Shown piece after piece: positions 1 to 64,000 of a DNA stretch of 64,000 bases. The notes under the pieces are model-generated. The model was given only the letters and a program-made list of their open reading frames with translations. It searched no databases and was not told the origin of the DNA. Origin of the DNA: Gracilaria domingensis (Eukaryota > Rhodophyta > Florideophyceae > Gracilariales > Gracilariaceae). Position 1 is the first letter of the stretch, and the number at the start of each line of letters is the position of its first letter. The stretch covers positions 1 to 64,000 of the forward strand of contig VCMS01000279.1 in the NCBI GenBank assembly GCA_022539475.1. Direction: 5' to 3'. The translations under genes and the position numbers were made by a program.

Positions 1-429
1 CGATTTCCACACGCAACAGCGGGTAATACCTTTATCCAACTGAACTAGTATGTTAATGTCCTAGCGTCCCAACGGTGTCCTGAGGCGACTCTGCCTCTTC
101 TTCACTACTTTCCCGTGAACCACGATGCTGCGACCGTAGCGACACCGGTGACCCACTCTTAGTGACAACGCGTGATCCCCCTTCCCCTCCTTAGGTGGAG
201 CGCTATGAGGAGCAGTCATCACGTCTGTTGATGGTGCAAGAGACGCTGTGAAACGCGCTCTCACCAGCGTTGGTATGTTACGATACCTCGGTTTGCGAGG
301 TTATAATCGGTACATCTGCGAGACCCCGTGTTGGGTGACGAAGCCCCACAGGGAATGTAGTGTTCTGCAACGAGGTTTTTCGGTTCTCTGCTGCCCAGCT
401 TCCTGCTATGCATTCGAAACGACTTCCGT

Positions 430-3400
430 ATGAACGATCCGTCCCTGTACCACGCGATTGCGGGAAAAACGCTCATGAGCGTCACCAACTTCCAGTACGA
501 CTGTGTCCTGATTTACGCTGATAACGCGGTATGAACCATCGGCGATGGGTGAAAGCTTGTGACGCCTCTCTTTTTCCGGGTTATAATATTCTTTCCTGAC
601 AAGGGCTAGGTCTCCCGTTTACTGTGGCTGTAGCGGTCTTCGCACCCGAGCGTCAAAGTTCCGCTTGTAAGCCTGTTGTGCTTTCGCCATTGACGACCTG
701 GCGACAGGTACCATTGCGGACAACCACTGCTTCCATTGCAGGTAGTCATCCCGCACGGACGGGAACGTATCCAGCTTAGCTGAGGGCTCAACCGCAACTG
801 GCGGTGGTGTCCGTGAGAGCACGAGCTCAAACGGCGACAACCCAGTTATCCTGTGAACCTGCGTATTGTACGCGTACGTCACTGTGTCCGTGTAGAGATC
901 CCAAGTCTTTGGGTGATCCACAGTATAGGCCCGCAACGCGGAGAATATCGTCCGGGTAAACCGTTCGACTTGCTCATTGCATTGGGGGTGATACGTCGTC
1001 GTGAAGAGGTTCTTCACGTCGAGTATCCGGCAGGTATCCTGGAAGAATTTTGCAATGAACTGCGGCCCATTCTCCGAAAGGAGGTTAACCGGCGGACCGT
1101 AGACTATTACCCAGTGGCGAACAAATGCCTCCGCAACGGTGCGCGCAGTTATATTCTTCAACGGAACTGTCCGTACTAACTTTGAGAATCTGTCCGTAAT
1201 AACGAGTAAGAACCGATTACCTCGGGAAGTGCGCAAGAACTCACCGAGTATGTCGATGGCAATAAACTCCAACGGCGCCCTTGCGGGTAATAACGTTAGT
1301 TTCTTCGCATAGCGAAGCTGCTTCACTCGCTCGCGAGCACAATTTGTACACGCCTTCACGGTGGTGTAGCACTCCAAAGCTAACGCGGACCAGTAGAGAT
1401 CCCGACGCAGTGTCGTGTATAACCGCTTAGCACCCGGATGCGCAGCCATCCGCGAGTGATGCGAGAGGTGCAGTACCCTTGTTTGCAAGGAGTGAGGAAC
1501 CACAATCTGTGGGTTAGACCGAACTATTCTGACGAGGTAGCGTTGTGGGTTTACCCCAAAGAGAATCTTCGCACCACCATTAATCTGGGCGCGTATCCTC
1601 GTACAGAACGGGTCAGTCTGTTGTTCTTTCACCATCTTCTCTGAAGAAATGGGGTCGAATGTACCGGATTCCAGATCTCCACCGTCTGCGACCAGCAAAT
1701 CATCACAAATAACGTCCGACACAATGTCGTAGTCCTCATCACCCTCCTCAATGAGGAAACATGGGATATCATCGACGGGTAAGGCTTCGGCTTCCGTTCC
1801 CAAACGTGAAAGAGCATCCGCTTGTTCATTGAGCGAACCCTTCTTGTAGGTAACTTCATAATCAAATTCGGCAAGCCGAAGGCGCCATCGCATTTAGCGT
1901 CCAGAAGGTTCTGTGACTGACATTAACCAACGCAATGCGGAATGATCCGTATTGACGGTAAAGTGTACACCCATAAGATATGGTCGTAACGTCTGCAAAG
2001 CCCATACCATGGCGAGACACTCTTTCTCGAGGACCGAGTAATTGCGTTCATGCACATTGAGCGTGCGTGACAAATATCGGATCGGTTTGCGCCCCTCGGC
2101 GTAGTCTGAAAGAGTGCGTAGCCAATCTGGTAATCACTCGAGTCCGTATCCACGGTGTACCGCAACCCGTTCTTCGGTAGTGCCAACACGGGTGCCGTAG
2201 TAACAGCCTCTTTGAGAGAGTTGAAAGCCTCCACTTGCGTGAGGGTAAGTAGTCCCAATTTGGGCGGTTGTCCCTTCTTCAGGAGTTCGTTGAGCGCTCC
2301 CGCCATCTTCGCGAAGCGAGAAATGATCCGTCTATAGACGTTGCAAAGCCCCAGAAAGGAGCGTAGCTCTGTCTGTGTAGTGGGGTGCTTCGCCTCTTTG
2401 AGGGACTTCATGCGAGCTTCCTCGATCAACAGCTGTCCTGGACGTATGACATGGCCCAGATACTTCACTGAGTCAGTAAAAAACTCACACTTCCTCAACT
2501 TGAGAGTGATTCCTGCATCCCGCAAAGCGGTCATTATCTCCCGAACATGTTCGAGGTGATCGTCCAAACTGTTGGAAAACACGATGATGTCGTCGAGGTA
2601 TACCAAGCAACTCCGCCATTTGAAGCGAGCTAACAAAATGGCCAAAGCACGCTGAAACGTAGCGGGAGCGTTCGTTAACCCGAACGGCATACGCTTAAAG
2701 CGGTATAGTCCTGAATGACAGGTAAACGCGGTCTTTTCACAGTCTTTCGGTCTAACTGGTACTTGCCAATAACCCCAGTTTGCATCCGAAGTGGAGAACA
2801 CAGTAGCATCGGTCAAGCAAGTCGAAATACTCGTCCATACGAGGTATGGGGTACACGTCCTTGACGGTGACATCGTTCAAGCGACGATAGTCGATACAAA
2901 AGCGCCAGGACCCATCGGGTTTTAGAGCCAGTACAACTGGAGATGCCCACGGCGACTGAGTCGGTTCTATCACGCCAGCGCGGAGCATTTTGTTGATCTG
3001 AAACTCTTCCTCTTCCGTGCTTTCGGGCCTGCCCTGTAAGGGTGCTGAGCAATCGGCTTGGTCTCCGGCAGGAGGTCAATTTGGTGTTCCGTAGTTGAAA
3101 CCTATCCGAGGGAACCATCCCACATTGGTGTAAATTCTCGCAACATGTTGCGCAACTTTTCTCGGTGTGAGACCGGTACATGACCGAGATTCAATTCTAC
3201 TAACTCCTTGATAGCGTCAATCTTGTCATAACTCGTAGGAACGCTTTTAACTTCCGAGTCATTCGTGTGTTCAACCGTCTGAGACGGGTCCGGCGCGGAC
3301 GAGCGCGACCGGTCTCGCTCCCCCTCCTTAGGGTGAAGCACATCAGTGCGTTCTTCAGCAATCCCGAGCATCTCGGGAGCAGTCACCTTTGTGGGGATCA

Positions 3401-4313
3401 GTGCCGTAGGGTGCGGTAAGACAGTACCAATTACTTGGTTCTTCACCAGATACTGGGGCTTCTTGCCAAAGTTGGCCAGCATAACCCGAAAGGGGTGCTC
3501 GTTGTTGATTTGAACAACTCCGTTCGCTAACGCGACCTGATACTTCTCGTGTAACGAGTACAATGGTTGAACAACCCGCAAACCACGCGGAGCAGTTGTG
3601 ACATCAACCCAAACCTGGGATTCCGGCGGAATAGAAATTGCACGCGCTACGCGGAGCTTCGGTGACTCCTTCGGAGGTGAAGAATCCTGTAGAGGAGCGG
3701 GTAGTGGTACCGGCTTAGCCGACGCTCGGCGTAATGAGCGACGAACAATCGGTACAACCGAACCATCTTCCATTTCCATTTCACGCGCACGCGGTCGTAT
3801 GGCTTCGACATATCTGTCGCAGAAGTCACACCCTAGAATGACAGGGGCAGCTAGCGTCTTGTAGACGATTAATTCCACCTGCTCGATGCGGTTACCAATC
3901 CTGACAATCATTTAGACAATTCCAGCCGTTTGTAGCGGGTTATTATTCGCATCTGCCACATCCATGACGGGTCCTTGACGGACGCGACAACGGATTTCCG
4001 GCGGTAGCAACGACTCAACAATAAAGTGGGGACCTGCACTTGTATCCAGGATGGACAAGTGAGGCACCAAATATTGGGTGGATAGGCCAAGGTCAGCAAA
4101 GATCTTGTAGTTTCGCTTGGCCCTTACCATGCCTCGATCCGAGATCCGGTTGTTACTGAACCGTATCCATGGGCGACGCAACACTCCAATGGTGGTAAGG
4201 TCCACGTCTAAGACGGTCTGTTTCCTCGAAAGGATTCTGACCGGGGAGCGAGGCGGTGACGCCTCGGGCGCCGTAGACCTCAACTCGGGCGCCTCTCCAT
4301 TGGAGACTCCCAT
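430..4313 (-). pseudogene. pol: pol polyprotein of element A (PR-RT-RH-IN)
   Basis: Aspartic protease, reverse transcriptase, RNase H and integrase in Ty3/gypsy order. The protease active site reads DTSA instead of DTGA. An in-frame TAA lies at 3912-3914, between the protease motif and the APVILGCDFCDR block. RT begins near 2990 (SPVVLALKPDGSWRFCIDYRR) and keeps YLDD at 2589-2600, but the frame shifts near 2810. RNase H shows VDTDSSDYQIG near 2160 and shifts again. Integrase (619-1893) has an HHCC zinc finger (HLSHHSRMAAHPG ... CTNC), then IDILGEF, but LLSENG where LLSDNG is expected, so the second catalytic Asp is Glu. The GPY/F module (ADGSYRVISVN) lies near 480-550 in another frame. Inactive as it stands. 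Confidence 0.9.
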
Positions 4314-4315
4314 AC

Positions 4316-6396
4316 TCAGTTTAACTGAGCTCCATCCGTTCTAACAGGAACGGCGTCCTGCGCAGCAGGGATCTTCACAGATTCCTGTGGAACGGCGGCA
4401 GAACTACCCGCAGCAGCGGTTGCTGCTACGGCTTGAGACGGTGAAACATTGACCTGAGTCGAACCGGAGTGCAGTAACGCAGCGAGTGCTGCAGCAGACA
4501 CCCTTCGGGGGTATTCAGATTTCGCACGCAGATATGCGGTTACCGGCACTGACGCTTGTTCGGCGGCGGTCAGTGCTTCGAAATTCGCCACAACCGTGGG
4601 CATTTCCCTCATCGAGAGGTTATAGTTCGGAGCTGAATGACCGTGGTTGTTATACCTGAGACAGATCAGAGATGGCCTTGCGGAACTCCGTGGGTCTTGA
4701 AACTTCACCGTTCGCGGGTCTGCCCAACCAGGTCGCTGATAACGACTCCCTGAATAGGGTACTTGAGGACCGCGAACGCGAGGACGGTTTGCGTACAGCA
4801 GCGCATCTTCCGTGTTCGACGAAGCTTCTGAAGTAGAAGGCAACTCCGTATTCGGGATAGACACGATGTCCGCCTGTGCGAGGTGTACGTTATCCACATC
4901 GTGGCCAGAAAAGTTCTGCGGTAGCAGTGAAGCTGATGACGACCCTCCTTCGAGGTGCAACGCTTTGGTTGGAACCCGGTATCCGGTGCGTGCGCGCAAA
5001 GCGTCTCCCTTCGCCTGCGCGTACTGCACTAACTCCAGATAGGAAGTCCTCTTCCGGTCTTCCCGGCGCTGGGCTACTAGAGTGCGTATAGCCGGATTCA
5101 ATCCGTTGATAAACAGCGTACAACGTTCGTTTGAGGAGTAAACATTGCCACAACGATGGAATGCCTTATTCAGGCGTACCAAGTACTCGGTTTCCGACTT
5201 CTTCGGGCGTTTTTTCGTCTCCCGCAACGCAGTGATTGCTTCCTCGATAGAGGTATTTGTCGCCTACGAGCGCAACAAATACTGCACGGCTTCGGGCCAG
5301 CAGTTGACCCCTCCTTCAGAGGCGCGAGATGAACCTCTTACAGAGTTGTACTGATCGTCAGCGAGTCCACGTATAAAATACGGTAAGGCAACATACGCTT
5401 GCCCCTCACTCATGCCGAGGATGTCAGCTTCCGCTACAAAGCGTGAAAGAAAGTCAAGCACCAGAATGGGATCCTCCCCAGTGAAAAACTGGTTGGGAAA
5501 GGTTAGGGACATGCGCTTAATGCAGTCCTTCACCTTACCCGTGCCACGGGGCGTTCGATTGAAGCTTGAATCTTCCAAACGGTAATACCGGTAGGATAAC
5601 AACCTTTTGAACAACGGATCAGTCGGTTCTAATTCCCTCAGACCTGAGTGCTTCCTACCCCGTTTACGGGTACTGACACACCATAGGTGGACGTAGGGCT
5701 CCGCGAACGCCTAGGACGAGCACGGCGCTCACCGTCACCTGACGAGCTCGGTGACGCACCCGCTGAGCGGTTTGAAACAACAGACGACTGTGACGAATCC
5801 GAGTCATACTCGTCAACATTCCTCTTCTTAGAGCGATTCTTCTCGGACTTCCGGTCACGTGTACGACGAGAACCTCCCGCAAGTGGGACAGCGGCGCCAT
5901 CATCCTCGCAGATGGTGGCTTCCAACGTCTCAAGACGGCCAAGAATCCGAGTGAATTTCTTGTCAACCTCCTCGGTGAAACCGGGATATCCTTGAAGAAC
6001 CTCCAAGAGAGCATTCACATCTTTCCGTAATATACGTAGATCTTCAGAACCACCTCCGTTGAGGGCAACGTCTACCTTCAAACGAAGTGTATCGACCTCA
6101 GTCGTGAGAGCAGCATGAGAACTTCTCATGACTGCCGTCTGGGCCTCAAGTGTACGTACTTGAGCCTCCAGTTCTACGACGAGTGCGTCTTTAGCCCGAA
6201 CAGCGGGAGTTTGAACCTCCAAAAGAGTAGGTGAAGGGCCCCCCACTGGGGCATCAGACGACTTCTTTGTTAGCTTCCGGCCTCCGGGTTTCTTTATTTC
6301 TCCCTCAAGGGGTTCGGGGACAGACCGCGGACGCGGGGACAAATCTGCGCCAACCGAGCGAGCCTTTGAACGGCTCGTTCGTTTGCCTGAGACCAT
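4316..6396 (-). pseudogene. gag: gag polyprotein of element A, frameshifted
   Basis: Nucleocapsid precursor of the retrotransposon. The start is taken at the ATG at 6396 (MVSGKRTSR). It has a basic, proline-rich N-terminus, a coiled-coil region, a serine/arginine-rich linker, then the conserved capsid block seen in all four elements (LSYRYYRLED, GEDPILVLDFL, QYNSVRGSSRASEGG). The frame shifts near 5630, and a TAG replaces a codon in the capsid near 5265. The zinc knuckle near 4640-4680 is degenerate: two of its cysteines are tyrosines, whereas B and C keep a good CCHC. The frame ends at a TGA inside a probable -1 frameshift site. Not expected to make functional Gag. Confidence 0.85.
4319..4325 (-). 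promoter_or_regulatory. Probable -1 ribosomal frameshift site, gag-pol of element A
   Basis: Minus strand G TTA AAC directly followed by the gag stop TGA. Slipping back one base leads straight into the protease frame (LSMGVSNGEAPEL). About 12 nt downstream a small stem (TCTCC / GGAGA, loop AAT) can form. The same layout occurs at the gag stop of B, C and D. Confidence 0.6.
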
Positions 6397-6812
6397 CGTC
6401 CACGACCAAACAAAACCAGAAAACTGAGAACAAGTGAACGACCAACCCAATCAACCTCGAATGAGTGTAACGTCTTCACACGAGTGACATTAACCGACAG
6501 ATCGAGCGAACAGACCGTACTAACGGGAACAGCCGTATGCGGAATTAGGGCAGTTCGACCAGATTGCTGGGAACAGTAAACAACCCAAACGGGGTGAAAA
6601 CAACCGTACCGACGGGAACCTCACACTACGGAAATAGATAGTGCCACCGGTAGTATACCGTGTCCAAACAACAACCCAAAAAATGGGGAAAACGATACCG
6701 ACACGACGTCAGGTCGGTATCGCTTTCCAATAACACTGTGTAGCGAATCTCCACGGGACAGAACGAACCGGAAAACCGGTAATTGATCAGAGAACCAGCT
6801 TGCTGAACGATA

Positions 6813-6834
6813 CGACTTCTAAGTAGGGAGACCA
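6813..6834 (-). other. Primer-binding site of element A
   Basis: On the minus strand this reads TGGTCTCCCTACTTAG, starting three bases after the LTR. The TGG start pairs with a tRNA CCA end. The same motif follows the LTR in elements B, C and D. The isoacceptor is not identified here. Confidence 0.75.
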
Positions 6835-6837
6835 ACT

Positions 6838-7877
6838 TGTGGTGGAAAACCCAGCGATGGGAATGACACGCAAAGGCGGTTCAGACCTCCCTCTTATAGG
6901 GCTGCAAAGCAGTAGAGCGCCCTCACGGGATGACACTGCTAGGCCGGACGTAACTCCGGGGTCAACCCTTCCCGACAACAGATAGAGCAAAAAAACAAAG
7001 AAGACGCGTCCAGCGGTAGAGATCACGACACTGTCGGCAATGACGTCACAGTGGCGAGTGGAATACTCTCACGAGAGTGGCGACGACACGCGGTAGCCGT
7101 AAGGAGCCAAACTGGTGGCCGTGCCAAGAACAGTCGGCACCGGTATGCAGCACAGCAGTACCTGTATGACAAGGGCAAAAACGAACAAACACGCACACGA
7201 AATAAACACGCAATAGCGGTAGTGGTGTTAGAGATGTTGCGAGGCGGATACCAATCCCTTCACAACGTGCAACCTCTTCGCAAGGAGTTTACTGCACACC
7301 CAGGGTAGAAAGTTAGAGCCGAACACTCGGTTGTTCCGTTTACTTCCCCAGCACTGGGTGCAGCTCAAGCTACTAAGTAGTGCAGTAGGTTGGCCCACTG
7401 TCAGGTACAGCAGATATGCTACAAATATCTACTTAAAATACCCGAATAAATGGGTGCGAACCTCCCACACGTATGTGACTCACCGGCTAGGGCGTGCACC
7501 TCATGACACTAATTCTAATATTAAGTATACCCAAGAATGGGCTGATCTCACCAGTTATTCATACTGTGTGCCACCACCTCCCGGCATCGCCGTGCATATT
7601 ATGAATCGCATCAGCGACAGAGTCCCGCAATCGCGTTGCACTACATGCTCACTAAATATTAGTAAATAATATTAACTAAACATGCCACTAGTTGTGGCAA
7701 ACTCCCACGTGTAGTTGCCACCCTGCGATCAGCTCCACCGTGTCCCGCGTGTCCAAACCATCTCGATGGCAACCACTAGTTACTACTAGTCATATACTGG
7801 TGTATACCAGGCAAACCCGTGAACCAAAATCATGACTAAATCCAGCGAAATGCCTCATAGATGAGCGTTGCACTGCA
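6838..7877 (-). repeat. 5' LTR of element A
   Basis: On the plus strand it starts TGTGGTGGAAAACC next to the PBS and ends GCGTTGCACTGCA, giving TG...CA ends with imperfect terminal inverted repeats. The distal 230 bp (7650-7877) recur with moderate divergence at 56867-57093, so this end belongs to a dispersed LTR family. Length about 1040 bp. The boundary beside the PBS is firmer than the outer one. Confidence 0.75.
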
Positions 7878-8020
7878 GAAGGTGTAATTATAGATTTTCC
7901 GAGGTGTGTATTTTTTCTAGATGGAAACAATAGCAAGCGATGGAAGTCTAGAGAGTTCTCTGAACAAAAACGTGCCTACGATGGCTATAAAAATCCCATG
8001 TCTGATCGGTTCTTGCTTTT

Positions 8021-8524
8021 GTGACATGTTTCGAGCCTTTATACGCCCCCGAAATATCGTATAAAGGCGCAAAAAGTGACCGCAATTTGTATACTAGCTC
8101 TGAGGTTTTTCGTGATGCGCAATACTTTCTGCCGAACGGGCAGCACGGGATGGCTGACATGGGTTTTGCTGTCAGTGGTGCTCTTGTTGTGAAGTATAAA
8201 AGAAACGAGAGCACGACGTGTTTGTATAGAACGGTAGACAACAAGCGTATCAGAAAGCAACGAATGGTAAACGAGTGGGGTATCAGATATATCAACAACC
8301 GTTTCCGGTTGTTCTTGGGGAGTTGTCCTTTCGAGAAATCACTGTTCCCCATGGCCTATCACACTCCAGCATTGCTTTCTAACTTACAGTTGAATCGACG
8401 GGATTATTCTCTACAACCTCGTTCCAGATACGAGAAAAGCTGCGTGCGCATGCTGGTCAAGAGTATGAAGATGAGTGCAGAGCAAAACGCCCTGGAGAGG
8501 GATGCACCGAGGTGCTTTTCATAG
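8021..8524 (+). pseudogene. PIF/Harbinger-like DDE transposase, C-terminal relic
   Basis: A 167-residue open frame that I read as the C-terminal half of a DDE_Tnp_4-type transposase: ADMGFAVSGALV resembles the Asp-containing block around the second catalytic residue, and VNEWGIRYINNRFRLF resembles the block with the catalytic Glu, followed by a helical tail (PALLSNLQLNRR). The N-terminal half with the first Asp is missing. It lies alone in a 695-bp gap between the LTR of element A (ends 7877) and the LTR of element C (starts 8573). The family call rests on motif spacing only. Confidence 0.5.
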
Positions 8525-8572
8525 TTTTTTGATCCGTTACGGGCTTCGACACCTCATGTTATGAAAGGCTAC

Positions 8573-9330
8573 TGTAGTGATGGCCCTATTTTGAGGTATG
8601 CCTAGGAAGGGTAACGTTTCTGCACACGTGCGCTTAGTTGGCCCGATGCCGGGTGCGCCGTGGCAAGCCTGCCACAGTTTCAAACGTGTAGGGTGTTGGC
8701 CGGCAGCGACGGATAGTTAGGGATTTTTAGTTGATATTTTCAAGTGCCCTATATAGGTGGCGGCACTTGCCGCCACTGTACGGGAAGAAAACCTCAAGGA
8801 GACCTTTGGGTCTAGCTTCTTGCTGCGTGCGAACGGTTCTTCGTCCCTAACCAGGCTATACCGCCGCGTCCCCGGAGTCGCTATCCACCTCTGTCCCCGA
8901 GGAGTCCTAGAGCGTCGTTACGGCCTCTTTCTGTTGTTTATTTGTTATTACTTCGGTCATACGGCTCTTGTTTTTCTGCCCTGTTATACAGGTATCGCCC
9001 AATAGTCTCGGGACTTATTCCTGTTTATCACGAGTCGGTGCTCGGCAGTGCGGCTCGTTTGCTGATTCTTCGTTGCGCCATACCGTTGGGCTGGATATCC
9101 CCACTCGCTGTGGCACACCGGAACATCAGGGTACCTACGACGATTCTCCCCCTTTTCCTCCGACTGCACGCCCAGATCGGGGGCACCCGGATTTACACCC
9201 GGCATCGCCCTGGCTTTATCAGAGGGTTTTACTGCTGCATCTACCCTTATAGACAGAAGGTCTCGAACACCCTGTCGGTGCGCTTTCGGCGACGCGGCTC
9301 TTGTTTGCCCACTCGTGGGATTGCACCACA
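8573..9330 (+). repeat. 5' LTR of element C
   Basis: Starts TGTAGTGATGGCCC and ends GGGATTGCACCACA: TG...CA with imperfect inverted ends, immediately followed by AAC and a PBS. About 758 bp. The 3' boundary is supported by the PBS; the 5' boundary is inferred from the matching inverted end. Confidence 0.65.
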
Positions 9331-9333
9331 AAC

Positions 9334-9353
9334 TGGTCTCCCGACCTAGAATC
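9334..9353 (+). other. Primer-binding site of element C
   Basis: TGGTCTCCCGACCTAGAATC, three bases downstream of the LTR CA end. Matches the PBS of elements A, B and D with few differences. Confidence 0.75.
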
Positions 9354-9493
9354 GGCTTTCTTGGCCAACATTTGTTGGAGTGGTTCGTTTGTTTGCGGCC
9401 CAGATATTTGGAAATCTCCGTTCTTACGGTTCTTTCATTGTCCGTTTTCGGAAGTTGTTTTGGCTGCCAATTGGCCGACTGCGTCGGTGAACG

Positions 9494-10361
9494 ATGTCGT
9501 CCCGTCGCAGAAGTGGCGCGCCACGTGCTGCTTCTGTGCCCGGTTCGTCCGGCTTGCCGACAAGTCTGCCTCCGCTGCCGAAGGACACCCTCGAGGTCTC
9601 CGGTAATGGCGATCCGAAACCGGCTTCCCGCGGTCTCCGTTCTGATAACGGGCCCCCACCCACTCGTGGGCCAACTGAAACCGCACTTGCGGCTCATTCC
9701 GATGCAATGGTTGACGTTATGTCGTCGCGGCTCGACGAGTACACCTTCCGTGAATTAGAGGCTTTGGTTTGCATCCTGCAGAACTCCCAAGTGGGCCTCA
9801 TCCGGGATATTTCGAAACTCCGGCAACGGCTCGAAGAAGCCGGTGTCCGGGATGTTTCGAGCGACGTCCATGTTTTACGTTCTGGTGTCAAACAGATCAT
9901 GTAACACCAACAGAGGTCGGCTGCTCTGAACGAGCAGGCTTCCGCGCGCCTGGACCACTTGGCTACTCGTCTGGAGACGGTCTAACAAATCATCATTTCT
10001 GATGCAGTTACGCCCGGAGCCCCGGTTTCCGAAGGTTCTCGGCATTCGAACCGCTCCCGGGGTCGCCCGGCTATGAAGAATAAGATCATGTTGGAGTCTG
10101 ATTCGTCTTCTTCGTCCTCTTCGGAAGAGGAAGCCTGAAATGTGGGATCTTCATCCAACTCGTTGGACAGCGAGAACGACCACTCTCGCCAGCGCGCTAC
10201 CCGTTCGCGGGACACTGAAGTAACGCAGAGTGTCGCGAGCGGCCGTACGAAAGGACGGAGACACCTTGGATTGAAGGAATTGAAACCCACAAATCTACTG
10301 TATCGGAAGCTACTATCGTAACGATATAATCGGCTTGAAGACACGACGACAGAGAGAACCC
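9494..10361 (+). pseudogene. gag: gag of element C, 5' portion
   Basis: Starts MSSRRRSGAPRAAS, followed by a proline-rich segment, a coiled-coil region (LVCILQNSQVGLIRDISKLR), a serine/glutamate-rich stretch and the LGLKELKPTNLLYRKLLS block shared with the other elements. In-frame stops: TAA near 9902, TAA near 9984, TGA near 10136, TAA near 10318. The frame is cut at 10361 by the 5' LTR of element B within the residues ERTL and continues after 22849. A dead copy. Confidence 0.85.
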
Positions 10362-11331
10362 TGTAGAGCAAAACGTGCTCGTCCGATGCACGGGGATGGT
10401 TTTCATAAACCTCTGGTAGGGATGATTCCGGCTACTCGGAAGGTATGAGTATTGGCGCACGGATGGGATGCTTTTCGGCAGTATTTAAATATGGCACTCT
10501 GAGGGGTCGGCCATGACGTGGCATAGGTGAGCAGTGGTCGCGTGTACGCGTTTATAGGAATGGGTGTGTTCACACATGCTTTGGTATGATTGTGGGATAT
10601 TTTACTGGCCGCTGCGGCGGGTTGTCACGTGCACCACGTGTATGGACCTGCTTAGGTGTGCGTTAGATCATTTAATTTTGTTTAACCAATTTATCGGTTA
10701 CGATATAAGGGGTGACCTCCCGGTCACCTCCTCCTTCAGTAAAGGGTAACCGAGTTCGGCTCTGAGCTACGTTCGCCTGCGCGAAGTGCACAACTCCCTC
10801 AGGAGGGTCACCGCGTACGGTACGAACTAGATTCATCCCTCGCGATCATTCAGGCACTACTGACCGACACAGTTGTTGTCCTCGGGCTCATTTCCGTCTT
10901 CGGACCATTGTTTTACTTGTCTTTACCGGCTGATTACTGCTCACCTGTGTCAGGGGGTTTTTCCGTCTCTGTATAGAGTTACTGCCGCATGGGCTCAATA
11001 CATAACCCCCGTCTCCGGTCGCCGGGTCTGTTGCCGCTTGTCGCACGCCCCGTCTAGGGTTCCTCCTTGGTTTTTCCCTTCTTTTTCCCCTTTTACCTAG
11101 GGCTTACACCGCTCTAGGGTACCTTTCCTCCCAATCGCTGCGTCACCTTTCGCCGGACTCTTAGATCAGGCCCGTTCACCCCTTAACCTTCGTAGGTATA
11201 TCCCGCACCACAGGTGGTCTTACACACGCGTTATCCGTGTTCGGAGGGCTCACCACTGAGCTCACCTCGTCTAGAGGGAAAGGACTCGAAGGCCTTGAGA
11301 GACGATCCCATCGCTGGGGTTTTGCTCTACA
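10362..11331 (+). repeat. 5' LTR of element B
   Basis: 970 bp, starting TGTAGAGCAAAAC and ending GTTTTGCTCTACA: perfect 13-bp inverted ends with TG...CA. Nearly identical to 21879-22848. Confidence 0.95.
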
Positions 11332-11333
11332 AG

Positions 11334-11355
11334 TGGTCTCCTGTCTTAGAACGGG
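11334..11355 (+). other. Primer-binding site of element B
   Basis: TGGTCTCCTGTCTTAGAAC, two bases after the LTR; related to the PBS of A, C and D with a few substitutions. Confidence 0.75.
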
Positions 11356-11581
11356 TTTGATTCTTTTCGTCGTTTTCGTTCTTGTAGAGGAGTCTCACGA
11401 TTAGTGGTCATTTGGTTTTTCGCAAGCTACAGTGAAATAGTGGACTCTCTAGAGTTTTTTATCTGTTGTTCGTTACTTACTCTTTGGAGTATCGAGACCT
11501 CTCGTTGTTAATTTGATCTTACCGCAGTTCGGTATACCCCGGCCCGCTATGGTGCCACCTGCGCCAAAATCTTGAAACGGT

Positions 11582-13643
11582 ATGGCCAGAGATGCTGGTG
11601 TGCCTCTGCCTAGGCCTCCGCGTTCTCGCGTCTCTGTACCTGCAAGGTCGTCTGACAATGAACAGGTCCCGGAACCCTGCAGAGCTTCGTCAGTCACGTC
11701 GGGTCCGATGGCCGCTTCTACGGCAGGAGCTCCGCCCGTTACGGGTACTCCGGCCACGGAGAGACCAGAAGATGTGGTTGGAACCCCTGGAAACTCGTAT
11801 CTCGAGGGTTAACTGCGTGTCAGTCGGCTCACGCAAAACTCGCTGTTCGAGGATCTGCAGTATCTCAGACAAAAACTTGACCAAGCTGAAATCGGAGATC
11901 CGGCAAATCACATTCGTGTCTTACGTCAAGACTTGAATTCCATTTTGGAAAGTCTGGGTGCACCAGCCGCTTTTGTTCAAGCTTACGATTCCTCTATTCA
12001 GGAGCATCGAGCTGAAATCGACCACTTAACGACTCGGTTGGCTACTCTAGAAGAGATCATCTGGATGGATAACGCAACTGATGCGAAGAGTGTTAAGGAT
12101 AAAGCTTCTAAGTGCTCAGCACGCCGGTCTCCGTGTCACGGAAATCGACGATCCAAAAAGGAACTCCGTTACGACTCGGATTCGTCTAGTTCCAATTCTA
12201 GCGTTCGCTCTGCGAAATCTACTTCATCCAGTTCTTCGGACAGTGAGGAAGACCGAGAACGGTATGGGAACGGATCCCGCGGAACGAAGTCGAAGGCGAC
12301 ATATGCCACTCAAGGAGTGGTTTGCTCTCGCGAGAAAAGTAGACGTCATCTTGGACTCAAGGAGTTGAAACCAACTAATCTCCTCTACAAAAAGCTGTTA
12401 TCGCATCGTTATTACCGATTGGACGATTCATCGTCAAGTCGCACCTCTCAAAGCACTCGTAAGGTGAAGGACCGCATCAGGAGACTGAATATCTTCTTCA
12501 CGAAGAAATTCGATGGCGAAGACCCAATTTTGGTACTGGGCTTCCTGGCCCGCTTTGTGCAGGAAGCCGACATTATCGGTATAAACGAGGCGCAAGCGTT
12601 TCTCGCTTTAACCTATTTTCTGTCAGGGATGGCTGAAGATCAGTTTAACTCGGTCCGACGTTCGTCCCCTGCATCTGCGGGAGGTGTCAGGTGTTGGCCG
12701 GAAGCGGTCCAATACCTCCTGAGGTACTATGCAACAGATAGCACGATTCACAACGCGACGCTCGCTCTACGAGATACGAAACAGAAGACTGAAGAGACCG
12801 AAACGGTTTACTCAACTCTGTTGAATAAAGCGTTTCATCGCTGTGGAATTTGTACTCCGCTCAGAAGAGATGCACGATGTTCGTGGATGGTTCGACCCTT
12901 CAATCAAGGCTTCGGTGGCGCGATATCGCGAAGAGAGACGTAGATTTACGTATCTGGAATTGGTCCAGTATGCCCAAGCTGAAGGCGAAGTCCTTCGTGC
13001 TCGGTGCCCGCCGAAACCCCGTCGCTCAAGGGCGTTGCTCGTCAAAGAGTCATCTCCATCTCTTTCCTTGGAACGCGGAAACTCCGTGAACCCGGATCTG
13101 GATAACGTCCACTTCGTTGGAGGTGCTCCCAACTCGTACGGGTCTTCTGATATTCCGTCGTCGCCAACTTCGACCTCAGAAGGTGATCTCTCACTCTAAA
13201 AGGAGGGAACACGGGTACAGGCCGCTCCACTCGCTTACGGGAACAATGGCAGCCGTTTCTCACGCCCAGGATGAGTGAATGCGCAACCGCAACGACGACC
13301 AGATGGTAATCGATCTTTGGCTAAGTTGGTGACGACTATCTGTCATATTTGTTACCGACCCGGTCATATTGCACCCGTGTGCATGCTGCCCGCTCGAAAG
13401 CTACCGAACATTATCCGGTGGTATGAGTCCTTTTCAACAGCTGACCTTGCTCGCGTTCTGAGTACGAACTATGAAGATCAAAGGGCCAAGTTTGGCAATC
13501 CTGTTCCAGGACAGAACATTCGAACTGAGGAACCTCGGAACCAGGCTGAACAGGTAACTGTGACCAACCCGGAACCCGGGAATTTTGTTTCCCACTCTGC
13601 ACCGAGCTTGCCGTCACCGGCCAACCTCGCCCAGAAAAACTAA
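11582..13643 (+). pseudogene. gag: gag of element B, several stops and shifts
   Basis: Starts at MARDAGVPLPRPPR. It has a proline-rich N-terminus, coiled coil (FEDLQYLRQKLDQAE and LTTRLATLEEIIW), a serine-rich acidic segment, the capsid block (GEDPILVLGFLARFVQEADI, EAVQYLLRYYATDS), then a CCHC zinc knuckle CHICYRPGHIAPVC near 13340-13380 that is intact. Breaks: in-frame TAA at 11810, a frameshift near 12850, a stop near 13197 and another near 13270. Ends NLAQKN with TAA at 13641-13643, directly after the slippery site. Confidence 0.88.
13634..13640 (+). promoter_or_regulatory. Probable -1 frameshift site, gag-pol of element B
   Basis: G AAA AAC followed at once by the gag stop TAA. A -1 slip gives the pol frame LNLGVPPTGGG. 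A GC-rich stem CCCCCT / AGGGGG with loop ACGGG lies at 13655-13671, 14 nt downstream. Same arrangement in A, C and D. Confidence 0.65.
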
Positions 13644-16600
13644 ACTTGGGAGTTCCCCCTACGGGAGGGGGGTCTCCTGAGCTGAAGTCGGAGAGGCCCG
13701 AGGCGCAGCCGCTTCGCTGCAAGGTCACTTTTCTTAAGAGGAAGATCCTTACGAGGAAGATGGCTCAATCTGACGTGCACTTAGAGCTTTTAACGGTTCT
13801 CCGTCGTCCGTGGGTACGGTACCGAAATTTTCGTCCCCCGGATAGAGTCCTTGTGATGGCTAAGAGGAATTATAAGGTTGATGCCGACCTCGGCTTATCA
13901 CACCTGTTTATGGTTCGTCAAGTGTCTGTGTTAGACACGGGCGCTGCGCCCAATCTCATTCACTCTTCGTTAGTGCCCCCGGCACTTCGGGAATTCGTTC
14001 GCTATCGTCCAGGCTTGGATATCGCTGACGCGAACAACAACCCGTTGCGCACGGTTGGCTACTTAACTCTCACAGTGAGACTTGGCACCTACGTGGTGAA
14101 ACTTGAATTTGTTGTCTGCGATTCACTCGCTGCACCGGTTATACTCAGTTGTGATCTTTGCGACCGATTTGTCGAAGCGATACGCCCAAGTGCGAAAACC
14201 ATGGAAGTAGAAGACAGTACAACTATTTCGATTGTTCGGAAGCCATTGAAGCGCACAATTCGGAAGCGCGTTCCATTACCTGTGGCCCAGAAGATCCCAA
14301 ACGTGGATCCGAAATCAACGAAGCTTCGAATTGCGAAATCCGTTTCAATCCCGCCGGAATCCCAGGTGTGGGTGCAGTGCATCTACGAGCAACAAGGAAT
14401 TCGATTCGTTCAACCGTCTTCATCGTTATACGATCAGCAACAGCTCACTTCAGCTAATGGTGTTGTTTCTATCGAGCCCAATCGACCTTTCAAGGTATTG
14501 GTTGCCAACTTTGGCAAAACCACTCAGTGGCTCGTCAAACACCAGGTACTGGATTCAGTCCTGCAGCATCCGAAGGCGCCCGTACAGGCGAGAATCCCAA
14601 CGTCCGAGGTTCTTCGTGTGCCCGAAGCTAGGGAGGGGGAGGTGCGTTCCGGAAACTCAGCTTCGTTGGATTCCTCCAGAAATGGAAATTCCGCCGTGCC
14701 GGAAGCAGTTGCTACTAAAGAGGTGAATCTAGTTAGTTCGGGTCACGAACGACGATTTACTCCGGTTAAATCAGCGCTACCCCCTGGAACAGAAGAGACG
14801 AATCCTGTTGAGGAATTAGAGAAGTTGAATCTGAACCATGTCCCAGCGTCTCATCACGAGAAGTTGCGAGACATGCTCAGAGAATTTACTCCCATGAAAG
14901 ACGGTTCCCTTGGAATAATTAGAATCACGAAGCACCGTATTGATCTGCTCCCAGATACTTTCCTTACTGCGCAACACTTCTATCGGGCAGGCCCGAAAGC
15001 GCGGGAAGAAGAAAAGTCTCGAGTCGAGAAGATGCTACGTGCCAACCTAATTGAGCCAGCTCAGTCGCCATGAGCATCGCCTGTTGTAATTGTTCAGAAG
15101 TCGGATGGATCGTGGCATTTTTGCATCGATTACAGGCGACTTAACGCCGTTACCGTCAAAGACGTGCATCCGATTCCACGGATGGATGAGTACATCGACT
15201 CGCTGAGATGCGCCAGAGTATTTACCGGCCTTGGCGCCAATTGGGGTTACTGGCAGGGTCTAATTCGAAAGGAAGATAGCGACAAGACCGGGTTTGTATG
15301 TCATCAAGGACTGTACCGTTTCAAACGGATGCCCTTCGGGCTAACGAATGTTCCCGCTACGTTTCAGAGCGCGATTGACAATCTGTTGGCCAGATTCAAG
15401 TGGAAGACTTGTATAGTGTACTTGGAAAACATTGCCGTATTTTCCAACAGTATGGATGAACATATTTCCCATGTGAGGGAAGTGATGCAGGTTCTGCGGG
15501 ACGCAGGTGTTACCTTGAAGCTCAAGAAATGCGAATTCTTTACCGACTCAGTGAAATACCTGAGCCACATTATCGGCCCAGGGAAACTCTCGGTCGACGA
15601 GGTAAGGGTGAAGTCGCTGAAGGAAGCGAAACATGCGACAACTCAAACGGAACTCCGATCATTTCTCGGTTTTTGTAATGTCTACCGTCGGTTCGTACCG
15701 AATTTTGCTGATACTGCAGCTCCTCTCAACTCTCTCTTGAGGAAAGGACAGCCAGTTAAACTGGAACTCTTTGGCTATGCGGAAGCATCTGCCTTCTTGT
15801 CTTTATTCGACGCTGTAACCTCTCCTTCGATTTGGCGTTTCCCACACCAGGGCTTCCATATGAAATTGATACTGATTCCAGTGACCACCAACTGGGGTGT
15901 GAATTTTTTCAAGTCTGGAAGGAAGGCGAGCGACGTCCTGTTGGGTACTGGTCCCTTTCACTGAACGTGCATGAGCGTAATTACTCAGTCTCTGAGAAAA
16001 AGTGTCTCGCCGTCGTTTGGGTGCTGTCTACTTTAAGACTCTATATCATGGGAACCCATTTTCAGGTGCATACCGACCATTCGGCCCTCCGCTGGCTTGT
16101 AGAGATTTTCGAGCCGTCGGGTTGCCTTATGCGTTGGCGCCTCCGCTTATCGGAAGTCGATTTTGATGTGCGGTACAAACGGGGCACCCTAAACATGCAG
16201 GCTGATGCGCTTTCTCGGTTAGGAACGTCTGGTGAAGCAGAACCTGTCGACAACGACGACATAACATCTTCTTGGTGGAAGATTTGGAGGAAGACTTCGA
16301 TATTATGGATGACTTCTGTGACGACATTCTCGCCCCAGAAACGGTCGAGCCACCGCCTGGCTCATTTGAACCCATTACCGCCGAAGAGATAATACGTGAA
16401 CAACACGGGGATCCTTTCTGTACTCAGATAAGGGCCCGACTCAACGGGGGTTTCAAGATACCTTCTCTCACTAACGATCAGGGATTCTTTGTTAGGATTG
16501 TTGGGCCACGCCCTCAAATTGTGGTTCCACACTGTCTACATTGGAGGGTTCTTCATATATTCCGTTATGCACAGATTGCGGGACACTCTGGTGGCAGGAA

Positions 16601-17314
16601 GTTGTATCTAACTCTCCGAAGAGACTTTTATTGGCCAGCTATGGTATTCGACTGATATGCAGTACGCCATTCATGCACGTAGTGCGGCAAGAACAAGTTC
16701 AAACTCAGACGGAATTCAAAGTCGATGACGATGTTTCCAGCCCGGGCTCCTTTGGAGTTCGTCGCAATCGACATTCTGGGTGAATTAATTCGAACCGCAA
16801 GCGGTCACCGATATCTCCTGGTTATCACGGACAGGTTTTCGAAGTTAATGCGAACGGCTCCGTTGAAGCGGATCACTGCAGCAGCATTCGCATAAGCATT
16901 TTTGACGCATTGGGTCTTCACTTACGGGCCACCCGTTAATTTGCTTTCAGACAATGGATCGCAATTTGCGTCAAAGTTCTCTTTAAACGTATGCCGTATC
17001 TTGGATGTCAAGAATTTATTTACTACAACCTATCATCCCCCAGTGTAATGCGCAGGTAGAACGATTTAACCGTACAATGCTTAACGCATTACGATCCTAT
17101 GTTGCCGATCACCCAAAGGATTGGGACTTGTACACCGATGCTATTACGTACGCGTATAATACCGAGGTACATCGCGTCACGAAGCTTTCGCTGTTTGTAC
17201 TCGTTCTTTCGAGGATATCACCACCGGTAGCAATCGAATCAAAACCGACGCTAGCGTCTTTCCGGTCAGCACGGATGTACCAGGACACCTGGAAAAATTG
17301 GTTAACCAAAATGG

Positions 17315-17732
17315 CCCTACAAGAATTTTTTTCATTTTTGTGAGTGCAAATGGAGTGCATCTTTCGGGGTGTTTAGCCTCCAACTGAACTCCGCCTGTAC
17401 GTCATCTGCGTTCCAATGTGACACCCTTGGCAGGGCATTTTAATTTTTTAACAGTTTATTTCATTATTGTGAGTGCGCGTGGAGTGCAAACTGAGATCGT
17501 CGGGGGCGAAGTACGGACAATGTGTGCGCAGATGGAGTGCAACATGTATCGCGTGCACTCCAACTGCGCTCCATGTGCTTAGCGGGCGTCCTCCAATGTG
17601 ACACCGTGAAATTAGGCTGCAATCGCACAATGAGCGCACTCAATGCGCCATCCGTTTGGCATCCATGTATCATCCATTGGTGCCATCCAACCTCAAATTG
17701 CACTCCCCTTTTTCCAAAAATTTCTCTTAGGG
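17315..17732 (+). mobile_element. 418-bp MITE inserted in integrase of element B
   Basis: Ends are CCCTACAAGAATTTTT and, on the other strand, CCCTAAGAGAAATTTTT: imperfect terminal inverted repeats starting CCCTA. It is flanked by the 3-bp duplication TGG (17312-17314 and 17733-17735). Removing the element and one TGG joins KM to VPVARKAMDEAQ, the exact reading found uninterrupted in element A (MVPVARSSMAKAQ). The interior has no coding potential but has internal repeats (TCCAACTG... and CCAATGTGACACC, each twice). TIR and TSD length fit a non-autonomous member of the CMC (CACTA/Plavaka) group. Confidence 0.9.
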
Positions 17733-19351
17733 TGGTACCGGTAGCCCGGAAGGCCATGGACGAGGCACAGCTTACGTACAAGCGTAATTTCGATCGCCGA
17801 CTTCGCGGTACATCAGTGGTGGTAGAGCCAAACAGTTTTGTGTTCCTTCGAAAGGAGTATTACAATTGTCACAAGGAAAAGGGACACAAGCTCTCTTCCA
17901 TCGCTGATGGACCATATCGTGTCATTTCCGTCAATCCGGATACTGTCGTACTCGACATTGACGGAAGTCACGAACGAATCTCGCGTGACCGCGTTGTGCC
18001 CGCCCCGATTCCACCCACGGCTACCTCAGCCAATACCCAATCAGGGGATCTTCAACAGGAAGCAGAACCGTCAACGGCCGCTACCTCACCGGCGCGTCCG
18101 GCGATTCTTCCGCATCCGGATCGAGGATTAATTGATCTACCTACAGTAGGCATTTCTGACCACAGAACGGAACTTGCTACTACTTGGACTAATTCCAACG
18201 ACTCTGCACGAGTCATTACAAGAGTAACCCTCCACCCCATCTCCTGATGGAGCCCAGGGCGCCATCTAAGGAGAGAGAAGGTACCGCAGCTGTTGCGAAT
18301 GGCATTGATGCTCCGGTGTCGTCCGGTACCCCAACCACGGGAAATGTGATCCACACTGACAATCCAGTGTCTGCCGTAGGAAAATCTGGTGGCACAGTTG
18401 CCTTGTCGCACCCCAATCGTGTGGACTCCGCCGTATCGATCTCCAGTACCACGGAACGTGCCCACGAGAGCCGCGACGCCGCCGCAGAAGCAGCTACCCA
18501 CTCTAGGACCTCCAAAGGCTTGAAATCGCCTAACCGAGCTGAGAAGCACAGCAGAACTGTGAAAACGGTTTCCGGTGATCCGGATCAGCCGCTGCACGTG
18601 AAAAATTGGCACTGCATCCCTGAACGGGAAGGTTTCGTGAACGAGTTGTGCGGAATATTACCATTCATTATGGATTCCCTTGTGAGACTTTTAACGCTTC
18701 CTTGGAAACTGACACTATACGGTGTAAACCACGTCGCGTGTGGAGACTTGAAGCCCCACCACCACTGTAAGAGTGCAATTTCCGTTACACGGGGCCTGAC
18801 AGCACCAGGCGCGTGCCACGCGATGCAGGTTACAACGTGGAAATCTCTAATGAGCGGTCGGCGACCTTGTGCGAACGAATGGCCGAGCACAGCACGCGCA
18901 TGCATGTCGTGGTCGCTAATCTGTGGCGTAGAGCCTATCAGAGCTCGTGGCACATGCCCCGTGGCCGGGTAAACCGCCGCTCTACCAAGGGAGTGCCGTA
19001 CGCACTTCCGTCCCCGAAACGGTTATCCCCGTGAAGGCCGGGAGATTCGTCAATCGGAAGTACCACCGTTCGTCGGTCTTTCGACTATCAGCAAAGAACG
19101 TGATACCTTGGGACTCGTCTGCTCAAGAGCTTTGAAACTAACCCTTTAGCTCGAATATAGAACTAGTGGGACGCGAGTTATACTACGGCCGCCACAGCGG
19201 AATTCGTGGAAGACCGCGAACGTAAGCACGTCTTCAACACCTTGAAAGCCTCACCCGAGTGATTCGAGGGAGCCACAAAATCTCTCCAGGTGAAACTGCG
19301 TCAGCAGGAGCAGCCCATACGCCATGGAGGCCCGCGAATGGGAAGTGTTCC

Positions 19352-19490
19352 AAGAGGAATTCGTTATTGAACGCATCGTGAGTCACGTCGTGAACCCCGA
19401 TGGGGAGACTGGATACTAAGTCCGTTGGTACGGATACTCCCGTGAGTAGAATACTTTCGAGCCGATCTAACACTTACCTCAGTCGAAGGT
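19352..19490 (+). pseudogene. Chromodomain at the C-terminus of element B pol
   Basis: Translation in one frame gives EEFVIERIVSHVVNPDGETGY, stop, VRWYGYSRE, stop, NTFEPI, stop. This matches the chromodomain pattern (aromatic/hydrophobic start, E-I-hydrophobic, G-x-x-Y-hydrophobic-V-x-W-x-G-Y, T-F/W-E-P). The three in-frame stops are TAA, TAG and TAA, each where an ordinary residue is expected. Chromodomains at the integrase C-terminus direct chromoviruses to chromatin with particular histone marks. This one cannot be translated as it stands. Confidence 0.75.
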
Positions 19491-19746
19491 TCTCGCCTAC
19501 TATCGGCGTAACCGCCTAGCGCTGCCTCCAGATTTGGATAAAGCCCAAGTATGGTGACAGTGCCGCTGCGTCGTAACGGCAATTGACGGAGCCACTCGTG
19601 GGGCAATGGTACTGCCAGAAGTTTGGGTTGTTCCTACGGAAGGAAGTGTCGAAGGGATGAAGAAGAAAGATGATTTCCGTTTAACGGACGTCGATTTATC
19701 GGAAGGAAGCGAGCTACCGTCTAACGGTTCATGTGAACAGGCCGTG

Positions 19747-19819
19747 TAATCGCAAGCGTAATGATAATTCGTATTGAAGGATCATCGTTCAAGACGAATT
19801 ATCATTACGCGTGCGATTA
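19747..19819. repeat. Long near-perfect hairpin (32-bp arms) in element B
   Basis: Arm 1 at 19747-19778 starts TAATCGCAAGCGTAATGA; arm 2 at 19788-19819 is its reverse complement with two mismatches; the loop is 9 nt. It lies between the chromodomain and the antisense coding region. It could be a small MITE, an RNA stem or a small-RNA precursor. Confidence 0.85.
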
Positions 19820-20079
19820 TACTATGATAGTACGCAAGGAAGCGTTGAACCGTAATCCGATTATGAAGGGAGTGATATCGAAGTCGATTTTATTCTAAGG
19901 AGAAGTTGTACCACTAGCTATTACGGAGTGCGTTGGTCGCAGAGCTTGCCACAGCCCATCATGGAGGGAACCAACCGTTGGGATCACGGCCATCCTGTCG
20001 AAGGACCGGCACCTCCAGGGTTGAACGGAACGGCCTGGAGAGGCTGACTCGCGAAGGCTTGCGCGCCCAATGCCAACAG

Positions 20080-21681
20080 TTAGCCAAGGTCATATATATC
20101 AGGTGGAACCGGCACTCCGAGTCCGAGAAGTTGGTTGCGCATCGCTACCACGGGAGGGTCGATGTTCCCCTGCGAAGGGCCCACGCCCCAACCAATAGAA
20201 GCAACTGGCGCAACCGCCCCTCCGACGACAGGATCGCCTTCGGAAGCCGCCGACGGACCTCCCGTTGCCGGGTCTTCCACAGTATCGTCCACCATTGGAT
20301 CATCATCCTCTGCTACGGAGTAATAGTTGTCGGAAGACATAAACCCAATGAGGTGATCGTTCGGGACCCCCGAGGAAGTCCGCGTAGGACAAGAGCCCGC
20401 TCTTTCGGGACGGTAACTCTCTCCCATGGGTCGTAATACACGAAGTCTCCGGCATCCGGATGTTTTCGCAATGGCGAACAGTCATGATACGAACGAGTTC
20501 CGTTGGCGAAGTTTTCCGCCAGAACGGTACTCCAATCAGTGGAATCGATGAGATCAATAAGGCTGATAACTTCGCTGAGGTTGTCTTCCAAACCGAGTGC
20601 GGTGTATAAGTCCAGTGATCTGATCACATTCCGTAATATCGGAGGGAAATACCAAACATGGTTCTGGTTGTATGCTTCCTACGGCATGAAAGCGGTAACG
20701 CGAGCGGCCCACTCGGCGATGAAGAGCATCCAGTACTCAGAGTGCGAATTCGCAGTCATGCGTGACTCCACATAGGAGATGCATTGGGGCAATTCCGGGA
20801 AACACCCGCGTGGCATCTCATAGTGAGCCCACCACGAAGGGACTGGAGCGAATCGACCCGCTAGTGCGTCCGGACGCAAGCCTTCAATCTCTGAATTCTG
20901 GTGCGTGACTAGGTACCCGAATCGGGATCTTCACTTGCGTTCGTTCCGCAGTCTGTCGAAGATGCCTCCCGGTCCCGACGGGCGATGCAAAAAGAGAAAC
21001 TCCGCTCGCAGGACGAGCCTGTTGCAGAGGAGAATGTCCGCCGGCATCGACTCCGGGAAATTTTTCGCCGCTTGGAAGTCCGCGAGGTTCGCGCCATACT
21101 TGATCTCTCCGTAAGTTCGGAACCGGGAAAGGTCGAACCCGTATGACTCGGGAATCCTCTCGGGGAACGAGGCTCGGTCCTTCCGAAGTCATGCCAATCG
21201 CTTCCTAGCCGCATGCGCTTCATCCAGCGTTTCGTTCCAACGGCCTTGCCGTTTTTCGTGAAAACACGTGGGGTGGAACCGCCACGCGGTGTCCCCAATC
21301 CCAGGAATCCACCATATCTTGGTGTAGCCCGCCAGGCAGCATACCGTTCTCGGTGTAGGAGTACATCAAGGAACCATTGCGAACCGGCATTGAATGAAAC
21401 CAGGGCGCTCTGGAATAGGCCCAGCTTCCTCCGGTAGTCGGATCTTGAACGAAGAGCGACTCACGCGCTATCCAGCCCCCTGGAGTTGCCAACAAGGGCA
21501 CCGCTTGGGCGGAATTCCACGCCGCAACATCGACCGGGTTTTTTGTATCCGTATGATGTTGGCTCCGAGGCAGAAGAGCGGAAGCAAAACGGTCGAAGTA
21601 GCCTGTCGCAGGAGTTGCGAGACCGAAAGCGTTTGAAGCCCCGGCTTGGGGATGCTGCTCGTCGCCCTGGTGCGGGTTCAT
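20080..21681 (-). pseudogene. Antisense coding region in the 3' part of element B
   Basis: On the minus strand a protein-like reading can be followed for about 530 residues: MNPHQGDEQHPQ from 21681, shift near 21230, then a long frame (SYGFDLSRFRTYGEIKYGANL, APVPSWWAHYEMPRGCFPELP, EYWMLFIAEWAARVTAFMP, NVIRSLDLYTALGLEDNLSEV, GDFVYYDPWERVTVPKERALV) with three single stops, then a shift near 20400 into a tail rich in Asp, Pro and Gly (MSSDNYYSVAEDDDPM). It has tryptophan- and tyrosine-rich globular stretches, unlike random antisense sequence. I do not recognise the family. Antisense ORFs between integrase and 3' LTR are known from some plant Ty3/gypsy elements. Confidence 0.6.
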
Positions 21682-21865
21682 CGAGTCGTCGATCGTAGAG
21701 GTAACTTCAAGTACTTAATCGTCTCAGTGCAGACACGGGGGATGCGCTTGCGAGTGTATCTCGTTGTGACGAGGAATCGGAATCTTGGATATGTCCATGA
21801 TGGACCGTGCTTATATAATCGCTCGCTAATGAGTCTCCGCTTGCAAACCGGATGTTTCCTGCGCT

Positions 21866-21876
21866 AAGGAAGGGGA
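21866..21876 (+). other. Polypurine tract of element B
   Basis: AAGGAAGGGGA ending two bases before the TG of the 3' LTR: the expected primer site for plus-strand synthesis. Confidence 0.8.
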
Positions 21877-21878
21877 TA

Positions 21879-22848
21879 TGTAGAGCAAAACGTGCTCTCC
21901 AGATGCACGGGGATGGTTTTCATAAATCCCTGGTAGGGATGATTCCGGCTACTCGGAAGGTATGAGTATTGGCGCACGGATGGGATGCTTTTCGGCAGTA
22001 TTGAGGTATGGCACTCTGAAGGGTCGGCCATGACGTGGCATAGGTGAGCAGTGGTCGCTTGTACGCGTTTATAGGAATGGGTGTGTTCACACATGCTTTG
22101 GTATGATTGTGGGATATTTTACTGGCCGCTGCGGCGGGTTGTCACGTGCACCACGTGTATGGACCTGCTTAGGTGTGCGTTAGATCATTTAATTTTGTTT
22201 AACCAATTTATCGGTTACGATATAAGGGGTGACCTCCCGGTCACCTCCTCCTTCAGTAAAGGGTAACCGAGTTCGGCTCTGAGCTACGTTCGCCTGCGCG
22301 AAGTGCACAACTCCCTCAGGAGGGTCACCGCGTACGGTACGAACTAGATTCATCCCTCGCGATCATTCAGGCACTACTGACCGACACAGTTGTTGTCCTC
22401 GGGCTCATTTCCGTCTTCGGACCATTGTTTTACTTGTCTTTACCGGCTGATTACTGCTCACCTGTGTCAGGGGGTTTTTCCGTCTCTGTATAGAGTTACT
22501 GCCGCATGGGCTCAATACATAACCCCCGTCTCCGGTCGCCGGGTCTGTTGCCGCTTGTCGCACGCCCCGTCTAGGGTTCCTCCTTGGTTTTTCCCTTCTT
22601 TTTCCCCTTTTACCTAGGGCTTACACCGCTCTAGGGTACCTTTCCTCCCAATCGCTGCGTCACCTTTCGCCGGACTCTTAGATCAGGCCCGTTCACCCCT
22701 TAACCTTCGTAGGTATATCCCGCACCACAGGTGGTCTTACACACGCGTTATCCGTGTTCGGAGGGCTCACCACTGAGTTCACCTCGTTTAGAGGGAAAGG
22801 ACTCGAAGGCCTTGAGAGACGATCCCATCGCTGGGGTTTTGCTCTACA
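21879..22848 (+). repeat. 3' LTR of element B
   Basis: 970 bp, starting TGTAGAGCAAAAC and ending GTTTTGCTCTACA, nearly identical to the 5' LTR; differences are scattered substitutions in the first 150 bp and near the 3' end. Confidence 0.95.
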
Positions 22849-23996
22849 GACCCTACGTGGGATTGGCAAAGTGCGAAATCATATCCGACAAATGAAGCTC
22901 ACGCTAAAGCCCCACAAGTTCCCGGGGGAAGATCCAATTCTTTTCTCGGATTTCCTTGGCCGCGTCGTGGCGGAAGCAGATGTACTTCGGATGGGTGAGG
23001 CACAGGCCTACATCGCTTGCCGTATTTTTTGATGGGCGTAGCCGAAGACCAATTCATCTCGGTTCGTGGGTCGACTCGAGCCTCCGAAGGAGAAGTTACG
23101 TGCTCGCCCGAGGTCGTACAATACCTCTCGAGGTCGTACGCTACGGAAATGCGATACATGGTGCTATACTCCGGCTGCGAGACAGTAAAAAAGGAGCCGA
23201 AGAGTCGGAAACTGTTTATTCCACCCGCCTCAACAAGGCTTTTCACAGAAGTGGCAACGTGTTCTCCGCAGGTGAGCGGTGTACGACGTTTGTTAATGTC
23301 CTAGATCGTTCGATCAGGACGCTGGTTGCCCGTTATCGGGAGAACAAAGGCAGGAGTACCTATATGGAACTCGTACAATTTGCCCGAGGTGAGGGAGATG
23401 CAGCTGGAGCACGCGCTGGTGTCAAGACGCGCACGCGCCGCCTCCTTCATGTAGAAGGCCGGGACTCTTCTTGGCCTCTATCGCGATGTTCGTTTCAAGG
23501 AGGTTATGATAACCTACACCTGTTACAGGACGATGGATCAATGCCGAAATCGGAATTGCAGTCAACGACGGAGCAATTTACAGTCGACATAGACCCCGCT
23601 CTGTACGCCGGTCAGCAGGTTCTGGGTTTGCATGTGCCACACGCAGGTGGATATCGCAACCAACGCCGTGGATGGAGAGACCCGTACCCTCCTCGACAGG
23701 AGCACCGGCCGCCCAACGCGGATCTTCTTCGTCACCTTATTTGCCACACCTGCTACAGGCATGGACACATCGCTCCGAATTGTTTGATGCCCATACGAGA
23801 TATGGCGAAAATCGTGCCTCAGTATGAGTCGTTGACGCCCGCTGAACGGGGACTTGTTCCCTACAAATCGTCCATGCGTGCGAAAGCGGAGACTCAGCCT
23901 GGAAGCCAGGAAAGGGTTCCATCGAATGGTGGAACTGTAGCAGCTCCTGCGGAATCGCAACCTCTGCAGATTGGCGGCGAAGCTCAGAAAAACTGA
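22849..23996 (+). pseudogene. gag: gag of element C, 3' portion
   Basis: Continues the gag interrupted at 10361: TLRGIGKVRNHIRQMKLTL, GEDPILFSDFLGRVV, then the SVRGSTRASEGE block, and after frame changes near 23030 and 23200 a long frame to 23996 containing the CCHC zinc knuckle CHTCYRHGHIAPNC (near 23740-23785). The knuckle is intact. Ends EAQKN with TGA at 23994. Confidence 0.88.
23987..23993 (+). promoter_or_regulatory. Probable -1 frameshift site, gag-pol of element C
   Basis: G AAA AAC then TGA; the -1 frame reads LSMGASSNEEAP and onward to about 24100. A stem GCCTC / GAGGC lies about 11 nt downstream. Confidence 0.6.
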
Positions 23997-24110
23997 GCAT
24001 GGGAGCCTCCAGCAATGAAGAGGCGCCCCCAGCGACGGGGTTTAGTGCGCCTGAGGATGAGAAGCCTCACTCCCCGGTCACAACGTCTGTGTTTTCGTTT
24101 TGCTAGTTAG

Positions 24111-24493
24111 GTGCACTAGAACACGATTATCGGACGAAATTAGTCAAAAAATCTGCAAAAATTGCGTATAGGGCTATGTGCAAGCAATTAATTTCTATTT
24201 TTTGTATACTACGCTTTCATGTACTAGGACCTTTTCTCCAATCAATGCAGAACAGTTGACGTACGCCACGATTGATAGTACATGTTCACGAAATGAAAGT
24301 ATCAGACGTATTATTTATCTTCGTCTGAGGACATCATGTGATGTCCACCTGTGCCGCCATATTTACGTTCGCTAATTTTCTGCAAATATTCTAGAATATT
24401 CATCATTACTACGACTACCTAGTACCACATTCATCTTTTGGAACCGCGCGCATGCATCTCGCCAACCCCATACCACTTCAAGTTGCATTCTAC
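24111..24493. other. Non-coding junction after truncated element C
   Basis: AT-rich sequence beginning right after the point where element C similarity stops. A CACTAGAACACG motif at 24113-24124 could mark the end of another transposon, but no matching partner was found. No gene seen. Confidence 0.4.
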
Positions 24494-24921
24494 TTACAAG
24501 AGTCCACCGCCACCACCCTCCTCTATCTCCGCATCTGCGAAAGACAACGGCCCAAACCCTTTCGCCACATCATCGCCCCCTTCCTCCTCATTTTCCTCTT
24601 CCTCCACATCCTCCCAGTTCCATTTCTCCTGATATCCCACAACGCTGCTTCCCTTCCACACCGGCTTCGGAACACACCTGAACCCAACCCTAGTCTTCTT
24701 CTTTTTCTCCATCTTCTCCTTCTTCTCCTTTCCAACCTTCGGCCTCACTTCATCCTGCTCCACCTCTAGTTTCCTCGCCACAATTGGCCTCTTCTCCCCG
24801 TACTTCCTCTTTCGGCCCCTCTTCTTTCCTTCGCCACCCGCAACAATTTCATCCTCACCCAAACTCTCCGTAGCCGGCACAAAGTCCCTCACATCCTCAT
24901 CTGCATCCACACTATCCCCAT

Positions 24922-24953
<32 letters not shown>

Positions 24954-25326
24954 TTCACAATCCTCAGCGGAGGAGTCACCGGAGTACCTCGGACTTGACG
25001 TACATCCTCCCGCTTCTCACTGAGTTCCTTCAGCTTCCCCTCCAGCTCTTGCACTCGACCCATCAACTTTTTTTGCCCATCCTCCAATCCCCTTAGCTCC
25101 CTAGCAACAAATCCTGTGACCTTCTTCGTCAGTCGACGAACGTCCTCACCAATGCGGGTCCCCATCGCCCCTGCGGACCCCAACATCGCCATCGACCACC
25201 AGTCCAGCTCATCCTTGCCCTCCCCTTCATCTTCCTCCGCAAAATCCTCTTAATCTTCTTATGAGACCTCTCCCCATCGCTGGGATCCCACGGCCACTTC
25301 ACGTTCGAATGAGACTTGCCGCTCAT
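24494..25326 (-). pseudogene. Coiled-coil, low-complexity nuclear-type protein, one frameshift
   Basis: Starts MSGKSHSNVKWPWDPSDGE at 25326; a frameshift near 25250 leads into FAEEDEGEGKDELDWWS and the longer frame. Contents in order: acidic segment, coiled coil (GLEDGQKKLMGRVQELEG), PVTPP motif, a short GV repeat encoded by GACCCC hexamers, a basic KKRGRKRKYGEKR stretch, KKEKMEKKKK, then a conserved-looking tail FRCVPKPVWKGSS and an acidic end. The overall design (coiled coil, P-V-T-P, K/R-rich block, tail ending FADAE) resembles the protein at 30254-31288, whose tail ends FAETE. Function unknown; possibly an accessory protein of a mobile element. Confidence 0.5.
24923..24954. repeat. GACCCC hexanucleotide microsatellite
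   Basis: About five tandem copies of GACCCC, encoding the Gly-Val run of the coiled-coil protein on the minus strand. Confidence 0.95.
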
Positions 25327-26130
25327 GATCAGATTTCAATGAGCGGGAACGTATCGGCATGAAGAAGGGAAAGGAAACGACAAGGGACGGAAGGGAACGG
25401 GAACGGGAACGGAGGGGAACGGAAACGGAAGGGATCCGAAACGGAAGGGATCCGAAACGGGAGATGAGGAAACTCTATTCGTGCGTAGGCGCTCCGTGAA
25501 CTTATCACGGCGCGAAAACCCTGTCATGTATGTACGCGCTTTCACCACCACTGTCTAGAACCCGCTCTTATCCCTGTGAAACAAGTTGTTCCTCAAAAAT
25601 AATTTCATAAATTCTAGCCCAATTCCCCAGTTTTCAACCGTCTCCCCCTCTTCATATTACCAATTTTTCATCATCCATGTACCTCATTCCTTACTAATAT
25701 CACTGTCTCGTCTCATAGTGTAGTATAAAAGCAACCAGTCTAATCAATCGTTTATGAAAACCATGTTCTCTACATGTCAGTAGCCTCCACTTTTAAAGAA
25801 GCTTAATAGTAGAGCTGTTTTCCTATGTATTGTATCTCACAAACAGTCCACGTTCTAACAAATAAATGTACCGCATCTCTAGAACCATCAAAAGCCCCCT
25901 TTTTTCTCCTTTGTTACGAATTCGAAAACGAAACTGTTCCGCAATGGTCTTTCGCAATACACACCAAGTACGGGAAATCCCGCTAAACAATCGACTGCGT
26001 TCTGTACGTATCCAGCTGGATGCTTTCCCACATGCAACGTAAATCACTTTCAACAACTGCCTTCAGTTACAGTACGACCTCGATGCTGAAGAAGCTCACA
26101 CTCGTGGGGTGTAAACTCTCATCACTCCCG
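25327..26130. other. Intergenic, with purine-rich imperfect repeats
   Basis: 25370-25470 is a run of imperfect GGAACG / GGAAACG repeats, including the 16-bp unit GGGATCCGAAACGGAA twice. The remainder is AT-rich. No convincing gene. Confidence 0.6.
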
Positions 26131-26132
26131 CA

Positions 26133-27142
26133 CTGCAGAATGAGCTCAATGAGCTCTATGAAATACTACATGACACACCCCGTCACGAAAGTATTCTGGA
26201 GCACCCACCCTTTGCTCACGATATTCGAACTCTCCCAGAGCTTTCAAAATATATGTATCAGTCAAGATTCTACTCTCGGAATCCTCTCAGCATGCTTTCG
26301 CCACCTTCAATGGTGTTATTTGCTTCATTGTTAACGATAGCCATAGGCGCGCCTTACGGTATCATCAATCCCGTCTTGGCCCAAGCCCTTCTATTCAAGC
26401 GCTCCTCTCGCCATGCTCAGCTATGTTTCACCATTCTCTATAGCATTCTGGAGCCCATGTTACACATTATTCTCTTCAACCTCGCCTTTTCCCTACATGC
26501 CGCAAGATACGGCACCCTAGCTCTCGGACCGATGATTCCTTTGCACATGACGAGCACCTCCTCCATATTGAGGAATAAATACTTGGGTATAGCGGTCGGT
26601 GTCCTTTTCGCTCTCAATCTCTCCATCTTCGTCACCTATCAACTCCGTCCATCCCCGTCCAATCTTATTGATTCTGTCAGAACAGCCTCTATAGCTTTTT
26701 TCCAGGTGGATTTCTATTCGGGCTATTCACTATCGTCGTGAACGCACTCTCTATCTTCTACTCTACAGGCAACAACTTTAACAACATTGTACCGCTCTCG
26801 CACCGCGTAGGAACTAGATGGGAAAGGCTCTGTCTCTACATCCGTTGTGTCCTACACTCCTTCAGAAAGGTTCTCTTTTTCCAAGATGTATTGCGCTCCA
26901 TCAGAATGTTTTTGAACAGAGTGGTCCCAGTATTCTTCGCCCACACGATTTCTGAGTCGCTAGAACCATCAGCCTTTCGTATGTACAGAGGCATCCCCCC
27001 TCTTCTTACAAACACCCTATTCGTTGCAATTCTTGTGTGTGCGGGTATCGTCAAGCACGAACCAAGGGTCAACCTCAAGAGGTACTTGTGTGCACTCGGA
27101 GAGCATCCTAAACCCCAGACTCGGCATCTATTGGAGAAATAA
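26133..27142 (+). pseudogene. Multi-pass membrane protein, frameshifted
   Basis: Reading starts in LNELYEILHDTPRHESILEH, possibly an internal exon since no ATG precedes it in frame, and continues through SRNPLSM. Several hydrophobic helices follow (MVLFASLLTIAIGAPYGI, HIILFNLAFSLHAARYG, YLGIAVGVLFALNLSIFV). A shift at a T-run near 26695-26701 leads to GGFLFGLFTIVVNALSIF, then NTLFVAILVCAGIV, and a stop at 27142. Roughly five membrane segments. I do not recognise the family. The break at a homopolymer could be real decay or a base-count error. Confidence 0.45.
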
Positions 27143-27376
27143 TTTAGACACTAACTACGATAGTTATTAGTAGTACATAGAAAAAGAACAAACATTGAAC
27201 TCTTTCTTAATGAATTCCCTTTGTGGAAACATATGGACATATATATAGCACTTGTGACATAGGTTTTTACGCAAAAAAACAATCAATATCTTCAACAACA
27301 ACAAAACATGGTGACGACATCTCTGGATATCCACTCGTCAACTATAATATCATAAAATTATAAATTCATGGCTCGT

Positions 27377-29206
27377 TCAGTTCTCCTCCCCATCCTCTGT
27401 CTCTTCCTCCATCCCCTGCGCTTCATAGTTCTCGTCTTCTTCGTCGCTGTCCCCTTCCTCGACCATCAACTCATCCTCTATGTCCTCGTCCTCCCCATCC
27501 TCCACCAATTCTATGTCCACCGCAGAACCACCTGTGTTGTCCTTCATTCCCATGAGGTCGTCTTTTTCCACAAAAGTCGGTCGAAAATGGTGATTCAGAT
27601 GAACTGCATCCGGCAAACTGTACTTCTCTGGTACCATATACATATGGTAGCAACACAGTGAGTTTTCCGGAAATCTTCCATCTTTAGTGCCCGCACCGGC
27701 ATGAAATACATCCCCCCTTCCAATAAACACAGACATAGGTGGGACAAAGAACTTTCTCACGACCATTTCTCGTGCCAACCATTCAAATGCCTTTGCTGTT
27801 ACAGCACAGTGACTGTGGGACCCTTCACATATCCAAAGTGGGAACGACACAGTTCCGGAGACCATCACAGAGTACCCCGGGTTCTTCTCCTCCAGCTTGT
27901 CTTCGTTTGTCAAGGTCTCGAAGTCGGTATGTAGTTGCTGTCGCTGGGAAGCCACTCCGGTACATAAGATCCTCCCTCCGGTCTTCGGTGCATACATTCT
28001 CTCATTCGGTTGCTTGTTGTCTTGTAGCCCCAACGCCGAACATATCTGACCAAGCCGAGCATCTAACAACGCCCTCTTCTTCATAAGCAAATGCGTTTCC
28101 GGTCTATTCTCCAGCTCGTCCACTTTACCCCTTCCCGTCGTCATATACCTCCCATTGTCCGCGTTGATTATAGAAATCCATGTAGTTCGATTCTCTGGTA
28201 CCCTGAGGTCTGGGGCTTCTTCGAAACTTTTTTTTGAAGAAGTCCAATAACTCGACGCTTACATCCCCATCGATGAGCTTGCTGGGACTTTCAGCCATCT
28301 TCAAAAGGTCTTTGTCACAAGCAAAGCCTTCCAAAATACAGAAACCTCTCTCCCGAAGCTCAGCCTTTTTGTTCACAAAATACATATACGTGACGGAATC
28401 GTTCTTCACTGCCTCCCCCCATAGGGTCCCATCATCAACCTTCCCTTCTCCTACCGCCTCGTTGAGAACCTTCTGACCCTGATACGCAGCATGCAAAAAC
28501 ACAGCATTATGTACTCTTTTAAAGCCCTTCGGCTCGAGCAAATGGCCTCGGTGCTCCTTCTGTAGATGTATCGCATTCATCCACGGATATACCGACTTAA
28601 TCCCGTCCACTCCAGCAGGCCACTTGGTAGGAACTGCTTTCAACAATTTCGACCACGAATCCCCCCCTCGTAAGGTCCTTCGTCTGCTTTCTTCAGCCCC
28701 GGGGGTAGAATTTCCGGGACTGTGTCGTCGAAAGAATCCGTGTCGTCTCCTCGCGTCTCAACATTCGGCGGTGAATCAGAGTCCGTGTCGCTGCTGAAGG
28801 AGATTTGATGAGCTTTGAGGAAGCTTCTGACCCCTTTCCCTCCGAGCTTACGCAGATGATTGATAACTAATGTTTCATCTTGGGGCACTTCGCTTACTTT
28901 CGCCTTCTTCTGAACCCTGGGGTTGTTATCGCTCGTCATCTTCCTTCGTCGATGACTTCTTCTGGTGCTCCTTCTCAACCCCGCACCACGTGGCTTCTCT
29001 AAAACCACTTCTCTTACCACTTCCTGAACGTCTTTCTCGGCATTCTTCGCCTTAACAAGATTAGAACGCGACGCCCGAGTATCCGGTTTAGTGACTTGGG
29101 TCCTAGGCGTGGTCGCTTTTCTCCCTCCCGCCGTAGCAGACGGCCCCACAGTCGAATTGAAATCCACCCCGGCGGACTTCTTCAGCTTTTCACGAGCATA
29201 AGCCAC
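27377..29206 (-). pseudogene. 2OG-Fe(II) oxygenase-like protein with basic N-terminus
   Basis: Three minus-strand frames join at homopolymers: 29206-28640, 28646-28125 (join at a C7 run near 28660) and 28144-27377 (join at a G run near 28130). The N-terminal 190 residues are basic and disordered. The middle holds ERGFCILEGFA, a typical entry strand of this fold. The C-terminal frame has LHTDFE (His72, Asp74 of that frame), a G-S-H block (CEGSHSH), GDVFHAGAG (His148) and Arg157 nine residues later: the HxD...H...R set that binds iron and 2-oxoglutarate. An acidic tail follows. Sequence upstream to about 29400 (LSLKEVYEMQIEVTRFEKLNL) stays in frame past one TAG and may be the true 5' end. Substrate unknown; DNA, RNA, histone or small molecule are all possible. 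Confidence 0.55.
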
Positions 29207-29553
29207 CCTTCTCGATATCTTTCCGCCCCAAAGCTTCTTTGTCGCTGCAGTTTCCAGGCGTGCGGCCTATGTGGCAAGATACTCACGAAGGTTGAGTTTC
29301 TCAAACCTAGTGACTTCAATCTGCATCTCGTACACTTCCTTCAGAGACAGTCTCTTTCTTTGGACACTTCAACGGCCAGCTCATTTAGGGACCGGCAGCA
29401 TATAAAGAAATATTTTCGTATATCTTGAAAGCGGCCCTTCAGTTTGGACTCTCGTCTTCTCGAAAAATATGCTGCCAGGGCGTACAGGGTGAAATCGGTT
29501 GTGTCCTCATGCATAAAAAAGAACTCATCACTGGAGATACATGTAATACCAAT

Positions 29554-29859
29554 TTAATTATACTCTCGACACACACTTTCCAAATGCTTCAGCAATCGAG
29601 GACTCTTGGCCGCCTTCAAACCCATCTCCGCAAATCTCGATAGATGTCTGATATGGTACTGACCTATGATTCCGCATACACTTAAGGCACCCGCTACAGC
29701 GGTCCTTGTCATTTTGTTCAACACTTTCTTCTCCTCTTCAACCATCGCGGTTATAAAGGATACAATGGAATGAACCTTGTCAGCGAAGTTCATAAGTCGG
29801 GCCTGCTTCAGTCCATCGTTCACAGCATTCCCCAGGCTCAGAAGCTTCCTCGTTTTCAT
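29554..29859 (-). CDS. Small helical hypothetical protein
   Basis: 101 residues from an ATG (MKTRKLLSLGNAV) to TAA. Predicted mostly helical with a central glycine/alanine segment (TRTAVAGALSVCGIIG). No recognised family. It sits between the oxygenase-like gene and the coiled-coil gene on the same strand. It could be an exon of either, since an overlapping upstream ATG opens another plausible frame. Confidence 0.3.
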   Translation of the reverse strand: MKTRKLLSLGNAVNDGLKQARLMNFADKVHSIVSFITAMVEEEKKVLNKMTRTAVAGALSVCGIIGQYHIRHLSRFAEMGLKAAKSPRLLKHLESVCREYN

Positions 29860-30253
29860 CTTCTGTCCATCCTTTCTCTTCCATAAGGAACGTCTGTGTT
29901 CTGCAAAGTAGAATATAGTCTGTTCGCTTTGGAAACTAAGCTAGTTTTGGGGCTATTTGGGGCGCGCGAGGGGGTGGCAGAGGCTGGCACTCAAAAAATT
30001 AAGAAATTTTGGAATATTAAATTCCATTTCGCGCAGTTTAGTTCTTTGGTCCCCTAGTTTTTGTAGAGGTTCTACTTCGCCGCACCACCCCATTCACTCT
30101 TTTCCGCGACCCTCTCTCAAAACTGCACTCGTGCTAGTTTGCCTTTCCATTTTCTCCCATGTTGCAATGCCAATCGCAACTCATCCCACCTCAACCATCC
30201 CATCGCTTCTTCCCAGTCCACACCACCCCCGCTATTTACCCATTTCTCGCCCA

Positions 30254-31288
30254 TCACGCGTTCGCATGCTCTCTCTCCGTCTCCGCAAACGTCATTTTGT
30301 AGAAGTCAGGTGGACAACTCTCCCCCTTCTCGTATACCCGCCTCGCCCCAAAACGGCTTCGAATCCCTCCCATCCTTCTCTCCTCTTGTCCCCTCAGAAT
30401 CCCCTTCGCAGTCCACGCTACCTCCGCCGCACTCCTAAACCCAGTCACCACCGGAGCTCCGACTCCCTCCCGCGGCACCTCCTTCACCACCTTCTCCATC
30501 TCCTTACGCCTCTTCTTCAGACGGCTCTTCCCATCCCCAACCCCACCACCCTTTGTCTTCGGTGTCACAGGGGGCCCCTTCTGCACCGCCACCCTTCCCA
30601 CACTTCCCTTCTCCGTCTTTCCCTCCACACCTCCTTTCACCATCTCCTCTTCCACCAATCTTTGCCTCCTGCCCAGCTCCTTCACCTCCTTCTCCAGCAC
30701 GTCCAACCTCTCGTTCAGAACCCTATTCTCCTCTCGCAACTCTCTAACCTCCCTTCCCGCACACTCCACTATCCCATACACATGATTTCTCATCTCCACT
30801 CCGAATACCGACAACGGATTGCGCAGGCTCGAAATCGCCTCAACCGAAACACCACTACCACCCCCACTCAGCGACACACCGCCCATTTCCGTTACAATCT
30901 CCACAATTCCATCGTCCAGTTGCTCCTTCATCACCAACCCCAACATCCCCACCCTCGCCTTCATCTCCCCCACAAACCGCATCTCCCTGTCACCCTCTCC
31001 GCCCCCACTCTCTATCTGGTCTCCAACCTCTAACTGACTCAGATGAACCGCACCTCTTCTCTCCATTGCGACCCCCTCCGCCTCCAATTCTACACTCTTC
31101 TCCACCTCATCACCATCCCCTCTCCTCGCCTCACACTTCTTTCCTTCATCGGCCACTTCCTTCTTCTGCGACATCCGACCAGCCGCCGTAATCACGTCCT
31201 CTTCCCGCTTTTGTGACGGGGTCGGCGGTATCTCCTTCCCCTCCAACTGCGCCAACAGCTCCTCATCCTTCACGTATCCGTTCGACAT
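30254..31288 (-). CDS. Coiled-coil, low-complexity protein
   Basis: The start is placed at MSNGYVKDEELLAQLEG (31288), the first ATG after a hydrophobic low-quality extension. 344 residues with no internal stop: charged N-terminus, long coiled coil (VRELREENRVLNERLDVLEK and following heptads), a GPPVTPKTK segment, basic SRLKKRRKEMEK, and a tail VYEKGESCPPDFYKMTFAETE. Resembles the broken gene at 24494-25326 in architecture. Strong Glu/Lys/Arg bias. Likely nuclear or structural; function unknown. Confidence 0.5.
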   Translation of the reverse strand: MSNGYVKDEELLAQLEGKEIPPTPSQKREEDVITAAGRMSQKKEVADEGKKCEARRGDGDEVEKSVELEAEGVAMERRGAVHLSQLEVGDQIESGGGEGDREMRFVGEMKARVGMLGLVMKEQLDDGIVEIVTEMGGVSLSGGGSGVSVEAISSLRNPLSVFGVEMRNHVYGIVECAGREVRELREENRVLNERLDVLEKEVKELGRRQRLVEEEMVKGGVEGKTEKGSVGRVAVQKGPPVTPKTKGGGVGDGKSRLKKRRKEMEKVVKEVPREGVGAPVVTGFRSAAEVAWTAKGILRGQEERRMGGIRSRFGARRVYEKGESCPPDFYKMTFAETEREHANA

Positions 31289-31499
31289 CTTGAGAAGAAG
31301 AAGTAGTAGTTGGATCGAAGTTTCCGCTGCGATACAGTGCAATCGAGCTAAACTGTGCTGTCCATCCCCACTGTCCAACCACACGGGCTATATCCAGCAC
31401 CATGATTGTCCCTGTTTCCCTCATCCCATTTCCCACCAAAACATCTACTGTACACCTCCGCACCTTCCACTATTTAAGCGCCACCTCTCTGTCTCCTTT

Positions 31500-31905
31500 T
31501 TCGCGCTCACATAATCCCCACCCACCTCGCCTCGACCGGCGATATTTTTCTCTTCCACCATAATCTCACTCGATGGTTATAGCAAAACAGGAAGATATTG
31601 CCAGTGGAGGCAAGCTAAGGACTAGTGATTGTACTTAGAGTAGCTCACCCTCTGTCTCGACTGGGGGCATCTTCTTCTTCCGTCACATTCTGTGTGGGTT
31701 GTGACAAAAAAAGAATATGTCACCACTCGACACCGGATGGGTAACAATGATAGCCCGTATAGTAGTTCATCCTCCCTCTCAGCGTCCACTGGGGATATAT
31801 TGGTGTTCTCTCACATCCTTTCCCGGTTGTGATACAAGAGAAATACATCTCCAATGGAGACGGAGAATATAGTCGTGATAATACGTAAAGGTAACAATGT
31901 AATAA
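31500..31905. repeat. Three diverged tandem copies of a ~145-bp unit
   Basis: Each copy carries a tract like CTCTTCCACC / TTCTTCCGTCACA / TTCTCTCACATCC, then GGTTGTGA or GGTTATAGC, an A-rich stretch and AATATGTCACC / GATATTGCCAGTGGAG / ATACATCTCCAATGGAG. The copies are well diverged, so this is an old array. Confidence 0.6.
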
Positions 31906-33585
31906 ACAATAAATTTATGCTACTATCTCTAACCAACCTTTCGAAAACCAGCTATCTCAGGCAAACATGTTGCATGGAAATTTCGATTAAATTTCATTAA
32001 TTTTTCAGTATATAGTGTGTAGAAATACACTGAGATTGTAACCCACATTCCGTAATTTCTCAATTTTATTATAGTTAAGAGGGGGAGAGATTCTCATTAA
32101 TCAGTAAGAGAAGAAGTACAGAAAATTTAATGTAAGTTTCAGTGAAATTGAGCTTGCTTACAAATGATCGATTACATATAGCAGACTTGTTGACATATCC
32201 ATGACAACGATCATGTGTCACTTAAGTTGTATTTATGTAATACTGAACCCATGCTAGAGGTTTCTATAGCCGCCCCATGGAGAATAAAAACCATTTCTTT
32301 GAAGAGTACCTGGCCCGTTATTATATGTTCACTACTGAAAGCTGGGAGAGTAGATGACATCCATTCGGGAAAAGATCTCGAAGTTTGCTTTCTTTCACTG
32401 AGAGCTAGAAACTTAGCTATTTACTGCGAATACCAACGAAGAGATACCAGTCACGCTACGTCCGATGCACATCGCTCATAGGCGGCATCCCTACGTTCGA
32501 CTCCGCGGACGACAGTTCAAGGCAAACATACATACGGCTTCTCAGTAACGCCATACACTACAGTATGTACGAAATAGGAAACAGGAGCAAGACGCAATAG
32601 TAACAACCGTCATTGTCAGTAAAAAGAGTCTTTCCATGCGCAAAAGTGCTTGAACAAACCTGAACTAGTGTCCGCCCGTCACTCTGTATATATGGCCTCT
32701 CGCACGGCCATTATCGTATGGCGAAAGCCAGGATGGAATGCCGTAAACGGCATCGATGCAGGTAGGCCACTCAAATACGCGAGAGATATCCTAGGTCGGA
32801 AACGTCACGCATAGGGAATAACCGAAGTTGGTGAGAAAAGAGTGAGAAGATACGAAGGAGGTTTGGTACGACTAGCAGTACTCCCAAGTACAGCGGGCAG
32901 TAGTGCGATATACATACAATCTCAAGGATGAATGACAAAGACCTACTCCGAACTTGAAGTACACATTCAGGGAGAAGAGACATACTAGTTAGAGAACAGA
33001 GAACGAACGAAATTATGGTAGTTACTGATTGATATGATACGTACAAGCCGTACAGACAATACCTAACCACCAAACTGCGTCATGATCGCATTTCAGGACA
33101 GAGCACCACAACAGTTGCTCGGTTAGAGGAAGCCCAAATTTAGAAATGCGCAAGGCATCCATGGATGAGATTGGCATGGCCAGACGTCAACTTGAACAGA
33201 ATTGCAACACTTACCAACTGCAGAAAAACAGATAAATCTCATCTCCATCTCTCTATCAGTCTTCTTCGAATTGCATAGTGCGGTAACAGTCCATCACGAA
33301 GCCTTCGCGCAAACCTGTCGGTACGTCATTCGCTTCTCGAGACGCACTTCACGACGTAACATTTGCGACTTTCAAGGAACAAACATATGCGACGAACGAT
33401 AGGAACCAGACATGAAAAGATAAACAGAAGCTTCAGTCAAGGTTTCGAAGCCTTAGGTTTTTCAATACTGAGCTGCAGAGAATACCACTTGGATCACAAT
33501 TTGATCCCGGTGTTGTCCATATTGACAGCCAAATGAACTCCAGCACATGTCAGGAGATGGATAATCGATTCTGGGAACAAATGAA
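31906..33585. other. Non-coding, AT-rich
   Basis: 1.7 kb with only short frames (the longest is 88 codons at 32215-32481, no recognisable motif). No transposon ends recognised. Confidence 0.6.
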
Positions 33586-34315
33586 ATGGATGACTATTCA
33601 GTGAAGAGAATGTGTTGTCACTTACACGGTTCTTATTGCATAAGTTCTGAACAACAAGCACCCTGCATGCATCGTGGTTGGCCTACCACCAAACTCAACT
33701 GGCTGCGATATGGACTGGGGACAACGGCTAAAGTGCGGAAAAAGGTGGTCCTCGCGCGGGTGACAGATAACAGTGAAAGTGAAGACGGCACGAGAAGAAA
33801 ACGAGCGGAGAATACATCGCGTGAGATGTGGTGATGAGCAGCGCTTGCTCCGGGGAGCACGGAATGCAAAGGAGTCAAAACAACGGGGTCACAGTACCGG
33901 AAACACGGCGCGGGAAAAGGGGAAGGCCTCGCTGTTGCGGAAAAGACCCGCTCGGGCATATGGAAGACGAAACGGGATAACACAGAGCGGAAAACACAAG
34001 AGATGTGGTGCGCGGCGTCGGCCCTTGTTGGCGCCGGTGAGAATGGTACGCACAAGAGTGAAGACGGAGCGGTCAGTAGAAGACCGCGCTGAGAAGAATA
34101 GCGCCATAGAAGACAGCGCTAGAGCGGCGGAAGGCCGTCGTACCATTGAGAAGAATGGCGCCAGCGTCGTGAAAAAGAAACAATTGAGAGGAGATGAATC
34201 GCAGAGAGCTTCCATATCAGAGCATTTGATGCCTGTTTCCACGGCTTCTGGGGTGATGAAAACGCATTCCAAGAGAAACGAAGTGAAAACAAGAAATAGG
34301 TTTGAAAATTTTTGA
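33586..34315 (+). CDS. Doubtful Arg/Lys-rich reading frames
   Basis: Two overlapping frames (33586-33834 and 33773-34315) rich in Arg, Lys, Glu and Ser. The second lacks an ATG near its start (it opens at GTG). The sequence is purine-rich, with imperfect internal repeats that by themselves create such frames. No family. Listed only as a possible basic, disordered product. Confidence 0.15.
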
Positions 34316-34386
34316 ACGTACTTAGAAAGCCTACCAAGTGGAATGAAAGCTGCTACCAAATGCTAGAACCATCTTTCTTAATGTTC

Positions 34387-37300
34387 TCATTCAAATCCAA
34401 GAAGTCGGTACTTGACTCCATCTCGATACAGGTTGTTAAGATCAGCACCAATGACAGAATCCAGAAAATAAGTTCGTTTCTCCTTACGACGACCCTTTGT
34501 TCTTTGAATCTCTTGCTCAACAATTGATATCTGTCTCGATATTACTTCTACCGACTCCACAGAGTATATGGTAAAGATTGAGCCCTCCGTATCGAATCCC
34601 TTCTTGAAAATCTGCTTCTGAATTCCTCTTTGTAGCCCGGAAGACGCCCATCCGACGAGACAAAGTAATTCAGTTAAGCCCGAGATATCTTTCTCAAAGA
34701 ACAGTAGAATCTTACCGTAGTACATACTTATGGTATCCTCACAGTCGCCACGGTAGTTTCCAACTATGTAGCAAGACGCTCGACTGTATTCTTCTACTTT
34801 CTTCAACATGGAAGCCGAATACGTTGTAGTATACCCATCCTGGGCCTTTTCGTCAGTCATTCGACCCCAGGTAATCAGCTCCGTCCCTGAATCTAGTTGA
34901 AAGTCATGACCTGAATCACAATTCCTAGCTTCATAATCTTGAAGAAGCTGCTTTACATCCCATCCAATGAATCCGGATATCTCGTTGATTTCGCGAATCT
35001 TTCTTGGGTGTAAAAACAGGAATCCCTCCAACTCTCGTCTGGACCCGAATTGACTAAGTGAAGCACGTCGCTGTTCAGAGCCGTCCGCCAGGTGACGCAA
35101 AGATAAATCATTACTTAAGCAGTACATCTTGGCAGCCTCTATCAGTTTCATCTTCTCCAGTACGTACTCAGCAACTTTAAAATGTAGAATTGCATCGTCT
35201 GTTTTGAGTTCCAACAAAGTTCTCCACAGACCACTGCAAGAGGTAGGACAAAGGTCCACAAGACCTGACAGACTCCTCGAGATGGAGAAGGAAGTGATAC
35301 ACATACTTACAGAGATGAATTCGTTCTGGTAAACCTTTGTAGTATGTGGATGTAAAATGTGTACAGAATCTCCGTGATAGAAACCCAATCTGTACCACCT
35401 CAGTCTCAGTGAGCTCCCATTTCGACAAAAGCTTGCAGAGCTCGACGAAGCAGCTCCATCCAGTAAGCAGATGCTGGGGTAATATGCCATCCAAGACAAT
35501 CAAACTGAGATCAATTACAAATGCCTTCCACTCGGTGGCCTTTCACCTTGCCCTCTTCCTCAGCTCCCGGGGTCTTCTCATGCGGTCATTGCAAATACTT
35601 CCAGCTTTGAAAAGGCGGTTGCTAATGTTCGTCTGGTCTTCTTTGCCGCGAAGAGCGCATATGTCCTCAAAGGTGTTCGAGTCGCCACACCAGATAGAGA
35701 CAATATCGGGGGCGATGTTCTCGTACAGTAGATGCATTAAGTCAATCGGAAATCCGTGAAACCGTTCGACAAACTCTAACTGCTCGACAAGTGGGCATAC
35801 ATTCGGTGATTCAATCCCTAAGTCCTGGCATCTCTTGTGTAGTTCGGCAGCAGAGAGTGATTTCTTAACACCATTAAGATCTCTTATAGATGTCTTAAAA
35901 CCGATTGCGTCACGAAGCGGGAGGTTGTTAGGATCCCAAAGTCTTTTGATATGAATCACACCATGTTGGTCTTCTTTCAGAAGCGGAGGGTAGTAAACAT
36001 GTCGGCGGCTTGCGACGAATATTCCCTTAATGAGACAAAACCTACATGGAACGAGCCCATTATCACCCTTGAGGTTGGTGAGCTTCTTCAACGCCGCGAG
36101 ATATCCCATTACATATATGAGATGCACCCGAATCTTTCGCGTTACGCCGTCCCACATAAGAACATCAATACCTTTCCTGATCTGTTCAAGCTCCCGCAAA
36201 AGTGGATACAGAAAGGAGTTAAGATCGCTCGGAGCATTTGGTCCAGGAATAACCGAAACTGGCATCATGTTCTTCACCTTGTAGTGTTCGGAGGGATCCA
36301 CATTTAGGATCATCAGAATTACTGGCCAGTAGCTGTACTCTACTCGTTTGAAGGCATTAACTCCATCTGTAGAGAGAGTTAGAACTATGTCATACTTAAC
36401 GGCCTTAATACTTCCAAGTTTCTTGCCAGTGTCCTGGAAGATTCGTCCCGATACGAAATCCACCAGCTTTCTGGGACCGTTCTGAGAAACAGAGCACTTG
36501 AGACTTTTCCAGAGGTATGCATACAGTTCACGTCCGGCAGAAGAGTTACGAAGTCGAGCGCGAAGTCTGTCTTCGATGGGAATGTAGGTGAATGTAGAAA
36601 CTACAGAAGGTATTTGTTGGCATCTAGGGTGAAGGCAATGCTGCATAGTCTCCAGAGTTTTGGATACCAAAGACATATGTCCTTGATTGCAGTACGGGAA
36701 CAATTGAACTGGAAGTTGTGACTCTCGAATCAGAGCACGGCGAACACCAATCCATGACCTGTAAACGGCATCACGTTCAACCAGAAGGTCGTCCATCATT
36801 TCCGTCGTAACTTGACCATGTTTCAGAGCAAAGGACACAAGAAAGCCATGATCTCTCATGAAGTAGTAAAATTTGGTACGGTTTCCGTCAGTGTCTGAAT
36901 TACTTCTAGCTTCATTCCAATGGTCGAAAGATATATGTTTTCCTCCGGAAGCGCTGGAATCCCAGGCACTCCGACTACTCAATGAAGGAAGTGAATCAGT
37001 TTCATCGGTTGGGAAGTTTCTTATATCCACTTCTGGATCGGCTTCAAAATGAGGCTTTAGTGAGGATTGACCTCTTGAAAGGCTAAGATCATCACTTTCG
37101 GTGTATTTACCACAGGAAAATCGGCTAAACTGCTAAGAAGAGGACTGGATATTGATGCATTGTTGATAATCTCGGGAGTAGGAACCTGTAAATCTATGAG
37201 CTCAGAGCTGAAAGATAGTTTCGATGTTTCACATTGTTTCTTTGAGGCCAATTGCTGAGACGGTATCTTTGCATGTCGCCCACATTCCTCTGTGCTGGTA

Positions 37301-37557
37301 TCAGAAAGTGCTTCCTCGAGTGGACGGGGAGGCTGAATCATCCTCGGATTGCGTGGGTTTAGTGTTCTCCCTCGCTTCAGCGCTTGAAGATAGTGTCTAA
37401 AAGCTGTAGTGCGAGTAACAACCCTACCCGGTGGACACGGGCATCGACTTTGTGGTGAGCATCTATACCCTCCCATCATCAGATGATTTACTGAACGTGG
37501 ATGAGATGATGAGATGTTGAGCTCGGTATAAGAACGGGCGCAGGAACCGAGATGCAA
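34387..37557 (-). pseudogene. CACTA (tnp2-type) DDE transposase, damaged
   Basis: N-terminal part (37557-37057) has a Cys-rich segment RCSPQSRCPCPPGR. After a shift near 37060 the main frame (37030-35177) contains LTLSTDGVNAFKRVEYSYWP, SVIPGPNAPSDLNSFLYPL, a Cys pair PCRFCLIKG and the block DLMHLLYENIAPDIVSIWCG, all typical of CACTA/Plavaka transposases. A single TGA at 35543-35545 interrupts it. The frame resumes directly as KATEWKAFVIDL, then the conserved C-terminal region (WSCFVELCKLL, HLCKYVYHFLLHLEESV, GPLSYLLQWSVENFVG). It then shifts near 35215 into a charged tail ending at 34387. Cut-and-paste transposition enzyme, nuclear. Terminal inverted repeats were not located. Confidence 0.8.
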
Positions 37558-37856
37558 TTCGGATCAATGCTATGCATGTGAAAAGTCGCAAGTAAAACCC
37601 ATGTCATCGACGAACCGAAAAGAAAGACTTTCGGTTTTCTTCACGTACTTCTACGTCCGATGTTCTGCCTTCCCCTTCGAAAGTCTTCTCATGACTCATG
37701 CGGTTCCCCGAAAACGCATACTTCGTGACGACTTCACGATTCTTCCTGCGGCGTCTACCAACTTTCATCAAGCCTTTCTCTTTCATTGCCCTCAGTACTT
37801 GCTTGTGATTCTCATCCGTGGCTCGCTGCCTGGCTCCAACGTCTACCATCACGTCG

Positions 37857-39260
37857 ATGAAAAACGATGTGCTTCCCCACCCTGTCAACCTTGCAGTGAG
37901 AGGCAAGGTGTATGTTGGGGAACATCTCGCACTATGCATCGAGAAGTATAATGACGGTGTGACAGAAGAAGCAAATAGATTGGCCCCATTGCCATGCAGT
38001 GAGAAGGCCTACTCAAGGCGACTTATGAAATTTGTCGGTGAAGAATTTGAGGCGTCGAGTCTCTTTCATCAATACTATGGCCGTCTCACACTCCAAGAGA
38101 TGGAGTCGCAGTTTTCCAATCGCCGTTTTGAGTTTCAAACCGAGCTTCGGCGCATCATGTCCGAGATGGCACGTAGCTTTGAACACGTTGCTGCTACGAA
38201 GAACCACTGGGCTGCATACGAGGCAATTAAAGCTAAGTTGGTGAATCGAAAGGCCGAAAGAAAGGCTGAGAAGTGCAGGAGAGCCCGGAAGAGAGCAGAA
38301 GCAAACGGAACTGCGTTGCGAACCTCACCTAACGAATTGTCCAGAATGAATCAGAACAAGGTGAAGGCGGACAGAATTCGGGCTGGAAAGCACTCGAAGG
38401 CCGCCATGGCCAAGAGATCGAGCAGTGATCTGTGCCATAATAGATCAAATGATGCTGCGGGCAAAACTGTCAGTTCTAAGATTCCTCAGAATGAAGCTAT
38501 ATGTCAAACAGCTGAATACAGCTCAACAACAGTTCCTGTCTCTGACACGAGGTCAAACCAAAAGGACTCGTTCACACAATCTTCTGAAACGTCAGGGTCA
38601 TCATTGGATATCAGTCAAAGTCGAGGGATAAAACGTCGTCGTTCTGAAAGTAGTAGAGAGAACAAGCGCGCGAAGACTTTGAGGCCTGGACAAAATGGAG
38701 GAGGATCCCAAATGAAACAAAAGAACCAAGAACACTTTGAACACAGTGACGAAATTGAGAGCCAACTTGATCCTAATGAAGACGCCGTGAACAAGTCTGA
38801 AAGTGACACTGGTGAGAACAACACTAGCAATGCCCATCGCAAAGAATTAAAGTGCATTGAAACCCATAGGAAGCGGGTGGAAACCGAGATGGAAGACGAT
38901 AGTGATCACGGCGATGAGTCCAACGGGGAATCCATTGCGCCTGTTCGCCATGTCCCAGTACACAGATCATCGAAGAACAAGTTGAACCAGCAGAGAAACA
39001 TGAATGTCAATGACGGTGGGTGCAAGAAGGAAAGGGTCTCAAGCCGGTCTAATCGGGTCACAGATAGAAAGTTGAACAAGAATCTTGGGGCTGGTGAAAA
39101 GAGGAAGCATTTGCTGCAGTGTCTTCCAGTAGATACGAAACGGTCGTTTGACCACAAACAGTCGAAGAAAAGTAAGAAGAACAATGTTGGAAACCACAAT
39201 CAATCTTCAAAGTCATCCGGAAAAGTTCAAACAACTTCGGAATCTTCTAGAGAGGTGTAA
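37857..39260 (+). CDS. Large basic, disordered protein next to CACTA transposase
   Basis: The start is placed at MKNDVLPHPVNLAVRG (37857). 467 residues without stops: a structured N-terminal 110 residues (VGEHLALCIEKYNDGVTEEA, FHQYYGRLTLQEMESQF) followed by a long Lys/Arg/Ser/Asn-rich, coiled-coil-prone tail (KAERKAEKCRRARKRAEAN). Divergently arranged with the transposase, about 300 bp apart, so the two may share a promoter region and may be the two genes of one CACTA element (compare TNPA/TNPD of plant En/Spm). The pairing is inference; no family recognised. Confidence 0.5.
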   Translation: MKNDVLPHPVNLAVRGKVYVGEHLALCIEKYNDGVTEEANRLAPLPCSEKAYSRRLMKFVGEEFEASSLFHQYYGRLTLQEMESQFSNRRFEFQTELRRIMSEMARSFEHVAATKNHWAAYEAIKAKLVNRKAERKAEKCRRARKRAEANGTALRTSPNELSRMNQNKVKADRIRAGKHSKAAMAKRSSSDLCHNRSNDAAGKTVSSKIPQNEAICQTAEYSSTTVPVSDTRSNQKDSFTQSSETSGSSLDISQSRGIKRRRSESSRENKRAKTLRPGQNGGGSQMKQKNQEHFEHSDEIESQLDPNEDAVNKSESDTGENNTSNAHRKELKCIETHRKRVETEMEDDSDHGDESNGESIAPVRHVPVHRSSKNKLNQQRNMNVNDGGCKKERVSSRSNRVTDRKLNKNLGAGEKRKHLLQCLPVDTKRSFDHKQSKKSKKNNVGNHNQSSKSSGKVQTTSESSREV

Positions 39261-40568
39261 GAAGTCATCTCAAACACATACAATGGTAGTCCTCAAATGT
39301 GCTCCTGCATGCTTGCCGTCGGGGATTTAAGATCGGGTTTTTGCAGGTTTTTCCGACTCAACACCATTGTGTGTACTATGTTCAAGCTATTGATCTTCAA
39401 AGTATCGTAAACATGACATGATTTGTCCATTGTAACATAATGAGCAAGAAAGTAGTCTCCGAAACAATAATCGCAGTGCTCTTCTGTACAACTTCTCCAA
39501 TGTTCCACACTGATTTCTTACAGGCCTGAAAGCTTTCTCGTCAGATGATGTAAGTAAAAGCACAGTGATATACTTGATTCGCGAAAGAGAGTTTCAATGG
39601 TAACGTGTTGGAGAGTTAGATAAGGGTTCGAGTAGAGAAATGGCAGAGCAGTATAGATTTGGTTTGCGTACATACGTTAGCGGTAGCCTGATCCCATCAT
39701 TTCCAACCTAGTCCGAACAACTGCAATACATTCTTCATCCGCGTGTTTATGCTGTTCAAACGCCATGTACTTGCACAATTGTGAAGCTTAGTTGTTTGGA
39801 ACAGCTGCACCATGATCTACTTCGACGTATTTCTGTGTTTTGCAGACGCCATATTGAAGGAATAGCACACCTGAAACCCACAGTTTAACATTGCCATTGC
39901 ATCATACATGGATCCATGTTGTCAAAGATCTAAGACACAAGTTCGCAGAGAGGGGCGATGAGGTCGCTTTGAGCACAGCATATGTCCCGTTGGTAAGCGT
40001 TGTAATCAATTCAGCTAATGCTTGAAACTGACAACGTCGAGTCACTCCAGAGGTGATATCATCATTTCAGAACGAGATTCAGGTCCAGAACATGTGTTCT
40101 TCATACCCATCACGGTTTCTGCACTCGCGTGCAACGCGTTTTGTCCTTGAAATCTTGGATGCAGTTTTCCAGGCTGGCGCAATTATCTTGGTTGCAGAAC
40201 TCCCCAAAGAACCTCTCCACATGAGCGCCATGCGAAGAAGCGTTCGTTACAACCATTCTCCCAGTTTGTCTGTTCAAAACTGAAAATGGAGACGATCAAG
40301 GAAGCCGCAGTGTCACAGCACAGTTGTAATAAGGGTATCCTTACCCTGTACGGGGAAGACCGTACTGCGCCACGCAATTCATTTCTCACTGTGTTTCCAA
40401 AACCATCTTATTGGTTGAGAGTGGGACAGCATTGTTTCGATGCACGCAAATGAGTGGCTTAAAGAAGGGACAGGAAATGACACGTATAAATGTTCAACAG
40501 CGACAGACGGAGTTCTCCGAATTGCATAAGCTGAGGAAAACCATCGGGACGACAACGATATTGTTTCC
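39261..40568. other. Non-coding spacer
   Basis: 1.3 kb with only short frames and no motif I can name. Confidence 0.5.
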
Positions 40569-41129
40569 ATGCCTTCGCACCTGAACATGGCTTCTTCCTC
40601 CACAAACCATTCCGTTGCGCGCAACATGCCGGATGAGGATTCAACATCACCATCTAGTTCTTCACCACAAACGAACCTCCGTTTGCCGCAATGTGGTGTG
40701 GTTTCATCCGTTGTGCTCAGTTCCGCCAAATTCATTCACATTGTTCAGAAAGAACAAACGGGAGCTTTCTTCAAGTATGCAGAGCATTATGAAGGCTCCC
40801 CAATGTCGTCCCCGAATTGGGCTCAAATCCGTCCCAGACAGGGACCTTTCAAACCCATATTTTGCACAGATGTTTCAAAAAGTAAAGAAGCCATTAGGAA
40901 GCAGAAATACAGAAGCAAAGCCCAAAATCGATCGAAAGAACAAGCTGCTGCCCGAGCTCGATACAAACGGAAACGGTCTGATAAGACTGGAGCTAGGAGC
41001 AGTACATCAATCATGTCAAGTCATTCAAATGCGAAGCTAAAAGATTTCTGTGAAAACAATTCAGCTTCATCTTCTGAAGAGCCGCAACCTGCCACAGGTT
41101 CGTCTTCTTCGTCTCTCTCTGACTCTTAG
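40569..41129 (+). CDS. Basic hypothetical protein
   Basis: 186 residues from ATG to TAG. Serine-rich N-terminus, a central segment FIHIVQKEQTGAFFKYAEHY, then a strongly basic KAQNRSKEQAAARARYKRKR stretch with a likely nuclear localisation signal, ending in a serine tail. No recognised family. It resembles the tail composition of the 37857-39260 protein and could belong to the same element. Confidence 0.4.
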   Translation: MPSHLNMASSSTNHSVARNMPDEDSTSPSSSSPQTNLRLPQCGVVSSVVLSSAKFIHIVQKEQTGAFFKYAEHYEGSPMSSPNWAQIRPRQGPFKPIFCTDVSKSKEAIRKQKYRSKAQNRSKEQAAARARYKRKRSDKTGARSSTSIMSSHSNAKLKDFCENNSASSSEEPQPATGSSSSSLSDS

Positions 41130-41932
41130 CTTGTTCTTTTGACTCTTCTTCGTCAAGTTTGACTCTTTCCGGATCTGAAACAAGTCTAGGTTTAAGACCG
41201 CACTTGATACCAATTGATCCACAGGCAGAAGGGAACGTATCCATTGCCGAGAACGTAGGACATGATGGAACAGTCGTTTCCACTGAGATAACAACACTGT
41301 ATGAGGTGGAGAGATGGTATCATGAGTAGACGGCCGGATCAAATCATATGCAAAAGGAGGGAGTGTGTTTTGTGGTCAAAAACGATCCAGAGAAAGGTAC
41401 TCGTCTGCTAGAATTATCAACCCCGAATGAAGAAGGTTCTGTTGAATGAAATGCTCGCCATGTATTTGATGGATGTCATATGTCATGATCTGCCAACCTA
41501 GTAGCCCATGAAAGCAATATCATTGCTGTGCTTGGTAATGCTTTTCATAATCCTACCAGAAGTGTTTGACAAAAAAGAAAAGACGTAAGAGCTCTTCATT
41601 GCTCCACGCTGCTTGCATGACTGCGCAATGATGAATGAAACAGCCTTCTGTTCTGCTAAAATTACTACAGATTGTTTCGCCCTGAAACACAAGTGCATCG
41701 CTGGAGTTTGAATCAATAGGAAGGGGCTCATAGACCCCGATGTGCTCGAGTCTATCGCGAATACCGAAAATTAAATTTGTTCCGTAGTAGTAGGATCCTT
41801 CTCCTTTTCATATTTCCATTTCAGAACAGGTATCATTCCCTTCGGTACGTCCTCGATAAACAGATACTCAAAGATAGAGTCGTCCACCTCTGTCGCTTCA
41901 ACAGCAGTCGTACTGTTCTCTTGAGCTCCATT
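41130..41932. other. Intergenic
   Basis: 800 bp, only short frames; nothing recognised. Confidence 0.5.
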
Positions 41933-42931
41933 CTATATTGTTTTAATTCTCGCTGCATTTGGGGATGGAGAAACTGGGGACACCGAAGTTGAGCGCGAGC
42001 CATGCCCTGAATCTGACTCAGTCGATGTACCAGCTCCCTCGCGAATAGGACTATCTAATACTGGAGAAGGTGATGTGGAGTTCTTCTGCTCTTTCGATGA
42101 AGCTGGAACGGTCTCTCTGCCGTTTATTTTCGTCCGCTTCACACGAGGGTCGCTGATGTGATTAGATTCGCCTTCATCTTCCCCAGCTTTAGGCTTACTT
42201 TTTGGTTTAGGCTCAACGTTAGATTCTTTCTTGGCTTTCTTTTTCCTTTCCTTCTTCAAGGGTAGACTGCCATCTTCAGTTGATCCCTTCTGCTTGTAGA
42301 GCTTTCCATCAGCAGAGCCCATATCCTGCTTCGCCGGTTTTGTACTTGAACCGGATTTCGTTGCATTCTTGTCCTCGGAGAAATTGTACTGATTCCCAAT
42401 CACTGGAAGTACTACTGATTCTCGAAGGATAGGGAGTAGATCGGCTTTAACAAACTGTAGTCCTATAAATCCCGATTCTGAGGCTTCTTGAACTAATTTT
42501 TCAACTTCAGCATGAATATCTGATATCTCTCGGTCATAGTAGTGATGCCTTGCGAACACATAGTACTAGGAAACGATGAAACCCGCGATAAACAAAGCAC
42601 GGAGCAATCTATGTGGGATCTGAACCCAGAGTCGACCAACGCTCACCTCACTTGCTTCAGATGAAAAATGAGATACGCACGATCTTAATGGTCGCAAGAT
42701 CTTTGACTGCGAGCCAGGAATTAAGGAACTCCGGCAATGTGTTCGTTGACGTGATCCCCTGAACTTTGAGGTACGAGGGGGTCTTTTGCGTGTGCGAGAT
42801 AAGACAGAGTCGTCCGCAGATGGATACTCCAGGTAAGCTCGGGTCGCGTCGTTCACAGAAGCATGCCTTGGGTGAGAGGCAACAAGAGGCGGGCGGGTTA
42901 AATTTCCTACCATTGGACACACCAAGTGCAC
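41933..42931 (-). CDS. Hypothetical protein, probably two exons
   Basis: The 3' frame (42565-41933) begins without an ATG, directly after a splice-acceptor-like TTTCCTAG. Upstream, GAG|GTGAGC at 42646 is a good donor. Removing 42566-42646 (81 bp) joins HFSSEASE to YYVFARHHYYDREIS in phase 0 and gives about 305 residues. The second exon holds an alpha-helical segment (DIHAEVEKLVQEASESGFIG) and then a long Lys/Ser/Pro-rich disordered tail. The first exon is less certain, since another frame across it also looks coding (TLPEFLNSWLAVKDLATIK). Function unknown. Confidence 0.45.
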
Positions 42932-43130
42932 GCGCGGCTCCCTTCGAGATTATGGCACAGCTTGCAGTTTCGATTCACAAATATCGCCTGGGAGCAGCGA
43001 AGATATTCGCGACTCTTCGAATTAGGTTAAAACAACTCACTAGTGGCAGCTAATTGCAGTCGCCGTGGACGTGGCCTCGATCACATACCAAGAGTAGTCC
43101 TTACACTCTACGATGGATGATACCTACGAA

Positions 43131-43949
43131 ACGCTGGGCACCCCCGCTTTCGGCAGCTCCTCCCAGCGCACTGCCAGTCTCGTCCGTGTCCGTGTCCGCT
43201 CTCTTCTGAGGTCGGTGTCCGTGCCGCTTCGAGCCGGTGCGATAGCGTCGCGTGTCGGCCACGTCGCGATTCGGAGCTATTGCAAAGGTCGCGTATTGTG
43301 CTAAAAGTCGCGGATCAAGTGGGTGTGAAGCGCTAGTTTTCTCTAGTTTGATATATGTGCACGGCGTGTGCAGCGAAATCACTGCCGGAAGTGCCGGGAG
43401 GAGTGTTTTGGGAGGAATCCGGAGGGTGCCAGAATGTGGCCAGAACGTGCCCGCTAGCGGGGGGGGTCGGTCGTGTTAGGGTAGGTACCCTAACACGACC
43501 GGACCCCCCCGCCCGCGGGCATAAAATCAAACATTTTTCAAAAAATCGCCCAAAACGTGCCCGCGGGCGGGGGAGTCCGGTCGTGTTAGGGTACCTACCC
43601 TAACACGACCGACCCCCCCCCGCCCGCGGGCACGTTCTGGCCACATTCTGGCACCCTCCGGATTCCTCCCAAAACACTCCTCCCGGCACTTCCGGCAGTG
43701 ATTTCGCTGCACACGCCGTGCACATATATCAAACTAGAGAAAACTAGCGCTTCACACCCACTTGATCCGCGACTTTTAGCACAATACGCGACCTTTGCAA
43801 TAGCTCCGAATCGCGACGTGGCCGACACGCGACGCTATCGCACCGGCTCGAAGCGGCACGGACACCGACCTCAGAAGGGAGCGGACACGGACACGGACGA
43901 GACTGGCAGTGCGCTGGGAGGAGCTGCCGAAAGCGGGGGTGCCCAGCGT
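43131..43949. repeat. Long inverted repeat (~390-bp arms, ~37-bp spacer)
   Basis: The left arm from 43131 (ACGCTGGGCACCCCCGC) and the right arm ending at 43949 are nearly perfect reverse complements, separated by the AT-rich 43521-43557. The right arm is the leader of the methyltransferase gene at 43994. Inside, the 13-mer CCCTAACACGACC or its complement occurs four times, marking transposon-like termini. A transcript across it would form a long double-stranded RNA. Confidence 0.93.
43488..43591. mobile_element. 104-bp mini-element with 33-bp TIRs at centre of the palindrome
   Basis: Starts CCCTAACACGACCGGAC and ends GTCCGGTCGTGTTAGGG; the inverted ends extend to about 33 bp with one mismatch, through CCCGCCCGCGGGC. 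It is flanked by TAGGTA (43482-43487) and TACCTA (43592-43597), and beyond each of these another terminus of the same sequence faces away. CCCTA-starting ends match those of the MITE at 17315-17732. Confidence 0.7.
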
Positions 43950-43993
43950 AAGTCGCCATTTAAAGGCTCGCCTCCGTTGTTTGCGTTGAAGCG

Positions 43994-46494
43994 ATGGATT
44001 CCACTGATGATGGAGAGGAGATACATCCTATCGACATGACCGCTCGGCCTCCGGCGTTCCATGCATATACCAGACTTTTCTTGGTTCTTCGCGATGCTTT
44101 GGCAAACAGCGATGGAGGCTCTGATCGGCTACGGGACGTGGGGTTTAGAGGGTTAATAGAGTTCTGCGCCGAGAACTATAAGAGTATTCCGGAGGCAAGG
44201 AAGATGTTTGAGGAGGCCACTAACTCCAAGAACCTGCAGAACTTGACACTGCAACAGCTGCGAAAGAGTGTTGTGAATAACAAACCTGTGGAACAACGAT
44301 ATTTTGTGACGAAGCTTCTTGACAAGAAGGACGGGGATGAGGACCAGAGACTGCGCGATTCTTTCCTTCTCTCTATGGATATGGGTATATACCTACCGGT
44401 GCGATGCCTGGTTGGTTATTTCATGACCAGGAGAAAGCAGGTTCTGAAGACGACAGTGTTCATCCCACCAACAGCTGTGAACCCATTTGAGGTCGTTATA
44501 TACTTATCATACCTCGGCCACATAATGGGAGAGAACGACAACATCAGAATGATGAAGAAGAAACAACCGAAAAAGAAACGAAAAGTGAACCATGCACCAT
44601 CTGTGTACATACACACTTTTACGTCGTTCTCCAAAGACAACTGTGATCGACTGGGATTCGCTATCAGTGAGGTCGTATGGGCATGGAGTTTTTTTGCGGC
44701 TCATCTTGGATACACGAACGTTCAGCACATGGTGAAACCATACATTTACATGAATATGCAAACGTTGAAGTATACAGCGCTAGAGACACGGGAGTCTGGT
44801 TATGCCCCGCCGAGCCAGAGTACTCGATTCAACACACAGGATGTGCCACAGAGCAGTACTAGTGGATCGGTGGAGACCTTGAGTGATGAATGCGATACAA
44901 AACTCCGAATACTCGCTAAGGAATTTTTTACAGACCTCGAAACCATATGCACCCACGATAGCCTCTATAGCTTACAGGCTGATCAGATGAGGAACTGGAT
45001 AGAGTTTTCGGAGATACGGATGGATACTGTATCTGGTTCTGACTCGGGTGAGTTGCCTGCTCGATTTCAGAAGTTTTCGGAGTTGCTATGGAAACCGATA
45101 CAGGATATGCGTCATGCGGCAGGGTTCCATTTCGGCATTCACGCGAAACCTGATATTGAACTGACGAACACCCCTAAGACTTCCGGTAATGCCGAACCTT
45201 CTTCGACCAAGTCTGCCCCACCCCCACCTCGTCGAGAGTATATGAACCTCGTGAGCTCCGATAGTGACGACTTCGAGAAGCCGGTGAATCTTGCGGAGCA
45301 TGAATCTCGGGTTGCCGGTTACAACATCCAAAAGACTGGTATTGAGCCGCTCATGAAGGGGATATCCAGTCTCCTTCGAATGAATATGGACAAGGTGTGG
45401 AAGGGGATGAGAAAGTCACACTTTGTAGCGTACAACTGTGGCATGAAGGACCTGAGGCACACACACGAAACGTTTGTTTTTCAGAGTGAGATTTTATGGC
45501 GTGAGGCACAGCTTGTCCTAACAGACCCTCCTTTTAACACTCGAAGGAAGAGGAACAAACGGAATATTGCTCACGATTTCTTCAGTGAGGATGACATGAT
45601 CCGTACGGCTGACTTAATAAGTTCCGCGCTTCGGTCAGGTTGGCACTTCATTATATTCTGTGCCATGGCACAGTTTCATGTTTGGCACAGGATACTTTCG
45701 GAAACGGCGAGTACGAAAGATGAAGCTGGAAGCAAGGTAAGCCAGAACTCATGCCTTCGTCTAAAGTGGATGGGAATCCACTGGTGTTCATCCGGGATCG
45801 AAGTAATGTTGGAGAGAATCCACGGAAGTTTGGGATACAGCCCGTAACGGAGTACGCCGTTCATGGGGTGAAGCGTGGATTGCGACCATCGGAGGAAGCC
45901 AGTCTTACTCCATTTGAGGAGAACAATTTCATTCCTTCTACGTTCCCGGCTAACAGGAATCTAATTGACCGGGTGCCAAAACCGAGAGCGGGGGAGTGGT
46001 TGACATGGAAGGTAAATGAGCCAGGTAGTTCAGTACCAAGTGGGCAGTACATAAGACCGGAGCAGAAGTCCAGGGAGTTGATGAATGAGTTGATATGTCG
46101 CTCCACAAGACCGGGTGATCATGTCATGGACATGTTCGCGGGAACTTTTTCTACGGGTATGGCGTGCCTATCGCTGACAAAGCATAAGAAGTTCTTGGGG
46201 TGCGAGAAGAATAGGCCATGTTTCAGCCATGCGAAGCACCATATAACGACTCTTATGGCCGAAGTTCTTCTCGGGGGGAAGAATGACATCTTGGTTGAAC
46301 AGGAGGTGGTGGATGCGGCTTCAACGACTTATGAACGGGTTCCACATCGGGACCGAGGTCGGCTTGAATGGGAGGCTCCATTTGGATACCCCCAGTACCA
46401 AGTGATGCCTGCACATATTACTCAGTTCCTAGGAAGATACTGGAAGGACTGGGACTTTGTCCACAAGTGTGGCCAGCATACTGTAGATCGTTGA
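43994..46494 (+). pseudogene. Permuted (beta-type) DNA amino-methyltransferase, one frameshift or intron
   Basis: Transfers a methyl group from AdoMet to an exocyclic amino group of DNA (N6-adenine or N4-cytosine), judged from motif IV LTDPPF (residues 509-514, near 45518-45535) followed in a second frame by motif I DMFAGTFSTGMA (near 46129-46164). The order IV before I is the beta permutation. The N-terminal 480 residues are unlike bacterial enzymes and include PKKKRKV at residues 192-198, a canonical nuclear localisation signal, so this is a eukaryotic gene. Between the motifs the frame changes around 45740-45816: either a one-base shift before PSSKVDGNPLVFIRDR, or an 80-bp GTAAGC...AG intron (45737-45816). 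The TGA at 46492-46494 is followed in the same frame by a SET domain. Confidence 0.8.
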
Positions 46495-46524
46495 GAGGAG
46501 AAGTACCGAGGAGCTCTGAATCTA

Positions 46525-47130
46525 ATGGATATACATATGCTGTTGACTGTTGAAGCCAATCGCTATCGCTTACATGTAGCATCTTCTAAGATTCGACATC
46601 CCCGTGCTGGTATGGGGAGGTTCACGGAACATAAGATATTGGCTGGGGAAACTATCTGTCATTTCTATGGAACTTTGGTATACACGGATCTAACGAACCG
46701 GAAGGAAAGACACTTAACGTATGAAAGTGGCTGTCTCGGAGCAACCCCAGTGCGGTACAAGTTGTTTTCTATGATGGTCACTGTGACTGGTACGGAGTTT
46801 CTGCACCTGAGGAACAGACCAGGACAGGTTCAGGATAGAAAGGAGAGCGAAGTGTACATTGTCCCGGCGCCTTTTTGTATCGGGGGCTACATTAACGACG
46901 CCGGATATCATGTCGGGGATCCCGATTTATCGGAGCCCCGGTCAAACAGGACTCGAAGTGCCAATGTGCAGATGGTGGAAGCGAAGTCCGTGATACAGTT
47001 TAAGTCCGACCTTTCTAACTATGCTCTACTTCGTTGTAGAGCAGTAAGAGATATTGAGAGGGGCGAAGAGTTGTATTTCAACTACGGAGAGCAGTACGCC
47101 TGGGACTGGGCTCTGACATTGGAGCAATAG
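46525..47130 (+). CDS. SET-domain protein (lysine methyltransferase-like)
   Basis: 201 residues, ATG to TAG. N-terminal SET half: GMGRFTEHKILAGETICHFYG, with the G-x-G and G-E-x-I-x-x-Y/F-x-G pattern. C-terminal half: GGYINDAGYH in place of the usual R-x-x-N-H-S, then VRDIERGEELYFNYGEQYAW, the G-E-E-L-x-x-x-Y-G signature. No post-SET cysteine cluster. SET proteins methylate lysines of histones and some other proteins. It starts 30 bp after the methyltransferase stop and in the same frame (10 codons between), so the two may be, or have been, one polypeptide. Confidence 0.82.
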   Translation: MDIHMLLTVEANRYRLHVASSKIRHPRAGMGRFTEHKILAGETICHFYGTLVYTDLTNRKERHLTYESGCLGATPVRYKLFSMMVTVTGTEFLHLRNRPGQVQDRKESEVYIVPAPFCIGGYINDAGYHVGDPDLSEPRSNRTRSANVQMVEAKSVIQFKSDLSNYALLRCRAVRDIERGEELYFNYGEQYAWDWALTLEQ

Positions 47131-47375
47131 ATGAGTTTAGTACCGAATAGAAAGTAAGTATGCTTGTGAATGTTGCAGCTGCCTGCAATACGCATTGTAC
47201 ATGTACACTGGAGCTCTTCATATATTTGTAACGGCGATATTTGCGACCCATTGGGCACCTCAAATTCCTAAAAAGCAGGAACTGTGGAGTCTCCCGGAAT
47301 ATCTAAGCCATGCACCCCCCCCACCCCCTCCCCCCCACAACAATTTCGTTTCATTACCCCGTTTATCTCCACAAC

Positions 47376-49772
47376 ATGGGTAAAACGCCGAGAAAGCGAA
47401 ATAGTACGCAGCGGAACAAGAGTGGACAGAAGAAGAGAAGAGCATCGGATGATACGAATCAGGCTACAAGCACCGCACTTCCTAAATGGAAGTCGTCCTC
47501 GACGAAGGAGAGAGTCAGTGGGCGTCCTTCTACCGTACTCTCTCGCCCATCTCGCAGCGGAGCGTCTTCCGGGATTGCGTCAAGAATTCGTGGATCAGCG
47601 AACGATGTCATGCCGTCAACTGCCGATAATGCAAATCGTGCATCTGTCTCTGCTCCTCAAGAAGATGAGGTAGCTCGGCCCAGCGGGTCAAGACAGGAGG
47701 GCATGACAACTGGAACTGAAGAGGTTCGTATGACACCAAAACCTTCATGTCCCCGGCCGATATCGAAGACCGGAGCTACTGGGGCGCGGGTTACGCCGCT
47801 CAGTGGATCTGGACAACAACGGACAATGACGAGAAGTCGTGAGAGCCCTAGTATATAAAGATCGTCACGTCCCTCCCTGTCTTCTAGAACTGGGGCCGCT
47901 ATGAATCGTATTATGCCTCGCCATGGGTCCGGACAAGGGAGAAAGACAATAAGAAATCGAGAGACAACTGATAGACGAGTTACTCCTCGACCTTCCCCTC
48001 TTTCCAGAACGGGGAGCGTTGCAGCTCGTGCGAGGCCCAATTCTTCTGATATACGATGCCATGGAGGAGGACGGACACGGGGGTTGGAGCTCGGAGCCGT
48101 GCCAAGGGTGGACACAGAACGCCTGCAACCTCTCGTGTCTAAGGGTATGGCACATGAGGATAGTTCCGATAACGAAATAACACCGAATCCTGCGGCATTA
48201 CCGGGGCCTTTCGCCGAAGAGGCTAGGGAAGTACCGGAAGATATCCACACTGGTGTGAATTCAACCTCTATGAACAGACTTGATCTTTTAAAGGAACTGA
48301 ATTGCTTGAAAGAAAAGGTTAAGACGCTACAAGAGGACTTGGTGGTTCGGGGTATTCTAGTGACGGTCGCCCAAGAGCAGAGTACGGCTTTGAAAAAGAG
48401 GCTTGAAGAGAAGGATCTAGTCATTGAAGGGCTAAGGGGGGCACTGAAACAGGAGGGAGATAGGAGTACACGTGCTGGTGAACCTGGACAGACAGGTCGA
48501 AAGAAACATAAAATTAAGGTGTGCGATGAGTTTCGAGGGGTTGGTCGAGCAGTGTATCACAACATGCTGACGTGGGCAAGAAGAGAAACAAGTGAACTAT
48601 GGCTCGAAGGTGAGTCGCTCACCCGAAATTGGGGTAACCGTGCCGAGAAGGTGGAAGACGCAACTGAGAGTGGGGAAGGGCTTACTGAGCCGGAGGAAGG
48701 TGGTTCATACATGGTTCCTAAAAACCCCGTGGAGCTCTTGGGCAGTTTTGGCATGTTCACACCGTCGGTAGAGGGGGGGCCAGATGCTTTGCTGAAGAAA
48801 ATGGTTGAAAGCGAGTTGAAGGAGTTGAGCTGGGAAGGTATTAGAAAAGCATCTCTTACCGACAGGTGTATACTGGAACTTTGTGCAGATATGTGCCTTA
48901 GGCAGAGAATGCGGCAGACCATGAATGACTTCGTGGTTGTTCGTAAGAGAAATACGAGGGATAAACTATTTCTGCTCCTGGTGTACGATCTGATTTGGAG
49001 AAGAACAAAGCTGGTAGAAGAGAATGCTGACGAACTCACAATGCAGTTTAAGGAAGCGCAGGAGAACATACTGCGTCTTGACGAAAATGGTGTACCGAAC
49101 ACTTCATGGTGGAGAAAAGCCCCATTTGTTCGTCTAAAGTACTCCAATGCGGACAATGTCGAGAATATGCGGACGGAAGATCAAGACTTGTTCTTCCGAA
49201 ACCGTGTCGGGGTATAAGTACTGAAGGAGTTTATTGGGTATGATGTGGAAGACAAGGATACGGGCATCTTTTTAGAAGGCACAATACTGTTGCTCGCACG
49301 TTTGGACGCTTGGGTGTTGACGGTTGTGAGCCTTCTAAGTACGGATGTGTCAAGGGGTGGCCAGAGACAGAAACTGTTTAAAAAGAAGTTTGCCCAACTG
49401 CTACCTCTGTGTTTAAAGAATCTTCTGGGGGATGTTAGGCAACGTGTCTTGAGGACCAATTCCAGCCAGTTTCATAATTTTGGAACGAAAACGGAAGATT
49501 GGACTAAGGTTCTTGGTAATGACATGAGAGAGGCTACATTTGGATATCAAATGCCGTCGAACGGAAGACTTTACCTCACTGTGAAAGAACAATTTGCTAT
49601 TGACAGTGTGAGCCGAAGATTGGGGTCTATTAGCGATTGTTTCGTTGGTGAATGCGCGGAAGGGGATATGGATTTCAAAGAAATGGACATGAACGATTTC
49701 GGAAGTAGCACAGGATCACAAGAAAAGGCACCACAAGGGGAACATGTAGAGGATAGAGCCTTTAATGTTTAA
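47376..49772 (+). pseudogene. Large coiled-coil protein with two in-frame TAA codons
   Basis: Starts MGKTPRKRNSTQRNKSG at 47376. A single frame runs about 800 codons to TAA at 49770, interrupted only by TAA at 47856-47858 and 49215-49217. In order: basic Ser/Arg/Pro-rich N-terminus, a coiled coil (LDLLKELNCLKEKVKTLQED), a basic GRKKHKIKVCDEF motif, then a folded-looking helical C-terminal region (RAVYHNMLTWARRETSELW, LTDRCILELCADMCLRQRM, DKLFLLLVYDLIWRRTKLV). Third plus-strand gene of the cassette. Its stop overlaps the stop of the minus-strand Plavaka transposase by 4 bp. No family recognised; a DNA-binding or scaffold role is conceivable. Confidence 0.6.
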
Positions 49773-52700
49773 GGCTGTACAAGATCAACGTGCTCAGTTG
49801 GTCCTTCATCTGAATCATGATAGAATCGATTGATGTAGAATCGGTGTTGAAACCATTGAAGTGGAGGACAAAAAGGTGGAGCAGGGTAGTTTGATCGAAC
49901 AACATGGACAGTTCCCTGTAGTGCAGAAGCCGGAACCATCCCGTACCAAGGAGTTAACTCTACGATAGTCTCCGCTTTGGAATGACGAGGGAACGGAAGA
50001 GTGTGGTTCTTTTCATCGTTTGTAGCCCACCGTAAAGATATGCATTTCAATATGTGGTCGATGTTTGTTGCGGGGGGTAAAACCTCGAAATACCGGACGA
50101 ATGCCAGCTCTGGTGCGGTAAGTGCAGAATCAAGGAGAGATATTCGAATCAGAGCGACTACCTGGGCAACCCAAGTCTCTGAATCTTCTCCGCTTACCAA
50201 TACAGTGGAAAACTTTGGCTTTCTACTGGGACCAAATGCTGGAGAAGCGAAGACACGTTGGATGATGGGGTATTTGGGTCTTCTCAGCTTAAGTGCCTTA
50301 GAAGACGAATCGAAGTGTTCAAGAGTCGGAACGAAACCGCCTTTCACGAGAGCCGAATTCACCAGAGTTATCCTTGTCTTTTCTGGGAAGTATGTAATAG
50401 AGTGCTCATCCAGTGTTTCTTTCACGAGACTGAGGAAAGGAGGAAGGGCCTGTTCACAAATTTGGTCAAGAATCGACCTTGTGTCCGTACTTGAGAACAT
50501 CTCTCTAACAGCAGTCCATGTTTTTGAACTGGACATACTTGAAACACAATGTTGAAGAGCTCGTAAAGTGAAAGAACGCCCTCTCATTGCAAACCGAGGA
50601 AGCTGTGTGGAAGTTCCTGGTAAACCTGGATTACGCTGGTAAGGAGTATTGCCATTCCATTGCATTCTAACATGTCCGTGCTCAATGGAGAGAATAGTCT
50701 CGTCCACAGCCGTTGCTATTCTTCTGGACGTCTTTTTGTAGTGTCTCTTAAATAGCAGGTGTGCATGTTCGTATATGCCTGCGTCGTAGTAGTTGATACT
50801 TCCCAGAAGGCGAATATCGTCCACGAGATGATCGAGAAGATGAAACTTCAGAGTTCCCAGTCTGGACGGATGAAAATCCGCCAGAGTCTTTGTTGCGGAA
50901 CGCTTGAAGGCTTCAATCTCCGAATTAAGACACAGGAGAGAGCTTTCAGTCCAATACGGGTCACGATTGTATCTGAATAAGGTCGAAAGCAAGTCCGAGT
51001 ACTGAGAGAAAACGGTTATGATTGGGGCAACGTCCTGTTCTCCACAGCATATGTCAAAGAATGCTCCTATGAAGGGGAAGACCATGTCAAGTGCTTTGTA
51101 GTTTTTGGCCTCCAGCATTCCACGGAGACCGTCTTTCGTGAAGATACCATTCAAAGATTTGCCTTTCTCTTGCGTGGAGAAATCGATATGTAAACCTTTG
51201 GCAGGAGAATCGCGTTCTATGGCAGCTAGAATTGCGTTTGCATGGTTGAGGAGTTGGGTGCGTATCGTTCGAAATGAACGCGATGCAGATGTTCCTATTG
51301 TAGTGCACAGGGTGTCTGACTGCATTCTCTCGATTTTGGGCGTTTTTATCAGCTTCGAGATGCCGAGATGCAAGTTGTGTAATGGTTCGAATGAGAACAG
51401 ACTGTATGGAGACAATCCCGGGATCATTCCAAGGCTTACGGAAGTTTCGACGAACGAAGGAATGAGAGATATGGAATTTGAACGCATCAGAGTATCCGCT
51501 TGAGATCTCCTCTCCCTCGCACGACGTGGACGTCTTTCCGCCTCGCCTTTTATGCATGTTGCAAGATAGCTGTGTATGTCTTTCGGATGCTTTTCGTGTG
51601 CTTTTGAGAACGTCCGTTGAATGAGGTGGGAATAGGACTGCATAAAGATGAGCGAGAGGCTTCGCATCTATGACACGGGCTTTCCGTTCTGGTCCCATGA
51701 AGAATGGACAGGATTCCTTAGCCTCAGGAATATCCGCACAATAACTTGCAAGCAGAGGATGGCACACTCGACTTAGTTTGTCTTCGCCGATGAACTGAAA
51801 ACCTTTCTGCGTGAGATTTAGAATGGGCTCCAGGACTTGACGAAGAGATTCTTGAAGGATTTGCATCCTGGACTCGCGTAGAGACTTGCTAGAAACGAAT
51901 GGCATTGCGTCTGCTTCAGATGCGGAAGCCTCGATCAGTGTGGTAGGGAAGTATGCCACTACTGTGAGGTCATCACGGATACACTTACGGCGAAGCTCGT
52001 CGGAGAAGTTGAGAAATATGAGGTGAAGAGGATAGGCGGTAACCGATGTTTGCTTTAGAGTTGTTGAAGACTTATCGGTGTATACCTGCAGAAGACCTAC
52101 GAAAGATTCACTGTAACTTATTTCTTGGGAGTACCACACTATTCTACTATCCAAAGAGCCCATGACCATTTCCTTAAGTTTTGAGGTGGCGTCTCTTGCG
52201 AGAGAGCCGGACATGGGGTGAGATATTTTCGTGGAGTGGGTCTGAGGTATAGGGTGGAAGAATGTGTTTTCGTTGTTAGCCAACTGGAGCTGTTTCACAA
52301 GTGTCTGAACGGGGTCTCTCGTGTAGAGGGTGGCGCTGAACTTACATCCTTCTGGCGAGACAGTTCTTCGATTGAAACCGTCCTTTGAGGCGTATCGTTC
52401 GAAAATGGCGTTCTTCAGTTCTGTACAGCGCTTGAAACTTGTTATGGTCTCGTTGAATCGCTTTTGCGAGAATCGAGAGTCCCGAAGTACCCCAATTAGC
52501 TCGTCTGCCTCACAATGACCAAGGTTGGAAGCTACTGAAGCCAGACAAACCGTGAGATAATCCATATGCAAATCTCCGAGGGCCTCCTCAGAAGGCACTG
52601 GGCGGGAACTGCTTCCGTGTTCTCGCTCTAATGACGCGGGACCCGGGGAAGGAGAAACAGAATGCGAAGTGTCCGGAATGGGAGGGGCGCACGGAGTGGG

Positions 52701-52946
52701 GTCGACGATGTCCTCGGACACCGGAGGCTCGGGAAGGCGACAAGGGGCAGTGACCGTTTCGGAAGATGCAGTCGCTGGCGAGGAAAGCTTGAGACGCTTG
52801 CTTCTCCGAATGGGCCGCCTATTGTCGTCTTCCAGCCCTGCTTTCAGACGAAACGGGCAGTGGTTGACATGCTGTTGAAGAGATAAGACTCCTCGACGAG
52901 TAACGAAGGGGCACCCACGCCTCTTATGTGTACAGTAGTAGACCAT
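49769..52946 (-). pseudogene. Plavaka-type (CMC superfamily) transposase, one frame change
   Basis: The start is placed at MVYYCTHKRRGCPFVTRRG (52946), a C2H2-like zinc finger (C..C, H, C). A disordered basic linker follows, then blocks characteristic of Plavaka transposases: SFVGLLQVYTDKSSTTL, TAYPLHLIFLNFSDELRRK, VVAYFPTTLIEA, QVLEPILNL, CHPLLASYCADIPEAKESCP. The frame changes between 51667 and 51500, by shift or intron, and continues LFSFEPLHNLHLGISKLIK, then LGTLKFHLLDHLVDDIRLLG and YEHAHLLFKRHYKKTSRRIA, ending at 49769. Cut-and-paste transposition in the nucleus. Convergent with the coiled-coil gene, stop codons overlapping. Confidence 0.78.
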
Positions 52947-53315
52947 GGGAAGAAGAAATGAACGAGAAACGACGACAAAGACTGCAAGGGAAGGTCGTCC
53001 GAAGGGAGAAGGAGGTCGAGCGACAGTCAAGATCGACGTCATGCTAAGAACGGAGAATATATTTTGAGTTTAAATCACGTGCTTTCATTCAAAAAGGAAC
53101 GTAGGTACACGTCGACCTCAACACAAGGGTGTACTTCTCGTGCTATCTACTACTGGTTATAAACCTGCGGTTTTGCAACGTTGTACGCTGTACACCTGTC
53201 CAATCTCGCACAGAAAAATAAATCTCTTCCCTCCGCCGCCGCAGCCGCGCCTCCAACGTCCGACCTTCCGTTACCGTCGTGATCCGTGCCATCCACATCC
53301 TCGCGTTATACTCCG

Positions 53316-53390
53316 CTCCGTCCTTCTTTTTTCCTCCCTCTACTTTATGGAGGCTCCTTAAAGTAGAGGGCGAAAAAAAGTAGGACGGAG
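53316..53390. repeat. Hairpin 1, 32-bp arms
   Basis: CTCCGTCCTTCTTTTTT... at 53316-53347 and its complement at 53359-53390, 3 mismatches, 11-nt loop. Lies about 370 bp upstream of the Plavaka gene start. Confidence 0.85.
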
Positions 53391-53643
53391 TCATCCGTAT
53401 CTCACGGATGTATTCCGTGCAGTCTATTCGTACGTTCTTCCATATCCTTCCACGTATCTTTGCTCTAAACTAACCAATCCTCACCGCGTTTCTTCGCGCT
53501 CTGCGACATGTAAACGGCAGGAAATAAGCTAATCACCTCCAACTTCTTCTATTTGTTCAAGATATAGAACGAGTTGAATGGTGAAAACGGGAACCCGGTA
53601 GCCCAAAGCGACGACTGTAAGTACGCGAACAATGGTTCATTTC

Positions 53644-53728
53644 GTTGCGCCATAGGCTCTAGCTTCGCCTCTTGCGCTACTTTTCAAAAGTAGCGCAAGA
53701 CGCGAGAAGCTAGAGCCTATTGCGCAAC
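53644..53728. repeat. Hairpin 2, ~41-bp arms
   Basis: GTTGCGCCATAGGCTCTAGC... at 53644-53684 and its complement at 53686-53728, with a 2-nt indel and almost no loop. Could be a foldback or MITE. Confidence 0.88.
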
Positions 53729-53760
53729 AAACCAAGTTGGTTTCTTGGCGATCTTGGATC

Positions 53761-54477
53761 TCTGAGTGTTCGGGATAGGCGATTCTGGTACTTGGTTGGG
53801 ACACAGGCTGCTCTTCCGTTTATCGCATCTTGCGGTATGTTTACTGCATGGGCATTCTTGGTGTCCTTGCTTGTGAGTTCTCGCTTCGACACCTTTCGCG
53901 TTTTACGATGATCGTAGGCTGGTAATCTGACCGATCCCTTTCCTTCTTCTTCTTCCTTTTGCGAGATACTAGGTCCCTCGAATTTTCTAGCGCAACGTTT
54001 CCGTTTTGCTTTATCAATTGTACGTTCCATCGCATTTCAAATGGATCCAACGGAGCATTGACTAACTTATGGATACTTTCTGCTTGCGTATGCAGGTAAA
54101 CGACCAATTTCATTTCGTCTCTCAAGATCGATGTCTGACTGTTCGGGATAGGCGATTCTGGTGCTTGGTTGGGACATAGGCTGCTCTCTCGTTTATCGCA
54201 TCTTGGGGTATTTTTGCTGCATGGGCATTCTCAGTGTCGTTGCTTGTGAGTTCTCGCTTCGACACCTTTCGCGTTTTACGATGATGGTGGGCTGGAAATC
54301 TAACCGATCCCTTTCCTTCTTCTTCTTTCTTTTGCGAGTTACTAGGTCCCTCGACTTTTCTAGCGTAACGTTTCTGGTTGGTTTTATCAATGGTAGGTTC
54401 CATCGCATTTCAAATGTATCCAACGGATCATTGACTAACTTATAGATACTTTCTGCTTGCGTATACAGGTAAATGAC
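53761..54477. repeat. Tandem duplication, ~373-bp period, two copies
   Basis: Copy 1 about 53761-54104, copy 2 about 54134-54477. They share GTTCGGGATAGGCGATTCTGG, the TTGTGAGTTCTCGCTTCGAC core and the GCTTGCGTATRCAGGTAAA end; about 10 percent diverged. Both copies keep similar minus-strand open frames (MERTIDK... / MEPTIDK...), but composition and shared decay give little support for a gene. Confidence 0.85.
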
Positions 54478-54514
54478 TTTTGATGCGTACGTAGCTCACG
54501 AGTTGCAGGTGCAG

Positions 54515-54566
54515 GTTCCTCAAGTAGGGAACCATGCATCTGGGCATGGTTCCCTACATGAGGAAC
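54515..54566. repeat. Hairpin 3, 23-bp arms
   Basis: GTTCCTCAAGTAGGGAACC... at 54515-54537 and its complement at 54544-54566, 1 mismatch, 6-nt loop. A smaller stem, GAGGATGAG / CTCATCCTC, follows at 54573-54599. Confidence 0.85.
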
Positions 54567-54599
54567 GGAGAGGATGAGCCGCTTCGCGCCTCATCCTCT

Positions 54600-55075
54600 T
54601 GCAGTGCGTATTTGTTCTACCGGTACCGCACTTTGGTGCAGGTGCCCTCTGCGGCATCTGCCGCAGATTGCGCCTACACCCGCTTCATCATGGGGAAATG
54701 GTACATGTAATATAGCGAAGTAGTGGTTAGCAAAAGCGGTCGATAGAAGAATAGATACGAATAAAACGGTATGATTTCATAATGGGCATCATCTGTACTA
54801 GCACTAGTATTCCATGCGTTGCAGGGTATCATTCCGCAGAAGGTATCGTGTAATGTGCACCTGAATGGAAACTGAAGCTAGACTTCGCGAAATACCGTTC
54901 AGGTAGCCCTCGACTAAAGAAATAGCACGAGTGGAAAACCCACCAGTATTTACTGCACAGCGATTCTGGACGACCCAAGCAATTATCTTCAAACTTTGAA
55001 ATAATTGATCTCGATATTTTTTCAAAAAATTTACTGGACGACCCTTGCCAATTTCTGGACGACCCTCGTCAAAAA
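54600..55075. other. Non-coding, with CTGGACGACCC motif three times
   Basis: No gene seen. CTGGACGACCC occurs near 54967, 55032 and 55057. Confidence 0.5.
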
Positions 55076-55441
55076 CTAGCATCTGCAAGAGACAGACGAA
55101 ACGGTAAGTCCTTTACACAGTTTCCTTATCTTTTCATCCTCCGCACATAGTTCTTTGAGTGCCACAAGACGATGAGCCACATCTATGAGGATACACGGAA
55201 CTTTCACGCGATTGCCCTCCACCATCTCCTTCTCGGACTTACCCGTGATCAAAATAGCAACAATCATCGTTCCAAGGGCCTGGAGAAACCGTTTCCTTCG
55301 AATCTCCGCCTTCAGAGCTTAAACATGCTCCCGAACTGTCCCTCTCACAGTTGCGTCCGGGATTTCGATTAGGTCGATGTCGACCTTCACGGACTCGTAC
55401 TCATAATGGTCCAGGGTGAACTTGAGCGACGCCAGACTCAT
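55076..55441 (-). pseudogene. Hypothetical protein, one internal TAA
   Basis: ATG at 55441 (MSLASLKFTLDHYEYESVKV), then after 40 codons a TAA, and the same frame continues ALKAEIRRKRFLQALGTMIV to a stop at 55076. About 120 codons. It begins 7 codons after the TAA of the upstream gene (55463) in the same frame, so both may once have been one reading frame. No family recognised. Confidence 0.4.
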
Positions 55442-55462
55442 ATTTACGTCATCCGAAGGTAA

Positions 55463-56470
55463 TTAATCACCTTCGTCGAATGGTTCATTGACGTTTCCAG
55501 CGAAGCTCTCCTTCACCAAGACAACGTCATCATCATCCACTTCATCCACATCCACAACTTCCATCCTAGCTCCACTGCGACTCCCAGCCATTGCAATCGC
55601 TTCAGCAGTGCTATTCCTAGACGACCCAGACTGCACATTCATCGCTGGTTGCTTTCGTAATGCAGAGACCGCACTCTCTGGAGTTGTGATCAATTGTGCA
55701 GTTCCTACCTTTGTACCATCCTGGTCTTGTTTAGATGGAGTTTTAGGCACAGGCCCAGGCGCTGGGGGCGGTACTTCCTTCCCCTTTTTGTTCTTCTGTT
55801 GTTTGCCTTCTGTTTGGTTTGGGCTACCTGAGGTGGCAACCGCTTCCGACTCGGTGTACGCGGGGGTTTCGGTGTTTCCGCTATACGCACTCGTTTCCCT
55901 CGTGTCGTGGACGCCGCATTGGTATGCCTTGATTTCTCACTGGGCACCTGCGGCGTGGTGTTCTGAAAGGTCTCACCCGAAGCCATGAAGTTCAAGTCCC
56001 AAGCATAGAAACCCATCTTGTTTATGTCCACAACGGTCTTCGGAATGAAGTCTTCATCCGTACACTTAAAGGGATACGGGTACGGTGTACGGAGCTCCTT
56101 AGATACATCAGCTGGCCATATACCGACTATATCCTCTCCCGGTTTCCCTTCGTGTGTGACCATGCAGTTCTCTTCGATAGTCTTTGCCGTCGCCGGCAGA
56201 CTTGATGGCCACCACATCAGCCGTGCCAATTGGGACCTTGTCCCCTCCATTTCCAGCGATAAGAAGCGTCACTTTGTCCCCCGGTGCTGGTTTCGCTTTC
56301 CCCGGGTTAGAGCTCATACGCATCTCCGGATTCTGTGCTTCATCACTACTCTTCTTCCCTCCTTCTTTTGTCTTCTTCGCACTTCGAAGATGCGGCGCCA
56401 TGGGGTTGCGAACTTTCCGCGGCTTTCGGGAGCGCCTCATCTGCCGGTTCCCAAATTCTCTTGGCTCCAT
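55463..56470 (-). pseudogene. Hypothetical protein with a small folded domain, two frameshifts
   Basis: ATG at 56470 (MEPREFGNRQMRRSRKPRK). Basic, disordered N-terminus, then PGDKVTLLIAGNGGDKVPIG, a frame change near 56190, and CMVTHEGKPGEDIVGIWP to KTVVDINKMGFYAWDLNFM. This stretch looks like a compact beta domain of about 100 residues. A disordered tail follows, with a second shift near 55790, ending in an acidic VDVDEVDDDD segment. I do not recognise the domain; an SH3- or BAH-like fold is possible but unproven. Confidence 0.45.
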
Positions 56471-56699
56471 TATATAGCGTGTTTGAATTTAGCTTCGTCA
56501 AACACCTATAAAGGTTGAATGCAGAACAAAGCGGTAATCGTATAATGCACTGATCACGTCAGAAAACGGCGCACCCGCTCGGTTTGAACACGGTACACGC
56601 TTTGCTGTCGGTTGAAGTGTCGCACCCGTTCGTATCGCAGATTTGTAGTGCAGCTCGCGGAAATGCTCGCGTGAATATTCGCGTCACTTTGAAAGAGTG

Positions 56700-57093
56700 G
56701 TACAGGCGGTTAGCCGCACCGTGACAACTGGGAGTCCCTCAGATAAGGAGTTGTGCACCGCCGAAGGCGAGAGTTGCTAAAGCCAAGATACTTCAAGTAG
56801 GAGTCCCCTGGTTGGGGAAATTTACTGGTGCGACGGCGGCGATGCCGTCGCAATAAGTAGGTTCCTCACTAAATTTAGTTAATAATATTAACTAACCATA
56901 CCACTAATTGTGGCAAACGCCCACGCGTAGTGGCCAACCTCCGATTAGCTCCACCGTGTCCCACGTGTCCAAACCATCTCGATAGCAACCACTAGTTACC
57001 ACTAGTCATATACTGGTGTGCACCAGGCAAACCCGTGAACGGGAATTATGACTAAGTCCAGCGAAATTCCTCATAGATGGGCGTTGCACTACA
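56700..57093 (-). repeat. LTR fragment related to element A LTR
   Basis: 56867-57093 matches 7652-7877 (shared CTCCACCGTGTCC, ACTAGTCATATACTGGTGT and AGGCAAACCCGTGAAC), ending GCGTTGCACTACA. Similarity fades upstream of about 56700. A solo or truncated LTR on the same strand as element A, abutting the methyltransferase relic. Confidence 0.8.
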
Positions 57094-57111
57094 TGGAGTT
57101 TTGATAAGAAT

Positions 57112-58437
57112 GTGGATTGCGGGAATTCTTTTATGGAGCGTGTGTTCTGGAATGACTTATTCAAAGAGCAACGTCCCGGATCCAAGCGGACGAAGAAAAC
57201 TACCTTCCGGATTGAGCCTGCTACTGGTTTTCAGCAGTTACTATATCTATCCATAGTGAAGCTCTATGGAGAGGCGACTCCCAGTTGCGGAGCAGGCGAG
57301 GACTGCAACTGGTTCTCGGAGACAGGTGCCGTTTGTTGATGGTTTCGTCATGTCAAACCAAGCGCACATAAGAGGGATGGGTTATGCTGTGCAAATGGTA
57401 TGTCTAGGATGGGATTCCTTTGCTTCCAGTTTTCGATTTCGTGACGCAGAGCAAATGCTGTTACCGTTTCGTGCCATGGAGAAAGCGACGCTTTCTTTCG
57501 GCGAAATTGAGTCCCGTTCTTCCGGATACAGCTCAGCATCGGTGTTCAAAACATTGGGGACCGAAGTGAAGCCAACCACAGAGGTCAACGCTACTGTCCC
57601 TTGGGTTCACACCCTTTTGGATGATATCGATAACAAACTAAGGGATTTTCAAGAGAGTTCCCGTCCGATTTGAACAAGGTTGTCTTAAACGGATTTCTGT
57701 ACGAAATGTCTGCTACTACCAAGTGGGAACTGCTGGAAGGCTTTCGAAGAAAACTTCTGACACGTTTTCTATCTCGTTCTGATGCTTTCTCCTATGAGTA
57801 TTTGGCTACTCTTCGTACCGCTAATGTCCAGCTGAACCTGAGACCTCCCCAAAAGCCATCCCGGGTCACTCTGCCAGGGCGTGAGGAAGGAAGCAACACG
57901 GTCACGGTGAAGATTGAGGATACGGTTACGGCACAGAGAACCATTTCCTCCAGGCTAAGGGCTAGGGCGGTGGGTAAAACATCCAGTAAAACATTCGGTG
58001 CAGGTCCGGGTCCGGTGGATGTCATTATCCAACGACCGGTGGATGTCATTATCACAAACGACACGGATGATGACGATGATGGAGCGCATCTTCTTTCTAA
58101 TGTTCCTGATGGTATTATTCCACCTCACGACTATGACGATATAAAAACGACGAAGGCTTTTGGTCAAAAAGAACATGGCGCAACTGTTCTCTATGCATTG
58201 CGTTGTTTATGAAGAGTTAGTGGAGGCACATGGTACACTGTTCCCTTCCGATAATTCCCTAGAGAGCAATGTTTAACTCGTACTCACGGACCCACCTTAT
58301 GGTATACGTGACAGTGAGCATGATGAGCTTCTCGACGAATATATGGTTAATACTGCAGAAATGATGGCCTCAATGCTTCGCACTGGCGGTCACTCTATAA
58401 TGTTCTGTACTATCGAAGAGTTTGCGGACTGCACCTA
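57112..58437 (+). pseudogene. Decayed second copy of the beta-type DNA methyltransferase
   Basis: Four successive frames align with the gene at 43994: KKTTFRIEPATGFQQLLYLS matches LKTTVFIPPTAVNPFEVVIY; GYAVQMVCLGWDSFASSF matches GFAISEVVWAWSFFAAHL; SGYSSAS matches SGYAPPS. Motif IV is LVLTDPPYGIRD (58286-58321), directly preceded by a TAA, followed by MMASMLRTGGHSIMFCTIEE as in the intact copy. DPPY is the more canonical form. It lacks the N-terminus (LTR at 57093) and motif I plus SET (replaced after 58440 by GC-rich repeats). At the protein level it is well diverged, so this is a different family member, not a recent duplicate. Confidence 0.75.
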
Positions 58438-58444
58438 GACGAGG

Positions 58445-58860
58445 TGGAGATGGACGCAAAGATCGAGGCGGTGGGCATGGCGCTCACCGAGCGCGCGTCG
58501 GTGAGCCGCGTAGAAAACTTCCCCATCGCGCGGCAGACCGCGTGTGGCGGTGCGTGGCGTGCGTGGTGTGTGCGCGCACGAGTGTGTGTGCGGACGCGAG
58601 GTGGCGATGGTCTCGACGGTGGAAGCCGTGATGGTGGCGTTGATCGAGCGCGCGGCGGTGAGCCGAGTTTAAGGCTCACAGATCGCGCGGCTGTGCGGCG
58701 GGTCGTAGGCGGTGCGTGGCGTGCGTGGTGTGTGCGCACGCGAGTGTGTGCGCGCGCGCGCAAGATGGGGATGGTCTTGACGGTGGGAGCCCTGCACGTG
58801 GCCCTGATTGAGCGCGCGGCAATGAGCTGAGTTGAAGGCTCGCAGATCGCGCGGCGTTGG
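58445..58860. repeat. GC-rich tandem repeat, ~162-bp unit, ~2.5 copies
   Basis: TGCGTGGCGTGCGTGGTGTG recurs at 58551 and 58713; GAGCGCGCGGC-type blocks recur at about 58490, 58648 and 58810. Contains GTGTGTGCGCGC runs that favour left-handed DNA. Composition differs sharply from the neighbouring methyltransferase relic. Confidence 0.85.
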
Positions 58861-60500
58861 GGCGGCGAGGGTGCGGACGAGGCAGCAGTGATGAGCACCG
58901 CACGACCTCAACGGGGCTCTCAAGCGAGCGTCCCTTTGGTGGCACGCGGTGCCTATCACTGGGTGCCGGTGCCTCTCACGGGGCGCCGGTGCTCATGTCG
59001 CCGGACATGGCCAAAACTCATTTCGTTTTTCGGGCAAGAGTGGCTGCGCCCCTTTAAATTTACTTATTTTAGGAGGGGATCGCAGGACACAAATGCCCAA
59101 ACACGAAATGGGTTTCGGCTGCCCCTCCCCCCCCCCCCCAGCGCCTGTTAGGGGAGACCTTCACACGCAACAGTCCCTCCGTCCCTTAACCATCTTTGTA
59201 CTCGTGGAGGGGCGGAGGGTCTGCTGCGGGGATTGCTAAGAACCCCGTACAACGTATAAAGCTTTTGTCAAAATGTAACTGCAGAATACGGGTATGTAGC
59301 CGCGTTACTCACATTGAGCAGCTGATAGTTGTTAGAAGAGAGCTTGAGATCTCTAAGGTGTGTGTGCGATATATGGAAACGATGTGTCTAATTCCGCTCC
59401 TACGCATGGGTTTGCTCAAGATCCGACGACCTATTATAGCTCTACATAGCAGCCACTGACCACAACGAAGTGGCCAAGATGTCACACGTTACTCTCACGA
59501 ATCGTCTGTTATCTTTGGTTTTCATTAGACCTTCAGCACATATAGCAGATAAATGCTGCGTTGTCAAGTTTCTTTGGAAACCTTTATGTTTTCTGGTAGA
59601 AATCTAAGTATGTGATTTTATAAAGCAAATACAACAATAATTTACGTAAATTAATTTTATACAGCACCTCAGTGCACTGGCCCAGTAGAAAAGAAACATA
59701 TCTGTATATACTCATATAGCGACGATGAAAATAAAACGCCTTGTCTTCTAAGAAAGAGTTGGGTATCTAAAAGATTGGTTAGTCTCCAACGTATCATGTA
59801 GACAGTACAAACTCTATACTCTTACACAAATCCATAATGCAACACCCTTCAGCTTCACACGTAGCATAGTCCGTCAATCTGCTAGCAGTTGCAGCAATTC
59901 AGCGCCAGTGCAACTTAGAAAATTATTCTAAGGAAGAAAACACCGCTGATTCTGATGAAGAAACCGATAATGACCGCCCAAGTTTCGATTCTTTTCATAT
60001 GAATTTCAGAAAATTTGGACCAAGGCTAGCAAAATTACCGCCGTACAGTGGAATACTAAAGAGGCGGAAGATGTAATTTTACTGCCAAATATATATTTTT
60101 CATGACTTTGACTACACTCAAACACGGTGGAAAGTGGGACTTTTTAGCGCTGTCGTACAATGGATTTTACCTAATGGTTCTGCTACAAAGGGGACCATGA
60201 GGAGGAATTGACCGGTTCGTAATGTGCTACAGATCTACCACGTGGGTGTTGACGGTCTTGTGGACATTCTACTAACTGGTTACTAATTTAGATAGTTTAT
60301 TTAATTACGGAGATATTTTAGGGACGCACGTGGTGCATCAGGCAATAGATCTGACACGTGTGCGAGATCGCGTTGACCCGACAGCCATACTTAGGCGCTG
60401 CCGAGGTCCGCGTCTTCTACGGATTGTAAAGTAAGCACCAACTTGGTAATCTCTTGACTCTCTGGTTGAGAACTGCCCCCACAAAGGTCTTGTACGTACG
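58861..60500. other. Non-coding; short repeats and poly-C
   Basis: A 10- to 13-base C run near 59127-59140 and duplicated GGGTGCCGGTGCCTCTCACGG / GGCGCCGGTGCTC motifs near 58965. AT-rich from 59500 to 60200. No gene. Confidence 0.55.
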
Positions 60501-61477
60501 TGTAGAGCAACGCATACCGCGTGGTAGTCGGGATGATGCAACTCATATAGTCAGGAGTGAGCCTAGGAGGATGCACTCCCAATTTATGAGTGGGACCGAA
60601 TTTTGGAGGTTACTTTTGGATGGCTTTCCCAGATTTTACGTGTAATCAGGGGCGCCATTGCTGGCTTTTACCGCTAGGTGGACGCGTGTATGACACGACC
60701 GTGTGTGCATAATATGAGAGGATAGGTGGTGCACCTGAGGCGCCTGACACTGGATGAGCCATGTGTACGGACCCCAGCGGGTGTGCACCACGTGTAAATA
60801 GTTAGTTTAGACCTACTTAGGTGAGCTCGACCTCACCGTCGCGAGCACCTTTGTAAAGTCAACCCGAGCACTCTCCAAGTGAACTCTTTCTCGAGTAGCG
60901 CTCTTTTGAGTGGACTCTACACGAGTGAGGCTCTCGGGCCAACCGCCTACGTAGGTTATCACTCTCACGAGTATAGCCGCGTCTGGTTACGGTGGTCCTA
61001 CCATCTCGGTACCCTTGAGGAACATCTGTCGTTGATGTCAGGACTTGCGAGTCATACCAAGAAGGCATCAGACTAGATTACGAAGTGATCCAACTCTGTA
61101 TAGAGTTTCGCCGTGGTTACGGAACCCCGTGCATCCCTGTTGGAGGATCTCCCCCCGCTCCGGGCACAGTGCCGAGGAGACTCTACCCGTCGCGTGTGGG
61201 TGTTGGTTGTTTGTTGTTGTTGTGTTTCGCTTTCCCTCTCGGGACTACACCGGTCCTTGGTCGCGACGCATCGTTGCCGATACCACCCGATCTCTGGAGT
61301 TTCTCATCGTTTCCCCACGATCGTTCCTGGCACCTCTGTGGGTATAGCCGGTCGCCACTTCGGTCTTACACCCGAGCTACGGTAATACAGAGGGCTCTGT
61401 CACTGGTCTACCATCTCGCAAGAGAGCGGACCTTCGGACTGTCTGGTGGGTTTTCACTCTTCCGAGTTTGCCCCACA
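60501..61477 (+). repeat. 5' LTR of element D
   Basis: Starts TGTAGAGCAACGC (compare TGTAGAGCAAAAC in B) and ends GAGTTTGCCCCACA, three bases before the PBS. 977 bp. No second copy is in the window, so the 5' boundary is by analogy. Confidence 0.75.
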
Positions 61478-61480
61478 AAG

Positions 61481-61500
61481 TGGTCTCCCGACTTAGAATC
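61481..61500 (+). other. Primer-binding site of element D
   Basis: TGGTCTCCCGACTTAGAATC, three bases after the LTR. Confidence 0.8.
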
Positions 61501-61721
61501 GAGCCTGGTAAAAGTTGTGGATTAGGTTTGATTGTTGACGGATTACCGGTTTCTGACAACGATCAGCATACTCTTTGGAGTTTTGGAGGTTGGCAACGTT
61601 TGAACGTGAATCGTCGACTTGGCGGTTTACCCAGAAGGTTGTTGAGTTTTTATAGTTCTTTGGAGACTCGTGTAGGATTTGAAGTGGACCATCTGGATTG
61701 GGTTGGTTACTGGTTTTCAGT

Positions 61722-63791
61722 ATGCCGCCACCGACTCGTGGATCTCGAACCGGTTCTGCGCGGTCGTCGGCTGCGGTACCACCTACTGCACCGGCACCTC
61801 GGTCTAACCCAGATGTGGCGCCACCTCTTGAGGTCGTACTCGGTCCCCGGAGAGCGCGTTAGTTACGGAAGCACCCAGAGGAAGCCTGGGTTTAGCTCAA
61901 CCTGTCGTTGAGACGCCATCCACGTTTACTTCTAGAGTTGCTAACGTAGCCGAGTTGGCTAGGTTAGAATCCCGCTTGGATATTAATCACGCTGCTCACG
62001 TTGAACTCCTACAGGACGTTACTACGCTGAGGACGCGTGTCAATGATGCTCAAGTGAGGGATGTCTCAGGTAACTTACGTCTTCTGAGAAAGTACGTGAA
62101 TTACATTATGGAAAATCTGGGTACCCCAGACACCTTTATTCAGGAGTACCGAGAATTTGTCGATGAAATGCGTACCGGTATCGGTCGAATTCGTTCGCGT
62201 TTGGATACGCTTGAGGAAACAATCCGCATGGATGAAGCCGTGGACGCACCGCCTCCTCCCGAGATCGGATCCGCAGATGAAGGCCACCGCTCGGTAAAAC
62301 ATAGTTGTCGACACCCAAAACGAGTTCACTACGATTCGGATTCGTCGAGCTCTAGCTCCAGTAATGTGACTGAAGACAGTTCGTCAAGCTCACCCGATAG
62401 CGATGACAACCCTCACCGGTTTCGTTCGAAAAGATCGAAGGAGACGCAGTCCACTCAAGCAGTGATGCGCTCACGCGTGAAAGGACTGCGCCACTTGGGA
62501 CTCAAGGAGTTAAAGCCAACGGGCCCATTTTACACGAATCTGTTGTCATACCATTATTATCGGTTGGAGGATGTCACTTCGAATCGCTTCTCGCGAGGAA
62601 CCCGTAAGGTCAAGGATTACATTCGCAGGATGAATTACACACTCGAAACGAGGAAGTTCTCGGGAAAGAATCCTATCCTTATTCTGGATTTTCTTGCTAG
62701 GTTAGTGCAGGAGGCCAATATACTCGGTATGAGTGAAGCACAGGCATAAGTAGCACTGCCGTATTTCCTGTCAGGATCTGCGGAAGATCAGTACAATTCT
62801 GTTCGAGGGACCTCGAGAGCCTCTGAGGGAGTAGTCACGTGTTGGCCCGAAGCCGTGAATTACCTTCTCAGGTCATACGCGACTTCCAACGCGATTCACA
62901 GTGCAACCTTTGCTGTACGCGAAACTAGACAGAAGAGTGGAGAAACCGAAACGGTTTATTCAACGCGTTTGAACAAAGCGTTTCACAGATGTGGTAATGT
63001 GTATTCCGCACAGGAGCGGTGTACCATGTTCGTTGATGGTTTGGACCGCGCCATTCGATCGTTGGTCGCTCGCCAGCGCGAGAAACAACGCCGAATGACG
63101 TACCTAGATTTGGTTAATTACGCCCAGGCGGGAGGAGAGACGTAACGAGCACGACACCCGAGGCAGCGCCATTCTAGAGCACTACTCGCGGAGATTTCGT
63201 CACCGCCCGTGCCGGTATTGAAGAGGGGAACCGGTGCTGGCGACGCTGATAACGTCCACTTCATTGGAAGTAATCCCGATTCTTATGGGTCTACGGACCT
63301 GCCGTCAACTTCGATTCCGAGTACGCAAGAAGATCCTGCATTGTACGCGTAAGGCGCCCGGATGCCTGCAGCACCGCTGCCGTACGCTAACAATTCGTCG
63401 CGTCTGAACCGTCCTAGTTGGAAAGACATAACGCCACAACGTCGGGTGGACACTCGTCCCTGCGACAAACCGGACTCGGTAATATGTTAGCAGTGCTACC
63501 TTTCAGGTCACCTATCGACGCAGTGCGTACTTCCGTCGTCGCACAGGCCGAAAATTATTGCGTATTACGAAGCCCTTAGATCCGAGGAGAAGGAATCTGT
63601 TCCGCAAAAGGAATACGATCGGACCAGAGCAGAGCTGAGATTACCGGTTCCCGTGTACGCCCAACCCGCTGTTTCGGCCCAGATACCTTTGAACCAGGTC
63701 CAAGGTAAAGTATCCGCCCATAGGGTTCAGTTAGACCCCCCAGAATCAAGTTCATACACCGAACGCGGTGAACTCCGTTCCGAAAAACTGA
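61722..63791 (+). pseudogene. gag: gag of element D, several stops
   Basis: Starts MPPPTRGSRTGSARSS; one-base shift near 61855 into ALVTEAPRGSLGLAQPVV. Coiled coil (VAELARLESRLDINHAA), serine-rich segment, capsid block (LSYHYYRLEDVTSNRF, GKNPILILDFLARL, QYNSVRGTSRASEG). In-frame stops: TAA near 62747, TAA near 63142, TAA near 63350. The zinc knuckle C-x2-C-x4-H-x4-C near 63484-63530 is kept except that its second position is a TAG. Ends VPKN with TGA at 63789-63791. Confidence 0.87.
63782..63788 (+). promoter_or_regulatory. Probable -1 frameshift site, gag-pol of element D
   Basis: G AAA AAC followed by TGA; the -1 frame reads LILGVYPTGKAPSQ. A TTTACCC / GGGAAA stem lies about 12 nt downstream. 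Confidence 0.6.
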
Positions 63792-64000
63792 TTTTGGGAG
63801 TTTACCCGACGGGAAAGGCGCCTTCCCAGCCGAAGTTGAAGGCACCTGAGACGTCACAGCTTCGCTCCCCAGCTGTTAGGATCCTTTCAAGGATAGCGGC
63901 TAAAACTGACTTGAACTCAGAACACCTTTTGGTTCTACGTCGTCCGTGGATACGGTCCCGTAATCTCCGTGTTACGGAAAGAGTTCTTGTTATTGCCAAG
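63789..64000 (+). CDS. pol: Start of pol of element D, partial
   Basis: Entered by the -1 frame: LGVYPTGKAPSQPKLKAPET, then VRILSRIAAK and LLVLRRPWIRSRNLRVTERV, the segment that precedes the protease active site in element B. No stop before the window end. Confidence 0.8.

Follow-up and report, generated by a model that had tools for sequence, protein, structure and literature searches.

A predicted DNA amino-methyltransferase fused to a SET domain in a large Plavaka-type transposon of Gracilaria domingensis

Element A and its insertion site

The window analysed here is a 64,000-nucleotide stretch of Gracilaria domingensis DNA (contig VCMS01000279.1, C279 in the searched genome of 77.9 Mb and 680 contigs). 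Element A (29891–55098), delimited by the termini and flanks of several copies, exact end counts and an empty-site test, is a large Plavaka-type DNA transposon with ends, a target duplication, a transposase and an empty site, and the mobile cassette proposed in the initial annotation thus takes the form of a defined transposon. The left terminal inverted repeat (CGTCTGTGTTCTGCA, 29891–29905, + strand) matches the right one (55084–55098, − strand, placed by copy termini and exact end count) imperfectly. Copies share a common right end (..CTGCAAGAGACAGACG) and a common left end (CGTCTGTGTTCTGCAAAG..) between unrelated flanks, and exact ends number 507 and 487 genome-wide (reversed controls 0 and 0). 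The terminal 169 bp are 98% identical to the window in the 39 other matches listed. The termini (CGTCTG..CAGACG) are those of neither fungal PlavakaA (TGT..ACA) nor fungal PlavakaB (CATCA..TGATG).

A 2 bp target duplication, AA, lies at 29889–29890 on the left and 55099–55100 on the right, as seen from the flanks and the empty-site test. Joining the window flanks gives a 184-codon frame across the junction, through which protein P0014 aligns (residues 371–659, E 6e-33); as the joined flanks restore this frame, 29891–55098 represents a single insertion, which interrupts the ParB-like gene of element B, an older and divergent element. The left part of element B (24084–29890, its left end set by terminal similarity) holds the left portion of a ParB-like/dioxygenase-like gene (27509–29889, − strand), and the right part (55101–58474) holds the rest of that gene (− strand) and a methyltransferase (MTase)-SET remnant (57061–58474, + strand) consisting of the N-terminal and motif-IV part only, with no SET match. 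Over all end pairs, 2 bp target duplications matched in 9 of 17 against a chance expectation of 1 in 16 per pair (7/10 in one set, 1/4 in another, and the window with AA; C165 and C164 did not match). Pairs bearing the MTase matched in three of ten cases (C8, C42 and the window) and pairs of 10–14 kb without the MTase among the matches listed in six of seven; the low rate of the former, a weak point of the evidence, may reflect recombination or mispairing of long copies. Because pairs without a listed MTase match have target duplications, the MTase-SET gene seems to be dispensable in cis for movement.

Element A measures about 22.4 kb in copy C165 and 25.2 kb in the window, where it has a foreign block within it. 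This block (31956–43130) has no blastn similarity to the full copy, contains a tnp2-type transposase (35543–37132, − strand, PF02992) and occupies the place taken in full copies by an ApbA-like gene, a pair of HAD-IIB hydrolases and the gene with the ParB-like and dioxygenase-like parts. To its left lies an ORF (30254–31387, − strand) with no Pfam family above cut-off. To its right, beyond the MTase-SET gene, are a third gene (47307–49772, + strand), which has no Pfam match and is an 832-codon open frame in C171 but is broken in the window, and the Plavaka transposase gene (49769–53069, − strand; PF18759, 57.5 bits against a cut-off of 26.3), also broken in the window; transposase frames of 1100 codons occur in 15 of the 76 matches listed genome-wide. 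A tandem repeat of period 373 (1.9 copies, 53757–54477) lies near the right end.

The methyltransferase-SET gene

Three pieces on the + strand represent the MTase-SET gene in the window. By ORF and motif reading, the first (43994–45847) carries an N-terminal domain with a sequence resembling a nuclear localization signal (PKKKRKV, 44567–44587) and motif IV (DPPF, 45524–45535). The second (45751–46494) carries the target-recognition part and motif I (FAGTFSTG, 46135–46158) and matches PF01555 (N6_N4_Mtase, E 1.9e-10), and the third (46525–47130), starting 30 bp after the stop of the second, is a SET domain (PF00856, E 9.5e-7) that in intact copies forms one frame with the other two. The four features listed in the initial annotation (PKKKRKV, DPPF, FAGTFSTG and a complete SET signature 30 bp downstream) are thus all in place, and these Pfam matches bear out its reading of a bacterial-type amino-MTase and a SET domain in a eukaryote. 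The first ORF alone gave no Pfam match reaching cut-off, and a homologue search with only this broken ORF found nothing useful. In the window copy the frame changes between DPPF and FAGTFSTG, and a stop codon falls between MTase and SET; as intact copies have neither break, the split appearance results from decay of this copy. Matches to the second ORF number 151 in the genome, itself included, and are mostly 85–95% identical among those listed, so that the motifs in the window are not due to chance. The repeat copy present in the window is broken.

Eighteen copies were fetched with their flanks for reading. Two of them (C171 and C257) encode the N-terminal domain, the MTase and the SET domain in that order in a single open frame, 1055 codons long or 1045 counted from the ATG. 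The 1045-codon frame is intact in seven of 17 full-length copies compared, a count that leaves aside the window and five partial loci (L005, L006, L007, L010 and L026) and is not that of a random sample, as copies were chosen for long frames. Ten frames of 1050–1055 codons without a stop in the match occur among the listed matches to the second ORF, and the seven are those that were fully read. The initial annotation had placed the MTase next to a SET protein; in intact copies the two are one fused protein and not two genes, and the idea of two neighbouring genes or of exons split by introns was dropped, since the frame is uninterrupted. A profile search, which the same annotation had proposed as a check, placed both families above cut-off in an intact copy (L012): N6_N4_Mtase (PF01555) covers residues 506–743 (E 4.4e-15, profile positions 2–215 of 221, 56.7 bits against 26.7) and SET (PF00856) residues 873–1032 (E 3.4e-7, 31.1 bits against 22.4). 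Three Pfam families in total were matched in L012 at E up to 1, with no chromodomain among them; nor was a ParB family found there by Pfam, so that ParB is not part of the MTase chain. The protein is therefore read, from its sequence, as an N-terminal domain with a basic stretch resembling a nuclear signal, a predicted beta-class amino-MTase like CcrM and DpnA, and a predicted C-terminal SET lysine methyltransferase.

A search of 4244 candidates matched 13 homologous proteins at E≤1e-3, with identities of 29–45% in the best alignment and 24–40% in the full alignment; at E up to 0.1 Pfam found N6_N4_Mtase in all 13 and SET in 12. The same genome has a second family (B, copy C12) in which the two domains are fused as well, 38% identical over 611 residues (700 residues were read from a listed frame of 1118). 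In a tree of 15 proteins, restricted to MTase-SET proteins and with some long branches, A groups with P0001 and B with P0002. The order of DPPF after which FAGTFSTG follows, which the initial annotation took as a beta-class permutation, is interrupted by the frame change in the window copy but is kept in the family, as DPP[FY], the target region and motif I ([FYC]xGT) follow one another in 15/15 proteins. A C-terminal [DNSE]YG occurs in 13/15, the window family among them (this pattern is missing in P0005 and P0009), and a K/R-rich stretch (at least five in 12 residues) precedes DPP in 13/15, the two exceptions being N-terminally partial proteins. Across 14 aligned proteins DPP, R.EQK, the D and GT of motif I and SET residues are invariant, invariant columns are present also between MTase and SET, and the SET tyrosine is near-invariant. 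Motif I of beta-class amino-MTases is glycine-rich, of the FxGxG type; in FAGTFST the first glycine is retained and the second is replaced across the 14 proteins. Searches for a source were weakly negative, with no relative in viral_contigs (two short patterns searched) or in genome_contigs, which would have pointed to a prokaryote (one pattern searched).

For the base modified, N6-adenine is the most likely and is favoured over N4-cytosine on the strength of DPP[FY] and of the nearest named structures, which are mostly those of adenine enzymes. CcrM and RsrI act on adenine, and the family profile has as its nearest named structures DpnA, CcrM, MboIIA and RsrI, together with two entries named just methyltransferase. 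In a single-sequence search the N4C enzyme PvuII ranked sixth of seven (E 0.054). The NCBIfam models CcrM, which NCBIfam names adenine-specific, and PRK11524 scored 25–26 bits against cut-offs of 292 and 830, making the protein a relative and not a member. All 15 MTase-SET proteins have DPPF or DPPY, and not the SPPY of the bdelloid rotifer enzyme N4CMT. As SPPY is found in most bacterial N4C enzymes and DPPY in bacterial N6A enzymes according to the available part of one report (PMC8885841), the analogy with N4CMT drawn in the initial annotation is weak. The SET profile matches (EZH2, KMT5A and KMT2C) are all weak, too weak for the target lysine to be named.

Simple counts over 18 aligned genes carry a selection signal for the MTase-SET gene, read with the qualification that copies were picked for long frames and that transition bias and relatedness are uncorrected. 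Substitutions common to at least two copies (46 N, 50 S, dN/dS 0.26, no stops) were compared by Fisher test with singletons (240 N, 131 S, dN/dS 0.52, 11 stops), giving p 0.003 for the whole gene, 0.005 for the MTase alone and 0.00013 for MTase, linker and SET together; SET alone (p 0.09) and the N-terminal part (p 1.0) were not significant.

The divergent gene and the palindromes

Copy C165, read from one end to the other save for 142 withheld bases and broken in places, shows from left to right as an ORF of unknown function, an ApbA-like gene, two HAD-IIB-like genes, a divergent gene, the palindrome region, MTase-SET, the third gene and the Plavaka transposase. The HAD-IIB-like hydrolases were assigned by PF08282 and the ApbA-like gene by eye, with no Pfam match for the latter in the C257 copy. 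The divergent gene matches two NCBI proteins of G. domingensis, a florideophyte red alga (94% and 89% identity); these matches displaced the fungal host that the Plavaka match had first suggested. The gene appears from its motifs to be ParB-like and dioxygenase-like, the ParB-like motif being assigned by eye. A 409-aa piece matched no Pfam family at E up to 0.1, at which level the pieces scanned gave neither a ParB nor a dioxygenase family, and NCBIfam and structure-sequence searches of the gene found nothing informative. For the dioxygenase-like part 93 matches were counted, in frames as long as 1308 codons (stop-free in the match), and the paralogue in the window retains the HTD and H at 45% identity. 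The divergent gene adjoins MTase-SET, in divergent arrangement, in both element A and element B. The same 100 bp segment (99%) precedes each of the two divergently placed genes, this one and MTase-SET.

Upstream of the MTase-SET gene in the window is an 819 bp inverted-repeat region with 336 bp arms at 99% (43131–43949). Exact pattern search locates in it a 28 bp palindrome (TCGTGTTAGGGTANNTACCCTAACACGA, 43471–43498) with a second 28 bp copy (43581–43608) 110 bp further on. This perfect palindrome has 1031 sites genome-wide (reversed control 0), often spaced about 110 bp apart among the matches listed. In the copies read the palindromes lie between the divergent genes and not at the ends, C165 having one more to the left of the element; they are also present inside forms of about 10 kb, and the equivalent part of element B yielded no such palindrome.

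Possible roles and related systems

The initial annotation suggested that the unit might silence itself, hide from defence or steer its insertion. Among the purposes considered for the fusion, we rank first the marking of the element by itself against silencing. That MTase-SET is an accessory gene of a Plavaka-type transposon whose product, with partners, marks the element and so counters silencing has in our estimate a slight balance of probability in its favour. The palindrome array between the divergent genes would be recognised by the divergent ParB-like/dioxygenase-like protein or by the N-terminal domain of the fusion itself, the fusion would then methylate the DNA of the element along with lysines on nucleosomes close by, and an opposing host mark would be erased by the dioxygenase-like part, with the joint outcome that the promoters of the element and its transposase gene would stay expressible. 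Such marking fits because a writer is joined to a writer, because there is a ParB-like and eraser-like partner and because the palindromic region is shared; from this we infer the recognition, the marks and their direction (activating as opposed to silencing). Against it count the absence of the full MTase-SET frame from most copies among the matches listed and the sequence of motif I, which is GTFST here versus GSGTT and GVGTT in two aligned bacterial enzymes, as do the apparent dispensability of the gene in cis, the motif-level assignment of the ParB-like and dioxygenase-like parts, the simplicity of the selection test and the negative palindrome search in element B. That the element brings a private chromatin state, one polypeptide writing N6-methyladenine and a lysine mark on the same copies, nucleated at parS-like palindromes by a ParB-type partner with an eraser-like domain, is conceivable but rather doubtful; DNA and histone marking would then be physically coupled.

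The main rival of a role against silencing is self-restraint, in which the fusion would place repressive marks on both DNA and histones at the palindromes of its own element, limiting copy number or harm and so buying tolerance. The available part of PMC8885841 connects amino-methylation in bdelloids with histone writers of the SETDB1 type and with the silencing of transposons, and EZH2 and KMT5A are among the weak SET profile matches, yet so is KMT2C. The 507 and 487 exact ends, with termini 98% alike among the matches listed, do not however suggest tight restraint, and forms without the MTase among the matches listed have spread as well, and we regard this explanation as unlikely. In the case of Dam and Tn10, methylation directs the transposase to the copies it cuts, and methylated terminal or internal sites could do the same here while SET opens donor or target chromatin; the MTase-SET gene and the transposase share one unit, but the palindromes read sit between divergent genes and not at ends and forms without a listed MTase match show target duplications, and such control of transposition is less probable still. 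It is about as unlikely as self-restraint that a single domain is catalytic, for example an active SET with an MTase that is a DNA-binding relic, or the reverse: the replacement of the second motif I glycine in all 14 proteins aligned, the SET domain undetectable in one of 13 homologues and the YG motif missing in two of 15 would fit, whereas the invariance of DPP, R.EQK and the D and GT of motif I, with the near-invariant SET tyrosine, in those 14 proteins argues against it. The separate ORFs of the window copy could also come from a contig chimera or a gene-prediction artefact, to which we attach a negligible probability given 151 counted matches over many contigs, intact fused frames, independent homologues and a clean empty site; a chimeric contig, named in the initial annotation as what would overturn it, is refuted by recurrence of the locus across many contigs.

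As a rule, distinct reader and writer proteins connect DNA methylation with histone methylation. In this case the two writers are apparently in one chain, kept together down to 24% full-alignment identity, and the transposon that carries the fusion has about 500 exact copies of either end. The fusion is a natural candidate for an epigenetic writer with both activities in a single chain, adds red algae and probably N6-adenine to eukaryotic bacterial-type amino-methylation, and makes possible a direct test of whether one protein marks DNA and nucleosomes at the same locus, protecting or silencing the element.

No MTase-SET fusion was found in the available parts of the literature searched, including those of a 2026 review of fungal 5mC/6mA (PMC13297926), and work on giant EnSpm elements of Bostrychia may describe related genes. 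As far as these sources extend, ParB–MTase proteins in algae, TET in fungi and SET in oomycetes are already known as transposon-borne, and the MTase-SET fusion is the addition. Among the closest systems are the algal transposons carrying ParB and N4C/N6A methyltransferase proteins (Sola1-1 of Ectocarpus and green and red algal cases; PMC12477816), which in the accessible part of that report are likewise giant, with a bacterial-type amino-MTase opposite the transposase and a ParB-like partner, and for which self-binding and self-marking have been proposed. They differ in that the MTase of element A has SET as its fusion partner, the transposase is Plavaka and not Sola, and the ParB-like motif belongs to another, divergent gene that also has a dioxygenase-like part. 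Bdelloid N4CMT shares with the fusion a bacterial-type amino-MTase in a eukaryote and a link to chromatin, but in the available text (PMC8885841) it combines SPPY with a chromodomain and the SETDB1-type proteins are separate, whereas here DPP[FY] and SET are in the same chain and borne by a transposon.

Fungal DNA transposons including Plavaka carry TET/JBP and make 2–3 bp target duplications (available part of PMC12730594), and are alike in that Plavaka is among the carriers of DNA-modification enzymes; theirs is an eraser between TGT..ACA or CATCA..TGATG termini, and here it would be a writer between CGTCTG..CAGACG. HarbingerS and MuDR of Phytophthora likewise have a SET gene inside a DNA transposon, but with other transposases and with no DNA MTase partner mentioned in the part of that source available (PMC12730594). 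The giant EnSpm elements of red algae (Chondrus, 16–20 kb with 4–5 ORFs in the available part of PMC6431247; Bostrychia, cited in PMC12477816) resemble element A in being red algal, related to CACTA/Plavaka and multi-gene.

Copies with an apparently common frame break

One frame break late in the methyltransferase part of the MTase-SET gene is apparently common to a subset of the transposon copies, although the break itself was read only in that on contig C211 (locus L065); the subset comprises this copy and, among the matches listed in the genome search with the second window ORF (45751-46494), those that cover residues 1-177 only. This apparent sharing suggests that a broken form has been amplified, with the proteins coming from other copies.

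Palindromes and cargo genes

Perfect 28-bp palindromes lie at 43471-43498 and 43581-43608, and the genome holds 1031 such sites, frequently spaced by about 110 bp among the matches listed. Their arms contain the telomere-like hexamer TTAGGG/CCCTAA. Copies on C257 and C165 (loci L027, L033 and L035) carry metabolic-looking cargo: two genes for HAD-IIB-like hydrolases, and one that resembles ApbA/ketopantoate reductase, a likeness judged by eye only.

Surrounding sequence

Insertion of the studied element broke element B, an older and divergent member of the same group, into two flanking parts (24084-29890 and 55101-58474). Element B retains the divergent gene pair, a ParB-like/dioxygenase-like gene and the MTase-SET gene, of which only the first part is present. 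Retrotransposon-like ORFs, reverse-transcriptase-like and integrase-like by eye from translations, flank the locus on both sides (1-24000 and 61000-64000). Elsewhere, a long run of N bases in the stored sequence of L028 (C257:35000-40999) adjoins one transposon copy.
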